Of a stretch of DNA of 64,000 nucleotides, positions 1-64,000 are shown one piece after another. The notes beneath the pieces were generated by a model. That model saw only the letters and a list, made by a program, of their open reading frames with translations, had not been told where the DNA came from and did no database searches. The position numbers and the translations under genes are program-made. Within the stretch, counting starts at the first letter, position 1; each line of letters starts with the position of its first letter. The stretch covers positions 1,736,001-1,800,000 of the forward strand of contig NZ_CP100763.1 in assembly GCF_024296685.1 (NCBI RefSeq), given 5' to 3'. This stretch comes from Natrinema marinum. Its GTDB lineage: Archaea; Halobacteriota; Halobacteria; Halobacteriales; Natrialbaceae.

Positions 1-555
1 GTCAGCGACCGCGCGGAGGTCGAACACATGCGCGAGGTCTGCCACGAGGCCTTCGGGCAGTGCGACGTCCTTGTCAACAACGCCGGCATCACCGCCGACA
101 AGCAGTTCACCGAGATGTCCCGCGAGGAGTGGGACCGCGTGATGGACGTCAACCTCGGCGGCATGTTCAACTGCACCCAGCTGTTCTACGACGACCTCTG
201 GAACGCACACGAGGGCCGACTCATCAATATCTCGAGCGTCGTCGGTAAACAGGGTAACTTCGGGCAGGCAAACTACGCCGCGGCGAAAAGCGGCATGTTC
301 GGCTTCACCCGGACGATCGCCCTCGAGCTCGCCCAAGGCGGCTCGACGGCCAACTGCGTCGCGCCCGGCTTTACCGCCACCGACATGCTCGAGAGCGTCC
401 CCGACAGTGTCCTCGATCGCATCATCGCAGGCATCCCGCTCGAACGCCTCGCGGAAGTCGAGGACATCGCGGCCGTGGTTCGGTTCCTCGCGAGCGAGGA
501 CTCGTCGTATGTGACGGGGGAAGTGATCGACGTCAACGGCGGGATGGACCTGTAG
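1..555 (+). CDS. SDR-family 3-oxoacyl/acetoacetyl-CoA reductase (5' end missing)
   Basis: The gene enters from the left edge in frame 1 and lacks its N-terminal NAD(P)-binding Gly motif. What remains (184 residues) has the SDR hallmarks: NNAG, the catalytic Ser in NISSVVG, and YAAAK carrying the Tyr/Lys pair, then the PGF and DVNGGM C-terminal signatures. These are typical of FabG/PhaB reductases, which reduce 3-ketoacyl thioesters with NAD(P)H. In haloarchaea close relatives serve as PhaB in polyhydroxyalkanoate synthesis or in other acyl-CoA metabolism; the substrate cannot be told from sequence. The ATG at 28 is internal and not the real start. It converges on the nitronate monooxygenase-like gene. 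Confidence 0.88.
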   Translation, partial: VSDRAEVEHMREVCHEAFGQCDVLVNNAGITADKQFTEMSREEWDRVMDVNLGGMFNCTQLFYDDLWNAHEGRLINISSVVGKQGNFGQANYAAAKSGMFGFTRTIALELAQGGSTANCVAPGFTATDMLESVPDSVLDRIIAGIPLERLAEVEDIAAVVRFLASEDSSYVTGEVIDVNGGMDL

Positions 556-582
556 AACGAGGGCGGCGTCCGGAGACGTTCG

Positions 583-601
583 AGGAAAATTCGCTTTTTG
601 C
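583..601 (+). terminator. possible T-tract terminator between convergent genes
   Basis: The 50-base gap between two convergent stop codons holds an A4 run (586-589) and a T5 run (595-599). Archaeal intrinsic termination mostly needs a U-tract, so this could serve the rightward gene. No strong hairpin accompanies it. Confidence 0.3.
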
Positions 602-605
602 GCGG

Positions 606-1634
606 CTATCGCTCGCTCGTTTCTCGGCCCGGTAGTCCCGAAATCGCTTCGCGCGTGTCCGCGACGAGGTCCTCGAGTACGACGCGTGCGGGCCGAACGT
701 CGTCGGTCAGCCCGACGCTCTGGCCGGCGAACAGCGCCAGTTCGTCGATAGCACCGTCGACATCCGGCGTGGCGAGGGCCTCGTCGTACCGCTCGATCGG
801 GTCGCCGTCGCCGGTCCGCGCGACGACGTCGTGCTCGCCCGGCCGTTCCCCGACCGGCGGCCGGCCGGCCGACTCCCAGCGCTCGAGCGTCTCGTTTCGC
901 AGCACCCGGTGGGCCGTGCCGGGCCAGCCCTTGTCGAAGAGAGTCGTAAACGCGGTGTCGGTCTCGTCGCTCTCACGGAGCCGATCCCGATAGCGGTCGT
1001 GGACCCGCGACTCCTCGGTCGCGACGAATCGCGTCCCGAGCCACGCGCCGTCGGCGCCCAGCGCGAGCGCGGCGGCGATCCCGCGGCCGTCGGCGATCCC
1101 GCCGGCCGCGACGATCGGTACCTCGTCGCCGACGGCGTCCGCGACCCGCGGAACGAGCACCGTGGTCGCCACCTCGCTCTGGACGTGGCCGCCGGCCTCG
1201 AGCCCCTGCGTGACCACGATATCGACGCCGGCGTCGACCGCCCGGCTCGCTTCCGCGGCGCTGCCGACGGTCTGGACCGCGATCGCGTCCGCGTCGTGGA
1301 CCCGTTCGACGAACGGCGCGGCGTCGCCGAACGAGAAGGTGACGATCGGCGCGCCCGCGTCGAGGACCGTCGCGAGGTGGTCCGGGGTGTCTTCGATCGT
1401 CGTCGCCTCGTCGAGGACGAGGTTGACCGCGAACGGCTCGTCGGTCAGGTCTCGCGTTTCCCGAATCGCGCGGCGCGTCGCCTCGAAATCGCGCCACGTC
1501 ACCGCGAGCTGTCCCAGGCCGCCCGCGTTCGACACGGCGGCGGCCAGTTCGGGACAGGTCGCGCTCCCGATCGGCGCTTGGACGATCGGGTGTTCGATCT
1601 CGAGCAAGTCACAGAGCGGCGTCCGTGGCGTCAT
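606..1634 (-). CDS. nitronate monooxygenase / 2-nitropropane dioxygenase family flavoprotein
   Basis: 342 residues starting MTPRTPLCDLLEIEHPIVQAP; the open frame extends further upstream but runs through moaC, so the ATG at 1634 was chosen. It is an FMN-binding TIM barrel of the NMO/IMPDH type: IVQAPIGSAT at the N-terminus, TQGLEAGGH in the middle, and the phosphate-binding AAGGIADGRGIAAALALGADG near residue 200, followed by LGTRFVAT. Family members oxidise nitronates such as propionate-3-nitronate; some relatives are enoyl-ACP reductases (FabK). It lies 7 bases after moaC on the same strand and is probably the last gene of the nnrD/E-moaC unit. Confidence 0.85.
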   Translation of the reverse strand: MTPRTPLCDLLEIEHPIVQAPIGSATCPELAAAVSNAGGLGQLAVTWRDFEATRRAIRETRDLTDEPFAVNLVLDEATTIEDTPDHLATVLDAGAPIVTFSFGDAAPFVERVHDADAIAVQTVGSAAEASRAVDAGVDIVVTQGLEAGGHVQSEVATTVLVPRVADAVGDEVPIVAAGGIADGRGIAAALALGADGAWLGTRFVATEESRVHDRYRDRLRESDETDTAFTTLFDKGWPGTAHRVLRNETLERWESAGRPPVGERPGEHDVVARTGDGDPIERYDEALATPDVDGAIDELALFAGQSVGLTDDVRPARVVLEDLVADTREAISGLPGRETSER

Positions 1635-1641
1635 CGTCCGG

Positions 1642-2175
1642 CTACGCCCGTCGCTTCTCCTTTTGTACGACGCGCACGTTCTCGATCCCGGTGTCGGGAT
1701 ACTGGCCCTCGTCGTCCTTCTCGACGGCCTTGACCATGTCCCAGACGACGTTGAGGCCGGTCGTGACCCCCTCGAGAGCCTCCATCTCGCAGCCGGTCTT
1801 GCCGGTGGTCTCGACGGCGACCCGAAGCTCGATTCGGTCGTCGGCGAGCGAGAAGTCGGTGTCGACGTTGGTGATCGGGATCTGGTGGCACATCGGGATC
1901 GTCTCCCAGGTGTGCTTGACGGCCTGGATCGCGCCGACGCGGGCAGTGGCGAGGACGTCTCCCTTGCCGACCTCGTCGGCCCGGATCGCGTCGATCGTCG
2001 ACGATTGCAGGCGGATTTCACCGGCGGCGACCGCGCGGCGCTCGCTGTCGGGCTTGTCGCCGACGTCGACCATCTGCACGTCGCCTTCGGCGGTGGTGTG
2101 GGTCAGTTCGTCCGCGTTCGCGTCTTCACCCTCGTCTTCCGGGACGCTCGAGCCGGCCGCACCGTCCTCACTCAT
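1642..2175 (-). CDS. moaC: cyclic pyranopterin monophosphate synthase (MoaC)
   Basis: 177 residues. MoaC works after MoaA in molybdenum/tungsten cofactor synthesis, producing cyclic pyranopterin monophosphate. The family core is clear: MVDVGDKPDSERRAVAAGEI, then GKGDVLATARVGAIQAVKHT, then IPMCHQIPIT and the TGCEMEALEGV signature. An acidic extension of about 35 residues precedes the core, as usual for haloarchaeal proteins. The ATG at 2175 (MSEDGAAG) overlaps the end of the upstream nnrD/E gene by 8 bases, pointing to translational coupling; an ATG at 2184 is the alternative. No other moa gene is in the window. Confidence 0.95.
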   Translation of the reverse strand: MSEDGAAGSSVPEDEGEDANADELTHTTAEGDVQMVDVGDKPDSERRAVAAGEIRLQSSTIDAIRADEVGKGDVLATARVGAIQAVKHTWETIPMCHQIPITNVDTDFSLADDRIELRVAVETTGKTGCEMEALEGVTTGLNVVWDMVKAVEKDDEGQYPDTGIENVRVVQKEKRRA

Positions 2176-3595
2176 CGTTCTCACCCCACAGCGCCGCGGG
2201 GATCTCTCCGAGCATCTCGGAGGCGAGAAATCCCATCGAGCCGTCGTCGGCGAGTCGCTCGCCGGCGCGGCCGTTGACGTACGCGGCCGCCGCCGCGGCG
2301 TCGAGCGGGTCGGCGTGTTCGAGCAGCGCCGCGACGATGCCGGCCAGCAGGTCGCCGGTGCCGCCGACTTTCATACCGGGCGCGCCGGTCCGGCAGACCC
2401 GGGTTCGCTCGCCGTCGGTCGCCACGTCGTCGACGCCCTTGGCAAGGACGACGTGGCTCAGGTCCGCGGCGAAGTCCTCGATCTCGTCGGCCGCCTCGCG
2501 CAGCGAGTCGGTATCGGGACCGCCCATCCGGGCGAGTTCCCGGCGGTTGGGCGTACAGACCAGCGTGGCCTCGGTCTCGATCTCCGGCACGACCGCGAGC
2601 GCGTCGGCGTCGACGACCGCCCGGCCGGTGTACGACGAGAGGAACTGCCGGACGGCCTCGAGGGTCTCGTCGGCGGAGCCGAGACCGGGACCGAGGACGA
2701 CCACGTCGTCGTACCGCTCGGCCGTCTCGAGGAGGTCGTCGACCCGATCGGGCGAGAGCCGGTCGCTCTCGTAGGGCTGGACGATGAGATCCTCGGCGTA
2801 GCTCTGGATCTCGCCGGCGACGGCGTCGGGGGCAGCGACGAAGGACAGTTCGGCACCCGCTCGCAGCGATGCCTGCGCGGCCAGTGCCGGCGCGCCGGTG
2901 TAGGGACCGCCGCCGATGATGTACGGTCGGCCGTCCCGGCCAGTCGGCCGGGCGAGGTCGACATCGCCGGGACCGACGAACCGCTCGGCGGCCGCGGGGA
3001 TGCCGATGTCCGCGACGGAGACCGCGGCCTCGAGGTCGTCCAGTCCCGGTTTCGAATCGTGGAAGGTGACGATGCGGTCGGCGTCGACGCCGTTGGCCGC
3101 GTGGTCGCCGCCGTCGGCGTCGAATCCCGAGGGCACGTCGACTGCCACGACGGTCGCGTCGGCCTCGTTGATCGCCCGTGCGGCGGTCGCCGCCGGTTCG
3201 CGGAGGTCGCCGCTGATCCCCGTTCCGAGCATCGCGTCGACGATCACGTCGGCCTCTGGGAGGTCGAAGGCGCTCGAGTCGACCACCTCACGGGTGTCGT
3301 ACTCGGCTTGCTGGAGCGCGTCCCAGTTCTCGCGAGCGATGTCGGTGCCGATCGTGTCGGCCCGGCCGAGCAGCAGCGTCGTCACCTCGAACTCGTCCAG
3401 AAAGCGGGCGGCGACGAACGCGTCACCGCCGTTGTTCCCTCGGCCGGCGACGACGGCGACTCGAGCCCCTGTGTCGGTGACTTCCCGAACCTCGCGGGCG
3501 ACAGCGTGTCCGCTCGACTCCATCAACTGCTTTCGCGGTACGCCGAGCGCGGCGGCGTTCTCGTCGACAGCGGCCATTCGCTCGCCTGTAATCAT
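2168..3595 (-). CDS. nnrD: bifunctional NAD(P)H-hydrate epimerase / ADP-dependent dehydratase
   Basis: 475 residues with the two fused YjeF domains of the nicotinamide-nucleotide repair enzyme. The N-terminal epimerase domain (about 1-210) contains VAGRGNNGGDAFVAARFL and the DVPSGFDADGG motif. The C-terminal ribokinase-like dehydratase domain carries GPGLGS, VDADALAVV, TPNRRELARM and the KVGGTGDLLAGIVAALL nucleotide-binding signature. It repairs hydrated NADH/NADPH. The start at 3595 (MITGERMAAVDE) matches the family; 23 further residues of open frame upstream look non-coding. First gene of the unit with moaC and the nitronate monooxygenase-like gene. Confidence 0.93.
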   Translation of the reverse strand: MITGERMAAVDENAAALGVPRKQLMESSGHAVAREVREVTDTGARVAVVAGRGNNGGDAFVAARFLDEFEVTTLLLGRADTIGTDIARENWDALQQAEYDTREVVDSSAFDLPEADVIVDAMLGTGISGDLREPAATAARAINEADATVVAVDVPSGFDADGGDHAANGVDADRIVTFHDSKPGLDDLEAAVSVADIGIPAAAERFVGPGDVDLARPTGRDGRPYIIGGGPYTGAPALAAQASLRAGAELSFVAAPDAVAGEIQSYAEDLIVQPYESDRLSPDRVDDLLETAERYDDVVVLGPGLGSADETLEAVRQFLSSYTGRAVVDADALAVVPEIETEATLVCTPNRRELARMGGPDTDSLREAADEIEDFAADLSHVVLAKGVDDVATDGERTRVCRTGAPGMKVGGTGDLLAGIVAALLEHADPLDAAAAAAYVNGRAGERLADDGSMGFLASEMLGEIPAALWGENDE

Positions 3596-3761
3596 GACTC
3601 GAGGTTCGACCGGGTGACCGTTGAAGATTGCGGACGATCCGGACAGCGGCCGTCTCTCGTCCAACCGGACCGCCTCCGCGAGGGGTTGCCGGCGCTGCCG
3701 ACCCCGGCCGCGACCGGCAACGTCACACCACAGTTATTCTATAACGATCGTTGGTTTTCGA

Positions 3762-3782
3762 TTGCGAAACTATAGTTGCGAA
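3762..3782 (+). promoter_or_regulatory. candidate promoter with flanking TTGCGAA direct repeats
   Basis: A CGAAAC (BRE-like) plus TATAGTT element lies about 40 bases before the ATG at 3814. TTGCGAA occurs on both sides (3762-3768 and 3776-3782) and the middle AACTATAGTT is palindromic, so a repressor or activator could bind here. Confidence 0.4.
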
Positions 3783-3813
3783 TGTATAAACGCAGTCGAT
3801 TCCTACGGAGGAC

Positions 3814-3951
3814 ATGGATCCAACTGAATCCGACGCGTATCCCGATCCGCTCGTCCAGCCCGAGGTCTCGGTCTACATGCCCGGGACCCCGACCGTCTCG
3901 TTTCTCGAGTACGCCGAACTCTTCGTCGACGCGCTCTCGGGTCGCCGCTGA
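3814..3951 (+). CDS. small acidic hypothetical protein (45 aa)
   Basis: 45 codons, ATG to TGA, preceded at the right distance by a GGAG ribosome-binding site (3807-3810). The peptide reads MDPTESDAYPDPLVQPEV then SVYMPGTPTVSFLEYAEL and ends DALSGRR. It is acidic, uses haloarchaeal codons (GTC, CTC, GAC) and has no membrane segment or Cys. A TATA-like element with repeats lies upstream. I do not recognise the family. It stands alone between the nnrD/E gene (divergent) and the acylphosphatase (convergent), so it is its own transcription unit if real. Confidence 0.55.
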   Translation: MDPTESDAYPDPLVQPEVSVYMPGTPTVSFLEYAELFVDALSGRR

Positions 3952-3981
3952 AAACCGACTTCGAGCCGGCCCGTCGTCGAC

Positions 3982-4260
3982 TCAGTACCGAATTTCGAAC
4001 CCGGCTTCGCCCTGCGGTTCCTCGTATTCGGCCTCGACGTCCTCAACTTCGGACGCGGGACTACCCGTGTAACACCACTCGATCATCGACTCGACGGCGT
4101 CTTCGGGCCCCTCGAAGACCGCCTCGACGCGACCGTCATCGAGGTTCTTCACCCAGCCATCTACGCCCTCCTCGCGAGCCGTCTCGCGAGTGTTCGCGCG
4201 GTAGTAGACGCCCTGGACCGTCCCGGAGACGAACACGTGTGCGCGAGTTCGACCAGCCAT
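3982..4260 (-). CDS. acyP: acylphosphatase
   Basis: 92 residues, the normal size for the family. The catalytic loop is intact: VFVSGTVQGVYYRANTRETA holds the phosphate-binding VQGVxYR motif with its Arg, and GWVKNLDDGRVEAVFEG holds the catalytic Asn. It hydrolyses carboxyl-phosphate bonds such as that of 1,3-bisphosphoglycerate in the cytoplasm. The start at 4260 (MAGRTRAH) is preferred over the ATG at 4287 because the core begins right after it. Confidence 0.95.
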   Translation of the reverse strand: MAGRTRAHVFVSGTVQGVYYRANTRETAREEGVDGWVKNLDDGRVEAVFEGPEDAVESMIEWCYTGSPASEVEDVEAEYEEPQGEAGFEIRY

Positions 4261-4349
4261 GTGCGAGTCCTCGAGCGCGACGGGCAAAAATCCGGGCCAT
4301 GTGACCGAGAAGCGACAAGTGGAGGTGTCTCGAACCCGTATCCGATCCA

Positions 4350-5396
4350 GTGACCGTACGGTACCGAGACGGGATCCACTTCGAGCGCGAGGGCGAGGCT
4401 CGCGTCGTCGCCGACGCCCGCAGCGCCGTCGGCGCGGTCAACGTGGTGAGTCACGCCCACGCCGACCACACGTTCCGGACGCCACCGGAGACCGTCGTCT
4501 GCTCCGCCGAGACCGCGGCGATCGCCGAAGCCCGAACGGGGACCGCCTTCGAGTTCGTCGAGCGAGCGCCCGGCATCGAACTCGTCCCGGCCGGCCACGT
4601 GGTGGGGTCGCGCGCCGCGATCATCGACCTCGAGGCCGTCGGCGGTCTCGACGGGGACCGCGACCGACTCGTGACCGACGGCCCGCAGCGCTACTGCTAC
4701 ACGGGCGACTTCTCCGTTCGGGACCGGTGCTACCTCGAGGGGTTCGACCCCCACGCCGTCGCGGCGGACGCGCTCGTCGTGGAGACCACCTACGGGCTCC
4801 CGAAGTACCGGTTTCCGCCACAAGACGAACTCGAGGCCGCGATCGCGGACTGGCTCCGGGAGAACGACGACCGACCGCTGTTCCTGTTTGGCTACTCGCT
4901 GGGCCGCGCCCAGAAACTCCAGTGGATCGCCCGCGACACGACCGGAGATGAGCGTCGGGAGATCCTCGTCTCCGACACGATCGGGAACGTGAACCGGGCG
5001 ATCGAACGTGCGACCGAGGGCGGACTCTCGTTTTCCGGCCGACCGTATGACTCGCTTCGCGGGCTGACCGATGAGATCGTGATCCTCCCGTCGAACCAGG
5101 CGCGGGCCGACTGGGTCGAGACGGCGGTCGACCGCGAATGCGGGCTGAAAGCGGGCTTTTCCGGCTGGGCCGTCGACGACTCCTTTCGCTATCGCGGAAA
5201 CTACGACGTCACGTTTCCGCTCACGGACCACTGCGATTTCGACGAACTCGTCGAGACAGTTCGCACGATCGACCCCGAAGTCGTCTACACGCAACACGGC
5301 TTCGACGAGGCGTTCGCCGAGTACCTCGAGACGGAACACGGCTACCGCGCCCGGCCGTTGAAACGGGATCAGCGGACGCTCGAGGAGTTCTGCTAG
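4350..5396 (+). CDS. metallo-beta-lactamase fold hydrolase, RNA-processing exonuclease type
   Basis: 348 residues with a GTG start. The zinc site VSHAHADH is near residue 35, AGHVVGSRAAII follows near 75, and the C-terminal part has FPLTDHCDFDEL and VYTQHG like the beta-CASP/CPSF-related exonucleases and YtvA-type mRNA 3'-end processing proteins. Annotators usually call these mRNA 3'-end processing factor-like or DNA ligase-associated exonucleases; the polymer acted on is unknown. No ligase gene is adjacent. It is divergent from the acylphosphatase, with about 90 bases between. Confidence 0.8.
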   Translation: MTVRYRDGIHFEREGEARVVADARSAVGAVNVVSHAHADHTFRTPPETVVCSAETAAIAEARTGTAFEFVERAPGIELVPAGHVVGSRAAIIDLEAVGGLDGDRDRLVTDGPQRYCYTGDFSVRDRCYLEGFDPHAVAADALVVETTYGLPKYRFPPQDELEAAIADWLRENDDRPLFLFGYSLGRAQKLQWIARDTTGDERREILVSDTIGNVNRAIERATEGGLSFSGRPYDSLRGLTDEIVILPSNQARADWVETAVDRECGLKAGFSGWAVDDSFRYRGNYDVTFPLTDHCDFDELVETVRTIDPEVVYTQHGFDEAFAEYLETEHGYRARPLKRDQRTLEEFC

Positions 5397-5402
5397 CCGA
5401 CT

Positions 5403-5486
5403 TCAGTCGGTGGTTTCGAACCGACGAGCGCCGCGGACCATCCGAGCGGCGAGAAGGGCGACGCCGACGACGAACGCGATCGTCAC
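5403..5486 (-). CDS. possible 27-residue membrane peptide coupled to the glycosylase gene
   Basis: A GTG codon at 5486 overlaps the TGA of the upstream glycosylase gene (GTGA), the usual sign of translational coupling in haloarchaea. The peptide reads MTIAFVVGVALLAARM then VRGARRFETTD: one hydrophobic stretch followed by a positively charged tail, as in single-pass micro-proteins. It is too short for coding statistics, and could be chance. Confidence 0.4.
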   Translation of the reverse strand: MTIAFVVGVALLAARMVRGARRFETTD

Positions 5487-6364
5487 TCGCCGGTTCTGAG
5501 GTGATGGAAGATGTACGTTTGGGCATACCCCGCGTACTCGCCGCCGAGCCGTTCGCGCAGTGCTCGAGACGTGGCGGCGTAGGAGCCGCGATCGCAGCTG
5601 GGGTAGTGCTCCTCGATCGCCGAGTTGATCCAGGTATCGAGCGGGACGGCCTCGTCGAAGCCGAGCGAGAAGAGCAGGACGCAGTCGGCCACCTTCTCGC
5701 CGACGCCGACGAACCGAGTCAGGTACTCCCGTGCGTCCTCGTACACGAGGTTCCGCGCCTCGGCCGGGTGCGCTTCGCCGTCGGCGACCATCGCCGCCGT
5801 CCGGGCGACGTAGGGTGCGCGATACCCCAACCCAAGTTCGCGGAGGTCGGCTTCTGTCGCGGTCGCGAGCTGGTCCGGCGTCGGGAACGCGTGGTAGGTC
5901 TCGCCCTCGAACGCGATCGCGTCGCCGTATTCCCGAGCCAGCGTCGAGACCATCGTGTGGATCCGACTCACTCGCATCTGGGCCGAACAGATAAACGAGA
6001 TCAGACAGCCGAAGGGAGGATCGTCGACCAGTCGCATCCCGCGGTGGGCCTCGTACGCTTCGCGGAGCAACGGGTCGTCGGGCGCGGCCGCGACGATCGC
6101 CTCGAGGTCGTCGTCGAGGCGCAGCAGTCGGCGCACGGTCGGCTCGGCGTCGGTCGTCGACTCCCACTCGAGGTGCCCGTCGCGGGTTCGGACGCGGAGT
6201 ACGTCGCCGTCGACCACCGTCGAGTACCAGACGCCCGGGGCCGGCGTTCCGGCGTACATCTCGCCGTTTTCGCGTCGCCAGAGGTAGCTCTGTCCGCTCT
6301 CGAGCGTTCGATACAGATCGAGTCCGCCGGCGAGGTCGTCGACCGGGATCGTCCCCGTCTCCAT
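5483..6364 (-). CDS. ogg: 8-oxoguanine DNA glycosylase / AP lyase (OGG family)
   Basis: 293 residues of the HhH-GPD superfamily. An OGG1-type N-terminal domain (LESGQSYLWRR, where the eukaryotic enzyme has its FRW motif) is followed by FICSAQMRVSRIHTMV and the helix-hairpin-helix at about 218-245, VGVGEKVADCVLLFSLG, which supplies the catalytic Lys224; Asp243 in VPLDTW is the conserved acid. It removes oxidised guanine and nicks the strand. Terminal WxxAA-type features are not obvious. The downstream 27-residue peptide overlaps it by 3 bases. Confidence 0.9.
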   Translation of the reverse strand: METGTIPVDDLAGGLDLYRTLESGQSYLWRRENGEMYAGTPAPGVWYSTVVDGDVLRVRTRDGHLEWESTTDAEPTVRRLLRLDDDLEAIVAAAPDDPLLREAYEAHRGMRLVDDPPFGCLISFICSAQMRVSRIHTMVSTLAREYGDAIAFEGETYHAFPTPDQLATATEADLRELGLGYRAPYVARTAAMVADGEAHPAEARNLVYEDAREYLTRFVGVGEKVADCVLLFSLGFDEAVPLDTWINSAIEEHYPSCDRGSYAATSRALRERLGGEYAGYAQTYIFHHLRTGE

Positions 6365-6507
6365 TCGTTCGGTCCTTCGGGGGCGCGGGCTTTTGCCTTT
6401 CGAACCCGGACGGTCGGCGATCGGTGCGCCGTACCGTCGACAGGCGTGACCACGGCGTCGTCGCTCCGGGGCGAACCTTCTTACTGTAGGCGATACTACG
6501 TCTCAGT

Positions 6508-6993
6508 ATGAATTGCAGGGTTGTCGTCGAAGCTGCCGTGCCGGTATTCGACGTGGAAACGGAGGACGAGGCGATCCGTATCGCCATCTCGAAGACGGGC
6601 GAGATGCTGAACCCTGACTTAAATTACGTCGAGATCAACATGGGCGAGCGGACCTCGCCATCGGGAGAGGAACTCCCGCCCGCGTTCATCGCGGCCGACG
6701 AGGCCCTCGTCGCGCTCGAGTTGGAGATGACCGTCTTCAACGTCGAGCGTGAGGAACACGCCTCGCGGATCGCCCGAAAGGAGATCGGCCAACGCCTCGA
6801 GAACATCCCGCTCGAGGTCGACTCGGTCGAGGTATTAGAAGAAGAGGACGACGAAGACGAGTCGGCTGTGGCTGCAGACGATTCGGACGACGACCAAGCG
6901 GACGAAAAAGGCGATTCGGACTCCGGGAGCGACGAACGCGACGCCGACGAGGACGAAGAAATCCTCCCCGAGTTCGAGGACCTCGTCGAATAG
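6508..6993 (+). CDS. DUF555 (UPF0212) family protein
   Basis: 161 residues. The first 110 match the archaeal DUF555 family: MNCRVVVEAAVPVFDVET, DEAIRIAISKTGEMLNPDLN, and FNVEREEHASRIARKEIG. Function is unknown; the family is widespread in Euryarchaeota. The last 50 residues are an extremely acidic Asp/Glu/Ser tail, a haloarchaeal extension probably disordered. It stands alone, divergent from the glycosylase. Confidence 0.88.
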   Translation: MNCRVVVEAAVPVFDVETEDEAIRIAISKTGEMLNPDLNYVEINMGERTSPSGEELPPAFIAADEALVALELEMTVFNVEREEHASRIARKEIGQRLENIPLEVDSVEVLEEEDDEDESAVAADDSDDDQADEKGDSDSGSDERDADEDEEILPEFEDLVE

Positions 6994-7171
6994 GAGAGCA
7001 TCCACGGAGCGACTGACGACGACGCTCGATTCTGCTTTTGCTCGCGGACGAAACGGTGTAGCCAGCGGCGATTGAGGGACGAGAGACGAGCAGTAACAGA
7101 GCGAGCGGTACCCCGGTAGGAGTGTCACCACTACTGTGTCTGTAGCACGATCGGAGGATGCGACGAATGTC

Positions 7172-7408
7172 TCAGTCCGCTGTTGCGGCGACTGCTTCCT
7201 GCTCCCCTTCCCGCATGTTCGTCGTGATTCCCCCAGCGAGCGCAAAAACAGCAGCTTTGTGATCGGTCTTCGATTTGTGGATCGATGTCGGTCGGATTCC
7301 GAGGGATTCGTACTCCTCGAGATCGATCTGACAGTTTTCCCACGCTGCACACTGATTGGATACCTCCGCCAGAAGGCCGTGAAGGTGAATGAGCTCCTGC
7401 TTCTTCAT
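7172..7408 (-). CDS. UPF0058 family protein
   Basis: 78 residues beginning MKKQELIHLHGLLAEVSNQC, the signature of archaeal UPF0058 proteins, a small helical family of unknown function. An ATG two codons upstream (7414) is an alternative start and would fit a leaderless transcript from the TATA box at 7436-7448. The C-terminus is Glu/Ala-rich. It converges on the DUF555 gene with a gap of about 180 bases. Confidence 0.88.
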   Translation of the reverse strand: MKKQELIHLHGLLAEVSNQCAAWENCQIDLEEYESLGIRPTSIHKSKTDHKAAVFALAGGITTNMREGEQEAVAATAD

Positions 7409-7435
7409 AACCATCCACTCCTACCCACTGCAGGG

Positions 7436-7448
7436 TTATATTATTATC
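7436..7448 (-). promoter_or_regulatory. TATA box of the UPF0058 gene
   Basis: On the minus strand AAGATAATAATATAACC lies 27-33 bases before the two possible ATGs, the spacing expected for a leaderless or near-leaderless archaeal transcript. It stands out as AT-rich within GC-rich sequence. Confidence 0.6.
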
Positions 7449-7675
7449 TTGAGTTGCGTTAACACGCGCCCTGTATTGACTGATTAGTCTGTCACCGGAC
7501 GAGACGGTTCGAACGCATTCCCTACAGAGGTCAATCCCGCGTATAGGGTCGGCGTACAACGGTATTTACACCAGTAATCCGTTCTTTCTTTCCAGCTTCC
7601 GACACCTGGGTTTCGGAGAGTTAAACAGTGGCTACTGGGAGGCGATGCCACGAAACCGAATGCGGTATCGACGAC

Positions 7676-7855
7676 TTATCCGAGTTGTTTCAGCGTCTGG
7701 AGATCCCGATCCGTGCGCATAAATTCGGCAGTACGACGAGAGGCGTGACAGTTCGGGCAGTGAAACATCTCGGCCGGCGTCGGAAGGTCGTCCGGCGCCG
7801 TCTGCCAGTCTTTCGTGCATTCGGGACACAGCAGCTGGACGGTCGTTTTATCCAT
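7676..7855 (-). CDS. small zinc-ribbon-like protein
   Basis: 59 residues starting MDKTTVQLLCPECTKDWQ; CPEC and CPNC are about 29 residues apart and form a likely four-Cys zinc site. This matches a small haloarchaeal putative zinc-binding family with no assigned function. The start at 7855 is preferred to the ATG at 7870 on similarity to such proteins. It follows tfb on the same strand after about 110 bases. Confidence 0.75.
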   Translation of the reverse strand: MDKTTVQLLCPECTKDWQTAPDDLPTPAEMFHCPNCHASRRTAEFMRTDRDLQTLKQLG

Positions 7856-7966
7856 GCTACGCTCTTTCACACGGGAGCTGAAAAACGTTGCCGCAGTTCC
7901 GATCGACGAAAAGTGCCACCCGCGCCGTATCCAACGGACGCGACAGATGACCGTCGTCGGCCGCGT

Positions 7967-8944
7967 TCAGGCCGGTGCGGCCGTATCCGAGGCCTCGAGA
8001 AGTTCCTTGTACCGGTTGCGGATGGTCACTTCGGAGATGCTGGCGACTTCGCTGACCTCGTTCTGAGTGACCTTCTCGTTGGTCAGCAAGGCGGCGGCGT
8101 AGACCGCGGCCGCGGCGAGGCCGACAGGCGATTTGCCGCTGTGGACGCCCTCCTGGCGGGCCGACTCGAGCAGTTCGCGCGCCATGCGTTCGGTCTCGTC
8201 GGAGAGGTCGAGATCGCTGACGAACCGCGGCACGTAGTGTTCGGGGTCGGCCGGCTTGACCTCGAGGCCGAGTTCCCGGATGATGTAGCGGTAGGTCCGA
8301 GTCAGTTCCATCTTCTCGACGCGGGAGACCGCCGAGATCTCGTCGAGGCTGCGCGGGGTGCCGGCCTGACGGGCGGCGGCGTACAGCGACGCCGTCGCGA
8401 CGCCCTCGATCGACCGGCCCGGGAGAAGATCCTCCTCGAGCGCGCGTCGATAGATGACCGAGGCGGTCTCGCGGACGTTCTCGGGGAGACCGAGCGCGGA
8501 GGCCATACGGTCGATCTCGCCGAGCGCCTGCTTGAGGTTGCGCTCCTTCGAGTCGCGAGTGCGGAAGCGCTCGTTCCAGGTGCGGAGGCGCTGCATCTTC
8601 TGGCGCTGGCGACTCGAGAGCGCGCGGCCATAGGCGTCTTTGTCCTGCCAGCCGATGTTCGTCGAGAGTCCCTGGTCGTGCATCATGTTCGTCGTCGGTG
8701 CGCCGACGCGGGACTTCTCGTCCTTCTCGGCGGCGTCGAACGCCCGCCACTCGGGGCCGCGGTCGATCTCGTCTTCCTCGACGACGAGGCCGCAGTCTTC
8801 ACAGACCGTCTCGGCGTGTTCGTCGTCGGAGACCAGTCGGCCACCACACTCGGGGCAGTGCTCTCGCTCGTCGGATACCGAAGTTTCCGCCTCGTTTTCG
8901 GTCTCGCGTTCGTTCGTATAGGTTCGGATGCTGGTATCTGTCAT
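7967..8944 (-). CDS. tfb: transcription initiation factor IIB (TFB)
   Basis: 325 residues. TFB bridges TBP on the TATA box with RNA polymerase and reads the BRE. The N-terminal zinc ribbon has Cys30, Cys33, Cys48 and Cys51 (CPECGG / CEDCG), then the B-finger/reader region GPEWRAFDAAEKDEKSRVG, then two cyclin-like repeats (about 120-215 and 220-315) ending in the helix-turn-helix EVSEVASISEVTIRNRYKEL. Haloarchaea carry several tfb paralogs; this one has a full-length canonical layout. Its own promoter has a good BRE/TATA pair at 9033-9048. Confidence 0.97.
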   Translation of the reverse strand: MTDTSIRTYTNERETENEAETSVSDEREHCPECGGRLVSDDEHAETVCEDCGLVVEEDEIDRGPEWRAFDAAEKDEKSRVGAPTTNMMHDQGLSTNIGWQDKDAYGRALSSRQRQKMQRLRTWNERFRTRDSKERNLKQALGEIDRMASALGLPENVRETASVIYRRALEEDLLPGRSIEGVATASLYAAARQAGTPRSLDEISAVSRVEKMELTRTYRYIIRELGLEVKPADPEHYVPRFVSDLDLSDETERMARELLESARQEGVHSGKSPVGLAAAAVYAAALLTNEKVTQNEVSEVASISEVTIRNRYKELLEASDTAAPA

Positions 8945-9032
8945 GGTGGATCGGGTGGGTTACTCGGGGCTTCCGGGTGGGGTAACCAGAAGAAACCCGG
9001 ACGCCTCAGCTAACATATGGTAAGACCGTAAC

Positions 9033-9048
9033 GCATATAAGTGTTTCG
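9033..9048 (-). promoter_or_regulatory. BRE/TATA promoter of tfb
   Basis: The minus strand reads CGAAACACTTATATGC: a purine-rich BRE directly before TTATAT. It lies about 95 bases before the tfb start, so the transcript would carry a leader of about 65-70 bases, unlike most genes here. Confidence 0.65.
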
Positions 9049-9157
9049 CCTACTTTATAAACTAACTGGAAATCCTGTTTTATAGGTTCCGGTTACATAG
9101 TGATTAATCGTTCGGGATGGCGGAGTCGAGCGGTGTGGTTTCGCTACCGGGAATCCG

Positions 9158-9445
9158 TTACTCGACGGTAAAGAGGTGACCCTCGGTCGGCACGTCGAAC
9201 AGTCCGACGCGGGCGCCCGCATCGAGCCACGCGTGACCGTAGGAAAACGACGCCAGCGCGTTGACGAGGTCCTCCTGGTCACGAAAGTGGTTCCCGTCCT
9301 CGAGATAGGACGCCGCCATCTCGTAGCAGTCGGCGGCCGCCTCAGCCATCGGCGTCCCGTCGGGCGGCGCGACCGTCGCCTCCTCGAGCGCCTCCGCGAG
9401 CAATACACCGTAGCGATCCGTCTTCTCCTCGAGATCGGCAGCCAT
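9158..9445 (-). CDS. DUF357 family protein
   Basis: 95 residues starting MAADLEEKTDRYGVLLAEAL. It matches the archaeal DUF357 helical family: a conserved AADCYEMAASYLEDGNHF stretch, then ALASFSYGHAWLDAGAR, which is the usual C-terminal signature. Function unknown. The start at 9445 was chosen because codons upstream are atypical and the family begins here. It is divergent from the DUF389 gene across about 270 bases. Confidence 0.85.
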   Translation of the reverse strand: MAADLEEKTDRYGVLLAEALEEATVAPPDGTPMAEAAADCYEMAASYLEDGNHFRDQEDLVNALASFSYGHAWLDAGARVGLFDVPTEGHLFTVE

Positions 9446-9719
9446 AGTTGCAGGTCGTCGCTCGCAGTCGTAAGTGCGTCGTCTCGGTGAGTACCGCCAC
9501 GAGCATCGCACCCTTCGCCGGAACTCCACAATCCGCCGTTTCCGGCCGGACGGTCGCGGTACTCGAGGAAGTTCTCTCCACGACCGGCCGCTGGAGCCGA
9601 TCGTGCATCAAGCCATTACCGATCGACCCGCCGGTTCGGCCGGACGGGGGGATCAGTACCGACGGGGGACGGTGGTAGCCACCGCATAGATTTCAATCAG
9701 CGTCGCCTCTCGGCTCTCA

Positions 9720-11024
9720 GTGCGTCTCATTCAGGTGTTCGTCCCAGTCGCCGTGCGAGACGAGGCGCTCCGCGTTCTCGAGCGCGAGGACCTCGACTAC
9801 GTCCGGACCGACGAGCACAGTGACGGGACCGACGGCGAACTCGTCGCGTTCCCGGTGCCACCTCAGGCCGTCGACACCGTCCTGTCGTCGCTGCGCGAGG
9901 CCGGCGTCGAGGACGATTTCGTCGTCGTCTCCTCGCTCGAGACCGCTCGAACCCCGCGAATCGAGGAACTCGAGGAGCGGTACGTCAACGGCAGCGAGGA
10001 AGACGACAGCGTCGCCCGCGAGGAGATACGCACGCGGGCGCTGAACATGACGCCTGGGCGGCTCACCTACTACGCGATGACCGTTCTGAGCGCGCTCGTC
10101 GCGACGGCGGGGCTCCTGCTCGACTCGCCGGCGATCGTCGTGGGGTCGATGGTGATCGCCCCGCAGGTCAGCGCTGCCCTCACGGGGACCGTCGGGCTTG
10201 TTCTCGAGGACCGAGCTATGATCCGAAGCGGACTCTCGTCGCTGGCGCTCGGACTCGCCGTCGCGATCGCCACCGCTTTCGCGTTCGCCTGGCTGATCCG
10301 GTTCAGCGGCGTCGTCCCCTCGACCGTCGATATCACCGCCATCGCACAGGTCCAACACCGGATATCGCCGGGCCTGCTCGCGCTCGTCGTCGGCGTCTGT
10401 GCCGGGGCCGCGGGCGCGTTCGGTCTCGCCACGGCGATCCCCGTCTCGCTGGTCGGCGTGATGATCGCCGTCGCGCTGATCCCGGCCGCGGCCGCGGTGG
10501 GTATCGGGCTCGCCTGGGGCCACGCACCCGTCGCGCTCGGCGCCTTCGTTCTGGTCGCGGTCAACGCCGCCTCGGTCCTCCTCGCGGGAATCGCCGTGTT
10601 CTGGTACTTCGGCTACCGGCCCGAAGGCTGGACTACCGGAACGCTCCGCGGGAACGTCTCCAGAGACCGGATCGGTACGTTCGCCGTCGTCTTCGCTCTC
10701 GGTGCGGTCGTCGTCGCCGGCTCCGGCGTCGTCCTCGGCCAGCACGTTGCCTTCGAGAACGAGGTCAACGAGGGGGTCAGGACCGTCCTGAGCAGCGGGG
10801 AGTACGACGACCTCGAACTGGTCGAGGTTCGCACCGAGTTCAACGACGGCGGTCTCGTCACCGACGAGACGAGAGTCGCGGTCGTCGTCCAGCGACCCGC
10901 GGACCGACCCTATCCACGGCTCGCGAACACGCTCGAGACGGCCCTCGAGACCCGAACGGAGAGATCGGTAACGGTCACGGTCGAGTTCGTCGAGGGAGCA
11001 ACGACCGACGGCTCGTCACAGTAA
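9720..11024 (+). CDS. DUF389 / TIGR00341 family membrane protein
   Basis: 434 residues with a GTG start. A cytoplasmic N-terminal domain (1-110; MRLIQVFVPV...) is followed by at least six hydrophobic segments (about 115-330) with SPAIVVGSMVIAPQVSAAL, the best conserved part of DUF389, and a C-terminal soluble domain (350-434). The family is common in archaea and cyanobacteria; its transport or signalling role is not known. An AT-rich patch near 9683-9697 could be its promoter. Confidence 0.88.
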   Translation: MRLIQVFVPVAVRDEALRVLEREDLDYVRTDEHSDGTDGELVAFPVPPQAVDTVLSSLREAGVEDDFVVVSSLETARTPRIEELEERYVNGSEEDDSVAREEIRTRALNMTPGRLTYYAMTVLSALVATAGLLLDSPAIVVGSMVIAPQVSAALTGTVGLVLEDRAMIRSGLSSLALGLAVAIATAFAFAWLIRFSGVVPSTVDITAIAQVQHRISPGLLALVVGVCAGAAGAFGLATAIPVSLVGVMIAVALIPAAAAVGIGLAWGHAPVALGAFVLVAVNAASVLLAGIAVFWYFGYRPEGWTTGTLRGNVSRDRIGTFAVVFALGAVVVAGSGVVLGQHVAFENEVNEGVRTVLSSGEYDDLELVEVRTEFNDGGLVTDETRVAVVVQRPADRPYPRLANTLETALETRTERSVTVTVEFVEGATTDGSSQ

Positions 11025-11051
11025 GAGGGAGGCGTTGCTGAGAACGCAATC

Positions 11052-11059
11052 GGTTTAGG
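11052..11059 (+). promoter_or_regulatory. TATA-like box of the glutaredoxin-thioredoxin reductase gene
   Basis: GGTTTAGG is centred 26 bases before the ATG at 11082, the spacing of a leaderless haloarchaeal transcript. A weak GCGTT/AACGC inverted repeat (11032-11047) just before it could end the DUF389 transcript. Confidence 0.5.
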
Positions 11060-11081
11060 CGTTCTATCCCAACCAAGAGAC

Positions 11082-12458
11082 ATGAGCGACCAGCCGCGCG
11101 TCGAGATCTATACCAAGGAGGATTGCCCCTACTGCGAGAAGGCCAAGGACCTCTTCGACAGCAAGGGCGTCGAGTACGAGACGTACAACGTCACCGGCGA
11201 CGACGACCTCTTCGAGGAGATGGTCGAGCGCGCAGACGGCCGCAAAACCGCACCCGAGGTATTCATCGACGACGAACTGATCGGCGGCTGGGACGACACG
11301 AGCGCACTCGATGAAACCGGCGAACTCGACGATAAGCTCGGTATCGCGAGCGATGAGAGCGACGATATCGTCGAACATCGCAAACTCATCATCGCCGGCA
11401 CCGGTATCGCCGGACTCACCGCGGCGATCTACGCCGGCCGGTCGAACAACGAGCCGCTCGTCATCGAGGGCGACGAGCCCGGCGGACAGCTCACCCTGAC
11501 CACCGACGTGGCTAACTACCCCGGCTTCCCCGACGGGATCGGCGGCCCAGAGCTCGTCAACAACATGAAAGAGCAGGCCAAACAGTTCGGCGCGGAGCTC
11601 AAAAACGGTATCATCGAATCCGTCGAGCGCGTCGAACAAGGCTCGACTGCGAACCGGAACGCGTCGCACTCCGGTGGCAACTCGAGTCAGCCGTTCCGGG
11701 TCGAGTTCACCAATGGGGATGTCTACACTGCCGACGCCGTCATCGCCGCCTCAGGGGCCAGCGCCCGCACGCTCGGCGTCCCCGGCGAGGACGAACTCAT
11801 GGGCTACGGCCTCTCGACGTGTGCGACCTGTGACGGCGCGTTCTTCCGCGGCGAGGACATGCTCGTCGTCGGCGGCGGCGACGCCGCCATGGAGGAAGCG
11901 ACCTTCCTCACGAAGTTCGCCGACACCGTCTATCTCGTCCACCGCCGCGAGGAGTTCCGCGCCGAGGACTACTGGATCGACCGCGTTCACGAGAAAGTCG
12001 AGGAAGGCGAGATCGAGATCATGAAAAACACCGAACTGATCGAGATCCACGGCTCTCAGGAGGGCGGCGTCGACCACGTCACCCTCGTCGAGAACGACGA
12101 GGGCCATCCCACCGACCGCCTCGACGACCCCGAAACCGAGGAGTTCGACTTCGACGTCGGCGCGGTTTTCTTCGCGATCGGCCACACCCCCAACACCGAC
12201 TACCTCGCTGACACCGGCGTTGAGATGGACGACGAGGGGTACCTCAAAACGAAGGGCGGCGACGGCGGCGGCCAGACCGAGACCCACGTTCCCGGCATCT
12301 TCGGCGCCGGCGACGTCGTCGACTACCACTACCAGCAGGCCGTGACTGCGGCCGGGATGGGCTCGAAAGCCGCCCTCGATGCCGACGAATACTTAGAGGA
12401 TCTCGAACGAGCCGACTCGAGCGCCGAAGAAGCCGAGCCGGCCGCGGCCGACGACTGA
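11082..12458 (+). CDS. glutaredoxin-thioredoxin reductase fusion flavoprotein
   Basis: 458 residues. Residues 1-85 are a glutaredoxin fold with active site C15-P-Y-C18 and the TAPEVFIDDELIGGWDD glutathione-site region. Residues 100-445 are a thioredoxin reductase: FAD motif GTGIAGLTAAIYAGR, redox pair C247-A-T-C250, NADPH motif GGGDAAMEEA with HRREEFR near 287 (the HRRxxxR that favours NADPH), and GIFGAGDVVD for FAD. A Ser/Asn-rich insert at 186-203 and an acidic tail are extra. The fusion suggests electrons pass from NAD(P)H through FAD and CATC to the attached glutaredoxin. Haloarchaea use gamma-glutamylcysteine rather than glutathione, so the glutaredoxin partner is uncertain. Confidence 0.92.
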   Translation: MSDQPRVEIYTKEDCPYCEKAKDLFDSKGVEYETYNVTGDDDLFEEMVERADGRKTAPEVFIDDELIGGWDDTSALDETGELDDKLGIASDESDDIVEHRKLIIAGTGIAGLTAAIYAGRSNNEPLVIEGDEPGGQLTLTTDVANYPGFPDGIGGPELVNNMKEQAKQFGAELKNGIIESVERVEQGSTANRNASHSGGNSSQPFRVEFTNGDVYTADAVIAASGASARTLGVPGEDELMGYGLSTCATCDGAFFRGEDMLVVGGGDAAMEEATFLTKFADTVYLVHRREEFRAEDYWIDRVHEKVEEGEIEIMKNTELIEIHGSQEGGVDHVTLVENDEGHPTDRLDDPETEEFDFDVGAVFFAIGHTPNTDYLADTGVEMDDEGYLKTKGGDGGGQTETHVPGIFGAGDVVDYHYQQAVTAAGMGSKAALDADEYLEDLERADSSAEEAEPAAADD

Positions 12459-12884
12459 GGAAAGGAGACGGTCCCCGCGCAGCACTAATCGAAAGCTCTT
12501 CTGGCAGCTCTTCCGCTTCGATCTGCTCGATCTTTCAACGGTCGCTGGTCCGTACAGCCGCTGCTAACGGTCAATCCGCGCTCGGGTAGTAACCCTCAGC
12601 AGGCCGTCAGTGCGCACCGTTGGGCTTGTCCCTGTGCTGGCCGATCACCACGAACTGGGGAGACGCATCGGCAGACGCCGAGCTGTTCCGAGTCAGCGAC
12701 TCCAGACCGATAGTGTCGCTCGTGCGATCGATCGGTCTCCAGTAGTCAAGCACTCACCGTGGTTACTGCGGTCGCTCGAGGGAGATGTTCATCGGCGACC
12801 GTCGGAACTGAGCGGGATCGATCCGTGCTGAGCCTCGAGTTTCGTATCGAACGGCGAGCGCTGCCGCTCTCCGGTATAGCGTCC
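12459..12884 (+). other. intergenic stretch without a convincing gene
   Basis: About 430 bases lie between two convergent genes. A 73-codon open frame (12610-12831) has Arg/Ser-rich, haloarchaea-atypical content and no promoter or RBS, so I do not call it. Confidence 0.6.
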
Positions 12885-12926
12885 GATAAAAGAAACCGCG
12901 AAAGTTGAGGGCCGGCCGAAGGCCGG
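12885..12926 (-). terminator. csg: hairpin plus T-rich terminator of the S-layer gene
   Basis: Thirteen bases after the stop codon the minus strand forms a perfect 6-bp stem (CCGGCC / GGCCGG, 12912-12926) with a TTC loop, followed by a T-rich stretch (TTTCTTTTAT, 12885-12894). It is the clearest terminator in the window and suits a very highly expressed gene. Confidence 0.7.
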
Positions 12927-12938
12927 TGGTTCTATGGC

Positions 12939-15275
12939 TTAGTCCTGGCGGCGCAGGGCCAGCATGGCCGCGCCGAGGAGAGCGACGAGAGCGACGCCGA
13001 CACCGAAGCCGGGCGTGCCGGAGCTGCCGGAGTCACCGTCATCGCCACCGGAGTCGCCACCGGAGTCGGAGCTGCCGGAGTCGCTACCGGAGTCCGAGCC
13101 GCTGTCGCCACCGGAGTCGGAGCTGCCGGAGTCACTACCGGAGTCGCCATCAGCCTTCTCGACGGTGACGGTACCGGAGTCGGACTGGTCACCAGCGTGG
13201 ACCTCCCACGTGATGTCGCCCGTGGCGCTCGTGTTGATCTCGAAGCTGTCGGTGTGCTCGCCACCGGCCTCGAGCTCGAGCGTCTGGCTGTCGACTTCCT
13301 CGCCGTTGATCGTGACGTGGTAGTCGACGGACTCGCTGGAGTCACCAGTGTTGCTGACGCTCACGTCGAGCGAGGCGTCAGCGCCCTTCTCGACGGTCGC
13401 GGGGGCGTCGCCGGAGACTTCGATCGTGGTCTCGGGCTGGTCGCCACTCTCGACGACGACACCGCTAGACTGAGCCTTCTCGCCAGCAGCGGAGATGCGG
13501 ACCGTCTTGATCTCCTCGCCGGCGCTCCGGTCACTGAAGTCGAACGTGGCCGAGATCATGCCGTCCGCGTCGACGGTGGTCTGGTGCTCGTAGACCTGGG
13601 TCTGGAAGCGGATGTAGTAGCTGGCTTCCGTGCCAGGTGCAAGGTTCGTGTCAGCGCTGACCTGAGACTCGGCGCTGTTCGAGACCTGCAGCTGGTCGTC
13701 CTCGGTGAACTGACCGTTCAGTTCAACGTTAGGCGCTTCGACATCGACGTTCGTGTCGACGCTCTGGACATCGTCACTGCTGTCGATGTACTCGTTGCTT
13801 TCGTTGATCTTGAACTCGGCGTTCCACTGCTGAGCCTCCTCCATCGACACGTTGCCGTTGTCAGTGTTGAAGATCACGTAGAACGTCTCGTTCTCGGCGT
13901 CCTGGTGGATCTGGTAGTCACTGGTGTGGAGGTCAGTGAGGTTGAACTGATTACTCTGTCCGAACGGGCCAACGTTCTGCTGCTCGTAGATGAGACGGAG
14001 ACCCTGATTGTTGTTCAGGGCGTCGTTGGTCGTCAGGTAGCCGTAAACACCGGATGCCTCAACCTGCGTGATCAGGTAGTCACCGTCTGCGACGGTGTCA
14101 TCCTGGGTCGCCGAGTCGAGGAAGTCCGCAGCATCGTCGCTGATGCTGAGGTCAGATGGTGCAACGTGCGTCTTGATCGAGTCAGTCGACCGCTCGTTGA
14201 GGATCAGCACTGCAGCGTCCGTGACGTCCGCGTCGCCCTGATTGAGATAGGCCTCAACATCGTACTCGACTGCTGGCAGCGGCGCGTTACCACTGAGCTG
14301 GTCAACATCGACTTCGCTGTCAGCCTGCGTTGCGATGACTTCACCTTCGCTGTCGAGGACTTTCACGTCTCCGTTGTACGTGTTAACGACGACAGTTACG
14401 TCCTCTTCTTCGATGCTGCTGAGCGTAATGTTGCCGACGAGAGTGTCCTCGTGCTTGATCTGGAGGAATGCGCCGTTGGTGGCGGTGAGGTCGATACCGA
14501 CCTCAACGTTGTCTCCAGTGACGCCCGTGTAGGTCGTCTTATCGAAGGAGACATCCTCACTAACCGAATTCTCGACGGTGACGGTGGCGGTGTCCTCGGC
14601 CGTCGTATCGGTCACGTCGAACGTGAACGTGTAGTTACCGAGGTCCTGGTCACTAGCGAAGGACGCAGTGAGGTCCTGATCGGGGTTGAGACCACTGAGC
14701 AGGACTGCGCCGTCGTTTGCTTCACCTTCGGCCGAGCTCCCGAAGATGTTACCGAGTTCGTCCTCAGTGAGATCCTCGCCCTCGTACGTACCGGTCACGG
14801 AGACGTTGGTGTCGCCGTCCGGACGAGGCGCGTCGCTCACGTCGTCGTATTCGAGGGTAGCGCTGTCACCCTGTCGGGCGGAGTCACTCGAGAACTCGGT
14901 GGAGATCTCGTGGGTGTTGATCCAGAAGGATCCGGTTTCATACCCATCACTCTTGATGTAGTATCGGCCTTCGCTGAGAGAGCTCGTGTCGAGCATCGCC
15001 GTGTTGGCGGTGCTGTTGACACGAATGCTCTGGACGCTTTCGCCGTTCTGCATCAGGTCAGCGGGCGAACTGATGTTCGTGATTTTCACCTGCTGTCCGA
15101 CCCAGGTATCATTTCCAGCAATATTACCCACGTCGAGCGTTGCATCTGCCTCTGAATGTGATGCTGCTGCCGCACCGCCCGCGAACGCCGCGGACATGGC
15201 AACAACAGAGAGGACCATAAGCGCTGCCAGGACGACTGCACGTCCTTTCTCGCGATAGGTCGTTTCGTTTGTCAT
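12939..15275 (-). CDS. csg: S-layer-type surface glycoprotein with PGF-CTERM anchor
   Basis: 778 residues. The N-terminus MTNETTYREKGRAVVLAAL followed by SVVAMSAAFAGGAAAA is the characteristic haloarchaeal surface-glycoprotein signal peptide. A long beta-rich extracellular region (about 38-690) has roughly eleven N-x-S/T sequons (NDT, NIS, NST, NVS, NYT, NIT, NLT, NET, NVS, NES, NTS). A CARDB-like domain follows at about 640-715, then a Ser/Gly/Asp spacer (about 715-750, a site for O-glycans in such proteins) and PGF-CTERM: GTPGFGVGVALVALLGA then Arg/Asp. Archaeosortase A is expected to cut there and attach a lipid. The length and parts fit the major S-layer protein, though some species hold several paralogs. 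Likely acceptor for glycans of the kind made at 40-61 kb. Confidence 0.92.
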   Translation of the reverse strand: MTNETTYREKGRAVVLAALMVLSVVAMSAAFAGGAAAASHSEADATLDVGNIAGNDTWVGQQVKITNISSPADLMQNGESVQSIRVNSTANTAMLDTSSLSEGRYYIKSDGYETGSFWINTHEISTEFSSDSARQGDSATLEYDDVSDAPRPDGDTNVSVTGTYEGEDLTEDELGNIFGSSAEGEANDGAVLLSGLNPDQDLTASFASDQDLGNYTFTFDVTDTTAEDTATVTVENSVSEDVSFDKTTYTGVTGDNVEVGIDLTATNGAFLQIKHEDTLVGNITLSSIEEEDVTVVVNTYNGDVKVLDSEGEVIATQADSEVDVDQLSGNAPLPAVEYDVEAYLNQGDADVTDAAVLILNERSTDSIKTHVAPSDLSISDDAADFLDSATQDDTVADGDYLITQVEASGVYGYLTTNDALNNNQGLRLIYEQQNVGPFGQSNQFNLTDLHTSDYQIHQDAENETFYVIFNTDNGNVSMEEAQQWNAEFKINESNEYIDSSDDVQSVDTNVDVEAPNVELNGQFTEDDQLQVSNSAESQVSADTNLAPGTEASYYIRFQTQVYEHQTTVDADGMISATFDFSDRSAGEEIKTVRISAAGEKAQSSGVVVESGDQPETTIEVSGDAPATVEKGADASLDVSVSNTGDSSESVDYHVTINGEEVDSQTLELEAGGEHTDSFEINTSATGDITWEVHAGDQSDSGTVTVEKADGDSGSDSGSSDSGGDSGSDSGSDSGSSDSGGDSGGDDGDSGSSGTPGFGVGVALVALLGAAMLALRRQD
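13053..13145 (-). repeat. 51-bp imperfect tandem repeat in the Ser/Asp/Gly spacer of csg
   Basis: Units starting at 13053 and 13104 agree at all but one of their first 40 bases. They encode (minus strand) runs of SDSGSSDSGGDSG. Such repeats commonly vary in length between strains. Confidence 0.75.
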
Positions 15276-15810
15276 TTGTTATGTATTAGTTTCGTTTTTC
15301 GATTAGTTAGCGCGCAATTCACCTGGAGAGTGAGCCGACCGCCAGCATCAAACTCCCGAACTGACGGGTAAGCTCACACCGGGTAGGGGTAATCGCTTCT
15401 TTACACAAGTCCGTAATAAGCTTTCTGTATCACTCATTGTCCGCCCGACACGTGGAAACACGGTATTACCGTTCGCCCGAAGCGAGGTAGTGCGTTCTCA
15501 GCGATCTCGTCCCGGTTTGGCTATAGGTTGCGGTAGACCTGTTTTACCGATTCGCTAACGGACAGAACGGCTCCCGTCTCCGATCGCTTGCGCCGCATCA
15601 GGGTGCGGAACACGAAACAGACGCCAGAACAGTTCGATCTCCAGAAAAAACCGACGACCGTTCGTTCGTTGCTGCTTACCCTCGAGCGCCGATCATTCCA
15701 CACTTCCAATCCGTCGTCTCTGTCACCGACCGTCATCCGCACCGCCGAAACTCGTCCGTGAACCCTTTCAAAAGACTGGAACTATATTCGGCGACGCCGC
15801 TCGTTCAGGT
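15276..15810. other. intergenic region upstream of csg
   Basis: About 535 bases separate the divergent csg and carbonic anhydrase genes. It holds the candidate csg promoter and leader. A 73-codon minus-strand frame (15521-15742) lacks haloarchaeal codon bias and is not called. Confidence 0.6.
15413..15427 (-). promoter_or_regulatory. candidate csg promoter with long leader
   Basis: Minus strand CAGAAAGCTTATTAC combines a purine-rich BRE with a TATA-like CTTATTAC about 141 bases before the csg start, predicting a leader of about 115 bases. Long leaders are known for haloarchaeal S-layer genes. Confidence 0.45.
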
Positions 15811-16491
15811 ATGCGACAGGTATTCATCGAGCTGCTCGAGCGCAACGCCGACCACGCCGAGGCCCACCAGTCGGCGTTCGACGACGTACAGGAGTCCCAG
15901 CGGCCGGACGTCGTCACCGTTTGCTGTTCGGACTCGAGAGTACTGCAGGACGCGATGTGGGGAAACGGCGAGCCCGGGCAGATCTTCACGTGCGGGAACA
16001 TCGGCAACCGCGTCGTGCAGCGAACCGAGTCCGGGACGGCGGTCTCGGGCGACGTGCTCTACCCGGTCGCGCATACGGGAACGGAGACGATCGTCGTCGT
16101 CGGCCACACCGGCTGCGGAGCGGTGACGGCGACCTACGATGACCTGATCGAGGGCGTCTCCGAGCCGGCGGGGATCACCCACTGCCTCGAGCTCTTGAAG
16201 CCGCACCTCGAGTCGGGCGTCGACCGGCTTCCCGAGGGCATCGCTCGCGCGGACGCGATCAATCACCTCGTCGAGTACAACGTCGATCGACAGGTCGCGT
16301 TCCTCGAGGAGAGCGACGACGTGCCCGACGGCGTCGACGTCGTCGGCGTCGTGTACGACTTTCAGGACGTATACGGCGGTCGCCGTGGTGAAGTCCACGT
16401 GATCAACGTGAACGGTGAAACCGACCTCGAGGCGCTCCGAGACGAGTACGCGGAGGTGGAGTCGCGGATCGATCGTCTCTGGGAGTACTGA
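15811..16491 (+). CDS. beta-class carbonic anhydrase
   Basis: 226 residues, cytoplasmic. The zinc site is complete: C39-S-D-S-R43 with the Asp/Arg dyad, and H99-T-G-C102-G. It interconverts CO2 and bicarbonate for carboxylation and pH balance. It is convergent with a formate/nitrite-type channel gene only about 70 bases away, so the two are not co-transcribed. Confidence 0.93.
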   Translation: MRQVFIELLERNADHAEAHQSAFDDVQESQRPDVVTVCCSDSRVLQDAMWGNGEPGQIFTCGNIGNRVVQRTESGTAVSGDVLYPVAHTGTETIVVVGHTGCGAVTATYDDLIEGVSEPAGITHCLELLKPHLESGVDRLPEGIARADAINHLVEYNVDRQVAFLEESDDVPDGVDVVGVVYDFQDVYGGRRGEVHVINVNGETDLEALRDEYAEVESRIDRLWEY

Positions 16492-16559
16492 GTCGGCGCT
16501 GTAGGCTCGAGCGGCCGTTTTCTTGCAGCTCTCACTCGCCTCGACCGTCAGAGCAACGC

Positions 16560-17378
16560 TCAACCGCCGCCGCGGACCACGTGACCGTATTTCAGGAGGG
16601 CGACGAAGACGCCGCCGCCGATCGCGTTGCCGACGGTGGATAACAGGAGGAATTCCGCGTAGTCGAGGACGGTGATATCGGACGAGACGACCAGTCCGAA
16701 CAGTACCTCGACGTTGCCCGCGATCGAGTGCGGGAGGTGGAGCATGCCGATCGAGGCGGTGACGAGCCAGATGATGACCAGCCGGCTAATCGTCTCCTGT
16801 GCGGCGGCGACCAACCACGCAACCAGTCCCATGAGCCAGCCCGCGAGGATACCGGCGACGAACAGCCAGCGAACGCCGTGGTCGACCAGTTGGTGAGCGA
16901 TCGTACTGAACGCGTCCGGCGAAGCGACTCCGAAGTCGGGCACCAGCACGACGACGAAGATCGTGAACACCGCACCGCCGACGACGTTACTGACCCAGAC
17001 CAGTCCCCAGACGCGAGCCAGGTTCCCGGCCGACGCGCGGCCGTCGAGGACGGGCATCACCGCGAGCGTCGTGTGCTCGGTAAAGAGCTCCGAGCGCGCG
17101 ATGATGACGAAAATAAACCCCACGGCGTAAGCGCTCGCGAGCAGCAGTTCCGTCCCGAGGTCGCCGTATCCGCCGTCGGAGAGGGTGAGCAGGACCGCCA
17201 TCAGCAACGGTCCGAAGCCGATGTCGAGCCCGGCGGAGAATCCCGAGAGGAGGAGCCCCTCGGGTTCGCGCTGCATCTCGTGTTGGCCGGATTCGATCAC
17301 CGACTCGAGGATGTCCGGCGTCGGGGTTTGCTCGCCGGCGGCGGCCGGTTTGTGGTCCGAGTCCGTCACGTTATCCAC
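16560..17378 (-). CDS. formate/nitrite transporter (FNT) family channel
   Basis: 272 residues: a cytoplasmic N-terminal stretch and six hydrophobic segments (about 40-265) typical of the pentameric FNT channels (FocA/NirC/YfdC). ARSELFTEHTTLAVMP matches the conserved L/E-L-F-T-E/G-N loop, and LPHSIAGNVEVL the second pore loop around the central His. The anion (formate, nitrite, hydrosulfide or another) cannot be set from sequence; the sequence looks nearest the YfdC-like branch. Facing carbonic anhydrase. Confidence 0.85.
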   Translation of the reverse strand: MDNVTDSDHKPAAAGEQTPTPDILESVIESGQHEMQREPEGLLLSGFSAGLDIGFGPLLMAVLLTLSDGGYGDLGTELLLASAYAVGFIFVIIARSELFTEHTTLAVMPVLDGRASAGNLARVWGLVWVSNVVGGAVFTIFVVVLVPDFGVASPDAFSTIAHQLVDHGVRWLFVAGILAGWLMGLVAWLVAAAQETISRLVIIWLVTASIGMLHLPHSIAGNVEVLFGLVVSSDITVLDYAEFLLLSTVGNAIGGGVFVALLKYGHVVRGGG

Positions 17379-17562
17379 CGTCCCGTAGCGCGACTCCGGT
17401 GTGGGGCGTCTCGAACCCGATCATATCGAGTGCTACGGCGAGACGGTGGAAGAAACGTGGGATGTTACCGGTTCCGGGTTTTTCATCGCCGCCTAGAGTG
17501 GCGGGCGGGTCGGGAGCGACGGCTCGTCCGAACAAGGGCGGGTTCCCCGATCACCACTCGCA

Positions 17563-17570
17563 GTTTTTTA
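17563..17570 (+). promoter_or_regulatory. TATA-like box of the DUF998 gene
   Basis: GTTTTTTA about 37 bases before the ATG at 17604, in otherwise GC-rich sequence. A short leader of about 10 bases would follow. Confidence 0.45.
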
Positions 17571-17603
17571 CCCGATGACGGACTAGTAGGACGGAGACCA
17601 ACG

Positions 17604-18254
17604 ATGGCTACAGCGCAATCGCTCGTCGAGGAAGAGACACCCGGGGATGGCAGTCAGCGATTCGCGGGGCTCGCTCTGTTCGCTCTGGCGGCGCAGTTCA
17701 TGATCGTCATCATGCTCGGGGCCGCGATGGCGCCGGACTACGACTTCGGCGGCGGCGCGATCAGCGACCTCGGCGTCGTCGCCGAGACGGCACTCCTGTT
17801 CAACGCCTCGCTGGTCGTCGTCGGACTGTTGAACGTGATCGGCGGCTACGCCTTCTACCGGACCCACGGCAGTCGGTGGCTCCTGTCGGTGTACGTCCTC
17901 GCCGGCGTCGGTGCGATCGGCGCCGGCGTCTTCCCGCTCGACGCCGGCGGCCTGCACGGGCTCTTCGCGCTCGTCGCGTTCCTGTTTTTCAACGTGGAAG
18001 CGATCGGCAGCGGCACCCGCCTCGCCGGCCCTATGAGGGTCATCTCGATATTCGCTGGCGTCGTCGGCATCGCCTTCGTTGTCCTGATGGCGATCGGTGA
18101 CGCCGGCAACGTAGCGGCGTTCGGCCCGATCGGCCACGGCGGAACGGAGCGAATGATCGTCTACCCAGCGATGCTGTGGTTGCTCGCCTTCGGCGGCTAC
18201 CTCATGGCCGCGCCGATCGAGGACGCGGCGGTGTCCCCCGAGACGACGCCCTGA
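17604..18254 (+). CDS. DUF998 family membrane protein
   Basis: 216 residues, six predicted hydrophobic segments. Conserved family features are the ISDLG stretch after the first helix (GGGAISDLGVVAE), GAGVFPLD and the HGLFALVAFLFFN helix. DUF998 proteins are related to frag1/DRAM-type membrane proteins; function unknown. The open frame runs 290 codons further upstream, but that part is antisense to the FNT gene and non-coding; the ATG at 17604 follows a TATA box. Confidence 0.85.
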   Translation: MATAQSLVEEETPGDGSQRFAGLALFALAAQFMIVIMLGAAMAPDYDFGGGAISDLGVVAETALLFNASLVVVGLLNVIGGYAFYRTHGSRWLLSVYVLAGVGAIGAGVFPLDAGGLHGLFALVAFLFFNVEAIGSGTRLAGPMRVISIFAGVVGIAFVVLMAIGDAGNVAAFGPIGHGGTERMIVYPAMLWLLAFGGYLMAAPIEDAAVSPETTP

Positions 18255-18258
18255 GCGG

Positions 18259-19122
18259 CTAGACCTCGCTCTTCGCGTCCGTCGTCGACTCGAGCGGGGA
18301 CTGGCCCGTCCCCGACCCCATCGCGAGGAAGAATCGGGCCAGCAGGAGGGCGCTGACGACCGTGATCCCGCCGAAGATGACGAGTTGGGCCACCGGGACG
18401 GGCTGTCCGTCCTGAACCATGAAAAACGCCATCGCCGAGACGGCCCCGCCGAGGGTCGCGATCTTGACCAGCAGGACCGCGGTGAACGCGTATCCCCACG
18501 CCCGCCCCTCGCGGAGCCAGAGCGCCGAGAGCGCGACGGCCGGCACGACGATACCGAGATCGAGCGAGTAGATGACGGCGGTCTCGAGCCCGGCCGCCGC
18601 GACGCTCTCGGGGACCGTCCCGGCAGCGAGCGCGCCGAGGATCTCCGACAGCCAGACGAACGCGATCAACGCGACGAACAGGAGCTGGAACGCGACGTAC
18701 GGGCGAACCGATCCCTCCCCGACGGCGCGTTTCAGCGCGGTCGCGTCGAGCCGGATCATCCCCCCGACGAACGCGTACAGCGTCAGCCAGAGCAGCGCCA
18801 CGTAGACGAGATAGAGCTCGTTGAACGCCGTCATGAACGCGTAGGAGGCGTAGGTGTAGAGCAGGTAGCCGGTCACCCCGAGCCAGCAGACGTATCCCCG
18901 CAGCGACCCCCGAATCGCGAGCAACAGCGACGCGGCCAGCGCCGGCACGGCGACGAGCAGCGTCAGCAGATCCTGTCCGTACAGTTGGGGGAGCAACACC
19001 GGCGCGTCACGGTAGAAGTCGGAGACGAACAGCCCGACGACCGTCGCGACGACTGTCAGCACCAGCGTCGCGAGCGACGCGACGACGAGCGACCGCGGGA
19101 ACGCGCCTCGAGACGCGCTCAT
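18259..19122 (-). CDS. hypothetical multi-pass membrane protein
   Basis: 287 residues with about eight hydrophobic segments and short charged loops. I do not recognise a named family. It starts 4 bases inside the end of the flavodoxin-like gene (ATGA at 19119-19122), so the two are co-translated. It converges on the DUF998 gene with only 4 bases between stops. Confidence 0.75.
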   Translation of the reverse strand: MSASRGAFPRSLVVASLATLVLTVVATVVGLFVSDFYRDAPVLLPQLYGQDLLTLLVAVPALAASLLLAIRGSLRGYVCWLGVTGYLLYTYASYAFMTAFNELYLVYVALLWLTLYAFVGGMIRLDATALKRAVGEGSVRPYVAFQLLFVALIAFVWLSEILGALAAGTVPESVAAAGLETAVIYSLDLGIVVPAVALSALWLREGRAWGYAFTAVLLVKIATLGGAVSAMAFFMVQDGQPVPVAQLVIFGGITVVSALLLARFFLAMGSGTGQSPLESTTDAKSEV

Positions 19123-19754
19123 TCGATCAGGTCTCCGTCGCCCCCATTTTCATCGCTTCCCGCCTTGTTGCGTTCTCCGCCGCCGGCAGCTTCGGGCGGA
19201 GCCACGCCGAGGCGCTGCTCGAGGAACGCGGCGAAGTCGGCGGCGAAGGCCTCGACCTCGTGCCAGTCGGTGTACTCGTAGTCTCGAGAGGTGTCGGTAT
19301 CACCGGTCGCGTCCCTGGCGATCCGCTTCATCAACAGCCGCTTGACGAAGCCGTACTTCGAGTAGCGAAGCGCCCCGCCGAAAAGGCCGATCCGGTCGGG
19401 GTGAAAGTCGGTCTCCTCGAGGAATTCGTCGACGTAGCCCGCGGCCTCGGCCCGTCGCTCCTCGTCGTCGACGGCCGAGGACATCGATAACTGGAAGAAC
19501 GCCGTCGGCCGCGCTGCCAGGGCGTCGCGGTTGTCGTCGACGAACTCTCGGACCGACGACTGGTGTTTACCCATGTGGATCGACGCGCCGATACAGACGG
19601 CGTCGAAATCGTCGACCGAGAGGTCGGATGGGAGGTCGTCGGTGTCTATCGTCGTGGCGTCGTGGCCGCGGTCCGTGAGAGCCGACGCGATGCGATCGGC
19701 GACCCTCGCCGTCTGTCCCTCACCGGTGCCGTACGGAACGAGAATGGAAACCAT
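19119..19754 (-). CDS. flavodoxin-domain protein, HemG-like
   Basis: 211 residues. The N-terminal VPYGTGEGQTARVADRIA is an FMN phosphate-binding loop of the flavodoxin fold; CIGASIHMGKHQSSVREFV and FFGGALRYSKY-like stretches resemble HemG, the menaquinone-dependent protoporphyrinogen oxidase. Haloarchaeal relatives are usually annotated protoporphyrinogen oxidase or flavodoxin; a role in haem synthesis here is unproven because no haem gene is nearby. The last 30 residues are a Gly/Glu/Asp-rich tail. First gene of a pair with the membrane protein downstream. Confidence 0.82.
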   Translation of the reverse strand: MVSILVPYGTGEGQTARVADRIASALTDRGHDATTIDTDDLPSDLSVDDFDAVCIGASIHMGKHQSSVREFVDDNRDALAARPTAFFQLSMSSAVDDEERRAEAAGYVDEFLEETDFHPDRIGLFGGALRYSKYGFVKRLLMKRIARDATGDTDTSRDYEYTDWHEVEAFAADFAAFLEQRLGVAPPEAAGGGERNKAGSDENGGDGDLIE

Positions 19755-19887
19755 GGTGACCCACGCTTCCTACGCCGGGGTCGTCAATAAAGGGACGACA
19801 GCGATCCCATTTCGCAAGAAGGGAGACGGGGCACAGGAGGGGCAGCGAAACCGCGCAACCGACTTCCGCGTGGGCGCGCGGAACACG

Positions 19888-20751
19888 CTACTTCGGTAGC
19901 TGGACGGGTTCGAACTCGCTGAGCCCGAAGTACGTGATCAGCGTCGCGCCGACCCCGACGACCGAAAGCGCGAGTCCGACCCAGGTGCCGACGATGGGGA
20001 GCCAGGAGAGCGCTCGCAGGAGTCCCAGAAAGAGGACGGTACCGGCGGCCGACGCGAGCCCTGGTCGCTCGAACGGGAGGTGACGGCCGAGAAGGTAGCC
20101 GTAGACGACGTAGCCGTAGCTCACGACGAACAGCCCGCCGAGCAGGCCCAACAGACTGACCGGAAGCAGGATCAGCGTAAACGCCATGAAGACGAACAGC
20201 GCGAGGGCAGTCACGCTCGCGAGCAGCCCGATGGTGGCGCTGACGAGGGTGTGGTCGGTGATCGAATCCCCGACGTTTCGAAGCAAAGTCGGCTTCCGCC
20301 GGCCGAACCCGAACGCCACCGCCCCCACGAGTAGCGACTGAACGGCGAAGGTCACGACCGTCGCGAGCGGCGAAGCGTCCCGGGAGACCGGCTCGAAAGA
20401 CGTTCGCTCGGCGATCGACGCGCCCGGCGCGACGGTTCGCTCGCCGCCGATGAGGCGGAGTTCGTCATCGATCGCCGCGCCCTCGTCGACGGTGAGGTTG
20501 CCGGCGAGTTGGACGACGTCCCCGTCGACGGTGCCTCGAATTCGCGTCTCACCCGCGATGATGTAGATCGGTCCCGACACGGTCGCGTTCGCCGGCACGG
20601 TCAGCGTCGCGTCGCCGACGATCACCGCACGTTCCGCGTCGTCTGCCGCGTGATCGCCGTCGAGGAGGATCTCGGCCCGGTCGACCTCGGCCCCGCCCGC
20701 CGAGAGCAGGAGAAGCGCCACGACGAGCAGCGGGATGAGTTCCGGTCTCAT
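19888..20751 (-). CDS. polymer-forming cytoskeletal (bactofilin-like) membrane protein
   Basis: 287 residues: a hydrophobic leader (1-21), a right-handed beta-helix region of bactofilin type (about 40-105; VPANATVSGPIYIIAGE, RIRGTVDGDVVQLAGN, ELRLIGGERTVAPGA), then about four transmembrane helices (125-280). The combination suggests an extracytoplasmic or membrane-apposed beta-helical domain tethered by a membrane domain. It overlaps the upstream MFS gene by 4 bases (20748-20751). The long upstream extension of the open frame is antisense shadow of the MFS gene. Confidence 0.82.
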   Translation of the reverse strand: MRPELIPLLVVALLLLSAGGAEVDRAEILLDGDHAADDAERAVIVGDATLTVPANATVSGPIYIIAGETRIRGTVDGDVVQLAGNLTVDEGAAIDDELRLIGGERTVAPGASIAERTSFEPVSRDASPLATVVTFAVQSLLVGAVAFGFGRRKPTLLRNVGDSITDHTLVSATIGLLASVTALALFVFMAFTLILLPVSLLGLLGGLFVVSYGYVVYGYLLGRHLPFERPGLASAAGTVLFLGLLRALSWLPIVGTWVGLALSVVGVGATLITYFGLSEFEPVQLPK

Positions 20752-22016
20752 GTGGTCTCCGCGCGTGCAAGGACGATCATCCGGCGCACGTATAGCAGTA
20801 CCGCCAGCCCGACGAACAACAGCAACGCCAGGGCGTTGACGATAGAGAGGTGGTCGGACAGCGATACCTCGAGCGCTCGGAAGTACAGCGCGACGCCGGT
20901 GCTGAGAAAGGTCGCGAGGAAGCCGGCCATCCCGAGGCCGATCGCGGAGTGGGTGCCGATCGTCTCGGGCGTCGAGAGATCGGGCCACAGCGCGAAGTTC
21001 AACGTCGTATAGAAGCTGACCGCGAGCACGTAGAAAAACGGCAGGAGCAAGGGCGGCTCGCCGGCCCCCGCGACTCGAGTGTCGAAGGTGTACAGTAGGT
21101 GGGTAAAGGAGAACAGACCGAGGACCCACAGGAACAGCCACTGCCGCTCGAAGTTCGTATAGAGGACGCCCGCCATCGCCGCCCCGACGACGTGGGCGCA
21201 CGCGATGAACAATCGAACGCGGAGGTCCGGCGACTGCCACGACGTGAAGATGTACGTCGGCGTCTCGACGAGCCGGAGGAAGCCGAGGCTATCGATGAAG
21301 AAGACGCCGAACAGCAGGGCGACGAGGGTCCAGAACGGCAGACTCCGCGTTCGAACGGGATCGGGTCGACAGAACCGGCCGACCCCGAACTCCTCGTGTT
21401 GCTCGGCGAGCGTCTCCACGAGACCGACGCGTCCCGACGCGAGAACGCCGATGGCGACGGACCCCGGGACCATCGCCGCGACCATCACCAGGCTGAACTC
21501 CTCGACCGACCACTCGAGCGGATAGATCGCGGCGACGAAAAACGAGAGTCCGGCGACGGCGGCGGCCACGTAGCCCCGATCGCGGACGGGCACGAAATCG
21601 ATCGTCAGGCTGAGCGTCGTCGGCATGCCGACGCCCAGCGAGAGCGCACAGACGACGATCCACGCGAAGAAGTGGGCGGGCGCGGCGACGAACGGCGCCG
21701 CGGCGGTGAGAACGAGTTGGGTGAGGACGACCCCGAGTACGAGCCGGAGTTTGACCAGCAGGTCGCGGCTCCACCCGGTCCGGTCGAGGGCGACGCCGGT
21801 CGCGACGGCGCTGCAAAACGCCAGCAGCGCGAGCAGCGCCATGCCGAGCGATACCGCGGTGTGGGTCATTCCGACGCGATTGACGCCGAGATCGAACAGC
21901 CCGAGCTGCACGAACGTGAGATTGTAGTAGTATCCGGCGGCCAACAGGGAGACGAAGAGGGCCGCGCCGACGACCGGCGGCCACTCCCGCCTGACGGCGT
22001 ACTCGAGTAGTTTCAC
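20748..22016 (-). CDS. MFS-like multi-pass membrane transporter
   Basis: 422 residues with about twelve hydrophobic segments in two halves separated by a cytoplasmic loop (about 205-235). GVALDRTGWSRDLLVKLRL after the second/third helix resembles the MFS loop 2-3 motif (G-x3-D-R/K-x-G). Substrate unknown. Translationally coupled to the bactofilin-like gene. Confidence 0.78.
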   Translation of the reverse strand: MKLLEYAVRREWPPVVGAALFVSLLAAGYYYNLTFVQLGLFDLGVNRVGMTHTAVSLGMALLALLAFCSAVATGVALDRTGWSRDLLVKLRLVLGVVLTQLVLTAAAPFVAAPAHFFAWIVVCALSLGVGMPTTLSLTIDFVPVRDRGYVAAAVAGLSFFVAAIYPLEWSVEEFSLVMVAAMVPGSVAIGVLASGRVGLVETLAEQHEEFGVGRFCRPDPVRTRSLPFWTLVALLFGVFFIDSLGFLRLVETPTYIFTSWQSPDLRVRLFIACAHVVGAAMAGVLYTNFERQWLFLWVLGLFSFTHLLYTFDTRVAGAGEPPLLLPFFYVLAVSFYTTLNFALWPDLSTPETIGTHSAIGLGMAGFLATFLSTGVALYFRALEVSLSDHLSIVNALALLLFVGLAVLLYVRRMIVLARAETT

Positions 22017-22104
22017 TGCGATCGGCTGTCGGTTGGACGCACTGTCAAATCAGTGTACCGTCCTTTCTTCGCGTCGGCCGCCGAGCACCGAGCGTTCGTT
22101 CGGA

Positions 22105-22797
22105 TCACCGCCAGCGACGAGACCGCGTTGCGGCGATATCCGTGCCGGGACTGTAGTAGCAGACCGGCTCCCCGTCGGGCGGTGCGAAGCCGTTCGCGTG
22201 AAACAGTGTGTTCTCTCGGACCGTCACGTCGGCCTCGTGGAGCGTCCAGGGGTCGTGGTCGATGTCCGCGTACCGGAGGCGACCGGCGGGGTCCTCGGTG
22301 TAGAAGCGGTATCGTTCGGTCAGAAAGGCGGCCAGCGACCCGGGCTCGGCGGTGAATTCCGGCCCCGTCGGTCCGTACGTCGCGTCGAACGACACCGGCC
22401 GCTCGCCGGGGTGAAGCCGCTTGCTCGTCACGCGGATACCGCCGTCGGCGCTTCGGAACGTCATCCGAGCGTAGTAGTACGGCAAGTGGTGAAAGAGCCG
22501 CGCCCCGACGGTTCCGAGTAGCCCCTGGGCATCGAGGCTGAAGAAGTAGACTCCCGGCTCGCCGTCGCAGGTGACGTACGTCCGGAGGTTGAGTTCCGGC
22601 AACGCGAAGCCGGCGACGGCCGGCACCCCGCGCGGCCGAACGTCGACGTTGCGATACGGCACGACCGAGAGCCACGCCCGCCCCTCGTACGTATCGGGCT
22701 CGAGGCCCGGCGGCAGGTGACTGGCGACGACTGCCGGCTCGAGCGGCCAGTTGGCGAACAGGAGGTGTCGCCACCCCATCCGGATCGGCAGGACCAT
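22105..22797 (-). CDS. DUF2071 (YqjF-like) family protein
   Basis: 230 residues starting MVLPIRMGWRHLLFANWPLE. Conserved DUF2071 features are HLPPGLEPDTYEGRAWLSVV, NLRTYV, GVYFFSLDA and LPYYYARM. The family belongs to an acetoacetate decarboxylase-like fold; activity unproven. The ATG at 22797 was taken since this is where the family begins; the open frame continues upstream across the divergent gene's promoter. Confidence 0.87.
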   Translation of the reverse strand: MVLPIRMGWRHLLFANWPLEPAVVASHLPPGLEPDTYEGRAWLSVVPYRNVDVRPRGVPAVAGFALPELNLRTYVTCDGEPGVYFFSLDAQGLLGTVGARLFHHLPYYYARMTFRSADGGIRVTSKRLHPGERPVSFDATYGPTGPEFTAEPGSLAAFLTERYRFYTEDPAGRLRYADIDHDPWTLHEADVTVRENTLFHANGFAPPDGEPVCYYSPGTDIAATRSRRWR

Positions 22798-22892
22798 GGG
22801 AACGACAACCCCGGCGGCAGGGAAAACGACTGGGGCCGCGACGCACCGCCTGCGACCCGCGGAAATCCCGCGTCCTGAAGCAGTGCCCTGGG

Positions 22893-22899
22893 CTATATG
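22893..22899 (+). promoter_or_regulatory. TATA box that sets the start of the CPBP protease gene
   Basis: CTATATG is centred 28 bases before the ATG at 22924. In a leaderless haloarchaeal gene this makes 22924 the start rather than the upstream ATG at 22897, which lies inside the promoter. Confidence 0.6.
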
Positions 22900-22923
22900 T
22901 CGCTGCGCTGTAACTGGGAACGC

Positions 22924-23784
22924 ATGCGAGGCGAGGGATCCGACACCGGCGACGGGCTCCCGGGGCGGCGCGGCGTGACGGTATTTCTCCTGCTGACGTT
23001 CGGCTGGTCGTGGGGCGTCTGGGTGCCGAAAGCGCTCGGCGAGGCCGGACTGCTCGAGGGCATCCCCCAGCTCCCGCAAGTCGGCGCGTTCGGGCCGACG
23101 ATCGCCGCGTTCGTCCTCGTCACGTACGTCGATGGCACCGCGGGCGCTCGTCGACTCGCCGGTCGTGCCGTCAGTCTTGACTATCCGACGCGCTGGCTGC
23201 TCCCCGCGCTCTGTCTCGCGCCGGCCGTCGTCGCTGCATCGCTTGCCGTCGCGGCGCTCACCGGAACCGTCCCGTCGTTCCCCTGGGCCGGGAACCCCAT
23301 CGTGCTCCCCGTGGCGTTCGCGTTCATCCTCTTCCTCGGCGGTCCGGTACAGGAGGAGTTCGGTTGGCGCGGCTACTTACTCGATCCCCTGCAGGACCGA
23401 TTGACCGCGGTCGGCGGGGGCGTCGCCGTCGGTCTCGTCTGGGCGGTCTGGCACCTCCCCCTCTTTTTCGTGCCGAGCGAAACGCTCTACTACCGCGAGC
23501 CGTTCCTCGGCTTCGCCGTCTCGATCACGCTGCTCTCCGTGCTCATGACGTGGGTGTACAATAACACGAACGCGAGCCTCCTCCCTGCGCTCCTCTTTCA
23601 CACCTCCTTCAACTGGGCGCAGGGGATGTTCCCGATCCTCGAGTCGGACCCGGCCAGCCTCGCGTTCGTGGCCCTGTTCGGGGCCACGACGCTCGCCGTC
23701 GTCTGGTACTGGGGACCGAGGCGGCTCGTGCGGTCTCGAGACGGAGCGATCGGCCGATCGGCCTCTCGTTTTGACCAGAGGTGA
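22924..23784 (+). CDS. CPBP family intramembrane metalloprotease (Rce1/Abi type)
   Basis: 286 residues with about eight hydrophobic segments. The three family motifs are present: EEFGWRGYLLD (EExxxR, about residue 142), VWHLPLFF (about 175) and HTSFNW (about 226), which supply the Glu and His of the glutamic-type active site. In bacteria such proteins process peptides or give self-immunity; in haloarchaea the substrates are unknown. Divergent from DUF2071. Confidence 0.9.
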   Translation: MRGEGSDTGDGLPGRRGVTVFLLLTFGWSWGVWVPKALGEAGLLEGIPQLPQVGAFGPTIAAFVLVTYVDGTAGARRLAGRAVSLDYPTRWLLPALCLAPAVVAASLAVAALTGTVPSFPWAGNPIVLPVAFAFILFLGGPVQEEFGWRGYLLDPLQDRLTAVGGGVAVGLVWAVWHLPLFFVPSETLYYREPFLGFAVSITLLSVLMTWVYNNTNASLLPALLFHTSFNWAQGMFPILESDPASLAFVALFGATTLAVVWYWGPRRLVRSRDGAIGRSASRFDQR

Positions 23785-24157
23785 GGCGTGAGGGACGCTT
23801 ACGAGCGGCGGTCCGCCGAACCGAAGCGCTGCACGCCCTTCATGAGAGGGATGGCCTCGAAGTACGGTCGTATAGGGTTGTCAGTGCGTGAGGTGCTATC
23901 TGCTTTCCCGTTGCTCCACCCTGTTCAGGTGGCGGAAACGTACCGTCCTTTGCGCATCGATTGCTGCTATTTCACGTCGGGAGCCGGTCTCTTGTTAGAC
24001 ATTCTAGTAGATCGATAGTCCTTGACAAGACGGAGGGCGACCCCCTCGACTAGAGGAGACTGTACACAGAAGACCAGTCGTTGGTTTCTGGAGAGAAAAA
24101 CTCCCAACCAGAATTATAACTATACTTATGTTTATGCCGCTCTTTCAGTATTTCACT
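23785..24157 (+). other. intergenic region with possible relic sequence
   Basis: About 370 bases, less GC-rich than the surroundings, between the CPBP gene and the foreign-looking lipoprotein gene. A 76-codon frame (23788-24018) shows no family I know and no start signal. AT-rich sequence at 24112-24127 (TTATAACTATACTTAT) is a likely promoter for the lipoprotein gene. The edge of an imported segment may lie here. Confidence 0.5.
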
Positions 24158-25576
24158 ATGAGTTCACGAAGACCTACCGGCACCCCACGTAATGTGCCAC
24201 ACGATACCATTAGTCGCCGTCGCCTCCTCGCGATGGGCGGTGCCGGCGCGGTTGGGTCGCTCGCTGGGTGTGTGAATCGGGTGGCGTCGTCGGTGACGAA
24301 TACGGGATCGTCGCCCGCGGCGGTGTTTGCGGGTGTGGAGTGGAATGACGATGAGACGGAAGTCACGTTTGAGATGGCTCGCGGTGGACCGCACGTGAGT
24401 CGGTTGACGCCGACGCTGTCGGGTGGATCGGGGTTGTTGTCGGGGGAAGTCGAGTTGGAGGGGTGGGTCACGTCGGCTGCGGTGATGGCGACGGATTACA
24501 ACTCGTCGCGGAGTAACAGGCCCCGGACGCGGTCGTCGGACGATGACTCTGACGGGGATGGGGTGTCGGATGCTGACGAGGATGCCGCGCTTCTGGCGTA
24601 TCTGGAAGGGAAACCGATTGTTGGTGAGCGATTTACAGTCTGTCTGCCTGATGCGGAGGTTCCGGGTGGGGCCGGGAGTATCGCGGAGGAAGTGACGCCT
24701 GAACGGTTCATCGAGTACGTGACGGGGCAGTCTGACGGCGGGGGTCGAGTGTACGCGTGGGGTGATTCGAAGGCCACTTGGGATGGGGCGGGGGATTGTG
24801 ATGATTCTGATGCTTCTGTGTACCCGGGTGCGGTGTGTGGGACTTCGCCTCACTTGGCGGCAGACATCACGGGACCGACGGCGACGGGTGGTAGTCTTCA
24901 GATCGTTCGAGGGAGTGATGAGATGGTGGCTGTCATCAATCGCCCCTCCGAAACTGGTGGTGGGCCAGCGAAGGTGTGTGCTGCCGTCGCGGATGATGAC
25001 CCGTGTGGGCCGGGAGTGTGGGCTCGTACGTCGGGTGGGGAGGACCCGTCGGCCGATATCCTCGCTCCTACGTTCACTGTCGCACAGGTGATGGTGCAGC
25101 CGCCGGAGTGTCCGCATCCGTTCCCTGCGTTGTTGTACGTACAGCAGTGTCGGAGTGATGACCAGCTCGTGTACACGGGCGGGTGGGTTCTCGATGAGGC
25201 GGCGCTGTACGAGAATTCGGTGACGGTGTTGTCGATGGCTGGAGCGACGCCGGTGGTTCCTGTTGGGCATGATGCTATCGGCGACGACGGTGATGGGGAC
25301 GGGATCGGTGACTTAGTCGAGCGGTCGGTATCGGGTGAGCGTGGTCGGCGTGGGGCGCGGATTGATTCGGGGACGGTCGATGAATTGGTCGAGTCTGAGG
25401 TACTTTCGAGTGGTGTGGCTGGAGGGATTCGGAAGCGGCCAGGGAAGCGGACGTATGACATTGAGTTGAAACACGTGGCGGTGGATGCGCCGGTGCTTCA
25501 CGTGGAGAGTGCGAGTCGGGCGTCTCGGGATGTGAAGTTCAAGGCGGGGGCTGAGCTGTCGAAGGCGGTGAACTGA
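24158..25576 (+). CDS. Tat-exported lipoprotein with Ca-binding loops and a MopE-like metal motif
   Basis: 472 residues. The N-terminus has a twin-arginine signal (SRRRLLAMGGAG, from 19) and a lipobox LAGC with Cys38. Two Asp-rich loops, near 128-141 (DSDGDGVSDADED) and 376-387 (DDGDGDGIGDLVE), look like EF-hand/thrombospondin-3 calcium loops. Between them, at 212-225, GDCDDSDASVYPGA matches the putative metal-binding motif family that includes the copper protein MopE. Eight or so further Cys suggest disulfides. Codon use is odd: third positions are often G or T (GGT, GTG, GAT) whereas neighbours prefer C, hinting at recent acquisition. An ATG at 24128 is inside the promoter. Its stop lies 6 bases from that of chorismate mutase (convergent). 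Function unknown; a surface metal-binding role is inferred. Confidence 0.82.
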   Translation: MSSRRPTGTPRNVPHDTISRRRLLAMGGAGAVGSLAGCVNRVASSVTNTGSSPAAVFAGVEWNDDETEVTFEMARGGPHVSRLTPTLSGGSGLLSGEVELEGWVTSAAVMATDYNSSRSNRPRTRSSDDDSDGDGVSDADEDAALLAYLEGKPIVGERFTVCLPDAEVPGGAGSIAEEVTPERFIEYVTGQSDGGGRVYAWGDSKATWDGAGDCDDSDASVYPGAVCGTSPHLAADITGPTATGGSLQIVRGSDEMVAVINRPSETGGGPAKVCAAVADDDPCGPGVWARTSGGEDPSADILAPTFTVAQVMVQPPECPHPFPALLYVQQCRSDDQLVYTGGWVLDEAALYENSVTVLSMAGATPVVPVGHDAIGDDGDGDGIGDLVERSVSGERGRRGARIDSGTVDELVESEVLSSGVAGGIRKRPGKRTYDIELKHVAVDAPVLHVESASRASRDVKFKAGAELSKAVN

Positions 25577-25582
25577 GGGCGT

Positions 25583-25915
25583 TCAGCGACTCTCCCGTTG
25601 CTCGACTTTGTTCAATTCGATCAGGAGCCGGAAGATCGCCTTGACCAGGTTCGCGTCGACGTCGAACTGCTCGGCGTTGTCGCCCGCGCGCTCCATGACC
25701 TGCTGTTCCTGCTTCTCGTCGGTCGTCGGCAGTCCCTGTTCGTCTTTGACCGCCGCGATCGTGTCCGCGACGTAGGTCCGCTGGGCGATCAGTTCGACGA
25801 TCTCCTGATCGATCGTCCGGATCTCCTCGCGCAACTCGTCGAGGCTCATCTCGTCGGGTGTTCGGTCTTCGTCTGTACCCCCGTCCGTCGCCGCATGCTG
25901 TGGCTCTCGAGTCAT
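25583..25915 (-). CDS. chorismate mutase (AroQ class)
   Basis: 110 residues; an acidic start, then the AroQ helical core: LDELREEIRTIDQEIVELIAQRTYVADTIAAVK, with the conserved Arg, Asp, Arg and Lys of the active site, and QEQQVMERA further on. It converts chorismate to prephenate for Phe/Tyr. The ATG overlaps the end of the shikimate kinase gene by 4 bases (25912-25915), so both are made from one transcript. Confidence 0.92.
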   Translation of the reverse strand: MTREPQHAATDGGTDEDRTPDEMSLDELREEIRTIDQEIVELIAQRTYVADTIAAVKDEQGLPTTDEKQEQQVMERAGDNAEQFDVDANLVKAIFRLLIELNKVEQRESR

Positions 25916-26784
25916 GTCGTTCGTGTTCCGTCCGTTCGCGTCCGCAGTAATCGTGTCGTTCCGTCGCGCTCGTCCCACCGTTCTCGGACCGTCTCGAGGG
26001 TCTCGCGGTCGCCGACGGCGACGTAGCTCGGCCCGGTCCCCGACAACGAGACGCCGGCCACGTCGGGCAAGGCGTCGATCATCGGGCCCGTCGAGAACTC
26101 GAGCGCGCCACAGAAGGCGAAGCCGTTGACGGTCATCGCCTCGCCGTAGCGGCCCTCGAGCGCGAGTTCCTCGACGAGGTCGGCCATCGGCGCGACCCGC
26201 TCGCAGGCCGAGACATCGGCGTCGGCGCTGTAGGACTGTTCCGGCGGCGTGTAGACCAGTGCCTGCCAGTCGATTTCTTCGCGGGCGAGCAACGCGTCGG
26301 CCGTGTTGTCAGTCACCGTCACGCCGCCGAGCATGCTCGCGCTGGCGTCGTCGAACGCGCCAGTCACTGTTACGCCGGCGTCGCGGGCGGCCCGGACGCC
26401 GAGCCGACAGGCGTCGATCCGTTCGACCGCGTCGCCGATCTCGAGGGCGTCGAGGGTCGCGAGCACCGTCGCGTTGGCCGCGGCACTGGAGCTCTTCAGC
26501 CCGGAAGCCATCGGGACCTCGCTCTCGGTTCGGACGCGGGCCCCGACCGTCGACTCGTCGAGGCCCGCCTGCTCGGCGTAGTCGGCGATCGTCAGCTCGG
26601 CACAGCGTTCTACGAGCGTCGTGTCGGCCTCGGGCTGGCCGGCGACCTCGCCGACGACCTCGCCGTCGTCGGTGAGTTCGACGGTCGCCGTCGTCTCGAG
26701 GTCGATCGCGAACGCCGAGCCGGTCCCGGTCGCGAGCGCGTTGAGCACCGTCCCGGCTGCGGGTGCGACAGCACGGCCGTCCAT
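25912..26784 (-). CDS. aroK: shikimate kinase, archaeal GHMP type
   Basis: 290 residues of the GHMP kinase superfamily, the archaeal replacement for bacterial AroK. GTVLNALATGTGSAFAIDL starts the fold; VPMASGLKSSSAAANATVLA is the ATP-binding P-SS-A motif (about 90-110); GVSLSGTGPSYVAVGD near 255 is the third motif. It phosphorylates shikimate in the chorismate pathway, directly upstream of chorismate mutase, with which it overlaps. Confidence 0.93.
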   Translation of the reverse strand: MDGRAVAPAAGTVLNALATGTGSAFAIDLETTATVELTDDGEVVGEVAGQPEADTTLVERCAELTIADYAEQAGLDESTVGARVRTESEVPMASGLKSSSAAANATVLATLDALEIGDAVERIDACRLGVRAARDAGVTVTGAFDDASASMLGGVTVTDNTADALLAREEIDWQALVYTPPEQSYSADADVSACERVAPMADLVEELALEGRYGEAMTVNGFAFCGALEFSTGPMIDALPDVAGVSLSGTGPSYVAVGDRETLETVRERWDERDGTTRLLRTRTDGTRTT

Positions 26785-26805
26785 ACGGGAGTACTCTCAG
26801 AGGGC

Positions 26806-26815
26806 GTACTTACGG
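26806..26815 (-). promoter_or_regulatory. TATA-like box of the aroK-chorismate mutase unit
   Basis: Minus strand CCGTAAGTAC is centred 27 bases before the aroK ATG, fitting a leaderless transcript. Confidence 0.45.
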
Positions 26816-26908
26816 CTGACGATCCGCGGGACCATACTGAAGACCTCGCCGCGGCGCGACTGCTCCGAGAACGGATTCCTTTTCCCCGGTCCGACCGAAC
26901 GGACGGCC

Positions 26909-27391
26909 ATGAGCGCACGGAACGACGTCGCCCCGAGCACGATCGGGGTCGACCTCGTCGACGGCGGCGTCGTCGTCGAGTATCTGGACGGCCGGGACGT
27001 GTTCTATCACGGTCCGCCCGAACCCGTCGAGGACGCGGTCACGACCCCGCCCGGCAAGGAGGTTCACGTCCTCGTCACGGATCCCGACGGCCTCGAGGGC
27101 GTCATGACCTACGTCAACGATCGGAACACCCACGACGACATCCTCGAGTCGACCGGCGTCGGCCGCGTCATGCTAGACCGCGACGACGAGGAGGAGCTGT
27201 TCCCGGGCGTCACCGTCGCGACGGAGGCCTATTCGGTCCGCGTCGCGGCCGACCTCTCGGTCGTCGACGGGCGGGTCTTCGTCTTCGCCGAGGACGAGAT
27301 GAGCGAACACGCCTACGAACTCGTCGAAGGCAACGGGGACGACACCACGGGGGGTGGCGCGGACGACGCCGTGGGGGACGACGAGAACTGA
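26909..27391 (+). CDS. DUF5796 family protein
   Basis: 160 residues, starting MSARNDVAPSTIGVDLVDGG. A conserved haloarchaeal protein family of unknown function: VVEYLDGRDVFYHGPPEP, VHVLVTDPDGLEGVMTYVND and VGRVMLDRDDEEELFPGVTV are typical; beta-rich and without membrane segments. The tail is Gly/Asp-rich. Its TGA overlaps the next ATG by one base (27391). The open frame extends 96 codons upstream, antisense to aroK, and is not coding. Confidence 0.8.
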   Translation: MSARNDVAPSTIGVDLVDGGVVVEYLDGRDVFYHGPPEPVEDAVTTPPGKEVHVLVTDPDGLEGVMTYVNDRNTHDDILESTGVGRVMLDRDDEEELFPGVTVATEAYSVRVAADLSVVDGRVFVFAEDEMSEHAYELVEGNGDDTTGGGADDAVGDDEN

Positions 27392-27636
27392 TGCCGCTGC
27401 AGAAACCCTGGCGCGACCTCGAGCGCGAGACGGTCGCGGGCGCGCCGGATCGGCCCGGCGTCTACGAACTCGGCGACGGCTCAGGGACCGTGCTGGCTGT
27501 CGATCACGGCGTCCTTCGGGACGAACTCAAGACCGCGCTGGCTTACGGCGACGGCGACCGCGTCCGCTGGACGGAAACCCATACGCTCGAGGCGGCCCGC
27601 GAGCTGGCGGCCGAGCACCGGGGCCGGCTCGGGTGA
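27391..27636 (+). CDS. small protein (DUF7508-like) with a GIY-YIG-like N-terminus
   Basis: 81 residues starting MPLQKPWRDLERETVAGA. The stretch RPGVYELGDGSGTVLAVDHG followed by VLRDEL resembles the first two strands and helix of a GIY-YIG module (PGxYxL..G..LYVG....LR.RL), but the Tyr-Val-Gly of the second motif is replaced by AVD. It is cotranscribed with the DUF5796 gene (one-base overlap). Conserved in haloarchaea to my knowledge; activity unknown. Confidence 0.75.
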   Translation: MPLQKPWRDLERETVAGAPDRPGVYELGDGSGTVLAVDHGVLRDELKTALAYGDGDRVRWTETHTLEAARELAAEHRGRLG

Positions 27637-27649
27637 CTCGAGCGACGCC

Positions 27650-27784
27650 TCACTGAATATAGGACGGATCGTCCCCGTCGCAGCGGTCCTCGTGTTCCGT
27701 CGCGTCCGACTTCTCGTCGAACAGTAGCCCACAGGTCTCGCACTCGTACCAGGTGGCGTCGTCGGGTTTGGTCTGGACTACCAT
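27650..27784 (-). CDS. small zinc-finger protein (DUF7128-like)
   Basis: 44 residues: MVVQTKPDDATWYECETCG then LLFDEKSDATEHEDRCD and a DPSYIQ tail. CETCG plus His and Cys at the end form a C2HC-type finger (CxxC-x12-13-HxxxC). Small finger proteins of this kind are frequent in haloarchaea and some affect biofilm or swarming; this one's target is unknown. It converges on the DUF7508-like gene. Confidence 0.7.
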   Translation of the reverse strand: MVVQTKPDDATWYECETCGLLFDEKSDATEHEDRCDGDDPSYIQ

Positions 27785-27869
27785 AGTACGCGATGGCACA
27801 CGGACGACAAAAGGCGTTTCTCCGAGTGTTTCGCCGCGCGAAAAACGAGGAAACTCGGTGAGTGACCCT

Positions 27870-28769
27870 TCAGGCTTCGAGTTCGGTCAGTTCCTCGACG
27901 TCCGGAATCTGTTCGCTCGCGCTGGTGATCTGGCGCATTCGCTGTTCGTGTTTCGTGTACGCGTAGTCGGCCAGATCGGACGGGCTCGGGCCAGGGCCGC
28001 CCTCGGCGCTGGCTCCGCCGTCGCCCGCCAGGCTCTCTTGGACGAGCGGCACGAGTTCGTCGACCGTCTCGCGGAGCACGTCAGCGTCGACCTCGCCGCT
28101 GGCGACGAGTTCCTTGAGTTTCGCCATCCCGAAGCCGACGTGGCGGCCTTCGTCGCTGCGGACCAGTTTGAGCCCCTCGACCAGTCCCGGCAGATCGGGG
28201 AGTTCGGGCTCGTTCTCGCCGTAGGCCAGCGTGAGTCCGTAGTAGCCGGTCTGGGCCAGAATCCCCTCGATCGTCAAGTGGTAGTGGCAGTGGGCCTTCG
28301 CGCGGTTTTCAGGCGTGTCTTCCTCGAGCAGCAGCGCCATCGCTCGCTCGTTGCGCTCGAACAGCTCGTCGTAGGGCTCGTTAAACCACTTCTCGTCGGT
28401 CGGCGACGACAGCTCCTGTCCGCGGCGCTCTTCCTCCGGACGGACGACTTCGCGCCAGTACCGGTCGAAGAAGTCGGTGTGTTTCGACTCCTCATACAGC
28501 TGTGTCGTGAGGAACATCTGGTCTTCGATATCCTCGAGGACGACTGCAAGCGGCGCGAGGTCCTCCGTCACCGACTCCTCGCCCGCGCCGAACAAGGCGA
28601 GCGACTGCTTGAGCCCCTCGAACGCCGGGTCGGGGAGTTCGGCGACCCCCTCGCGGTCCGCCTCGAGGTCGATCTCGTGGGGGTCCCAGTGTTTCTCGAC
28701 GGCGTTTCGGTAGTAGTTGTGCGATCGGATTCCGGTCTCGAGTTGCATCGGTGGCTCGTCAGTGGCCAT
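27870..28769 (-). CDS. R2-like ligand-binding oxidase (ribonucleotide reductase R2 superfamily)
   Basis: 299 residues of the ferritin-like R2 superfamily. Metal ligands are visible as LEDIEDQMFLTTQLYEESKH (E94-x-x-H97) and the later IEGILAQTGYYG and VRSDEGRHVGFG (E-x-x-H). Haloarchaeal members are often annotated ribonucleoside-diphosphate reductase small subunit, but the lack of an R1 partner and the shape of the motifs fit the R2lox group (Mn/Fe oxidases). The last 60 residues are acidic and Ser/Gly-rich. The substrate is unknown. Confidence 0.82.
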   Translation of the reverse strand: MATDEPPMQLETGIRSHNYYRNAVEKHWDPHEIDLEADREGVAELPDPAFEGLKQSLALFGAGEESVTEDLAPLAVVLEDIEDQMFLTTQLYEESKHTDFFDRYWREVVRPEEERRGQELSSPTDEKWFNEPYDELFERNERAMALLLEEDTPENRAKAHCHYHLTIEGILAQTGYYGLTLAYGENEPELPDLPGLVEGLKLVRSDEGRHVGFGMAKLKELVASGEVDADVLRETVDELVPLVQESLAGDGGASAEGGPGPSPSDLADYAYTKHEQRMRQITSASEQIPDVEELTELEA

Positions 28770-28824
28770 TCTGATCCGAACATATGTGCCGGTGACCGAT
28801 GGTCTTGTATCTCATCAGCTAGGG

Positions 28825-28833
28825 TATTTAAGT
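28825..28833 (+). promoter_or_regulatory. TATA box of the Bat-type regulator gene
   Basis: TATTTAAGT is centred 28 bases before the ATG at 28857, a clear leaderless promoter. Confidence 0.65.
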
Positions 28834-28856
28834 AAGGCGGGGGTCGAAGCACATGC

Positions 28857-29492
28857 ATGGGACTCATCGCCGAGTATCAGGTCAACTCGCCCGACTTGCC
28901 GCTGACGGACGCGGTGGCGGCCGTCCCGGAGATCACGGTCTACATCGACCGCATTCTGGTCGACGACCCCGATCGACCGGTCGTGCTCTGCCGGGCGGTC
29001 GACGACGCCGACCAGGAGTTCGGGGCCGCGCTCGAGGGCGATCCGACCGTCGAGACGCAGACGCCGATCGACGGTGCGGACGGCGGGTCGACGTACCGAA
29101 TCAGGCTGCGCGACCCGCCGCTGCCGATCTATCGGAAGTTCGTCGAACTCGGAACGACGCCGCTGGGCGGGATCGTAACCGTCGACGGCTGGTGGGGGCG
29201 GGCGCGGTTTCCCGACCGGGAGGCCCTCGCGGAGTACCGAGCGTTCGTTACCGACCGCGGCGGCACCTTCAAACTCGAGCGACTCACCCGGGAGTCCGCG
29301 ACCGACGATCCGCCCTTCGGGCTGACCCGCGAGCAGTACGAGGCGCTGGTCGCCGCCCGCGAGGCGGGCTACTTCGCGGTCCCGCGGGAGGCCTCGACCG
29401 AGGAGGTCGGCGATCGACTGGGCATCTCGGCACCGTCGGCCTCCGAGCGACTCCGCCGCGGAATCGATCGGTTACTCGAGAACGCCCTGTAG
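28857..29492 (+). CDS. bacterio-opsin activator (HTH_10) family regulator
   Basis: 211 residues. The first 150 form an N-terminal sensor-like domain; the C-terminus (about 155-208) is the HTH_10 DNA-binding domain found in Bat: LTREQYEALVAAREAGYF, VPREASTEEVGDRLGIS, SASERLRRGIDRLL. Haloarchaea have dozens of these, controlling varied responses. Targets are unknown; the divergent R2lox-like gene is the nearest candidate. Confidence 0.9.
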   Translation: MGLIAEYQVNSPDLPLTDAVAAVPEITVYIDRILVDDPDRPVVLCRAVDDADQEFGAALEGDPTVETQTPIDGADGGSTYRIRLRDPPLPIYRKFVELGTTPLGGIVTVDGWWGRARFPDREALAEYRAFVTDRGGTFKLERLTRESATDDPPFGLTREQYEALVAAREAGYFAVPREASTEEVGDRLGISAPSASERLRRGIDRLLENAL

Positions 29493-29554
29493 TCTCACTG
29501 CCGTAGGTCGCCGATGGGACAATTCTCAAGGCGACCCGGCCGAAAGGAACGGAC

Positions 29555-31795
29555 ATGAGTTCGTCGGACTCGGGCGGCGTCACGCTGTCGGTACAGGCCG
29601 CCGAGAAAGGGGACGCGGGTCGCGGCGTCGCGCGGATACCGGAAGCGGCGCGGCGCCGGCTCGGCATCCTGAGCGGCGATGCCGTCGTGATTGCGGGCGA
29701 CGAGACGACGATCGCCAAGATGTGGCCGGCCGATCCGTCGGTCCCCGAGGACGCGATCCAGATCGACGGGGACACCCGCGCCAACGCGGGTGCACACGTC
29801 GGCGATACGGTGACCGTCCGGCCGAAGGACAAGTCGACCATCGTCGACGCAGCCCGGATCACGCTGGCCGCGCCGCCGGGGCTCACCGAGAGCCAGCGGC
29901 GGGCCGCCGAGAACGGCGCGGCGGAGAGACTACGCAATCGCCCCGTTCGAGCCGGCGAGCAGGTCCGGATCGAGGGCATCGACCAACAGCCATTCCGGGT
30001 CACCGACACCGACCCCGGCGGCGACGTGCGGATCACGAGTTCGACGACGGTTCGGCTCGTCGATCCCCACGGGAAATCGGGCGACGCCTCGAGCTCGAGC
30101 GGAGACCGGAGCGGCGCCGCCGACCGCGACCGGCAGTCCGACGGATCGGCAGGGCCGTCGGCCACCGCCGATGCCGGTTCCGGAGTCGAGGCAGCCGACG
30201 CGACGCCGAGTTCGAGCGTCACCTACGAGGACATCGGCGGCTTGGACGAGGAACTCGAGCTCGTCCGGGAGATGATAGAGCTTCCCCTGTCGGAGCCGGA
30301 CCTATTCCGGCGACTGGGCGTCGAGCCGCCGTCAGGCGTCTTGCTGCACGGCCCGCCGGGCACCGGGAAGACGCTGATCGCCCGCGCCGTCGCCAACGAG
30401 GTCGATGCTAACTTCGAGACGATCTCCGGCCCGGAGATCATGTCGAAGTACAAAGGCGAGAGCGAGGAGCGCCTCCGCGAGGTGTTCGAAACCGCCGAAG
30501 CGAACGCGCCGACGATTATTTTCTTCGACGAGATCGACTCGATCGCCGGCACGCGCGACGACGAGGGCGACGCCGAAAACCGGATCGTCGGTCAACTGCT
30601 GACCCTGATGGACGGCCTCGACGGCCGGGGCGAAGTCATCGTCATCGGCGCGACTAACCGCGTCGACTCGATCGATCCGGCGCTCCGGCGGGGCGGGCGG
30701 TTCGACCGCGAGATCGGGATCGGTGTCCCCGACGAGGAGGGCCGGCACGAGATTCTCGAGGTTCACACTCGCGGGATGCCCCTCGCGGACGATGTCGATA
30801 TCGACGCCATCGCCAGGCGGACCCACGGCTTCGTCGGGGCCGATCTAGATGCCGTCGCGAGCGAGGCCGCGATGGCCGCCATCCGCGACCGCCCGACCGA
30901 GACCGACGAGCGCAGCGAGTGGAACCGGAATCCGACAGTTCGGAAGACACACTTCGATGCGGCGCTGGCGTCCGTCGAGCCCTCGGCGATGCGCGAGTAC
31001 GTCGCCGAGTCGCCGACGATCGACTTCGCGGACGTGGGCGGGCTGGAGGACGCGAAGGACACGCTTCGGGAGTCCGTCGAGTGGCCGCTGATATACGACC
31101 GGCTCTTCGAGGAGACGAACACCGAGCCCCCCTCCGGCGTCCTCTTACACGGCCCGCCGGGCACCGGGAAGACGCTACTCGCCCGCGCGCTGGCTGGCGA
31201 GACCGACGTGAACTTCGTCCGCGTCGACGGCCCCGAGATCGTCGACCGCTACGTCGGCGAGAGCGAGAAGGCGATCCGCGAGGTGTTCGAGCGTGCCCGC
31301 CAGTCGGCTCCCTCGATCGTCTTCTTCGACGAGATCGACGCCATCACGGCCGCCCGCGGCGAAGGCCACGAGGTCACCGAGCGCGTCGTCTCGCAGTTGC
31401 TGACGGAACTCGACGGAATGCGGGAGAACCCCAACCTCGTCGTGCTGGCCGCGACCAACCGCAAGGACCAGATCGACCCCGCATTGTTGCGCCCCGGCCG
31501 ACTCGACACTCACGTCTTCGTCGGCGAGCCCGACCGGGAGGCCCGCGAGAAGATCCTCGCAGTCCACGCGGAGGGGAAACCACTCGACGACGATATCGAT
31601 CTCGACGACCTCGCAGCGGAACTCGAGGGCTACACCGGGGCCGACCTCGAGGCGCTGGTCAGGGACGCCTCCATGCGGGCGATTCGGGAGGTCGCAGACG
31701 CGTACGACCCCGAGACGGCAAACGAGAAGGCCTCCGAGGTTCGGATCGAACGGCGGCATCTCGAGGGCGCTCGAGAAGCGACCGACGAGCGGTAG
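29555..31795 (+). CDS. Cdc48-family AAA+ ATPase, paralog with a long linker
   Basis: 746 residues: N-terminal double-psi barrel (1-90), second N subdomain (90-165), then an unusual Ser/Asp/Gly-rich linker (about 170-220), and two AAA modules with Walker A GPPGTGKT near 266 and 533 and Walker B FFDEID. Both arginine-finger regions are present. The C-terminus ends in EATDER with no aromatic tail. Cdc48 unfolds proteins, in archaea partly for the 20S proteasome. This copy is more divergent than the convergent one at 31873-34104 and may be a specialised paralog. Confidence 0.93.
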
Positions 31796-31872
31796 CGACG
31801 CTGCGACGAAAGTCTACGGGGGTCGAATCAGACGAAAACGAAACGCGAAAGCGGGTCGAAGCGGCGCTCGCG

Positions 31873-34104
31873 TTACTGGAAGCCGATCCGGCTGCCGCGG
31901 CGACCGGTCGGGTCGGGGCCGCCCGCGGAGCCGCCCTGGAACTCCTCTTCGATCTGCTCGTAGTAGTCCAAGATGTCGTCGGTGATCGTCGGCCGGACGT
32001 TCTCCATGGCCTGCCGGAAGTGGCGCATCTCGACGACATCGGCCTCCTCGTCCTCGCGCAGCGCCTCGATGGCCGCCTCGCGGGCGATCGACTCGAGGTC
32101 GCTGCCGACGTAGCCGTCCGTGATCTCGGCGATCTCGCGGAGGGTGACGTCCGCGGCCAGCGGCGTGTCCTGCGTGTGGATCTCGAGGATCCGTTCGCGA
32201 CCGTCGACATCGGGCTCGCCGATCATGACCAGCCGGTCGAACCGACCGGAGCGCAACAATGCGGGGTCGATCATGTCCGGCCGGTTGGTCGCGCCGATGA
32301 CCATCACGTTGCCCATCTCCTCGAGCCCGTCGAGTTCGGTCAGGAGCTGGTTGACGACCCGCTCGGAGACGTTCGAGCCGGTTTCACCGCCTCGTCCCGG
32401 CGCGAGCGCGTCGAGCTCGTCGAAGAAGATGACCGTCGGGGAGACCTGACGGGCCTTGCGGAAGGTCTGGCGGATGGCCTTCTCGGACTCGCCGACCCAC
32501 TTCGAGAGCAGTTGCGGGCCGCGCACCGAGATGAAGTTCGCGTTCGTCTCGTTGGCGACGGCCTTCGCCATCAGGGTCTTCCCGGTGCCCGGCGGCCCGT
32601 ACAGCAAGACGCCGGCCGGCGGATCGATCCCCAGCCGTTCGAAGCGCTCTGGGGTCGAAAGCGGCCACTCGACGGACTCTTGGACCTGGTCTTTGGCGTC
32701 GTGGAGGCCGCCAACGTCGTCCCAGGAGATCTTCGGGAGTTCGACGAGGACCTCCCGCATCGCCGAGGGCTCGACCTCGTTCAGCGCGCCGCGGAAGTCC
32801 TCGCGCTTGACGATCATCCGGTCGATCAGACTCGGCGGGATGTCCTCCTCGTCGAGATCGATCTCGGGGAGGTACCGCCGGAGCGCCTTCATCGCGGCCT
32901 CCTTGGTGAGGCTCTCGATGTCGGCCCCGACGAAGCCGTGGGTCTCGTCGGCCAGGTGACCGAGGCTCACGTCGTCGGACAGCGGCATTCCGCGGGTGTG
33001 GATCTGGAGTATCTCCTCGCGGCCCGTCTCGTCGGGGACGCCGATCTCGATCTCGCGGTCGAAGCGACCGGGGCGGCGCAGGGCGGGGTCGACGCTGTCG
33101 ACGCGGTTGGTCGCCGCGATGACGATGACCTGCCCGCGGGACTCGAGGCCGTCCATCATCGTCAGCAACTGGGCGACGACGCGGCGCTCGACCTCACCGG
33201 TCACGTCTTCGCGTTTGGGCGCGATGGAGTCGAGTTCGTCGATGAAGATGATCGAGGGCGACTCCTCGGTGGCGTCCTCGAAGATCTCCCTGAGCTGCTG
33301 TTCGGACTCGCCGTAGTACTTCGAGATGATCTCCGGGCCGGCGATAGAGAAGAAACTAGCGGAGGTTTCGTTGGCGACTGCCTTCGCGAGTAGCGTCTTC
33401 CCGGTGCCCGGCGGGCCGTGGAGCAAGACGCCCTGGGGCGGCTCGATGCCGAGCTTCTTGAAGATCTGCGGGTGTTTCATCGGCAGTTCGACCATTTCGC
33501 GGACCCGCTGGATCTCGTTTTGCAGGCCGCCGATGTCCTCGTAGGTTATCCCGCCCCCGGTCTTCTCGAAGCCCGAGATGGGTTCCTCGCGGAGTTCGAC
33601 ATCGGTGTCCTCGGTGATGAGGACCACCCCTTCGGGTTCGGTCTCGACGGCGATCAGCGGGATCGCCTGCCCCGGCGAGCGCATGAACGGATGGTTCGTC
33701 GAACTCATCACCGGGACGATGTCGCGGCCGACGACCGGCCGTTTCAGGATCTGTCGTTTCACCATGCCGGCGGCGTCGGAGCCGAACTGGACCGACGCTT
33801 CCTCCGGCGGCGCGAGGGTGAGTTTGTCGGCTTTCGTCGCTTCGGCCTTGCGGATCGTCACCCGCTCGCCGATACCGACATCGGCGTTCTGGCGGGTGAA
33901 CCCGTCGATGCGGACGGTGTCGGTGTTCCAGTCTTGCCGATCTGCGCGCCAGACCTTCGCTGCGGTAGTGTCTGCGCCCTCGATTTCGATGATGTCGCCC
34001 GGACTGAGCTTCAGATGCAGCAATGTGTCCGGGTCGAGTCGGGCGATACCACGACCCGAGTCGTTCGGGTACGCCTTGGCAACCTCCAGTTGGACTTCAT
34101 TCAT
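31873..34104 (-). CDS. cdc48: Cdc48-family AAA+ ATPase (canonical)
   Basis: 743 residues: N-domain starting [19 protein letters not shown], second subdomain, then two AAA modules with GPPGTGKT near 229 and 502 and Walker B IFIDELDS / [27 protein letters not shown] is the typical linker of archaeal Cdc48a. The C-terminus runs through a Gly-rich stretch to SRIGFQ, an aromatic penultimate residue resembling the proteasome-docking HbYX tail of AAA partners. Energy-dependent unfoldase of the cytoplasm. The convergent neighbour is a paralog; the two stops are 77 bases apart. Confidence 0.96.
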
Positions 34105-34314
34105 GATTTAGGGATGGACGGCGATGTCAATGTCTCCGATTCGTGAGCGGATATGTTTTGTGTTAGCCCACATTTCTGTGCTAGTCGATACCATAGATAC
34201 TTAAGTCGGGACGCTACAAAGATGTACCGGACTCGGAGGGTTTTAGCCCTATCGACACCCCCTCGAGCGACCAAGAGGGGAGGGTTTTTGCGGCTTCCAC
34301 GCACCAGGGTAGGT

Positions 34315-35640
34315 ATGCGAATCCTGGCCTTCGACGGCCGGATGGGTGCCAGCGGCGACATGCTCCTCGCCGCCCTCATCGATGCCGGCGCCGATCCCGA
34401 CGTTCTCGAGCCAATCACGGACGCCCTCGACCTCGAGTATCGGATCGACGACGCCGAAAAGTGCGGGATCGCCGCGACGGCGGTCGACGTGTTCCTCTCG
34501 GAGGGCCACTCGGCCGACGGTGAACGCGATCACGGGACCGACGAGTCCGGCGACGGCGGGCACGGCCACCATCACGATGAGGACGACCACGCGAGCGGGC
34601 ACGGCCACGGCGGGCACGATCACGACGATGGCGTCCGCGCCGAGGGCCACGGGCCACACCGCAGTTACGTCGAGGTCCGCGAAATCGTCGCAGAGTTGGA
34701 CCTCGAGCCGGCGGTCGAACGCGACGCGCTCGCAATCTTCGAACTGCTCGGCGAGGCGGAAGCCAGCGTCCACGGCGAGGCCCTCGAGGACATCCACTTC
34801 CACGAGGTCGGGGCCGACGACGCGATCGCGGACGTGGTCGGCGCGGCGGCGCTGGTACACGACCTCGAGCCGGATCGGATCGTCACGACGCCGCTGGCGA
34901 CCGGCGGCGGGACGGTGTCGATGAGCCACGGCGAGTACCCCGTCCCGACGCCGGCGGTCGTCGAGATCGCCCAGCGAGCCGACTGGTCACTGCGCGGCGG
35001 GCCGGTCGACGCCGAACTGCTGACGCCCACGGGCGCGGCGATCCTCGGCCACCTCGCCGACGGCGTCGACTCGCTGCCCGCGCTCGACATCGAAGCGTCA
35101 GGTTATGGCGCCGGCAGCTACGACCTCGATCCCCATCCGAACGTGCTTCGCGCGCTCGTCGGAACCGGCGACGGGCGACTGGTGAAAGACGATATCGCGG
35201 TGCTCGAGACCAATCTAGACGACGCGACGCCCGAGGTACTGGGCGGGCTACAGGAGTCGCTCTCGCGTGCGGGCGCGAGAGACGTGTCGATCCTCCCCGC
35301 AACGATGAAGAAGTCCCGGCCCGGCCACCTCGTGAAGATCATCTGCAAGCCCGCGGACCGGGAACGCGTCGCTCGAGCGCTGGCCGAGGAGACCGGGACT
35401 CTCGGCGTTCGCGATGCCGGTGTGACCCATCGGTGGATCGCCAAGCGGGAGTTCGAGACGGTGACGCTCGAGGTAGACGGCGCGGAGTACGACGTCACGG
35501 TCAAAGTCGCAAGCGATGCGGACGGCGAGGTCTACGACGTGAGCGCGGAGTACGACGACGCGGCGGCGGTCGCCCGCGAGAGCGGGCTCGCGATTCGAGA
35601 GATCGTCCGACGTGCCGAGCAGACGCTGGCGGACGAGTAA
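34315..35640 (+). CDS. larC: nickel-pincer cofactor synthase LarC
   Basis: 441 residues. MRILAFDGRMGASGDMLLAAL is the conserved start. A His/Asp/Gly-rich loop (about 65-120) is the variable nickel-binding region, followed by DIHFHEVGADDAIADVVGA, TPLATGGGTVSMSHGEYPVP, LTPTGAAIL, ETNLDDATPEVL and KKSRPGHLVKIICKP. LarC puts nickel into the pyridinium cofactor used by lactate racemase and related racemases/epimerases. larB, larE and a LarA-type enzyme are not in the window. The ATG at 34315 was chosen; 54 open codons upstream lie in the promoter region shared with cdc48. Confidence 0.93.
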   Translation: MRILAFDGRMGASGDMLLAALIDAGADPDVLEPITDALDLEYRIDDAEKCGIAATAVDVFLSEGHSADGERDHGTDESGDGGHGHHHDEDDHASGHGHGGHDHDDGVRAEGHGPHRSYVEVREIVAELDLEPAVERDALAIFELLGEAEASVHGEALEDIHFHEVGADDAIADVVGAAALVHDLEPDRIVTTPLATGGGTVSMSHGEYPVPTPAVVEIAQRADWSLRGGPVDAELLTPTGAAILGHLADGVDSLPALDIEASGYGAGSYDLDPHPNVLRALVGTGDGRLVKDDIAVLETNLDDATPEVLGGLQESLSRAGARDVSILPATMKKSRPGHLVKIICKPADRERVARALAEETGTLGVRDAGVTHRWIAKREFETVTLEVDGAEYDVTVKVASDADGEVYDVSAEYDDAAAVARESGLAIREIVRRAEQTLADE

Positions 35641-35827
35641 CCGTCGTGGGCTGGAGCGGACGAGTTATTGTGAGAACGCTGGAGCAATTCCGGATCGACG
35701 GTCAACTGGACTATCGGTTTCCGCGCGAGGATGTCGCCGCCGGTCCGACCGGTCGCGGCAACGGTAGTGGTCGAACCGAGGGACGAAAAATCGGATGGTC
35801 GAATGATCGTGTGCCTATCCGTCGGGT

Positions 35828-36154
35828 CTAGAAGAGGTCAAGGAGGTCCTCGAAGGCGACACCGCCATCACCGCCGTCGGCATCACCGCCATCGCCGCCG
35901 ACACCGACGCCGACGCCGGCGCCGCCGTCACCGCCGTCTCCGCCGCTCTGGTCGTTAATGATCGGGATCAGTGAGTCGCCACCGTCTCCGCCGTCTCCGC
36001 CGTCTCCGCCGACGCCGACGCCGATACCGTCACCGCCGCTGGCATCAGCGTCTCCTCCCGAAGCGTCCTGTTGTGCCGCTACTGCGCCTGCCGCCATGGT
36101 CAGCATACCCACAGCCATCGCGAGTGTGAGCATGACCGTGATCGTTCGTTTCAT
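35828..36154 (-). CDS. secreted Gly/Asp-rich mini-protein A
   Basis: 108 residues. A Sec signal peptide (MKRTITVMLTLAMAVGML then AAGAVAA) is followed by a mature part of about 80 residues made almost only of Gly, Asp, Val, Ile and Ala: DASGGDADASGGDGIGVGVG, repeated GGD triplets, a hydrophobic SLIPIIND hinge, a second SGGDGGDGGAGVGVGVGG block, and a FEDLLDLF end. The layout block-hinge-block is shared with mini-protein B at 36785-37177. GGD triplets recall Ca-binding RTX or polyglycine-II structures; alternating I/V-G recalls beta-strands. No family recognised. Its place between larC and the QN-repeat gene suggests a surface-matrix role, which is inference. Confidence 0.72.
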   Translation of the reverse strand: MKRTITVMLTLAMAVGMLTMAAGAVAAQQDASGGDADASGGDGIGVGVGGDGGDGGDGGDSLIPIINDQSGGDGGDGGAGVGVGVGGDGGDADGGDGGVAFEDLLDLF

Positions 36155-36784
36155 GGGTTATTGTCACGGGCACACGCGTAGCCGGTCGGGAACCTCCCCT
36201 TCGAGTACACCCCTTTCCGCGGTGTACACGCCCGATCCCGGCATGCGTGTTACCCAGTCGTCTCCAATGAGAGGGGCTTGCATATAAGCGAAATATTGTT
36301 CCACTGACGGTATCTCGAATTGTCCGCCGTCACCCTCACAGAACCCGTGAAACAGTGGTCCGACGTGCGATTGAAAAGGTCTTACCGCGCATTCATTATC
36401 GGATGGCCAGTGATCGAAGCGTCGACTCGAGAGATAGCCGTAGCGCGTTCCCTCTCGCACTCATGACCGGGTTTGCTGATCGCGTAGTTGCGATTTCACG
36501 ATCGCTGTCGCGGACCGTGCGTCTTCAATACCACGGGAGAGATGAAACGATAGCGTGAGTTGCGGTGATTACCGTCTTACTTCTCGTGTCTGTTCACGTC
36601 CTTTACGGTTTCATCGAAATCCCGGAACGAGAAGGAACGAATCGCTACGTTCGTCCATCATCGAAGCCAGCAGGAACAAGTAGCTGAATATGGATTGTTT
36701 TGCTAATTCTCGCCGAAGTAAGCTCCCGTGAATACGGTCAAAAATATTCCGCTAGTAGTCGGTGAGCGGTGTCCGTATGACGTG
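36155..36784 (-). other. intergenic region between the two Gly/Asp-rich genes
   Basis: About 630 bases. It contains the candidate promoter and leader of mini-protein A (36155-36290). A 67-codon plus-strand frame (36355-36558) lacks haloarchaeal codon bias. The stretch 36560-36780 is AT-richer, with no gene seen. Confidence 0.55.
36279..36295 (-). promoter_or_regulatory. candidate promoter of mini-protein A
   Basis: Minus strand TTTCGCTTATATGCA joins a BRE-like TTTCGC with TTATATG about 130 bases before the start, predicting a leader of about 105 bases, similar to csg. Confidence 0.5.
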
Positions 36785-37177
36785 TTAGACGGCGATGTTC
36801 TGCTGGTCAGTGTTGGTAGTGGCGAACGCGTATCCGCCGTCACCGCCGACAGCGACACCGCCATCTCCACCGACGCCGACCCCGATTCCGTCGCCACCGT
36901 TGCCGCCGTCACCGCCGCTATTGTCCGAGAATAGGCTCAAGAGAGTGTCACCACCGTCGCCGCCGTCGCCGCCGTCGCCGCCGACGCCGATGCCGACACC
37001 GTCACCGCCGCTGGCGTCAGCATCGCCGCCGGATGCATCAGCTATAGTGATGGTCTGAGCGGAATTAGTCTGAGTGACGCTGCTACTGCTCGTTGCTGCC
37101 GCGGCTCCCGCACCCATTGTGAGCATCAGGCCGAGAGCCAGTGCGACCGTAATCGTGGATCGGATTGTTCGCTTCAT
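36785..37177 (-). CDS. secreted Gly/Asp-rich mini-protein B
   Basis: 130 residues starting MKRTIRSTITVALALGLM; the signal peptide ends near AAAA. A Ser/Thr/Gln segment (SSSSVTQTNSAQTITI) precedes the same block-hinge-block layout as mini-protein A: DASGGDADASGGDGVGIGVG, GGD triplets, hinge TLLSLFSDNS, then GGDGIGVGVGGDGG and a C-terminal end with YAFATTNTDQQNIAV. The 20-odd residues after DASGGD differ from A mainly by I/V swaps, so the two are paralogs. The start at 37177 was chosen because it begins the signal peptide. Divergent from the QN-repeat gene. Confidence 0.72.
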   Translation of the reverse strand: MKRTIRSTITVALALGLMLTMGAGAAAATSSSSVTQTNSAQTITIADASGGDADASGGDGVGIGVGGDGGDGGDGGDTLLSLFSDNSGGDGGNGGDGIGVGVGGDGGVAVGGDGGYAFATTNTDQQNIAV

Positions 37178-37856
37178 AGTTGATCTCGCGGTTGGGCATA
37201 CACGCGCGGACCACCGGAACCGCTTCGTCGCATCGGCCGATCGCACGATCCTTCGCGACTCGTCCGACCGATCCGAGCGGATGCCACGGCGCGTTGCCCA
37301 GATGGCCCTGTCGGTAATCTGTTGTATTAAACCGAACCACGGTTTCGAGAGCTATTCTCGGTTTGAATCGGAATAGAGCGCCTCAAAAGCGTTTAGGGCT
37401 GCTCTTTGAGCGATATTGTTCATATTTCTCACAAGAATTGGTTATGCATGATACATGAAACGGACATAAGACGCAGATTGATCGTCCTACTACCTCTACG
37501 CTGTCTGCGAAATAGCTCCCCTACGACCTCCGTTCACTCACAGTTGTCATTATACAGTCTATTTCTCCACAGATTGCATCTCACAGACGGTCATTAAAGC
37601 GAGTGGGAAATACATTCTTCCCTACTAGGTGCGGGTCAATCGACGAAATACGGCTGAAACTATCCGTAAACCGTCCGCTTCACTCGTCGGTCCGCTCACC
37701 ACTGTTAATTCCCTCCCTTCCGCGACGGTAGCAGACCCCTTCTTCTGTACAAAGCGTTGATAACAAAGACTGTATCCGAGATAGGATGGTTCGCGTCGCA
37801 GAGAATCAGCAAGAAAGACCGTCACAAGTCATTCGACACGGACCACGACCTACAAA
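37178..37856. other. long divergent intergenic region, mini-protein B / QN-repeat gene
   Basis: About 680 bases, AT-richer than average, holding the candidate promoter of mini-protein B (37324-37337) and a weak TTAATT (37705-37710) about 150 bases before the QN-repeat start. Short frames here are Arg/Ser-rich and not convincing. Long regulatory upstream regions fit surface genes under control, but no operator is identified. Confidence 0.5.
37324..37337 (-). promoter_or_regulatory. candidate promoter of mini-protein B
   Basis: Minus strand GTTCGGTTTAATAC has a good TATA core (TTTAATA) about 150 bases before the start, predicting a leader of about 125 bases, like csg and mini-protein A. Confidence 0.5.
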
Positions 37857-39419
37857 ATGCTCGAACGATCACAGATTACGACGATTTTCGTCGCCGTTAT
37901 GCTCACCGTCTCCATGGTGGGGATGGTCGGCCCAGTGGCCGCCGGCGGCGACCGAGACGTACAGGATAGACCAGTATACACGCTTCAGAACGGCGAGGAC
38001 CTCTACTTGGTGTTCGGCGCCGACCTCAGCACACAGAGTCTGGAGGACTTCATCGATTCGCACGCGGCGACCGGTTCGACGAATGCCGAAGAGCAGGAGG
38101 CGATCGCCGATGTCATCACGTACCAGAATGTTAACCAGGTAAACATCCACGAACAGGGTGCCGCTGTCTCCATCGCGATGGATAACGGAACGGCGACGGC
38201 CGTTCAGGACGTCGATCAACAGAACATGAACATCCAGCAGGGTGAGGCCTCCGCCGAGAATCGGATGTCCGACTCCAGAACGACGGATTTCGAAAACGTC
38301 GGTGACGTCCATCTCGTCATGGCGAACAGCAGCGGCGGTGGTCAGCAGTTCAGCGGCTGGGGAATCGCCGACGAAGAGGACGAGCCTAGAGCTACCCAGA
38401 CGGCGACTGCAGCGGTAGCTCAGGCTCAGAACGTCGCCCAACTCAATTATAACAAGGAGAGCACCGCCTTTGCACTCGCGGTGAACGACAGTCGAGCGAC
38501 CGCCTTCCAGCAGACAACACAGGCCAACCAGAACCTACAGCAAGGCACCGCCAACGCGTCAAACGTCTATCTCGGAGACGGGAAATTCGGCGAATACGAC
38601 GACCACAAGAAGGGCAAAAAGGGCGACACGCAGGACGCGTCCGCCTTCGTTGCCCAAGGCCAGAACGTCAGTCAGAACAACGTCAACGAGGGAGTCGCCG
38701 CCGTCGCGATCGCCATCGGCGAGAACAGCACCGCGACGGCAGTCCAGCTCACGGATCAGAGTAACCTGAACCAGCAACTCGGGAGTGCGAAAGCGACGAA
38801 CGTCATCTCGTCGATGGCAGGCATGAACGTCGCCAACATCGGCGAAAGTGATATCGTCGGCACTGACAAGCCGAAGACAAGCACCGACGAGACCCCGAAG
38901 AAAGGCGAAGAAGGAGACGGTGAGCAAACCGCGACCGCCGTCGTCGCACAGGGACAGGCCGTCGAACAGTTGAACGTCAATCTGAACAACACTGCGATGG
39001 CCATCGCGATCAACGGCAGCGAATCGACCGCCTTCCAGATCGCTGACCAGAAGAATTACAACGCTCAGGTCGGGTACGCCGAAGCGCTCAACGTCTACGC
39101 CAGTCCGGGCTACGTCACCGACAGCACCACGCAGACGAAGAGTACGACAGTGACTGTCGGCGGAAACGACGTGCAGAGTGATCCAGGAATCTCGTACGAC
39201 TACGACACTAGCGCTCACCACAAGAACGACATCAGTCAAGGGGCGACCGTTGCGATCGAGCAACAGCAGTTCGTCACCCAACAGAACCTCAACCAGCACT
39301 CAGCCGTGGCAGTCGCCGAAGGTAACGGTAACGCGAACGCGGCACAGGTGAGTCTGCAGGAGAACGAGAACGTCCAGTTCACGTCGGTCGCTGCGACGAG
39401 CGCCTGGGTCGGCGCGTAA
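37857..39419 (+). CDS. secreted Gln/Asn-rich repeat protein, curlin/amyloid-like
   Basis: 520 residues. Signal peptide at 1-29 (hydrophobic 8-27, cut near PVAA). The mature protein holds five repeats of about 54 residues at 82-135, 183-235, 261-315, 359-412 and 462-515. Each follows the same ladder: A-x-VAQxQxVxQxNxN, a central AxAIA strand with a turn, then TAxQxxxQxNxNxQ and GxAxAxN. Regularly spaced Q and N with alternating small hydrophobics is the pattern of curlin repeats and other beta-solenoid or amyloid-forming proteins. Spacers of 26-50 residues between repeats are charged (Lys/Asp/Glu-rich) and unalike. No anchor or Cys. It faces the Gly/Asp-rich mini-proteins divergently and precedes a glycan operon. 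Matrix fibre is inference; no chaperone or CsgG-like exporter was found. Confidence 0.75.
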   Translation: MLERSQITTIFVAVMLTVSMVGMVGPVAAGGDRDVQDRPVYTLQNGEDLYLVFGADLSTQSLEDFIDSHAATGSTNAEEQEAIADVITYQNVNQVNIHEQGAAVSIAMDNGTATAVQDVDQQNMNIQQGEASAENRMSDSRTTDFENVGDVHLVMANSSGGGQQFSGWGIADEEDEPRATQTATAAVAQAQNVAQLNYNKESTAFALAVNDSRATAFQQTTQANQNLQQGTANASNVYLGDGKFGEYDDHKKGKKGDTQDASAFVAQGQNVSQNNVNEGVAAVAIAIGENSTATAVQLTDQSNLNQQLGSAKATNVISSMAGMNVANIGESDIVGTDKPKTSTDETPKKGEEGDGEQTATAVVAQGQAVEQLNVNLNNTAMAIAINGSESTAFQIADQKNYNAQVGYAEALNVYASPGYVTDSTTQTKSTTVTVGGNDVQSDPGISYDYDTSAHHKNDISQGATVAIEQQQFVTQQNLNQHSAVAVAEGNGNANAAQVSLQENENVQFTSVAATSAWVGA

Positions 39420-39932
39420 TCGATTCGGTCACACGATCGGCTTTCGATCGGTGTGACGGCCAATTCCGTTTCTTTCGATTTCGGCTCCGAATCGCTTCGT
39501 CAGTGCGACATACCGGCGACGTTCCGTCGGTCGGGTTCGGTCTCGTTCGACCGATCTGTGTCTCGCGTAGAAGGACCGATTCCGAAACGCGGTGCAGTTT
39601 CTGTTTACTCCCCCGTGGGACGACAGAATGCCATCCAATAGTAAATCAAGAGACGGTTTTGCCGCCGACCGAGCGTTCCAGCGAAGACACGGCCAACGCC
39701 ATGTTCTGCAGATACGAGTGACGGACTCACCCGCCTTGTTTCGGGGACGAAACACAATCTTGCCACCCTACGGTCCACGTGTTTCACCATTGGAAATTCT
39801 CGAAGGTCATTCAAATTTCTAACGCACGCTCCCTAAGAACAGCGATTTCACCGTTTGTCCCTACGTCGATTTACCACCTGTAACGATCTCTCCGGTTTTA
39901 GAAACACAACGGTCCATGACGGCGCAGACACA
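39420..39932 (+). other. intergenic region before the glycan operon
   Basis: About 510 bases. Several overlapping short frames on both strands lack coding character. The end carries a TATA-like GTTTTAGAAA (39894-39903) about 35 bases before the operon's first ATG, its probable promoter. Confidence 0.55.
39894..39903 (+). promoter_or_regulatory. candidate promoter of the glycan operon
   Basis: GTTTTAGAAA centred 35 bases before the ATG at 39933 gives a leader of about 8 bases. All eight following genes overlap or nearly touch, so this may drive the whole unit to 48434. Confidence 0.4.
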
Positions 39933-40502
39933 ATGAGCGATGGGAACTACCAGAAACCGGGGGCGGGGACAGTCGGATACGCATACGACGACGAGAGTCG
40001 GAAGCCCGTGATCGGATCGGACCCGACTATCAGATCGGGAACGATCATCTACGACGACGTCGTCATCGGCGACCGCTTCAGCACTGGCCACTTCGCGCTG
40101 GTTCGCGAGCGAACCGAGATCGGCGACGACGCGCTGGTCGGAACGAACGTGACCATCGACGGCGAAACGACGATCGGCTCGAACGCGAGTTTTCAAACGG
40201 GTGCGTACGTACCTGCGAAGACCGCAATCGGCGACCACGTCTTTCTCGGACCGCACGCGACGCTGACCAACGACCCATATCCCCTGCGCCAGAAGACCGA
40301 ACTCGAGGGACCGACGCTCGAGGATCACGCCTCGGTCGGCGCGAACGCGACGGTCCTTCCGGGCGTGACCGTCGGCCGGGGATCGTTCGTCGCCGCTGGG
40401 GCCGTCGTAACGAGGGACGTTCCCGAGGAGACGCTGGCGGTCGGCGCACCGGCGACCTACGAGGCGCTTCCGGAACCGCTCCGCGGAGGGAACGACGGAT
40501 GA
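39933..40502 (+). CDS. hexapeptide-repeat N-acetyltransferase, WbpD-like
   Basis: 189 residues forming a left-handed beta-helix: [80 protein letters not shown], then [30 protein letters not shown] matches the acceptor/CoA site of acetyltransferases acting on UDP-3-amino uronates (WbpD, WlbB). Next to an aminotransferase and oxidoreductase of the same route, it should acetylate the 3-amino group. First gene of the operon, 4-base overlap with the next. The ATG at 39933 is preferred to that at 39855, which precedes the promoter. Confidence 0.88.
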
Positions 40503-41572
40503 TCCCGATCGCGAGTCCCGAACTCGGCAAGCGGGAGGTCGACCGCGTTTCGTCCGTCATCGAGAGCGGTATGCTCGCCGACGGCGACGAGGTCCGAGCG
40601 TTCGAACGGGAGTTCGCCGACTACTGCGGCGTCGAACGCGGCGTCGCGACGGCGAACGGCACGGCGGCGCTCCACGCCGCGCTCGAGGCCGTCGGTATCG
40701 GAGCCGGTGACCGCGTCCTCACGACGCCGTTCTCGTTCGTCGCGACGGCGAACGCGATTAGACACGCCGGAGCAGAACCACTCTTTGCTGACATCGACCC
40801 GATCACGTACAACTTAGATCCGGGCGCCGCCCGCGAGATTGCTGAGTCGAAGGCTATCGATGCGATACTCGTCGTCCACCTCTACGGCCTTCCGGCCGAG
40901 ATGGACGCGTTCGTGGACCTCGCAGACGATCTCGAGGTGCCGCTGATCGAAGACTGTGCGCAGGCCCACGGCGCGACCTATCGAGGCGACCGGGTCGGGT
41001 CGTTCGGGGACGCCGCCTGCTTCTCGTTTTATCCGACGAAGAACATGACGACCGGGGAAGGCGGTATCGTCCTGACCGACCGCCGCGAGGTCGCAGACCG
41101 CGCCGGGCAGTACGTCGACCACGGCCGCACGGACGACGGCACGCACGCGACCCTTGGTCACAACTTCCGGCTGACCAACCTTGCGGCCGCCATCGGCCGC
41201 GCCCAGCTCGAGCGTCTCCCGCGGTTCGTCGAGCGGCGACGGGAGAACGCCACTCGCCTGAGCGACGGTCTCGCCGGAACGGACCTGTCGCCGCCGACGG
41301 AGCCGAGTCACGCCCGGCACGTCTACCACCAGTACACGGTTCGATCCCCCGACCGCCGGGCCCTCCGCGACCACCTTGCGGCCCACGACATCGGGGCGGG
41401 CGTCTACTACTCGACGCCCATTCACGAGGAACCGGCGTACGGCGACGTGAGCCACGACGCGCCCGCGGCGGAACGGGCCGCGGCGGAGGTACTGTCCCTC
41501 CCGGTCCATCCGAACGTCTCTCCAGACGAGATCGACCGCATCACGGAGGTGATCGCCGACTATGCAGCCTGA
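40499..41572 (+). CDS. DegT/DnrJ/EryC1 aminotransferase, WbpE-like
   Basis: 357 residues, fold type I PLP enzyme. [20 protein letters not shown] is the standard start; [12 protein letters not shown] binds the PLP phosphate; EDCAQAHGA carries the ring-contacting Asp; [14 protein letters not shown] holds Lys181, the PLP Schiff-base residue. It should transfer an amino group from glutamate to the 3-keto-uronate nucleotide made by the next enzyme. Overlaps upstream by 4 and downstream by 11 bases. Confidence 0.92.
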
Positions 41573-42551
41573 ACGGCCGCTCGAGGTCGGGGTCGTCGGC
41601 GTCGGATCGATGGGGGAAAACCACGCGCGCGTCTACGAGGGACTCCCCGGTGCGGACCTGATCGGCGTCTTCGACGTCGACGAGGACCGGGCGACAGCCG
41701 TCGCGGACGAGTACGGCGCGTCACCGATGGCACTCGACGACCTCCTCGCGTCCGTCGACGCCGTTTCGGTCGTCGTCCCGACCGCACACCACTACGACGT
41801 CGCGACGAAGTGCCTCGACGCGGGAGTGGCGACGCTCATCGAGAAGCCCGTCGTCGAGGACCTCGAGACGGGGCGGAAGCTGCGGGCGAAGGCGCACGAC
41901 GCAGACGTGCCGGTACAGGTCGGCCACATCGAGCGGTTCAACCCCGCCGTCGAGACACTCAGCGAGCTGATCTCCGACCTCTCGATCGTCAGCCTCTCGG
42001 CCGAACGGCTCGGCCCGCCGCCGGGACGGGAGATCGAGGACAGCGCGGTGTTGGATCTGATGATTCACGACATCGATGTCGTGCGCTCGCTCCTCGGGGA
42101 GGAGCCGACCGCGATACAGAGCAGCGGCGTTGCCGACAACCGCCACGCGACGACCCTCCTCGAGTTCGGTACCGGGACGATGGCGTCGCTGACGGCGAGT
42201 CGCCTCACCCAGCGGAAAGTCCGGCGGCTCGAAGTGACGGCCGAGGAGTGTCTCGTCGAGCTCGACTACATCGATCAATCGATCGAGATCCACCGCCAAT
42301 CGGTCCCCCAATACGTCGAAACCAACGGCGACATCCGCTTCAGACACGAGAGCCTCGTCGAACGGCCCCGCGTTCCGACCGGGGAGCCGCTTCGCAACGA
42401 ACTGGCGGCGTTTCTCGACGCGGCCGCCTCGAACGGAACGCCGCGAGTGACGCTCGAGGACGGCCTCGCAGCCCTCGACATCGCACGACGGATCGAGCGC
42501 CAGGGCTCGAGGGATCGAGTCGCGGCGGATGCGGAGGCGGCAAATGACTGA
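41562..42551 (+). CDS. Gfo/Idh/MocA oxidoreductase, WbpB-like
   Basis: 329 residues. The NAD-binding start VGVVGVGSMGENHARVYEGL is followed by the EKPVV motif (TLIEKPVVEDLE) and HIERFNPAVETL, with DLMIHDIDVVRSLLG the catalytic helix. Family members oxidise the 3-OH of sugars; beside a WbpE/WbpD pair and a UDP-sugar dehydrogenase it should make the 3-keto derivative of UDP-N-acetylglucosaminuronate. Overlaps both neighbours (11 and 8 bases). Confidence 0.9.
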   Translation: MQPERPLEVGVVGVGSMGENHARVYEGLPGADLIGVFDVDEDRATAVADEYGASPMALDDLLASVDAVSVVVPTAHHYDVATKCLDAGVATLIEKPVVEDLETGRKLRAKAHDADVPVQVGHIERFNPAVETLSELISDLSIVSLSAERLGPPPGREIEDSAVLDLMIHDIDVVRSLLGEEPTAIQSSGVADNRHATTLLEFGTGTMASLTASRLTQRKVRRLEVTAEECLVELDYIDQSIEIHRQSVPQYVETNGDIRFRHESLVERPRVPTGEPLRNELAAFLDAAASNGTPRVTLEDGLAALDIARRIERQGSRDRVAADAEAAND

Positions 42552-43959
42552 GCAACGCCACCGCTCCGAACGCGACGCGGCGGACCTGTACGGCGCTGGG
42601 GAATCCAGTCGTCGACAGCGAGAGGCGTTCGTGGCCGGCTCGGTCCCGGTCGCCGTCTACGGCCTCGGCAAGATGGGGCTGCCCCTGGCGGCGGTGTTCG
42701 CGGAGACGACGGGTAACGTCCTCGGTGCCGATATCGACCCTGATGTCGTCGAGGCGATAAACGGCGGCGACTGCCACGTCAAGCGAGAACCGGGACTCCC
42801 GTCGCTCGTCGCCGAAACCGTCGCCGACGGTGCGCTGGCCGCGACGACGAACCCCCGAGAAGCCGCCGGGCGAGCGTCGGTTCACGTCGTCATCGTCCCG
42901 ACGCCGATCACCGACGCGAACGAACCCGACCTCTCGATCCTTGACGCGGTCGTCGAGTCGATCGGTTCCGGCCTCGAGCGGGGCGATCTCGTCCTCGTCG
43001 AGTGTACCGTCCCGCCGCGGACGACGACCGACCGAGTGTTGCCCGCCCTCGAGGCCGCGTCGGGGCTCTCGCGCGGCGAATTCGGCGTCGCGTTCTGTCC
43101 CGAGCGGACCTCGAGCGGCCGGGCGCTCGAAGACATTCGCGGCGCGTATCCCAAAGTGGTCGGCGGCGTCGACGCGGAGAGCACCCGCGCGGCCACGCTG
43201 GTGTACGAGGCGATCAACGACGAGGGCGTCATCGCCGTCTCGGACGCGACGACGGCGGAAGCCGTCAAGGTCTTCGAGGGGCTGTACCGCGACGTCAACA
43301 TCGCGCTCGCCAACGAACTCGCGACGTTCACGGACGAGTTCGGGATCGACGTCCGGGAAGCGATCGGCGTCGCCAACACGCAGCCCTACTGCGACATCCA
43401 CGACCCGGGACCCGGCGTCGGCGGACACTGCATCCCCTTCTACCCGTACTTCGTGATCGACCCGTTTGAAACGGACGCGCCGCTGTTGCGGACCGCTCGA
43501 GCGGTCAACGACGCGATGCCGTCGTACGCGGTGGATAAACTCCGCGAAGAGTTCGCTGCGGAGCGAACTGAACTGGCCCACAGTACGGTCTTGTTACTCG
43601 GACTTACGTATCGGCCCGGCGTCGAGGAGATTCGGGCCTCGCCGTCGCTGTCGATCGCCGAGGAGCTCACCGCGGCCGGTGCAGATGTCTACGGCGTCGA
43701 CCCGGTGCTCGAGTCGTATGCCGCGTTCGAGGACCGAGGCCTGACGCCGATCGAACTCGAAGCACTGTACGACGGAGCGTTTGACGGAATCGTCCTCGTG
43801 ACGCCCCACGAAGAGTTCGAGTCGGTTCGCTGGCAGGACGTGGAACCGGCTGACGGCGATCTGATCGTTCTTGATGCCAGGGACGCGTTGGATCGCGAGC
43901 GGCTACCCGAGGACCACCGCGTCTACACCCTCGGAACCGGGGGTGATGGAAGTGTATAG
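42544..43959 (+). CDS. nucleotide-sugar dehydrogenase, UDP-GlcNAc(ManNAc) 6-dehydrogenase type (WbpA-like)
   Basis: 471 residues. After a 30-residue charged start come the Rossmann motif VYGLGKMGLPLAAVFA (from 38), TPITDANEPDLS, ECTVPPRTT, CPERTSSGRALEDI, the mid-domain TTAEAVKVFEG with its catalytic Lys, and GPGVGGHCIPFYPY with nucleophile Cys296; the C-terminal domain is GLTYRPGVEEIRASPSL. The EC-type motifs are those of the UDP-N-acetyl-hexosamine 6-dehydrogenase group (WbpA/WecC), which oxidise C6 twice to the uronate with NAD+. The start at 42544 overlaps wbpB-like by 8 bases. Confidence 0.92.
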   Translation: MTEQRHRSERDAADLYGAGESSRRQREAFVAGSVPVAVYGLGKMGLPLAAVFAETTGNVLGADIDPDVVEAINGGDCHVKREPGLPSLVAETVADGALAATTNPREAAGRASVHVVIVPTPITDANEPDLSILDAVVESIGSGLERGDLVLVECTVPPRTTTDRVLPALEAASGLSRGEFGVAFCPERTSSGRALEDIRGAYPKVVGGVDAESTRAATLVYEAINDEGVIAVSDATTAEAVKVFEGLYRDVNIALANELATFTDEFGIDVREAIGVANTQPYCDIHDPGPGVGGHCIPFYPYFVIDPFETDAPLLRTARAVNDAMPSYAVDKLREEFAAERTELAHSTVLLLGLTYRPGVEEIRASPSLSIAEELTAAGADVYGVDPVLESYAAFEDRGLTPIELEALYDGAFDGIVLVTPHEEFESVRWQDVEPADGDLIVLDARDALDRERLPEDHRVYTLGTGGDGSV

Positions 43960-44983
43960 GGACCGAACGGTCGGCGTCGTCGTGCCGTCGTACAACGAGG
44001 AAGAATTCGTTGGGAACGTGATCGACACGGTCCCCTCGTACGTCGATCGGATATACGCCATCGACGACTGCTCAAACGACGACACGTGGACGGAGATCCG
44101 ACGGCACGCCGCAAAGATGAACGGGTGTGCGTCTGTTGCCAGCGCAGACGGACATGCGCCGGTGTCAAAGGCCGAAACTGACGCGGGATTCGATCGCCGC
44201 GTCGTCCCGATACGCCACGAGGAGAACCGCGGCGTCGGCGGCGTCATAAAGACCGGGTATCTGCGCGCCCGCGAGGACGAACTCGACATCACAGCCGTTC
44301 TGGCCGGAGATGGGCAGATGGATCCCCGGCACCTCCCACGATTGCTCGATCCGATCGTCGATGGCGCTGCCGACTACACGAAAGGGAACCGGCTGATCGC
44401 CAAGGAATACCGCACAGACATGCCCCGCTTCCGACTGTACGGGAACGCGATTCTGACGCACCTGACGCGGATTTCCTCTGGGTACTGGAAGGTGATGGAC
44501 CCACAAAACGGGTACACCGCGATCTCACTCGGGGCTCTCGAGCGTCTCCCGATCGAGGATCTGTACGAATATTACGGCTATCCGAACGATCTGCTGGTAA
44601 AGTTAAACGCCGACGAAATGCGCGTTGCTGACGTCCCAATGCCCGCCGTCTACGGCGACGAGGAGTCTACCATCCGCTATCCATCGTACGTTCGAAAGGT
44701 CTCGGTGCTCCTGGCTCGGAACTTCCTCTGGCGCGTATCGGTACGATACGTCGAACGCGACTTCAACCCAAAAGAACCGCTCTATACCGCCGCGTTCATC
44801 GCCGCGGCAATCGGAACCCTCGGCGGATTGCGAACGCTACTTTCGGAGCATCGACCCCAGAAGAAGCGCGTTCTACTGGCCGTCTCGAGTTGTATTCTGT
44901 TCGTCGGCGTTCTCGTTCCGTCGATAGGGGACCTTCTCAAGGCGGACGGAGAGTGGGACACCGGGGTGCGGATCTATGACTAG
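43946..44983 (+). CDS. family 2 glycosyltransferase with C-terminal membrane helices
   Basis: 345 residues. VGVVVPSYNEEEFVGNVIDT starts the GT-A fold; IDDCSNDDTW is the nucleotide-binding acidic patch; VLAGDGQMDPRHLPRLL contains the DGQMDP motif of the DPM1/ArnC-like branch; two hydrophobic helices follow near 275-295 and 308-325. These enzymes usually place a sugar onto a polyprenyl phosphate at the inner face of the membrane, here plausibly the diacetamido uronate. The start at 43946 was chosen over 43871 because the core begins there; it overlaps the dehydrogenase by 14 bases. Confidence 0.88.
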   Translation: MEVYRDRTVGVVVPSYNEEEFVGNVIDTVPSYVDRIYAIDDCSNDDTWTEIRRHAAKMNGCASVASADGHAPVSKAETDAGFDRRVVPIRHEENRGVGGVIKTGYLRAREDELDITAVLAGDGQMDPRHLPRLLDPIVDGAADYTKGNRLIAKEYRTDMPRFRLYGNAILTHLTRISSGYWKVMDPQNGYTAISLGALERLPIEDLYEYYGYPNDLLVKLNADEMRVADVPMPAVYGDEESTIRYPSYVRKVSVLLARNFLWRVSVRYVERDFNPKEPLYTAAFIAAAIGTLGGLRTLLSEHRPQKKRVLLAVSSCILFVGVLVPSIGDLLKADGEWDTGVRIYD

Positions 44984-45758
44984 GGATTTCACGTTCGAGA
45001 TGTACGAGAACCTGCTCCAGAGCGGTCTCGAATCCGGCTACGACCATCTCACTGTTCGAGAGTTTCTCTCTCGAAGCAGGGTGCCAGAACGGTTCATCAT
45101 TCACAGACACGACGTGGATCGAAAACCGGAAAATGCACTCGCAATGGCACGACTCGAGGCGGAGTACGGGGTCTCGAGTACGTATTACGTCAGGACCATT
45201 GAGAAGACCTTCGATCCCGACCTGATCCGCGAAATCGAGGCTCTCGGTCACGAGATCGGCTACCACTACGAGGACATGGACAGAAGCGCAGGCGATCTCG
45301 ATCGCGCCCACGAGTCGTTCGCAACGAACCTCGAGAGAGTTCGACAGTACGCGACGGTCGACACGGTCTGTATGCACGGAAATCCACTCACGACGTACGA
45401 CAATCGGGAGATGTGGCGCGACGGGGACGAAACCCCGACGCTCGAGATGTACGACCTCCTCGGGGAAGCATACCTCTCTCTGGACTTCGAGACGGTGGTC
45501 TATTTTTCCGATACCGGTCGGACGTGGCGGGATGGTGCGATGAAGATAAAGGATCATACGATCGGCCCGGATTCGAAATCGATCCAGATCGAGACAACCC
45601 CCGATTTGATACGCCGTCTGGAAGCGTGCTCGCTTCCTGCCTGCTGTGTCCTCACCCATCCCAATCGCTGGGCGCGGACCACGACGGAACACGTCGTCGA
45701 AACGGCGAAGGATTCGGTAGTCAACCTCGGAAAACTCGGACTCAATATGGTACGATAA
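44976..45758 (+). CDS. polysaccharide deacetylase-like protein (NodB fold)
   Basis: 260 residues. FIIHRHDVDRKPENALAMA holds the Asp-Asp-type metal site start (HDVD), and LGHEIGYHYEDMD the HxxxH-like second part; HGNPLTTYD and VLTHPNRWAR complete the barrel. Cytoplasmic by lack of a signal peptide, so it may act on lipid-linked intermediates before export. No classical NodB serine/aspartate signature beyond these, so the reaction is inferred. Overlaps the GT2 gene by 8 bases and is 1 base from the next. Confidence 0.82.
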   Translation: MTRDFTFEMYENLLQSGLESGYDHLTVREFLSRSRVPERFIIHRHDVDRKPENALAMARLEAEYGVSSTYYVRTIEKTFDPDLIREIEALGHEIGYHYEDMDRSAGDLDRAHESFATNLERVRQYATVDTVCMHGNPLTTYDNREMWRDGDETPTLEMYDLLGEAYLSLDFETVVYFSDTGRTWRDGAMKIKDHTIGPDSKSIQIETTPDLIRRLEACSLPACCVLTHPNRWARTTTEHVVETAKDSVVNLGKLGLNMVR

Positions 45759-45759
45759 C

Positions 45760-47319
45760 ATGACAATGCTAGCAATCGGACTGGACGGTGCGAACTGGAA
45801 TCTCGTTGATAAATGGATCGCCGACGGAAAGCTACCGAACCTCAGGCGGTTAAAAGAGAACGGTATCGGCGGAACGTCGAAGAGTTGCTTGCCCCCGTTG
45901 ACGGTGCCCAACTGGAAGTGTTATTCGACCGGAAAGAATCCAGGAAACTTCGGCGTCTTCCGATTCGACAGGATTGACACGGAGTCGCGTTCGCACACGT
46001 TCCACGACTATTCCGACTTCGACAGTCCAGAACTGTGGGACTACCTCAACGCCGACGGGTTGACGACCGGGATCATCAACAAGCCGTCGACTTATCCCCC
46101 GAAGGCTGTCGACGGGTTCATGGTGTCCGGCGGCCCGGACGCGTCCGATTCGGAGTATCGGTCGCTCGAGTCCGGATTCACGTATCCATCCGCACTGGGC
46201 GACGAGTTGCAAGCGGCATTCGACTACGATGTTCATCCGACACCGATGATATCCCCGTCTGAGACCGGCGACCGAGAGGTGGAGGCGATACTGGATCTGA
46301 TTGAGACGCGGTTCCAAGTTGCGAGGTACCTGCTCGATCGCGAAGCTCCCGACTTTCTTCACCTAACTATCTTCTATAATATGGCCCTCCAGCATTACTT
46401 CTGGCGAGAGGAACCGGTTCTTCGTGCCTGGAAGGTTATCGACGAGAACCTCGCCGGGTTTATCGACGACGGTCACGACCTCGTCATCTTCTCCGACCAC
46501 GGAACGTGTCGTGTCGACGTTACGTTCTACATCAACGTCTGGCTCGAGGAGAACGGCTATCTGACGACCGAGCAGACCGTCGATCGGCGGTTACGGTCTC
46601 TCGGATTTACCCGCGAACGGGCGCTTCGGATCGCCAAACGTCTAGGAATGGTCGACGTTCTCAGCAAGACGGTGCCCGAACGAATCCAGAAGGTCCTCCC
46701 CTGGGAGGAGGGGCTCAAACGTGACAGAGTGCTCTCGGCGGTCGACTGGGACGAAACGTCGGTCCTCGCCAGCAATCAGGGTCCGGTCTACCTGACTCTC
46801 GATCGTGACGATGCCGAGTACGAGCCCCTTCGAACCGAACTGATCGAACGGTTGCAAGCCCTCTCGCATCCCGAAACCGGGGCGCACATCGTCGATGCCG
46901 TCCATCGAGGGGAGGAATTATACTCGGGACCGTACGCCGGGGCCTCCCCGGATCTCGTCATCGAACAGGGCGACAACGTACACACGAGCGATGCGATCGG
47001 TCCGAATTCGTGGTGGGCGAACACTGGTGTCTGGCAGGGAGGCAACACGCGAAACGGCTTGTTCCTGTTTCACGGTCCGAGCTTCCGCCAAGGGGCGACC
47101 GACGCCGATGCCGAGATCGTCGATATCGCACCGACGATTCTCCACTCGATGAACGTTCCCGTGCCTGATGATATGGATGGGACCGTTCTGGACGTCTTCG
47201 AAGACGATGCCGACAACGCTGTCACATATCGGACGCCGCTTTCCACCCCCAACAGCGCTGCCAGAACCGAGAGTGAATCGGTCGAACAACGGTTGGCCGA
47301 CCTGGGATACCTCGAGTGA
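45760..47319 (+). CDS. alkaline-phosphatase-superfamily enzyme (phosphodiesterase/transferase type)
   Basis: 519 residues. The metal sites typical of the superfamily show as AIGLDGANW (D9), LPPLTVPNWKCYSTGKNPG with Thr48 as likely nucleophile, FSDHGT near 245 and the late GLFLFHGP region, with PTILHSMNVPVPDDMDG at the end. Members include type I phosphodiesterases and phosphoglycerol/phosphoethanolamine transferases. In a glycan operon it may act on a nucleotide-sugar, lipid-pyrophosphate or phosphate decoration; no membrane helix or signal is present, so a cytoplasmic site is expected. Start either 45760 or 45766. Its stop overlaps the next start (GTGA). Confidence 0.85.
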   Translation: MTMLAIGLDGANWNLVDKWIADGKLPNLRRLKENGIGGTSKSCLPPLTVPNWKCYSTGKNPGNFGVFRFDRIDTESRSHTFHDYSDFDSPELWDYLNADGLTTGIINKPSTYPPKAVDGFMVSGGPDASDSEYRSLESGFTYPSALGDELQAAFDYDVHPTPMISPSETGDREVEAILDLIETRFQVARYLLDREAPDFLHLTIFYNMALQHYFWREEPVLRAWKVIDENLAGFIDDGHDLVIFSDHGTCRVDVTFYINVWLEENGYLTTEQTVDRRLRSLGFTRERALRIAKRLGMVDVLSKTVPERIQKVLPWEEGLKRDRVLSAVDWDETSVLASNQGPVYLTLDRDDAEYEPLRTELIERLQALSHPETGAHIVDAVHRGEELYSGPYAGASPDLVIEQGDNVHTSDAIGPNSWWANTGVWQGGNTRNGLFLFHGPSFRQGATDADAEIVDIAPTILHSMNVPVPDDMDGTVLDVFEDDADNAVTYRTPLSTPNSAARTESESVEQRLADLGYLE

Positions 47320-48434
47320 TCATGCGGGTCCTCTTCGACATCACTCATCCGGCACACGTGCACCTGTTCAAGAACGCGATTCGGGAACTCTGGGACTCCG
47401 GCCACCACGTCCTCGTCACGGCGAGGGGAAAGGACATCACGGTACCGCTGCTCGAGTCCTACGGGATCCCACACGTCGTCCTCTCGTCTAAATCGAGCGG
47501 GATCGTCGGGACGGTCAGTGAATGGCTGCTCCGAGAGGTCCGACTGGCACGAATCGCGACCGAGTTCGACCCCGACGTTATCGTCAGTCGGTTCAACCCT
47601 GCTGGCGCACACGCGTCGAAGGTCGTCGGGTGTCCGTTCCTGATGCTAGACGATACGGAGAACGAATCGTCGCTCATCAAAAATCTCACCTATCCGCTCG
47701 CGGACGCCGTCTTCACGCCGTCGTGTTTCGAACTCGAGCTGGGCGACAATCAGATCAGATACGACGGATACCACGAACTGGCGTATCTGCATCCCGACCG
47801 GTTTACACCCGACGAAGCGGCGTTGCGGGACCACGATATCGATCCCGACGGAGAGTACTACGTTATCCGATTGACCGCCTGGGACGCGTTCCACGACTAC
47901 GGCGCCTCCGGCGTGTCACAGCAGACCCTATCCGAGATCGTTTCGCTACTGAGCGATCGCGGAAGCGTATACATAACGAGCGAAGGATCTGTGCCGTCGG
48001 CGCTGGCGGACTACGGACTCGAGATCCCGCCATGCCGAATCCACGATCTACTAGCTTTTGCCAATGGATATATCGGAGATTCGGGAACGATGGCGACTGA
48101 AGCGGCGATCCTTGGAACGCCGGCGATCCGGATCGATCCGCTCGCGGGACGCCACACCGGCGGGAATTTCGTCGAACTAGAGGAGCGGTACGGCCTCCTC
48201 CGTTCGACACCGCATGAACGTGAGGCAGTCCGCGAACTGAGAGCGCAAGTCTCCGATCCGCGGACAGCAGAAAAGCATCGTGAGGGCGTGAAGAGACTGC
48301 TCGACGATAAGATAGATGTCACCGCCTTTCTCCTGGATCGAATACGTTCCGTCACGAACGACAGCGATCCGAAACGGACACAACGGAATTTCAGCCAGGG
48401 GGAAGCGACCAAACCCAGAACGACACCGGACTGA
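47316..48434 (+). CDS. DUF354 family protein (GT-B fold, glycosyltransferase/epimerase-like)
   Basis: 372 residues. MRVLFDITHPAHVHLFKNAI is the standard DUF354 start; GIPHVVLSSKSSG, FLMLDDTEN, FTPSCFELELG and YHELAYLHP are typical, and GYIGDSGTMATEAAILGTPAIR is the sugar-nucleotide-binding loop shared with MurG and UDP-GlcNAc 2-epimerases. Function within archaea is untested: either a glycosyltransferase or the C2 epimerase that would turn the diacetamido-gluco uronate into the manno form. GTG at 47316 overlaps the upstream stop; ATG at 47322 is the alternative. Last gene of the operon. Confidence 0.87.
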   Translation: MIMRVLFDITHPAHVHLFKNAIRELWDSGHHVLVTARGKDITVPLLESYGIPHVVLSSKSSGIVGTVSEWLLREVRLARIATEFDPDVIVSRFNPAGAHASKVVGCPFLMLDDTENESSLIKNLTYPLADAVFTPSCFELELGDNQIRYDGYHELAYLHPDRFTPDEAALRDHDIDPDGEYYVIRLTAWDAFHDYGASGVSQQTLSEIVSLLSDRGSVYITSEGSVPSALADYGLEIPPCRIHDLLAFANGYIGDSGTMATEAAILGTPAIRIDPLAGRHTGGNFVELEERYGLLRSTPHEREAVRELRAQVSDPRTAEKHREGVKRLLDDKIDVTAFLLDRIRSVTNDSDPKRTQRNFSQGEATKPRTTPD

Positions 48435-48453
48435 AAAATGCCGTGGGCGACGG

Positions 48454-50280
48454 CTACTGATCTGCGTTGTAGTCCGCGGGATCGATACGCTGATCGTCGG
48501 TGTAGACCTGCGTGCCACCCGACAGGAACGTGAAGTCGACTAGTTCGCCCGAATATCCGAGGCGGTGGACGCCACGCTCGATTGTCCCGGTAGCGGAGGT
48601 CTCTGACAGTAGTTCGACATCCCTGCCGGCGAGCGTGTCGATCACACCGCTGACCGTCACCTCGTAGGTCGATTCGTTTCCGTTACCGACGATTGTCAGG
48701 ACGTGAGACGGTTCGGTGCTATACTCCGATGGGTCCAGTTGCTCGCCGTCGACATAGACCCGCGCCGGACCGTCGACGGTGATCGACTCGAGGTCGCCGC
48801 TGAATCGGTACGCGTCGCGCCATCCGGAGACGGTGCCGGTAACGCGGCCGCCGTCGATAACGTCATCCTCGTTGATATACGCGCCCCTGTAGTTCGTCTT
48901 CTCGATGTCTCCGCTGACCTGGAACTCGTACTGGCTTGTGCCCGAAGTCCCGACACCGTCGACGAGGATATCGGTCCCGTTTGCCGCGAGGTCCGCTTCG
49001 TCTGTGTCTTCGGGGATCGATTCGATCGTTTCGAATCCGTCGATGGCGACCTGATTCCCACTTTCGGAGAGGGTGATGCTACCCTTGGGTACGCCGACTC
49101 GGAGGATTTCGCCGTTCGTAACGTCGAAATCGTCAGTGCCGCCGGACGAAGTGTACCCGTGGGCATACCAGAGCCCCTCTCGTTCGACCGCACGGTCTTG
49201 GTACTCGTGGTCGTTCGTGTTCGCGTTCGAACCCGGATCGACGGAATCGGCGTCGAATTCCAGGATGTATTCGTTCAGGTCGTCTTGGCCCGATATTTGG
49301 AGCGTGAAATCACCCGTCGGCAGTTCCGGATCGGAGGAGTCTGAGTCGGAAGTCCCCGAATCTGAAGTTCCCTGCTCGATATTTAGCACGTGATCATCGT
49401 AGTACGTCGCCATGTCTCTCGGGGATGTCTCGCCACCACCGTAGCGAGTGTACGGACCGGAGTACTCGATCGCATTGGAAGTACGGTCTTCGGTCCATCG
49501 AAGATCAGTTCGCTCGTAAATGAGTTCTCCGTCGACCCGGATGCGATAGATCCCGTCGTTCTGGGCCTGCCCGTTTTCGACGCTGTTGACTTTACAGTAC
49601 GTCTCGAATCGATACCAGTTACCGGGTTCGATCAACCCGTTCCCGTAGTAGCCATCGTTCTCCTGTGCGTCCGTATCCATGTGGTACAGATACGCCGAGA
49701 GATTGTATGGGCCGTTGTTTTGTGCTCCGGAGCCACGGTTTGCGAGGACGACGCCTGCAGACCAGCCGTTAGTGCCATCGGCACCCGGTTCGCCACCGGA
49801 GTGACCGCTTCCCGCCGAATAGGACATCGCTGTCCGGAGAATCTTACACTGATCGTCGTCGTTCATCGTCCAGTTATCTGACAACCGGAACATGAAACTG
49901 TCCCGTATCTCGACCGGCTGATAGCCGAGCGCGTTTTCGACATTGAAATGAGTGTTCGTCCCACAACTTCCGCCGGAACGAAGCGCGATTTCCAATGCGT
50001 TAGTACCGGTGTACGCCTGTCCGTCGACGAAAGAGGCCTGGTCCGGACTGCACGTCCATACGCGATACACGTCTGACGGGTTCGTATGCGAATCATAATC
50101 TATCTCTATTACGTCTCCACCGGACTCCGCGGCAGCAATCGAGGCTCCCGTCGAACCTGTAAATGCGATTGCGGTTCCACCCGCAGCTTTTAGCATCGAT
50201 CTGCGGTTAATAACGTGTTTCGGGGGCGTGTCCGATTCGTTCCGTTCTTTGCCATCTCGTACCGGTCGGTCGCGTGCCAT
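48454..50280 (-). CDS. Tat-exported polysaccharide-lyase-14-like protein with beta repeats
   Basis: 608 residues. INRRSMLKAAGGTAIAF is a twin-arginine signal. The N-terminal domain (about 55-320) shows PL14/alginate-lyase jelly-roll features: a GTNTHF strand, NGWSAGVVLANRG, YLYHMDTDAQE, GNWYRFETYCKVNSVENGQ then DGIYRIRVDGELIYER, and YGGGETSPRDMATYYDDHVL. After a Ser/Asp linker (about 325-335), the C-terminal 270 residues contain three related beta modules each ending in a VYVDGEQLDPSEYS-like element (carbohydrate-binding or surface-binding). It should cut or bind an acidic polysaccharide outside the cell. Its stop is 20 bases from that of the glycan operon (convergent). Confidence 0.78.
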   Translation of the reverse strand: MARDRPVRDGKERNESDTPPKHVINRRSMLKAAGGTAIAFTGSTGASIAAAESGGDVIEIDYDSHTNPSDVYRVWTCSPDQASFVDGQAYTGTNALEIALRSGGSCGTNTHFNVENALGYQPVEIRDSFMFRLSDNWTMNDDDQCKILRTAMSYSAGSGHSGGEPGADGTNGWSAGVVLANRGSGAQNNGPYNLSAYLYHMDTDAQENDGYYGNGLIEPGNWYRFETYCKVNSVENGQAQNDGIYRIRVDGELIYERTDLRWTEDRTSNAIEYSGPYTRYGGGETSPRDMATYYDDHVLNIEQGTSDSGTSDSDSSDPELPTGDFTLQISGQDDLNEYILEFDADSVDPGSNANTNDHEYQDRAVEREGLWYAHGYTSSGGTDDFDVTNGEILRVGVPKGSITLSESGNQVAIDGFETIESIPEDTDEADLAANGTDILVDGVGTSGTSQYEFQVSGDIEKTNYRGAYINEDDVIDGGRVTGTVSGWRDAYRFSGDLESITVDGPARVYVDGEQLDPSEYSTEPSHVLTIVGNGNESTYEVTVSGVIDTLAGRDVELLSETSATGTIERGVHRLGYSGELVDFTFLSGGTQVYTDDQRIDPADYNADQ

Positions 50281-50790
50281 TGCAGTCTCAGTAAGTCCCC
50301 CTTACCATCATAAGCTTTTAGGATAGATTGTGGAGAAATTTACGTTGATGTGGTTGAATCTAGAAAGTAAGTTAACTACTCCTTCGTTTGATGCCTATTA
50401 TTCTCCCGATGTTGGATCTTGGACTAGGGAATAACAATAGTGCCTCGCCATGGAGAGAACGGATGACTCCAAACCCCGTCCAACGCCTAACCGGATGTGC
50501 ACTCTCCCCACAAGTTCTATCGAACGTCTATCCAAGCCGTTGTCGATGGCGGTATCCACCCGCCGCTTGCCGACTTCGCAGACGGGCACACCTCTGACTG
50601 GCCGTCATTGCTTACTCGAGCTATTTACTCGGCACTCATCATCGTGGGTATACGGCACCGATCCCGGAAACCAAAGCGGTGCGTCTATCGATCGTTCGCG
50701 TTCTCTCTCGACTAACAGTTCCCAGTCGATTCGGATTGCGTACTCGTTAACGCGTTCGGTTCCGTTACTCTCTAACCCTCATTCATCTGA
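50281..50790 (-). other. intergenic region between the two lyase-like genes
   Basis: About 510 bases. Minus-strand CTAAAAGCTTATGAT (50308-50322) lies about 36 bases before the first lyase start and is a likely TATA box. Plus-strand frames at 50388-50833 are Arg/Ser-rich without start signals; they could be decayed sequence. No gene called. Confidence 0.5.
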
Positions 50791-51696
50791 CTATTCGGAA
50801 CCGGTATTGAAGAATAGCGTATGGTCGTCATAGGTCGCCGCCATGTCTGTTGGTGCAGTCTCTCCCCCACCGTAGTACAGAAACGGACCGGCGTACTCGA
50901 TCGCCTGGTCGTTCGTCGTCGTCCACCGACGCTCCTCACGCTCGTAGATCAGTTCGTCGTCTAACCAGATGCGTAAGTCACCGTCAGGGTTTGCCTCCCC
51001 GTCGGTTATCGAATTCATGCGTACGTAAGCGCCGATTTTAAACCACTCGCCCGAGGTCACGTGGGCCTCACTGTCGGGAGGATTATTGTCACTCCATTCA
51101 CCCAAGTGATACTCGTACGTGGCCAACTCGTAGGTGCCGTCCGACAGCCCGGCTGGATTTTCGAGGATGAGCGACGCCGACCATCCGTCATCACCGGAGG
51201 GTTTGCAATCGACACCGGTTCCACACGAGCCGGCCTCCGTGTTCAGACCAACCCGGAATATCTTACATTTGTCTCCGTCGGCCATCTTCCACCCCTCCGA
51301 TAGCCGAATATAACACGACTGATACATCTCGGTCGGTTGCCCGTCTCCTTGATGTGGAAACCAGTAATGACAGTTCGTCCCGCAACTGTCATCCTCAACG
51401 AGGCTGATTTCAAGTGCCTGGTCACCAGTACGAGTTCGCTCCGTTGTTAGCGATGCTCGCTCTGGGTCGCACGTCCAAACTCGATAAATCTCCTCCAGAT
51501 TGTCGAACTGATCGAAATCGATCGCAATGCTATCGATTTCCTCGCTCTTGAAATCATCAAACGGTAGCGCAGAGTTCACCGGGGCATTCTTCGGGGCGGG
51601 TTTCGCATCGTCGGCAATTCTAGCTACCCCGTAAATCGAACCCACCGAAAGTGCTCCGACTGTCGCTGCCTTCAGATACGACCGACGGTTCAGCAT
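50791..51696 (-). CDS. Tat-exported PL14-like single-domain protein
   Basis: 301 residues, starting MLNRRSYLKAATVGALSVGS, a twin-arginine signal. Residues 55-300 align with the lyase domain of the 608-residue neighbour: EEIYRVWTCDPERASL versus SDVYRVWTCSPDQASF, SCGTNCHYWF, DGWSASLILEN, YEYHLGEW, DLRIWLDDELIYERE and YYGGGETAPTDMAATYDDH. It lacks the C-terminal beta modules, so the pair arose by duplication followed by gain or loss of the tail. A GTG three codons earlier (51705) is possible. Function as for its neighbour: exported glycan lyase or glycan-binding protein. Confidence 0.75.
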   Translation of the reverse strand: MLNRRSYLKAATVGALSVGSIYGVARIADDAKPAPKNAPVNSALPFDDFKSEEIDSIAIDFDQFDNLEEIYRVWTCDPERASLTTERTRTGDQALEISLVEDDSCGTNCHYWFPHQGDGQPTEMYQSCYIRLSEGWKMADGDKCKIFRVGLNTEAGSCGTGVDCKPSGDDGWSASLILENPAGLSDGTYELATYEYHLGEWSDNNPPDSEAHVTSGEWFKIGAYVRMNSITDGEANPDGDLRIWLDDELIYEREERRWTTTNDQAIEYAGPFLYYGGGETAPTDMAATYDDHTLFFNTGSE

Positions 51697-51921
51697 TATA
51701 TACACCGTACGGAGGCCATTTTGAAGAGCAGTCGTATTGTTCGACCTTGGTAAGATCTACTTTCTGGAACGTGCATTGACGTACCACCGAGGAGATGGGT
51801 GTCGCTTTGACTCGAGCATCCCGTCTCCGCCGTTTGGCTTCGAATACGTCACTGCCCCAACACGGCCCCGGAGTCCCGAAATAGGGTCCTTCGGAGTCAA
51901 GGTGTTTTTCTGAACCAGTGT

Positions 51922-52854
51922 GTGTCGCAGCTGAGTACCGTCCCTAGGGGAGCGTATTTTGATGCTCGAGGTGGAGAGTCCCCGAAGATGAAGGGACACG
52001 ACTTCGCGGTCTGTTTGACACACGACGTCGATAGACCGTACAAGACGTTTCAGGCCCCATACGATGCGATTGTGGAACGAGATCTAGCACACCTGACGTC
52101 ACTGGTCAGCGATGACCGCCCGTACTGGCAGTTCGACGAACTGCTGTCTCTCGAAGAGAAATACGACGTTCGGTCATCGTTTTATTTCCTAAACGAGAAG
52201 AAGCTTCTCCGAGATAAACGCCCCCAAGAGTGGATCAAACCACGGAATTGGATACTCTTCGGTGGGCGATACGAGATAACGTCAGATGAGATCACGGACG
52301 TGATTCGGACACTCGACCGAGGGGGGTGGGAGGTCGGTTTGCACGGGTCTTACGAGTCCTTCGATGACCGTGGTCGATTACGATTCGAGAAAGAGCAACT
52401 CGAGGAGTTACTGGACGGGGACGTCATCGGCGGCCGGCAGCACTATCTCAATTTGCAGGGAACGCGAACGTGGGACCACCATCGACGGATCGGATTGCGA
52501 TACGATGCCAGCCTGGGGTCGAGCACGGAGTACGGGTTCAACGGCCGGTATGACATCCGCCGGCCGTTCGACGACGAGTTCGTCGTGTTTCCGCTTACGA
52601 TTATGGAAACGCCGCTAATGGAATCGACACCGTCGGTCGACGCCGCGTGGCGGGAGTGCAAGCGACTGCTCGTCGAAGCTCAGGAACATGGTGCAGTTAT
52701 GACCGTGCTCTGGCACCCGAGATACATAAACGAGGAAGAATACCCTGGTTACCGAACGATCTACGAACGGCTGATTCGAGAAGCCAAGGCCATGGACGCC
52801 TGGGTAGGCCCCTGCGGAGAATACTACCGGCGACTCGAGACGACAGTGCAGTGA
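51922..52854 (+). CDS. polysaccharide deacetylase family protein
   Basis: 310 residues with a GTG start; an ATG at 51988 (MKGHDFAVCLTHDVDRPYK) is the other option. CLTHDVDRPYKTF carries the HDVD metal motif, WEVGLHGSYESFDD the HGS motif, and MTVLWHPRYINEEEYPGY the last His. No signal peptide. The family removes N-acetyl groups from glycans; in surface-glycan clusters the substrate is usually the lipid-linked or nascent polymer. Divergent from the lyase-like gene. Confidence 0.88.
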   Translation: MSQLSTVPRGAYFDARGGESPKMKGHDFAVCLTHDVDRPYKTFQAPYDAIVERDLAHLTSLVSDDRPYWQFDELLSLEEKYDVRSSFYFLNEKKLLRDKRPQEWIKPRNWILFGGRYEITSDEITDVIRTLDRGGWEVGLHGSYESFDDRGRLRFEKEQLEELLDGDVIGGRQHYLNLQGTRTWDHHRRIGLRYDASLGSSTEYGFNGRYDIRRPFDDEFVVFPLTIMETPLMESTPSVDAAWRECKRLLVEAQEHGAVMTVLWHPRYINEEEYPGYRTIYERLIREAKAMDAWVGPCGEYYRRLETTVQ

Positions 52855-53103
52855 TCCCGTCCGGGCCGACGTATGTGTTCTATGATCGGTGATAAATGTC
52901 CCTCCGCCGTAGTCCCAACTGAACCGAGTAACACACCGATCGCACAGCGGTCGTGCGGTCGGGTGTACAGTGACTGCAGTGGCTACTATCGCCCCCATCT
53001 CACAGGCATCGTCAGAACCTGATCGGCGCGTATCGGCGTTGAAAGGCGGAAATACGGGATTGCTCGAGGGAACAATCGAATACCACCGGTTGGCTTTTCA
53101 CCG

Positions 53104-54315
53104 ATGACGGCGGCTTGGAACGGTATGAGCGCCTCGCCACGGGTTCTGCTCCTCGACGGAGACTATCCGAGTTCGATCACCATTGCGAAGGAACTTAGCG
53201 AGGACATCGGTGCGACCGTCATCGGTGCAGGAACGACGGCGTACAGCCGCCTGCTCCGTTCGCGATACTGCGACGTGGAGGTCACCGTCGCGCCGACCGA
53301 CGACGATCGGTACGCCGAGTCGCTCCTGTCCGCGATCCGGACCCACCGACCGGCGTTCGTCCTCCCTGTCGGCTACCAGTCGGCGGCCCAACTCCAGTGT
53401 CTTCGACCGGAGCTCCCGTCGTCCGTTACGGTCTGTCTCCCGTCCGCGGAGTCGTTCTGCGCTGGATCGGACAAAGCGACCACCGCCTCCTACGCGACGG
53501 ATCTCGGGATCGACGTTCCGACGGACTACTCGAGCCTCGTCGAATCGATCGATGCGAACGGTCGGTCGGCCGACGCGCTCGCTCGGCTAGAGTTCCCGGT
53601 CTTCCTCAAAGCCAGACGTGAAGCCGGCGGTGGGGGTGCGACCACGGCACGGGTCAACGATCCAGCCCGCTTTTGGGAGGCCTACGACGAGATACTGGCG
53701 GCCGCGCCGACGGACGACGTGCTGGTCCAGGAACTCGTTGACGGACCGGGGATGACCTACGGCGTCGGCGTGCTCTGTCTGGACAACGAGGTCGTCCTCC
53801 GGTTTTGCCACGAGGAACTCAGATCCGTTCCGCGCCGCGGCGGGAGCGGTACCCTCCTCCGAATCTGCCGCGACACCGCTCTCGAGCGGCGAGCGGCCGA
53901 GTTGCTCCGATCGATCGGCTGGCACGGGATCGCGCTCGTCGAGTTCACGCAGCGAGCGGACGGCTCGTTCGTCCTCATGGAGATCAACCCGAAGTTCTGG
54001 GCGTCGTATGCGTTGGCCAGCGCGCACGGCTACCGATTCGCGTCGACGATGGTCGCCAGCGCGCTCGACCTCGACGCAGACGTGCCCTTTGGCACCGCCG
54101 AATCGGTCGGCGAGATGGTGTTCCCGCTCAGAGAACTGTATCACTGCGCTCGAAACCCGACACGGCGACTGGCTCGTGAGTGCCTCGAGACGGCGCTCAG
54201 ACCCGGAGTCGACTGGAACGTTGACCGAGACGACATCGGTGCGTGGCTGACGCCGCCGGTAGACATCGTCCGACGCATGCCCACGTTCGAGCGACCTCGA
54301 ACCCGGATCGGCTGA
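53104..54315 (+). CDS. ATP-grasp superfamily ligase
   Basis: 403 residues. SASPRVLLLDGDYPSSITIA is the N-terminal Rossmann-like part; CAGSDKATTASYATDLGIDVP, FPVFLKARREAGGGGATTAR and LVQELVDGPGMTYGVGVLC form the ATP-grasp fold; VEFTQRADGSFVLMEINPKFW holds the Mg-binding Glu/Asn. It should form an acid-amine (peptide-like) bond using ATP. With FemAB-like transferases nearby it could attach amino acids or amines to a surface glycan; substrate unknown. ATG at 53125 is an alternative start. Confidence 0.88.
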   Translation: MTAAWNGMSASPRVLLLDGDYPSSITIAKELSEDIGATVIGAGTTAYSRLLRSRYCDVEVTVAPTDDDRYAESLLSAIRTHRPAFVLPVGYQSAAQLQCLRPELPSSVTVCLPSAESFCAGSDKATTASYATDLGIDVPTDYSSLVESIDANGRSADALARLEFPVFLKARREAGGGGATTARVNDPARFWEAYDEILAAAPTDDVLVQELVDGPGMTYGVGVLCLDNEVVLRFCHEELRSVPRRGGSGTLLRICRDTALERRAAELLRSIGWHGIALVEFTQRADGSFVLMEINPKFWASYALASAHGYRFASTMVASALDLDADVPFGTAESVGEMVFPLRELYHCARNPTRRLARECLETALRPGVDWNVDRDDIGAWLTPPVDIVRRMPTFERPRTRIG

Positions 54316-54495
54316 TTTCGGTCGACCCTCTTCCGACTGATAGATGGGAAACCGACATATATGGCCGTGAGTGGCCGTCTCCGGCTGGATCGACGGGTTC
54401 ACCGGACCACCGTTCGTTCCGAACTGACATCGTCAGAATGCTGTGCTCGTTGAACGGTGATTTATACAGGACGTTGTCGTAGGGTGTCCGAACTG
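54316..54495 (+). other. short promoter-bearing gap before the GT-C-like gene
   Basis: About 180 bases between the ATP-grasp gene and a possible small ORF. ATTTATACAG (54459-54468) is a good TATA core centred about 30 bases before the ATG at 54496. Confidence 0.4.
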
Positions 54496-54696
54496 ATGTC
54501 CCCTCCACCGCTCACTTCGGTCCCACGCCGCCGGGCCGACAGCGAACCGAACGTCGAACGGGGCAAGAGTATGACGGTCGGATTCGGGCTGCCATCACAG
54601 TCGAGGTCGGTCTCGTTCGTCCGATCACACCGCCGTCGCGTGACTCGAGCGTGGAGCGAGCGATTCCTCGAGGTCGACTCAGAGATGGACACATGA
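54496..54696 (+). CDS. possible 66-residue leader protein coupled to the GT-C-like gene
   Basis: Starts MSPPPLTSVPRRRADSEP and ends EVDSEMDT; the TGA overlaps the ATG of the next gene (ATGA at 54693-54696). Codons favour C/G at the third position as in real genes here, and a TATA box sits about 30 bases before its ATG. It is Arg/Ser-rich with no domain I know, so it may be a true small protein, an upstream coupling ORF, or chance. Confidence 0.35.
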   Translation: MSPPPLTSVPRRRADSEPNVERGKSMTVGFGLPSQSRSVSFVRSHRRRVTRAWSERFLEVDSEMDT

Positions 54697-56516
54697 GTTG
54701 GTCCAGAGACGCCGCGTTCGACCGAGCCTACGTCGCATCGATCATCGTGCTCCCCCTGCTAGCGGTCGCCGGTGTGCTCGTTCCGTACCTTCTCGGTATC
54801 ACGAACTTCGCGATACTCGGCCTCTATCTCGCCGTTCCGATGGTCCTGGCGTCGATCGTTCTGTGGCGCCTCGACGACCCTCGCTTTCGAAATCCGGTGT
54901 CTGAACTCGCCGTCGACTGGCGGCTCCCCTCAGTCGCGTTCCACGTTGCAGTTACCATACTCATACTTTCGCTTACGGTCTACGATGTCCGTCCGTTGAC
55001 ATTCTACGCCGGTATCGCGTTTCTGTACACGGTGATCCTGCTGTTGATCTGGATCCCCGATCTCGACGCGGGACGCACGGGTGTCTGTCTGTATCACACG
55101 TTCGTCGCGATTTCGCTGGTGATCTTCAGCGTCACGCACAAGTACGACTTCTTCCTCGGATTTACCGATCTGGCTGTCCATGTGTCGATCGTGAATAGGA
55201 TCGTCGAGACCGGGACGTTGGTCTCGATAGAGACGTACGGACCGTTCCAGTTCTGGCACGTCTATGCCGCGATGACACACCAGCTCCTCGGCGGCGAAGT
55301 GACGACTCACCGGACCGTCTACCTCCTCGGTGGCCTCGTGTACGGCGCCGGCGTGTTTGCGATGTACGGACTGGCTCGTCGCCTCTATCCGAGTGGCCGA
55401 GTCGCACTGCTGGCACCGCTGATTGCGATCTCACATCCGCTGTACATCTTCTACGGGATGTATTCGATTCCACGGAGCGTTACTTCCGTTCTCTTTCTCA
55501 CACTCTTGGTCGCGCTCGTCGGCCGGCCGACGCGTGAACTCCGGCTCGTTGCGCTCGCGTTCGTCTTTGCCATCGTCATCTACCATCCCGTCTCCATCCC
55601 GTTCGTTTTCGTCGCGCTGGCGGTTATCTACGCGGTCGAACGGTTATTTCGATCCCGGCCCGCGATCGTCAGTGACACCACGCTCATCACGGCCGGATTG
55701 ATAACGCTCACGTATTGGCTATACTCGGCCGAATTCCTCGTCGAGCGCATCGTTTGGACGCTCATCGGGACGTTTTCCAGTTCAGGTGGAGAACCGTCGC
55801 CCGCGGGCGTCGTCACGAGTCCGTGGGCCGAGGTCGCAAACTACGTCCCCTATTCGTTTTTCGTGTTCTTCGTTCTGCTCGGAGCGCTACTGTGGCTTCG
55901 CGAAGAGTCGGCGACTCGGTCCGCCGCCGCGTTCGGTGTTTCGACACTGATACTGCTTCCCCTGTCCGTCCCGGGTCCGGTCTTGCTCCTCGACTCGCTC
56001 GTCGGCGTCAACATCGGACGGTTCGGTCACTACACGTTCATGTTCCTCTCGCTGACGGCCGCGGTGGGCGTCCACCAACTGATCACGCGAGGCGGCCGTG
56101 AGCTCTTCGTCGTGATCGTCCTCGTGATGGCGGTGTTCTCGTTTGCCGCCGTCTCGAACGACTTCGTGGCCAGGGACAACCCCGTCGTCGAACGCCCGTT
56201 CTACACGTACTACCTGACCGAGCAAGAGCGCCAGTCGTTCGAACACATCGACGAGCAATACGCCGGCCCGGTGGTAGCCGATCGATCAACATGCCGGTAC
56301 ATGGTGGAGATGATCGGACGAGACTGTACGGTCGTCAACACGACGAACACGAGTACGATGCTCTCGGAACCGGATAGCGTCCTCCTTCGAGAAGGTGAAC
56401 TCGAGCGGAGACCGTTACAGTTCGATCGGTACGTCTACGATGACGACCTCCCTCGCTGGCAACTGACGAAACGTGACAGAGTGTACGATTCTGGTTCGGT
56501 CGTGTTCTACACGTAA
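54693..56516 (+). CDS. GT-C-like multi-pass membrane protein (putative glycosyltransferase/polymerase)
   Basis: 607 residues with about 13 hydrophobic segments in the first 490, then an extracytoplasmic domain of about 110 residues. The loop after helix 5 has DLAVHVSIVNRIVETG and YGPFQFWHVYAAMTHQ, resembling the D-x-H and FHxxxA loop pattern of archaeal GT-C and dolichyl-phosphate-sugar-dependent enzymes. IPRSVTSVLFLTLLVALVGR is the next conserved helix. It could transfer sugars or link repeat units on the outer face. The start at 54693 (MSWSRDAAF) was chosen. Confidence 0.75.
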   Translation: MSWSRDAAFDRAYVASIIVLPLLAVAGVLVPYLLGITNFAILGLYLAVPMVLASIVLWRLDDPRFRNPVSELAVDWRLPSVAFHVAVTILILSLTVYDVRPLTFYAGIAFLYTVILLLIWIPDLDAGRTGVCLYHTFVAISLVIFSVTHKYDFFLGFTDLAVHVSIVNRIVETGTLVSIETYGPFQFWHVYAAMTHQLLGGEVTTHRTVYLLGGLVYGAGVFAMYGLARRLYPSGRVALLAPLIAISHPLYIFYGMYSIPRSVTSVLFLTLLVALVGRPTRELRLVALAFVFAIVIYHPVSIPFVFVALAVIYAVERLFRSRPAIVSDTTLITAGLITLTYWLYSAEFLVERIVWTLIGTFSSSGGEPSPAGVVTSPWAEVANYVPYSFFVFFVLLGALLWLREESATRSAAAFGVSTLILLPLSVPGPVLLLDSLVGVNIGRFGHYTFMFLSLTAAVGVHQLITRGGRELFVVIVLVMAVFSFAAVSNDFVARDNPVVERPFYTYYLTEQERQSFEHIDEQYAGPVVADRSTCRYMVEMIGRDCTVVNTTNTSTMLSEPDSVLLREGELERRPLQFDRYVYDDDLPRWQLTKRDRVYDSGSVVFYT

Positions 56517-56696
56517 CAGCGCGGTCGGCCTACTGTCTGGCACGAAAGTACAGATCCAGCGAGCCAAGTAGAGACGATCGGTCCGAATCACCGGACGCCG
56601 TGGTCGATTAGCGCATTAACAACGGGATTCTCGGTTCGTACGTTCGAAAGATTCGTCTATGAATACGCTGCAGTGGCGACATCGAACGCGATCTCC

Positions 56697-57740
56697 ATGA
56701 GTATCGAGATTACGACACTAGACGGAACCGTCCGGGAACAGTGGGACAAATACGTATCACGGTCACCGCATGGGACGATCTTTCACAGGTACGCTGCGCT
56801 GAAAGCACAGGAAGACTGTTCGAACACATCGCTTCACCCGCTGGTCGGATACAAGGGAGAAGAACCAATCGGCGTCTTTCCGGTCTTCTCGGCACAGCGA
56901 GGCCCTTTCACGTTCGCGTTCTCGCCGCCGTACGAACTGCACGTTCCGAACCTCGGACCGGCGCTGCTCAACATGCAGAAACTGAAACAACGGAAACGAG
57001 AGAAACGCCACCGCCGGTTCATCGACGGCTGTCTCGAGTGGATCACGACCGAACTGGAGACCAGCTACGTCTCGATCAGAACCGGCTGGCGCTACGACGA
57101 CTTGCGCCCGTTCACATGGAACGAGTTCGACGTACAGCCGAGCTACACCTACGTGATCGACCTCGAAACGGACGAAGACGAGCTCTTAGAGCGTTTCAGT
57201 AGCACGACGCGGAAGACCGTCCGGAACAACCTCGACGAGGAGTACGCGGTGACGACCGGTGGGCGAGAGGCAGTCGAGTGGATTATGGAGCGCGTCCGAG
57301 AGCGGTATCACCACCAGGAGAAGACGGCGACGATCTCGACCGGGTTCGTCGTCGACCTCTACGACCGACTCCCCGAAGGAACCGTCCGTCCTTACATCCT
57401 CTCGGTCGACGGCGAACCGGTCACAGGGACGATCCTTCTCGAGGACGACGGGATCGCTCACCGGTGGCAAGGGGGTGCGAAACCGGACGTCGACCTCCCG
57501 GCGAACGAACTCCTCGAGTGGCACATGCTGACCGATGCGATGGAACGGGGCATCCGGGAGTACGAGATGGTCGACGCGAACGAGCCACGAATAAACAAGT
57601 GGAAAGCGAAGTTCGCTCCCGACGTTCGGACATACTTCACGATGAAGCGGTCGGGACCCGGCGTCGAAGCGGCCGTTCAGCTCTATCTCAGACTCCGCGA
57701 TCAGAGCGAACTCGTCACGAAACTCGCCCCCGGTCGGTAA
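56697..57740 (+). CDS. FemAB/GNAT-fold acyl- or aminoacyltransferase 1
   Basis: 347 residues, starting MSIEITTLDGTVREQWDKYV. Tandem GNAT halves of the FemAB/BioF2 type: SPHGTIFHRYAALKAQ at the N-terminus, SSTTRKTVRNNLDEEYAV in the middle, and RPYILSVDGEPVTGTILLED, HRWQGGAKPD and EYEMVDANEPRINKWKAKFA, a typical late-GNAT stretch. Related enzymes add amino acids from aminoacyl-tRNA to glycans, or link acyl groups; bacterial exosortase loci carry similar ones. Not a close match to the second copy downstream. Confidence 0.82.
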   Translation: MSIEITTLDGTVREQWDKYVSRSPHGTIFHRYAALKAQEDCSNTSLHPLVGYKGEEPIGVFPVFSAQRGPFTFAFSPPYELHVPNLGPALLNMQKLKQRKREKRHRRFIDGCLEWITTELETSYVSIRTGWRYDDLRPFTWNEFDVQPSYTYVIDLETDEDELLERFSSTTRKTVRNNLDEEYAVTTGGREAVEWIMERVRERYHHQEKTATISTGFVVDLYDRLPEGTVRPYILSVDGEPVTGTILLEDDGIAHRWQGGAKPDVDLPANELLEWHMLTDAMERGIREYEMVDANEPRINKWKAKFAPDVRTYFTMKRSGPGVEAAVQLYLRLRDQSELVTKLAPGR

Positions 57741-57813
57741 GGACAGACCGCTCGCTGCGTCCGACGGCAAGCGGAGTACGGTGGCCGAGGAGAGGCAAGT
57801 TCGAGCCGGTCGA

Positions 57814-58836
57814 TCAGGACGTGTACCACTGGTACAGCGTTCGCCCGGCGTTCAGGCCCGTCAGGGCCGGTTTCGGGTAGCCGCGTTCCCAAGTCAGACA
57901 CGGGACGGGGTCGGCCGCGAACCGTTCTTTGAATCGGAACAGCCCGTCTCTGAAGTCCGGGTCCGTCCCACGGAAATTGTAGGTCTCGTAGCCGTTCTCC
58001 ATTCCCCACTTGATCGCGTGTTCGTGGATCAACTCCGAGGCGTTGTACTCGAAATCGTCTTCCGTCACGGCCGAACAGAGGTACTGGATCGTCGACCGCT
58101 CGTCGTCCAGGACGAACACCATCGATCCGCGCCGCTTGCCGTCGACGTAGAGCGAGAACACCTTCACCAGTTCCGGTACGTGTTCGAGTTCGCGGAAGAA
58201 CGACGCCGGCAATCGCCATCCCTCGAGCCGGTCGATGACGGACTCGTAGCTTCTGTGCACGTCCGCGAGCAGTTCTGGGGTGAGCGCCTCGTCGACGACC
58301 GTTCCGTCGTGGTCGTGGCCGCGTCGGATCGCTCGTCGGCGCGAACTGTCCATCTCCGCGATGATCTCGTCCCAGTCGTGGGTGATGTCGAGACGGAGGT
58401 GACAGTTCTCGATCCGCAGCTCGTAGCCGTGCTCGCTGAGTACGTCGTGGTAGCGGACGTAATCGGGGTCGACGATACTGATCTGATTGAACAGAACGCG
58501 GCCGTCACAGAGCACGGGAACCGCCTCGAGGAGGCGTTCGATAGCCGCTTCCTCGTCGGTCATCGCGATCGGACCGACCGATCCTGGTTTGACGGTGTTC
58601 AACCGCCGGAGCGGCGTGGGGCCGACGGAAGCGACGAAGTTCGGCCACACCGCGATCGGATTCCCCTTCTTTTCGACGACGAGGTGTCGGGGGTCGAACG
58701 AGCGGCCGCGTTCGACCGCCCGGAGCCAGTCGTATCGATGGAAGACGCTGCCGAGTTCGGCCTGAGAGACGACTTCGTCCCACTGGTTTTCGTTCGCCGT
58801 TTCGATGGTGTCGAGCTGCCGGACGGTTAGAGACAT
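57814..58836 (-). CDS. FemAB/GNAT-fold acyl- or aminoacyltransferase 2
   Basis: 340 residues starting MSLTVRQLDTIETANENQWD. SQAELGSVFHRYDWLRAVER, SSRRRAIRRGHDHDG, GKRRGSMVFVLDDERSTIQ, and NGYETYNFRGTDPDFRDGLFRFKERF show the FemAB double-GNAT fold. It converges on copy 1 with about 70 bases between the stops. Its first 44 codons plus promoter are duplicated at 60949-61127. Promoter: minus strand GCTATATTTCG about 41 bases before the start. Confidence 0.82.
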   Translation of the reverse strand: MSLTVRQLDTIETANENQWDEVVSQAELGSVFHRYDWLRAVERGRSFDPRHLVVEKKGNPIAVWPNFVASVGPTPLRRLNTVKPGSVGPIAMTDEEAAIERLLEAVPVLCDGRVLFNQISIVDPDYVRYHDVLSEHGYELRIENCHLRLDITHDWDEIIAEMDSSRRRAIRRGHDHDGTVVDEALTPELLADVHRSYESVIDRLEGWRLPASFFRELEHVPELVKVFSLYVDGKRRGSMVFVLDDERSTIQYLCSAVTEDDFEYNASELIHEHAIKWGMENGYETYNFRGTDPDFRDGLFRFKERFAADPVPCLTWERGYPKPALTGLNAGRTLYQWYTS

Positions 58837-58884
58837 GCGTACGTTGAGTCGGTCGTACGCCCATCTCCAGCGAAATATAGCTTC
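58705..58884 (-). repeat. 5' end and promoter of FemAB copy 2, duplicated downstream
   Basis: This 180-bp block (first 44 codons, ATG, leader and TATA region) recurs in the same orientation at 60949-61127 with most bases identical, including the block around GCGAAATATAGCTTC. Confidence 0.85.
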
Positions 58885-59382
58885 CTGCGGCGGTCGAACG
58901 AATGGTGAGATTGTCGGTTGAAATCGAGGTCAACAACGGGTTACACGGAGTGGTCTCCGAGGGGGATGACCGGGCGGCTGCAGTCGAACGCAGATTGTGA
59001 ACGGAGTGTGGCTTCGATCGGCCTCTTTCCAGCCGAACGGAAACAGACGTGAACGTGCCATCCGTCGGGTAATCGCTGGCTGTGACGACGGCAACAGTGT
59101 GACTCGCAGGTCGATCGAACGTGTCGGGTCTGGACGATCACACCACAACTGCTCCACGCGTCTCGACCGAGTGAGGTGCCATATCGCTCGTCACCAGGCG
59201 AACGTGCGAGGCGGAGACGGCGAAGCTCACGCGCGCCGTCTACGAATACACTGCGGCATCGCGGACGACCTCCGCGTCGGCCGCCTACGAACTGACCACC
59301 GCCGACGAGCGATCCAGTCGCCGGTTCTTCGGCGACGAACCGAAGGGCGATTCCTCGAGTGTCACTCCGCGATCCGAGGGCG
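58837..59382 (-). other. intergenic region between FemAB 2 and the flippase
   Basis: About 545 bases. The first 50 contain the FemAB-2 promoter. A 129-codon plus-strand frame (58997-59386) and others are Arg/His/Cys-rich and unlike haloarchaeal proteins. Probably decayed sequence; no gene called. Confidence 0.5.
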
Positions 59383-60795
59383 CTAGAACTGCTCTATCGC
59401 GTGGCGCCACAACTGCGATCGCATCGAGCCGTGTAGCGAGACGAGCGCACCGTAAATCGCGACACCGGCAACGACGAATGCGAGCAACGTGGGAAGGGAA
59501 TCGACCGGGTATCGCTGTTTCATCGCGTAGAGAACGAGGTACATCCCGGTGGCCGAGCCGACACACCAGAGTATCTCGTCGTACCGAACGCGGAGTCGCA
59601 TCAGTTGTGAGAGATAGTACGTTCGTACGACAGTCCCAGCCGTCATCGAAACGACCGTCGCGACCGCAGCGCCAACAATCCCGAACTGCCATATGAGGAC
59701 GAAATTCAGCACCAAATTCCCGATGATGTCGACGAGCGCGGCGCGCGTGACGTAGTCGGGCCGATTCAGACCGAACAGGGAGTTTCCGGCGAGTATCCGA
59801 ATCGCTCGCGGAATCTTTCCACCGACGAGGATGATGAGGACGAGCCACGCCGCCGTATACTCCGGGCCGTAGACCAGCTCGAGAATCTCTCGTGAAAGGA
59901 GCAACACGCCGAAAAAGGCCGGAATTGTCAGTAGTACCGCCGGCGTGACGACCCTCGAAAACAGCCGCTCGACGGCTTCGATCGATCCGGTGGCTTCCCA
60001 GGAGCTGATCTGCGGGAAGATCGTCGTGCTGATCGCGCTCGTGAACAGCAACACCGGCGCGGCGACCTGCCACGCGACCTCGTACACGCCGACCGCCGCC
60101 GGGGCGAGGAAGAAACTGATGACGAGGATATCCATCCAACTGTGCATGTATCCGTTGGCGTCGGAGACGGTGGCGTACTTCGAGTAGTTGACCAGCGACC
60201 GTGCGAGATCCCGGGATGGAGACCCGATACCGGTTTCGACTTTGTACGCCGCCAACGCGAGTTCCGCCGCGTAGCCGATCAGCAAGGCGTACGCCAATCC
60301 AGTCGCCCCGTAGCCACGCGTCACGAGAATCGCACCGACCCCGATCCAGGTGACCGAGTGAGTGAAGGTGATGATCGCCGTTTCACCGACGCGCAGTTCG
60401 CCTTCCAGCGCATCGATCATCACCTCTGCGACCTCCTGGACGACGAGCGTAACGGCCAACAGTAGAGCCAGCTCCGCACCGAGATACTCGTTGAGAATCG
60501 GACTCGCGGCCACGAGAATCGGCACGATCACCGACAACAGCACGAGCTTTAGAACGAGTCCTGTCGAGAGCGTTTGCTCGGGGCTACGGCCCTCGCTGAT
60601 CCGTTTTATGATCGCGGTGTTCAATCCGAGAGTCGCAGGCAGCGAGAGAAATCTGAGCAGCGCTTGGAAGAGAAAGAACACCCCCAGTTGCGCCGCTCCG
60701 AGTTCGCGGGCGAAAAACGCGATACCCAGAAACAACACTACAGCGCCGCCGACGTTCGAGACGAAGACTTTCAACGACGATCGAGCGATATCCAT
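59383..60795 (-). CDS. oligosaccharide flippase (Wzx/MATE-like)
   Basis: 470 residues with about 14 hydrophobic segments of the polysaccharide-export (MVF/MOP) superfamily: MDIARSSLKVFVSNVGGAVV start, FFARELGAAQLGVFFLFQAL, the central DANGYMHSWMDILVISFFL, and FGLNRPDYVTRAALVDIIGN near 355. It should turn lipid-linked oligosaccharide across the membrane for N-glycosylation or polymer export. A TATA-like GGTTAACTAG lies about 25 bases upstream of its start. The next gene on the same strand is the FemAB-2 gene. Confidence 0.9.
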   Translation of the reverse strand: MDIARSSLKVFVSNVGGAVVLFLGIAFFARELGAAQLGVFFLFQALLRFLSLPATLGLNTAIIKRISEGRSPEQTLSTGLVLKLVLLSVIVPILVAASPILNEYLGAELALLLAVTLVVQEVAEVMIDALEGELRVGETAIITFTHSVTWIGVGAILVTRGYGATGLAYALLIGYAAELALAAYKVETGIGSPSRDLARSLVNYSKYATVSDANGYMHSWMDILVISFFLAPAAVGVYEVAWQVAAPVLLFTSAISTTIFPQISSWEATGSIEAVERLFSRVVTPAVLLTIPAFFGVLLLSREILELVYGPEYTAAWLVLIILVGGKIPRAIRILAGNSLFGLNRPDYVTRAALVDIIGNLVLNFVLIWQFGIVGAAVATVVSMTAGTVVRTYYLSQLMRLRVRYDEILWCVGSATGMYLVLYAMKQRYPVDSLPTLLAFVVAGVAIYGALVSLHGSMRSQLWRHAIEQF

Positions 60796-60924
60796 AGATC
60801 ACGTTGGCCGCTAGTTAACCGGAAAGCCCCGCTGGGGACCGACCGGTCGGTATCGATCGTTCGGAACGGACGACCGCGTGGTATCGGTGCGACCGTTCGT
60901 GTCGGAGCCGCACTGACGACCCGA

Positions 60925-61080
60925 TCAGACACTGTCGTCACGGTCGTAGCCGCGTTCGACCACCCGGAGCCGGTCGTATCGATGGAAGACGCTGCCGAGG
61001 GCGGCCTGGGAGACGGCCTCGTCCCACTGGTTTTCGTTCGCCGTTTCGATGGTGTCGAGGCGCCGGACGGGCAGAGACAT
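60925..61080 (-). pseudogene. remnant of a duplicated FemAB gene (51 codons)
   Basis: The ATG at 61080 opens MSLPVRRLDTIETANENQWD, matching copy 2 in 38 of the first 44 residues; the similarity stops at VERG and seven unrelated codons follow to a stop. The full-length protein is 340 residues, so this cannot be functional as a transferase. The promoter is copied too, so it may still be transcribed. Confidence 0.8.
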
Positions 61081-61127
61081 GCGTGCTCGAATCGGTCGTA
61101 CGCCCATCTCCAGCGAAATATAGCTTC
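60949..61127 (-). repeat. second copy of the FemAB 5' block
   Basis: 179 bases paired with 58705-58884 in the same orientation, including the TATA region at 61114-61127. The flippase gene lies between the two copies, so recombination between them would delete it. Confidence 0.85.
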
Positions 61128-61256
61128 GTACCGTCGCCGTCGTTAAGTCGATCTTGTCGAGGTCTCGAGCAGCGGTGTCACCGCCCGGCGACTCGGCCGT
61201 GCGAGCGACGTAATAACACCAGTTTACCCGACGACGGCACCACGCACCGTCCGGAG

Positions 61257-61266
61257 GTATTATACC
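61257..61266 (+). promoter_or_regulatory. TATA box of the small membrane-protein gene
   Basis: GTATTATACC centred 28 bases before the ATG at 61290; leaderless spacing, and the reason the start is placed there. Confidence 0.6.
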
Positions 61267-61289
61267 GCCGTTCGGACTGTGTCTGGAAA

Positions 61290-61568
61290 ATGTCGACTCC
61301 GCGTAGGCTCCGGTTCGTCTCCTTCCAGGTCGCCTGGCAACTCGCGGCGTTGTTCGCGCTCTCGCTGTTCGGCGTGTTCTCCTACGGGCTGTTCGTTCTC
61401 CTCTCGGCGTTGGGCGTGGTAGTCGCTGCCGATCTCTCGTCTATATCTCGCGTCCGGTCGCGCTGGCGCGATCGACTACGGTGGGCCGTGGCGATTGCGC
61501 TGGCCGGTGCAGTGATCGCGGCTTGCGTTCGACTCGTCGAACTGTTCGGCCTCGAACTGCTCCCGTAA
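61290..61568 (+). CDS. small membrane protein (92 aa)
   Basis: Starts MSTPRRLRFVSFQVAWQLAA; three hydrophobic segments (about 10-28, 30-45, 62-80) separated by an Arg-rich loop (RVRSRWRDRLRW). No family recognised. It converges on the next gene (45 bases between stops). The longer open frame from 61083 passes through the promoter and the duplicated block and is not used. Confidence 0.65.
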   Translation: MSTPRRLRFVSFQVAWQLAALFALSLFGVFSYGLFVLLSALGVVVAADLSSISRVRSRWRDRLRWAVAIALAGAVIAACVRLVELFGLELLP

Positions 61569-61613
61569 CCGCCTGATCGAGGGAGGAGAACGCTCGAGGG
61601 TCGTCGACCGATG

Positions 61614-62516
61614 TCAGGACGGAACGCGCTCTCCGGTGGATTGTGATGCTTCCCCGACGTGCCATCGACAGACCACGACACCCGCGTTTCGCTCGGCCTC
61701 AACGGAGACCTCGAGTGAGACTTCGCTGTCGAGGGCGGCCGCGAATCCGACACCGAGAAACGAGGGAACGGGGTGATCGAACCGATCGATCGGGCCGAAC
61801 GCGCTGTCGGAGACGGTTATTTCGACTCGCTGTCCGTCACCGGAGACGACCCAGTCGGCGTCCGTCACGAACTCGAACCGGTGGCAAAGCGCGTCGATCA
61901 GTTGCTCCGCGATCGGTTCCGGCGACGTCGCGACCGGCTCGGTCAGCGCCTCGCGGAACTCGTCGTACAGGTCGCCACCGCTCGGCTCGAGCAACAGTCC
62001 GCGTCCGTCCGGATCGACGATCGGGGCGTCCCCTTCGCCGGACAGGAGGTGATCGACGCGTCCGGAGAGCAGAAGTCGAACCTCGACGCCAGTGGAGTTC
62101 GGGACCGGGACGTACGTCCGTTCGTCGGTCAGTCCCAGTGTGTCCGTGACAGCAGCGAGGTTGTCGGCGAACGCGCCGTAGACGCGTTCGCCGTCACTGG
62201 CATCGATGAATCGGCCGGCCGACAGTCCGTACGCGAGGACGCCACCGAACAGACCGACTCCGGCGAGGGGGAACAGCACGCGTTGAGCGGTCGGCAGCGC
62301 GATCGCCCCGCCCAAAGAGAGCACACCCAACGCGAGCAGGCCGGCCGTCAGCCGACGGTCGCCCGTCGAACGGCGGGACTCGTACCCCCGTCGAAGCCGG
62401 TCCGACCGCTGTTCCGTTTCGGTCGACTCAATCCCGGAACGTAGTCTCGATCCCTCGGCACCGCGGGTTTTGGCGGGCGTCACGGCGCCGCCGTCGCTCG
62501 AGTCGTTCGGACTCAC
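61614..62516 (-). CDS. hypothetical membrane-anchored protein (300 aa)
   Basis: A GTG at 62516 preceded by a GGGGGAG ribosome site opens MSPNDSSDGGAVTPAKT. A charged cytoplasmic N-terminus of about 55 residues is followed by two close hydrophobic helices (about 60-100), then a soluble domain of about 190 residues with RTYVPVPNSTGVEVRLLLSG and RFEFVTDADWVVSGDGQRVE. I do not recognise the family; similar proteins accompany DUF1616/DUF58-type surface genes in haloarchaea. The upstream 81 open codons are low-complexity and not coding. Confidence 0.65.
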   Translation of the reverse strand: MSPNDSSDGGAVTPAKTRGAEGSRLRSGIESTETEQRSDRLRRGYESRRSTGDRRLTAGLLALGVLSLGGAIALPTAQRVLFPLAGVGLFGGVLAYGLSAGRFIDASDGERVYGAFADNLAAVTDTLGLTDERTYVPVPNSTGVEVRLLLSGRVDHLLSGEGDAPIVDPDGRGLLLEPSGGDLYDEFREALTEPVATSPEPIAEQLIDALCHRFEFVTDADWVVSGDGQRVEITVSDSAFGPIDRFDHPVPSFLGVGFAAALDSEVSLEVSVEAERNAGVVVCRWHVGEASQSTGERVPS

Positions 62517-62993
62517 GAGCTCCCCCCGTGGCGTCGACGACGGCGGACGCGTTTCTCCGAGGCACGCGAGCGATAGCGATTGGACGGGCCCCGACCCCAG
62601 GAGACCGGTCTCGGTGGCGAACGAACGCTCGCGCTCTCGGCGATCGGGCGGGAATCGCGAACGCGACCTTGGAGGTGTGTCGGAGCGAGACGAGAGCGGA
62701 CGGTCCGACACGGTACCACCCGACGTGTGAATCGCATGGGCGCGGCTACCATCGGCCACCTTTTGAAGCTGACGGCGACCAATACGGAATTTCTCCTCCG
62801 ATTTCAGCCATTAAACGGGTTGTCGAACGGAAGCGGTCTCACCGATATCGAATCGAACCCAGGAACTGAAGAGACGCCATCGCCGGCCGGAGCAGACCGT
62901 GGCGGGCGGATCGCAAACGATTCGTTTCGTCGTGACTGTGTGGCGTATCGTCAATTCGATTTTTATCCGCCGGCCGTGGAACGCTCAGAAGGA
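62517..62993. other. divergent intergenic region
   Basis: About 475 bases. Several long frames on both strands are Arg/Ser-rich shadows. The DUF1616 promoter is at its right end; nothing else is identified. Confidence 0.5.
62959..62967 (+). promoter_or_regulatory. TATA box of the DUF1616 gene
   Basis: GATTTTTAT centred about 31 bases before the ATG at 62994, near-leaderless spacing. Confidence 0.55.
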
Positions 62994-64000
62994 TGGAACG
63001 GCTCCGCTCGATCCGGGAGGTACCGCGGCTCGCTCGACGACCGCCGGCGGACCTCGCCGCGGTACTCGCGGCGATCGGTCTAGTCAACGTCGTCACGTTC
63101 GCACCGGTCGTTCGACACCCGATACTCCGCGTTCCGGTCGTGCTCGCGTTCGTCCTCTTCGTTCCGGGGTACGCCGTCGTCGCCGCGCTGTTTCCGGAGC
63201 GGAACCGATCGGTCGACCGCGAGGCGGAGACCGAACACGACGGCGCCCCCGACGACGGATCGACCTCGCGGTCACGCGCGTGGTGGGGAACCGTCGACGG
63301 GGTCGACCGCGCGGCGTTCTCGGTCGCGTTCAGCGTCGTCGTCGTTCCGCTGACCGGAGCCGCGGTGAGCCTCGCGGGGTGGGAACTCCGCCCGGGACCG
63401 ATCCTCGTCGCGCTCTCGGTGGCCACCGCGTTCACGACGGCCGTCGCGATACGACGCCGCGCGGTCGTCCCCCCTGCCAGGCGGTTTCGCGTTCCGTATC
63501 GGCAGCGGCTGATCGAGGTTCGGTCCGCGCTGTTTGGCTCCGACACGCGCGGCGAGTCGATACTGAACGTCGCGCTGGTCGCGACTGTCGTGCTCGCACT
63601 TGTCAGCGTCGGCTACGCTGCCACCGTCCTGCCGGAAGACGACGAGTTCTCGACGATCTATCTCCTCTCGGACGGTGAGGATATCGAGTCCGACAGCTAC
63701 CTGTCCGATCTCGAGCAAAATCAGACCGCCGCGGTCACCGTCGGTATCGACAACCAGGAGGGACGAGGGATGAACTATACGGTCGTCGCAGTCGAACAAA
63801 CCGTCGATTCGGACGGAAACGATACCGTCGTTCGGAGGCAACGGGAGCTAGACCGATTCAACGCAACCGTTGCTGCCGGCGAAACAGTGCGCTTCGACTC
63901 CGAGGTCGATCCGACGCTGCGGGGCGAGGACGCCCGCGTTGCCTGGTTACTCTATCGAAACGGTGCGCCTGCGGAGCCGTCCACGGCCGGTGCGTATCGG
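62994..64000 (+). CDS. DUF1616 family membrane protein (3' end missing)
   Basis: Open from ATG at 62994 to the right edge (335 codons, no stop). MERLRSIREVPRLARRPPAD is followed by paired helices (about 22-66; HPILRVPVVLAFVLFVPGYA is the DUF1616 signature), an acidic loop, two more helices (about 102-145) and another (about 188-210), then an extracytoplasmic beta domain with N-x-T sequons (NQT, NYT, NDT, NAT) from about 215 on. DUF1616 proteins are common in haloarchaeal surface-glycan loci; role unknown. Confidence 0.85.

Follow-up and report, generated by a model that had tools for sequence, protein, structure and literature searches.

The gene at 37857 to 39419 in the 64,000-nucleotide stretch of the Natrinema marinum genome analyzed here (the window) encodes a secreted protein with five Gln/Asn/Ala ladder repeats. 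Its product is probably, at a likelihood of roughly 0.6, secreted to take part in an extracellular cross-beta fibre, either as a subunit or as the nucleator at the surface. The ladder proteins are best read as a new family and as a candidate amyloid-type fibre. Apart from the PGF-CTERM anchor, no Pfam or NCBIfam model matched the window protein or 31 homologs above cut-off, and in plasmid records the relatives carry no annotation beyond 'hypothetical protein' or 'PGF-CTERM sorting domain-containing protein'. The features of the locus are given in Table 1.

Table 1. Features of the ladder locus, in window coordinates
Feature	Position	Strand	Basis or remark
Second small secreted Gly/Asp-rich protein, 108 aa	35828..36154	-	Paralog of 36785..37177
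Small secreted Gly/Asp-rich protein, 130 aa, ATG at 37177	36785..37177	-	Sits where relatives encode the small ladder partner
Divergent intergenic region, 679 bp	37178..37856	.	Similar length in most relatives
Leader motif GATAACAAAGNNTGTANNCGNGATAGGA (GATAACAAAG-type), ~70 bp before the ladder ATG	37759..37786	+	Conserved
Five-repeat ladder protein, 520 aa, secreted	37857..39419	+	31-homolog alignment and repeat profile
Signal peptide (Sec-type), residues 1-29	37857..37943	+	Read by eye; kept across homologs
Conserved N-terminal segment, residues 41-70, LxNGEDLYLVFGADL..SLEEYI	37977..38066	+	
Ladder repeat 1, residues 82-136	38100..38264	+	Repeat profile E 7.2e-20; model strands 79-99, 102-107, 112-137
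Ladder repeat 2, residues 181-237	38397..38567	+	Repeat profile E 1.7e-18; model strands 180-200, 203-209, 213-239
Ladder repeat 3, residues 259-316	38631..38804	+	Repeat profile E 9.7e-20; model strands 258-278, 281-287, 292-318
Ladder repeat 4, residues 357-413	38925..39095	+	Repeat profile E 4.8e-21; model strands 356-384, 389-415
Ladder repeat 5, residues 461-516	39237..39404	+	Repeat profile E 1.5e-15; model strands 460-487, 493-518

Five repeats with one conserved face

The first-pass annotation had described an open reading frame with a signal peptide and five repeats. The frame indeed encodes 520 residues and begins with a Sec-type signal, recognized by eye from its hydrophobic core and the VAA-GG at its end, and the repeat boundaries proposed there agree to within 1-2 residues with those defined by the profile. 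The ladder motif had been assigned to every repeat. Its occurrence is far above chance, with Q-x3-Q-x-N-x-N-x-Q found 5 times against 0.004 expected (0 of 20,000 composition-preserving shuffles reach 5) and Q-x-Q-x3-Q-x-N found 4 times against 0.05 expected from shuffles, but the first two ladder positions are missing from repeat 1. The repeats are rich in Ala, Gln and Asn, and acidic residues make up 7.6% of them versus 19.7% of the spacers; N-glycosylation sequons are not enriched in the window protein (8 versus 7.2 in shuffles). The further claim that the spacers are dissimilar while the ladders are conserved holds within one protein but not fully across orthologs, which have in common a linker 1 motif, F-x-x-V-G-x-V...F-x-G-W.

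The ladder pattern is kept in homologs, where the first-pass annotation had suggested looking for it, both in an alignment of 31 sequences that share 37-81% identity with the window protein and in a profile search of the order. The alignment contains 66 invariant columns, all uncharged and mostly at the Q/N/A positions of the ladder. Each repeat comprises a strand A of 17 residues and a strand C of 23 residues in which every second residue is near-fixed. In each of the five repeats, mean entropy is 0.27-0.74 bits for these in-face residues and 1.3-2.3 bits for the out-face residues between them. Across the family, the fixed face consists of Gln (28%), Ala (27%), Asn (22%) and Val (9%), the first three together accounting for 76%, with ~1% charged residues; the alternate face is mixed and includes 15.5% Glu and 7% Asp. 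As judged from the sequences, this alternation marks the segments as extended strands that bury one polar face.

The number of repeats is constant. Exactly five, each of 55-58 residues, are present in 66 of 66 distinct full-length relatives, all haloarchaeal proteins of a single order (a set selected by having five profile matches), joined by linkers 1 to 4 of 38-48, 5-35, 30-78 and 32-63 residues. When all frames were scanned, the open frames held five profile matches (91 frames), one (11) or two (1), and never three, four or six. The window protein ends four residues past repeat 5, with no C-terminal cap. At the other end, the conserved segment of residues 41-70 was searched for in 146 genomes, and all of its matches fell inside open frames of ~500 aa or more that have the size and place of a ladder protein; this segment has low pLDDT in the window-protein model and is possibly an N-terminal cap.

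Divergent small proteins and locus layout

At Sec-type loci, counted where at least ~1.4 kb of upstream sequence was available, a small secreted protein of 110-260 aa is encoded divergently upstream of the ladder gene in one to four copies, and by the filters used it is missing in four (L017, L027, L036 and L039) of ~40 such loci. The start-to-start distance between the first small partner and the ladder gene is mostly 609-709 bp, with outliers from 908 bp. Candidates were first chosen by position and by loose Q/N or GGDG motifs, a filter that is partly motif-based, and were then scored against separate strand-A and strand-C profiles, with the 1% shuffle threshold as cut-off. The strand-A profile scored 42 of 48 small proteins above this threshold and the strand-C profile 25 of 48. 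Both strand orders, A-C and C-A, were found, a circular permutation of the kind that stacked one-layer units would tolerate. Of the contextual evidence, these divergent small ladder proteins in the relatives, absent from the first-pass annotation, speak most strongly for an assembly system.

In the window itself, this place is occupied by a Gly/Asp-rich protein whose start lies 680 bp from that of the ladder gene, but its ladder is degenerate and its profile score is within shuffle noise. A search of the genome with the small protein returned its paralog at 35828..36154 as the only other copy (E 6.2e-20), and the N-terminus of this paralog, MKRTITVMLT, also occurs in the small proteins of locus L035. 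The tandem minus-strand pair carries GGDGGDGGD and GVGIGVGGDGG blocks and gave nothing above cut-off against Pfam. In the L035 small proteins, GGDGGDGGD blocks are found together with ladder strands. The window pair is linked to the small-partner family by its place and size, by a signal peptide in common and by L035. In the intergenic region, the leader motif is kept in 12 genus-level loci and has one perfect copy in the genome, with none for the reversed control.

Two further observations concern variants of this layout. The small proteins L042 10253-11071, L041 1478-2269 and L086 9713-10789 have a globular-looking segment (VEFY...RFRW...) beside or between their ladder strands, as if displayed from the layer edge; that of L042 had no NCBIfam match. 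A second five-repeat subfamily (L037, L040, L080, L081, L083, L085, L087, L089 and L091) has a Tat-like RR signal and frequently a Lys-rich tail, and a divergent small partner was found in 0 of the 7 Tat-type loci with enough flank.

Predicted fold, known amyloids and competing readings

Two AlphaFold2 models were generated from alignments of 11 sequences each, the first for the window protein with 10 orthologs and the second for a trimmed Natrarchaeobius ortholog that shares 54% identity with the window protein in the modelled region. Model 1 shows long strands in each repeat, with pLDDT mostly 70-90, linkers below 50 and a pTM of 0.53; model 2 has the same layout at somewhat lower confidence and a pTM of 0.58. 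In both, the repeats reach a pLDDT of ~60-90 and the linkers are disordered, and the whole-chain mean pLDDT is just 52-56. Where beta-arch rungs had been suggested earlier for the repeats, both models predict beta layers. The window protein is predicted to be a beta-solenoid of five stacked layers, a stacking deduced from structural matches spanning all five repeats rather than from coordinates.

Foldseek searches of the PDB gave no significant match for either model (E of at least 0.5), which is not proof of a new fold. Among the non-significant matches, the curli subunit CsgA (8c50) came first for model 1 (E 0.5), followed almost only by beta-helices, and the top five for model 2 included FapC twice and CsgA. 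VIA-align superimposed the models on CsgA 8c50 with Z values of 6.2 and 7.1 (models 1 and 2; rmsd over 8 A) and model 2 on SufB with 8.2 (150 residues, 3.2 A), SufB/SufD giving the highest Z, but the tool itself classes values of this size as common, and they therefore mean stacked parallel beta layers, not kinship.

In the proposed assembly, each 55-58-residue repeat would form one flat beta layer with the Gln/Asn/Ala ladder as its inward face, and the five layers of one chain would stack into an open beta-solenoid with the linkers looping out at the edge. Because repeat 5 has nothing after it, the C-terminal side would be open, and further layers could be added to the uncapped last one. The divergent small proteins of the relatives, with their ladder strands, would supply these layers, attachment to the cell envelope would come from the PGF-CTERM anchors that some relatives have, and a possible cap at the other end, formed by the N-terminal segment, would limit growth to one side. 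Such a fibre might act in a biofilm or matrix, with the five-repeat protein as its major subunit or its nucleator. A fuller version, a two-subunit haloarchaeal fibre system in which divergently encoded one-layer small proteins (strands in either order, in some cases separated by an inserted globular segment) polymerize on a five-layer nucleator or anchor, an independent FapC/curli-type amyloid in near-saturated salt, is put forward tentatively and at less than even odds. Points against the fibre reading include the modest confidence of the models, the lack of a significant Foldseek match, the SufB/SufD match and the possible N-terminal cap. In addition, the window's own small proteins have no recognizable ladder, and the ladder protein is the sole one in its genome.

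The closest known layout is that of FapC. In FapC each layer is formed by one imperfect repeat, 94% of the proteins have exactly three repeats, the linkers vary widely, and the core network consists of conserved Asn and Gln (PMC12392863). With FapC/FapB of Pseudomonas (PDB 9u4u, 9nqd) the ladder family shares one repeat per layer (predicted here), repeats of fixed length and near-fixed number (five in 66 of 66, 55-58 aa, with linkers of 5-78 aa), variable disordered linkers that loop outward, Asn/Gln in the core and a partner with related repeats encoded nearby. It differs in having five repeats rather than three and another motif, in being archaeal with no outer membrane, and in its short and divergently encoded partners. 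FapC chains of solved structures were not among the matches of phmmer and profile searches taken to E 10, the sequence search of solved structures gave no meaningful match to the ladder protein, and no fap gene (fapABCDEF) was seen among the neighbour genes read at ladder loci. Since there is no detectable sequence similarity, the likeness to FapC is taken to be convergent.

A fixed number of five repeats would also suit a monomeric, capped beta-solenoid surface protein, such as an adhesin or an S-layer-associated spacer, which does not polymerize and in which the Q/N ladder only stabilizes the fold in high salt. The conserved N-terminal segment could be its cap, and some relatives have PGF-CTERM anchors. 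Moreover, model 2 has its best VIA match in SufB and SufD, which do not polymerize; a solenoid fold by itself does not imply a fibre. However, no sequence follows repeat 5 in the subfamily of the window protein, it is hard to see what the co-encoded small ladder proteins, in either strand order, would do next to a closed monomer, and FapC pairs a fixed repeat number with fibres (94% have three; PMC12392863). This closed form is rather unlikely, if well worth keeping in mind.

The low overall pLDDT and the Q/N/A-rich composition might instead point to a disordered, low-complexity Q/N-rich secreted spacer with no fixed fold, but this is very improbable given 66 invariant columns at identities down to 37%, a strict two-residue periodicity, and repeats that vary neither in number nor appreciably in length. 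That the protein is a beta-helix enzyme acting outside the cell, on carbohydrates or otherwise, is scarcely credible: polysaccharide lyases and a polygalacturonase are among the weak structural neighbours, but no enzyme model of Pfam or NCBIfam matched above cut-off, and there is no sign of a catalytic site because no invariant residue in the 31 homologs is charged.

The curlin likeness raised by the first-pass annotation does not extend to kinship. The curli proteins CsgA/CsgB (PDB 8c50; PMC10192328) resemble the ladder proteins in having a signal peptide and divergent genes. If the predicted fold of the ladder proteins holds, the two would also share stacked beta-arches in which Q/N ladders and small or hydrophobic side chains point inward and the polar outward face is free. 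Curlin repeats of 22-24 aa contain the kernel N-x-Psi-x-Psi-x-Q twice, and their minimal repeat is Q-x-G-x2-N (PMC10192328, PMC3521004). In the window protein the kernel occurs 0 times and the minimal repeat once, versus 0.39 in shuffles, and the ladder repeats are 55-58 residues long and constantly five. PF07012 (Curlin_rpt) had no match in the window protein or the 31 homologs and was absent across 61 genomes (the source and 60 relatives), with a positive E. coli control; CsgG (PF03783) was absent from the source genome and detected in 4 control genomes. Both models have CsgA 8c50 among their weak structural neighbours, and the matches of the curlin model include one unnamed archaeal protein (PMC3521004), but with the PF07012, kernel-motif and CsgG tests all failed, membership was rejected, and a true archaeal curlin homologous to CsgA/CsgB is hardly to be expected here.

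Within the archaea, the sheath proteins MspA/SH of Methanosaeta and Methanospirillum (PMC10593813) are extracellular and have amyloid-like beta-arches, as proposed here. They are set apart on the basis of that description, in which they form the rings of the cell sheath in a different lineage and no Q/N ladder repeats are mentioned.

Distribution, anchoring and genomic neighbourhood

The ladder gene is present in a single copy in the source genome. The protein was found in 29 of 29 sampled genomes of the genus and also occurs in some of the family's other genera, and the repeat profile matched 62 of 293 genomes of the order, in three families, and only 14 of 393 in a sample of the phylum. Carriers include Natrialba, Halobiforma, Halopiger, Natronorubrum, Natrarchaeobius, Natrononativus, Haloterrigena, Haladaptatus and Halomicrococcus. 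As regards a viral origin, IMG/VR contained no relative of the ladder protein.

Biofilms of Haloferax volcanii bind Congo red and thioflavin T, with the gene responsible not established (PMC4180959), and a 2025 review gives as archaeal functional amyloids only MspA and one unconfirmed Haloferax candidate (PMC12520557). The ladder family supplies specific genes that can be tested in haloarchaea amenable to culture (such as Natrialba, Natronorubrum and Haladaptatus). If fibres form, amyloid composed of imperfect repeats around a core of polar ladders would have arisen separately in archaea and could assemble in molar salt, which is of interest for materials.

Seven of the 31 homologs carry a PGF-CTERM anchor, as do archaeosortase-anchored haloarchaeal surface proteins, but the window protein has none at its C-terminus. 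At L031 (10879-11979; also at L032 and L034), a further protein is encoded 2.6 kb upstream of the five-repeat gene. The L031 protein has a haloarchaeal surface-glycoprotein signal, an S-layer-like region and a PGF-CTERM (scored on L031), and in all three loci a short Q/N-ladder-like tail lies just before the anchor.

No dedicated chaperone, exporter or regulator for the ladder protein was found. After the ladder gene, the window contains a run of surface-sugar genes (39855-48434) for a hexapeptide acyltransferase, a DegT aminotransferase, a Gfo/Idh oxidoreductase (nearest to UDP-GlcNAc 3-dehydrogenase), a nucleotide-sugar dehydrogenase, a glycosyltransferase 2, a phosphodiesterase and a DUF354 protein. 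A functional link to this cluster was rejected, since it is not beside the ladder gene in most relatives, and its adjacency is taken to be due to chance. On the other side, a CDC48-family AAA ATPase gene and a LarC-type nickel insertion gene (31873-35640) are syntenic with the ladder locus in many relatives.

Follow-up and report, generated by a model that had tools for sequence, protein, structure and literature searches.

Aminoacyl-tRNA-dependent modification of sugars is known from the cell walls of bacteria, from their protein anchors and from antibiotics. Porphyromonas gingivalis and Tannerella forsythia have the closest described counterpart of the locus reported here, the Wbp/Vim linking-sugar pathway (Veith et al., 2020; PMC7468200); according to that paper, the sugar is the point of protein attachment in T9SS bacteria, and VimA itself matches the model TIGR03019 and was formerly annotated as an acetyltransferase. 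Among antibiotic enzymes, the FemX-like protein Orf11 converts streptothrisamine with Gly-tRNA, according to PMC12945691. In haloarchaea, the Halococcus morrhuae wall is stated to contain N-glycyl-glucosaminyl bridges in PMC4187196, which cites Steber and Schleifer (1979). Our search of open PMC found no paper on FemAB, VimE or Wbp/Vim in haloarchaea or archaeal glycans, a weak test given wording variants and the fact that all preprints and most subscription papers escape it. The terms haloarchaea and diacetamido do appear together in open PMC literature.

Here we describe an island at 39.9-60.8 kb of a 64,000-nucleotide stretch of the Natrinema marinum genome (the window; C1:1736001-1800000) that probably encodes a haloarchaeal Wbp/Vim-like pathway, making an acidic surface glycan in which an N-acetyl group is replaced by an aminoacyl group. 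A preliminary description had drawn attention to six genes, which make up half of the island, and all six ORFs are present as described. On the plus strand lie a VimE-like N-deacetylase (51922-52854), an ATP-grasp ligase that is a candidate amide-forming enzyme (53104-54315; PF02786, 1.6e-8), a 621-aa protein judged by eye to be membrane-embedded (54651-56516) and the FemAB-type transferase Fem1 (56673-57740); the minus strand carries a second FemAB-type transferase, Fem2 (57814-58836), and a Wzx-type flippase (59383-60795; PF13440, 1e-20, with PF01943 matching too). The deacetylase, ATP-grasp, FemAB and flippase labels held, but the GT-C-like label of the 621-aa protein is unproven: this possible polymerase or glycosyltransferase belongs to a conserved family (A5) with no match in Pfam, NCBIfam or PDB sequences. 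Beyond the flippase, 136 nt on the minus strand (60949-61084) form a truncated 5' copy of Fem2, 92% identical to 58705-58840, which represents the remnant of a duplication. By eye, most of the recurring unmatched ORFs near the cluster look as if they were shadow reading frames of high-GC genes; they were set aside.

Upstream of the six genes, the island opens near 39.9 kb with adjacent plus-strand homologs of WbpD, WbpE, WbpB and WbpA (39930-43959), recognized by family homology, D and E being assigned from gene context. The first encodes a WbpD-like hexapeptide-repeat acetyltransferase, a 3-N-acetyltransferase candidate (39930-40502; PF00132, 5.9e-27), whose best NCBIfam model is TIGR03570 (86 bits, below the cut-off of 161). 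It is followed by a WbpE-like DegT aminotransferase (40499-41572; PF01041, 7e-116), closest to PseC (280 bits, below the cut-off of 423.5), and a WbpB-like Gfo/Idh/MocA dehydrogenase resembling UDP-GlcNAc 3-dehydrogenase (41562-42551; NF040723, 3.5e-66, 224 bits, below the cut-off of 450). The fourth gene encodes a WbpA/WecC-like nucleotide-sugar 6-dehydrogenase (42529-43959) that exceeds the cut-off of TIGR03026 (355 versus 190 bits); its closest specific models are UDP-ManNAc dehydrogenases (NF040825, 294 bits, below the cut-off of 750). From homology and gene context, we infer that these genes serve the synthesis of a 2,3-diacetamido-uronic acid. Next to them lies an AglJ-like GT2 glycosyltransferase (43943-44983, plus strand; PF00535, 1.6e-18; TIGR04182, 1.3e-14, below cut-off) with a C-terminus that appears hydrophobic by eye.

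The deacetylase matches NF053580, the model of VimE from the bacterial Wbp/Vim pathway, at 6e-14 and 51 bits (equivalog cut-off of 440 not reached), with residues 26-287 aligned to positions 158-428 of 431. This is the sole NCBIfam match in 41/41 aligned members of the family. Pfam gave no match for the protein, and phmmer with the single sequence returned one match only, at E 0.55. Structure comparison places it in the NodB/CE4-type fold (Z 21.6 to 3rxz), and the His of its motif-2-like element is replaced by Gln in three of the 41 members. Since no obvious signal peptide was seen by eye, action in the cytoplasm would fit.

Between the GT2 gene and this deacetylase, three further genes lie on the plus strand. 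A second deacetylase-like protein (44976-45758), with HRHDVDR and GYHYE motifs noted by eye, has no Pfam or NCBIfam match and is kept in the loci of genomes G022, G110 and G003; it is followed by a type I phosphodiesterase family protein (45760-47319; PF01663, 3e-28) and a DUF354 protein (47316-48434; PF04007, 6e-15), which has no PDB sequence match and which we take, from its fold relation, to be a candidate 2-epimerase or GT-B transferase. On the minus strand, a secreted-looking protein (48454-50280) gave no match in the Pfam search; it has relatives in related loci, and its N-terminal part resembles, by eye, the neighboring polysaccharide-lyase-like protein (50791-51705). The latter scores 3e-5 and 24.5 bits against PF14099, below the gathering score of 29.9, and 12 of 14 aligned members match this family at E<=0.001. 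Tat export is predicted, the twin arginines R7 and R8 being invariant in the 14-row alignment; a search of PDB sequences with this family found nothing.

The deacetylase was found in 148 of 292 sampled genomes of the class, five of the 148 matches being weaker than about 1e-37, and in 86 of 125 genomes of the family. Neighborhoods were counted in 80 named loci, the best 80 of 134 confirmed matches, so that the counts lean to close relatives; those of Wbp, FemAB and other neighbors rest on bit-score thresholds that we chose. Within these best 80 of 134, FemAB lies near vimE in 61 loci and directly downstream on the same strand in 26, from many genera, the matched stretches being separated by as few as 18 nt (one of the 26, in locus L150, is a 97-residue fragment). 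Several Haloferax species are among the carriers of the cluster. All four Wbp genes accompany vimE in 24 of the 80; 39 have no Wbp gene in stretches of at most 10 kb on each side, and 19 have no FemAB in these stretches, which span at least 20 kb in 11 of the 19. Among 30 family loci, FemAB is present in 26 and at least three Wbp genes in 16. With the same thresholds, deacetylase, FemAB and Wbp genes were each absent from all ten 40-kb control stretches, which, together with the recurrence of the set around the deacetylase in related genomes, argues that it goes beyond chance.

The neighborhood also bears on a different reading, in which the genes merely travel together: the Wbp sugar would stay unmodified, the deacetylase would act on a finished polymer or another sugar, and the acceptor of the FemAB proteins would be unrelated, for instance a lipid or a protein. 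FemAB genes do occur without vimE, for example in G051 to G056 (of 125 family genomes, 108 have FemAB and 86 have vimE), and no Wbp gene lies within ~20 kb in 10 of the 30 family loci. These ten genomes encode a WbpB homolog elsewhere, but WbpB is near universal (116/125 family genomes) and its co-occurrence is therefore uninformative. A lipid acceptor would also be in keeping with MprF-type lipid aminoacyl transferases, which share the fold of the Fem1 model at a lower Z (~15-17). Against it stand the tight vimE-FemAB pairs in 26 of the best 80 of 134 loci and the absence, by eye, of an obvious signal peptide from the deacetylase, and we consider this reading unlikely.

For the Wbp/Vim-like pathway, the critical step is that of the FemAB-type proteins. 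Both match PF13480 (Acetyltransf_6), which is the best Pfam match of Fem1 (1e-17). Against PF02388 (FemAB, gathering score 24 bits), Fem2 scores above the threshold (38 bits, 1.2e-9) and Fem1 just below it (23.5 bits, 2.9e-5). Among the FemAB models of NCBIfam, TIGR03019, which is associated with XrtA, comes nearest; the two proteins score 28.8 and 41.1 bits to it, far short of its cut-off of 260. In profile comparison, Fem2 aligns with FemX along ~290 residues (7e-13); phmmer with the single sequence found no match. These scores leave some room for ordinary acyl-CoA-dependent N-acyltransferases of the GNAT type that put a plain acyl group onto the freed amine, as the Acetyltransf_6 match of Fem1 and the earlier annotation of VimA would allow. 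The structural comparison points the other way. The Fem1 model (pLDDT 84) has the double-GNAT FemX/FemA fold (Z 25.6, 305 aligned residues, rmsd 3.6 to 6snr); FemX, FemA and aminoacyl-tRNA-dependent synthases rank first at Z 22.5-25.6, including Sba18 and Sbb17 at ~23, before a drop to 17, and tandem-GNAT, mycothiol synthase and N-myristoyltransferase chains score ~15 and below, in tables where absence of a family does not exclude it. K311 of Fem1 and K303 of Fem2 (the latter counted off the FemX alignment) fall in the column equivalent to Lys305 of FemX, which is Lys in 118/118 rows with a residue there, 2 of 120 rows being gapped. By profile, model and this lysine, Fem1 and Fem2 thus resemble aminoacyl-tRNA-dependent transferases, and we regard a plain acyltransferase as somewhat less probable still than genes that merely travel together.

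A midpoint-rooted tree of 120 of 123 FemAB sequences (three shorter than 220 residues were dropped, and the other FemAB genes that this genome has were left out) separates Fem2 (22 rows, 100/100), a third clade (49 rows, 100/99) and a weakly supported Fem1 group (49 rows, 88/43); the program warned that Fem2 joins by long branches. Among 25 rows whose genes immediately follow vimE, the third clade supplies 21 and the Fem1 group the other four. This commonest partner is missing from the window. Profile comparison links the third clade to Fem1 (1.8e-79), and TIGR03019 is matched by 9 of the 13 clade members aligned; the profile of the clade found nothing among PDB sequences at E<=0.01.

The preliminary description had likened the six genes to exosortase loci and to the archaeosortase/PGF-CTERM system. 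It correctly noted a PGF-CTERM protein in the window (12939-15275, minus strand, C-terminus read by eye) and no archaeosortase gene: the only artA match of the genome (TIGR04125) lies at C1:129917-130759, 1.6 Mb from the cluster. The co-occurrence with artA that it proposed as a check tests nothing, because artA is present in 292/292 class genomes (121/125 of the family) and shows no variance. That the glycan is an attachment point for sorted proteins is very improbable, as the closeness to TIGR03019, the role of the Wbp/Vim sugar in T9SS bacteria and the PGF-CTERM gene are set against an artA that is remote and equally present in the 144 genomes without a vimE-like match, and against a deacetylase whose NCBIfam matches include no XrtA-type deacetylase model. 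The proposal in the preliminary description that the surface glycan carries amino acids has good support; the informative bacterial counterpart is the Wbp/Vim sugar pathway and not the sortase or exosortase loci generally.

In the Wbp/Vim-like pathway that we favor, Wbp-type enzymes would convert UDP-GlcNAc to UDP-2,3-diacetamido-2,3-dideoxy-hexuronic acid, the VimE-like deacetylase would remove one N-acetyl group, and a FemAB-type transferase, as fold and key lysine suggest in silico, would move an amino acid from aminoacyl-tRNA to the freed amine. The GT2 enzyme may then put the sugar onto dolichol phosphate, Wzx may flip the lipid-linked glycan, and the predicted Tat-exported lyase-like proteins may trim it. 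The order of the Wbp genes, the exclusive VimE match, the FemX profile, fold and Lys305, the amino-sugar precedent and the recurring neighborhood favor this pathway; scores below cut-offs, loci without Wbp or FemAB, FemAB without vimE, the lack of the third clade in the window and the His-to-Gln changes in deacetylases weaken it. If true, it would extend aminoacyl-tRNA-dependent sugar modification to surface glycans in roughly half the haloarchaea, going by the deacetylase.

The island shares with PEP-CTERM/XrtA exopolysaccharide loci FemAB and deacetylase genes beside glycan genes, but has no artA nearby and FemAB proteins below the TIGR03019 cut-off. As in the Wbp/Vim pathway, one cluster combines Wbp-type genes for a diacetamido-uronic acid with a deacetylase related to VimE and transferases related to TIGR03019, the transferases being linked to VimA only through the common match to this model. 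A product of the Wbp/Vim type would be a 2-N-aminoacyl-3-N-acetyl uronic sugar. The haloarchaeal proteins score far below family cut-offs, come with up to three FemAB clades and belong to an archaeal host; the island adds ATP-grasp, lyase-like and phosphodiesterase genes, and its annotated genes include no WbpS-type amidotransferase.

Fem1, by its model, has the double-GNAT fold of FemX and FemA at 13-15% identity, Fem2 resembles FemX by profile, and both have the Lys305 position. Haloarchaea are not known to have peptidoglycan, and the acceptor must therefore differ. A precedent for an amino-sugar acceptor comes from Sba18 and Sbb17, solved with the amino-sugar antibiotic streptothrisamine (PDB titles), and from Orf11; these FemX-like enzymes act in a small-molecule pathway of the streptothricin type, unlike the surface glycan predicted here. 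In the Halococcus morrhuae genome, wbpDEBA-GT2-vimE is present and a FemAB gene lies ~10.5 kb from vimE; the wall polymer of this species, as outlined in PMC4187196, combines glycine on an amino sugar with an aminouronic acid. The glycine acceptor reported there is glucosamine, not a diamino-uronic acid. We tentatively suggest, as a possibility on the doubtful side, that FemX-type tRNA-dependent aminoacylation acts on a diamino-uronic sugar made by Wbp enzymes, or on a related amino sugar, and that the same gene set makes the N-glycyl sugar of the Halococcus wall, which would give candidate genes to a wall constituent reported in 1979.

The six open reading frames at 51922-60795 put forward in the preliminary description were borne out at the limits stated there, and the island extends beyond them, covering 39.9-60.8 kb of the window. 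Confirming Pfam and NCBIfam hits were obtained among the six for an ATP-grasp enzyme, for two proteins of the Acetyltransf_6/FemAB type (Fem1, 56673..57740 (+); Fem2, 57814..58836 (-)) and for a Wzx-type flippase; the 621-residue membrane protein had no match in Pfam, NCBIfam or a PDB sequence search, so its "GT-C" label is a guess. The part directly upstream encodes, on the (+) strand throughout, enzymes resembling WbpD (acetyltransferase), WbpE (aminotransferase) and WbpB (UDP-GlcNAc-3-dehydrogenase-like), then a nucleotide-sugar 6-dehydrogenase, a GT2 enzyme (best NCBIfam link: AglJ), a second protein of deacetylase type, a phosphodiesterase and a DUF354 protein. The second deacetylase-like and phosphodiesterase genes (44976-47319 (+)) occur as a pair in some clusters (sampled genomes G022, G110 and G003) and are missing from others. 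Two secreted-looking proteins are encoded on the (-) strand between both halves of the island. The protein at 50791 is lyase-like, yet falls under the Pfam gathering score (PF14099); of 14 aligned members of its family, 12 do match that model at E<=0.001, and all share the twin arginines. Adjoining the island, a GC-poor stretch holds a gene (37857-39419 (+)) for a 520-residue secreted-looking protein whose Q/N-rich repeat units look curlin-type by eye, with no Pfam or NCBIfam match. Elsewhere in the window, 29555-31795 (+) and 31873-34104 (-) form a convergent pair of Cdc48-type double AAA ATPase genes, also by eye.

At the level of protein families, the island's 3-dehydrogenase, aminotransferase, acetyltransferase and 6-dehydrogenase would make up the set needed for UDP-2,3-diacetamido-2,3-dideoxy-hexuronic acid. 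None of the four Wbp-type proteins reached a specific NCBIfam cut-off, with only the broad dehydrogenase subfamily TIGR03026 passing, and the specific models nearest to the 6-dehydrogenase are UDP-ManNAc dehydrogenases. A model for the island's GT2 enzyme is AepG of Haloarcula hispanica, a GT2 enzyme that charges dolichol phosphate with glucuronic acid in the making of an acidic exopolysaccharide (PMC9943897).

The deacetylase at 51922..52854 (+) belongs to a family in which VimE (NF053580) was the sole NCBIfam model matched at E<=0.001, in 41/41 aligned members (best 1e-21); the window protein itself reaches 51 bits, where the equivalog cut-off is 440. Its structure model (pLDDT 85) has a NodB/CE4-type fold and aligns with 3rxz (Z 21.6, rmsd 3.5, 241 aligned), ArnD (Z 19.4, rmsd 3.0, 220 aligned) and WbmS from an O-antigen locus (Z 16.7, rmsd 2.8, 194 aligned). 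H34, D35, D37, H174 and H265 are invariant across the 41 members, whereas the H141 position has His in 38 of them and Gln in the other 3.

Both FemAB-type proteins lead to FemX: the Fem2 profile matched Weissella FemX at 7e-13 over about 290 residues, and the Fem1 profile gave a match at 8e-8, its best stretch about 100 residues long, to 6snr FemX ("Lipid II:glycine glycyltransferase"). The Fem1 model (pLDDT 84) aligns with 6snr (Z 25.6, rmsd 3.6, 305 aligned), 1lrz FemA (Z 25.6, rmsd 3.8, 295 aligned) and Sba18 and Sbb17 (Z 22.5-23.0, rmsd 3.0-3.1, 272 aligned); Z then drops, with lipid aminoacyl transferases at 17.0 and chains of the tandem-GNAT and mycothiol synthase kinds starting at about 15. 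The closest biochemical precedent for the aminoacylation proposed for the island is the reaction of Orf11, which acts on the amino-sugar compound streptothrisamine with Gly-tRNA (PMC12945691). The in silico basis covers gene content, recurrence, folds, distribution and the conserved lysine equivalent to FemX Lys305; we infer the substrates, step order, aminoacyl-tRNA as donor, amino-acid identity, export and trimming.

A tree of 120 FemAB sequences resolved three groups of 22, 49 and 49 rows, with weak support for the Fem1 group. The third clade is the commonest in the position directly behind vimE, where it accounts for 21 of 25 rows. The window carries Fem1 and Fem2 without any third-clade FemAB, and its locus is therefore a variant of a wider haloarchaeal theme. 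Searching the window's own genome with the Fem1 profile gave five matches: Fem1, Fem2, a Fem1-like gene at C1:1659634 (C1 being the window's contig), a Fem2-like relative near C1:2341116-2342123 and a truncated copy in the window. This copy, at 60949-61084 (-), repeats 136 nt from the start of the Fem2 gene (5' end) at 92% identity and leaves a short remnant ORF, a trace of FemAB duplication.

In the family Natrialbaceae, the deacetylase was found in 86/125 genomes. Across 30 family loci of <=40 kb each, a FemAB gene was present in 26, at least three Wbp genes in 16 and none in 10; vimE, FemAB and Wbp genes occurred in 0/10 control 40-kb stretches, one of which held DUF354 and GT2. In the class Halobacteria, 148/292 sampled genomes (53/77 genera) had a deacetylase at E<=0.001, five of them weakly (G152, G166, G190, G297 and G333; 2e-37 to 3e-4). 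Among the named loci of the genome-collection scan, the best 80 of 134 confirmed, FemAB was present in 61 and in 26 came directly after vimE, no more than 700 nt away and on its strand; all four Wbp genes were found in 24, at least one in 41 and none in 39. Wbp genes, vimE and FemAB stand in order in Halorussus, Haladaptatus, Halostella and Halobacterium loci. The vimE-FemAB pair also occurs, with a second FemAB gene near, in Actinarchaeum halophilum and Halobacteriales archaeon YIM A00013 (loci L164 and L165).

The preliminary description had tied the cluster to the archaeosortase system. The S-layer-like protein at 12939-15275 (-) does end, by eye, in a PGF-CTERM signal, and the archaeosortase gene artA does lie outside the window, 1.6 Mb off in the same genome. 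The proposed co-occurrence with artA, checked at family and class level, had no discriminating power, because artA is present in 121/125 family and 292/292 sampled class genomes, including all 144 class genomes without a vimE-like match.

The wall of Halococcus morrhuae contains glycine, gulosaminuronic acid and N-glycyl-glucosaminyl bridges (PMC4187196), and this species' locus L190 has the gene order wbpDEBA-GT2-vimE, with a Fem1-type gene about 10.5 kb from vimE on one contig. This match of wall chemistry and gene set is suggestive only, since the acceptor in that paper is glucosamine. In the bacterial Wbp/Vim pathway, Wbp enzymes make a di-N-acetylated uronic acid, VimE is the proposed remover of its 2-N-acetyl group, and VimA, which matches TIGR03019, is the proposed transferase for serine or glycine; vim and wbp genes are recorded together in other bacteria, and the word "archaea" is absent from the paper's main text (Veith et al., 2020, PMC7468200). 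Because the VimE cut-off was missed, we do not class the island as a member of this pathway, which it resembles in its working.
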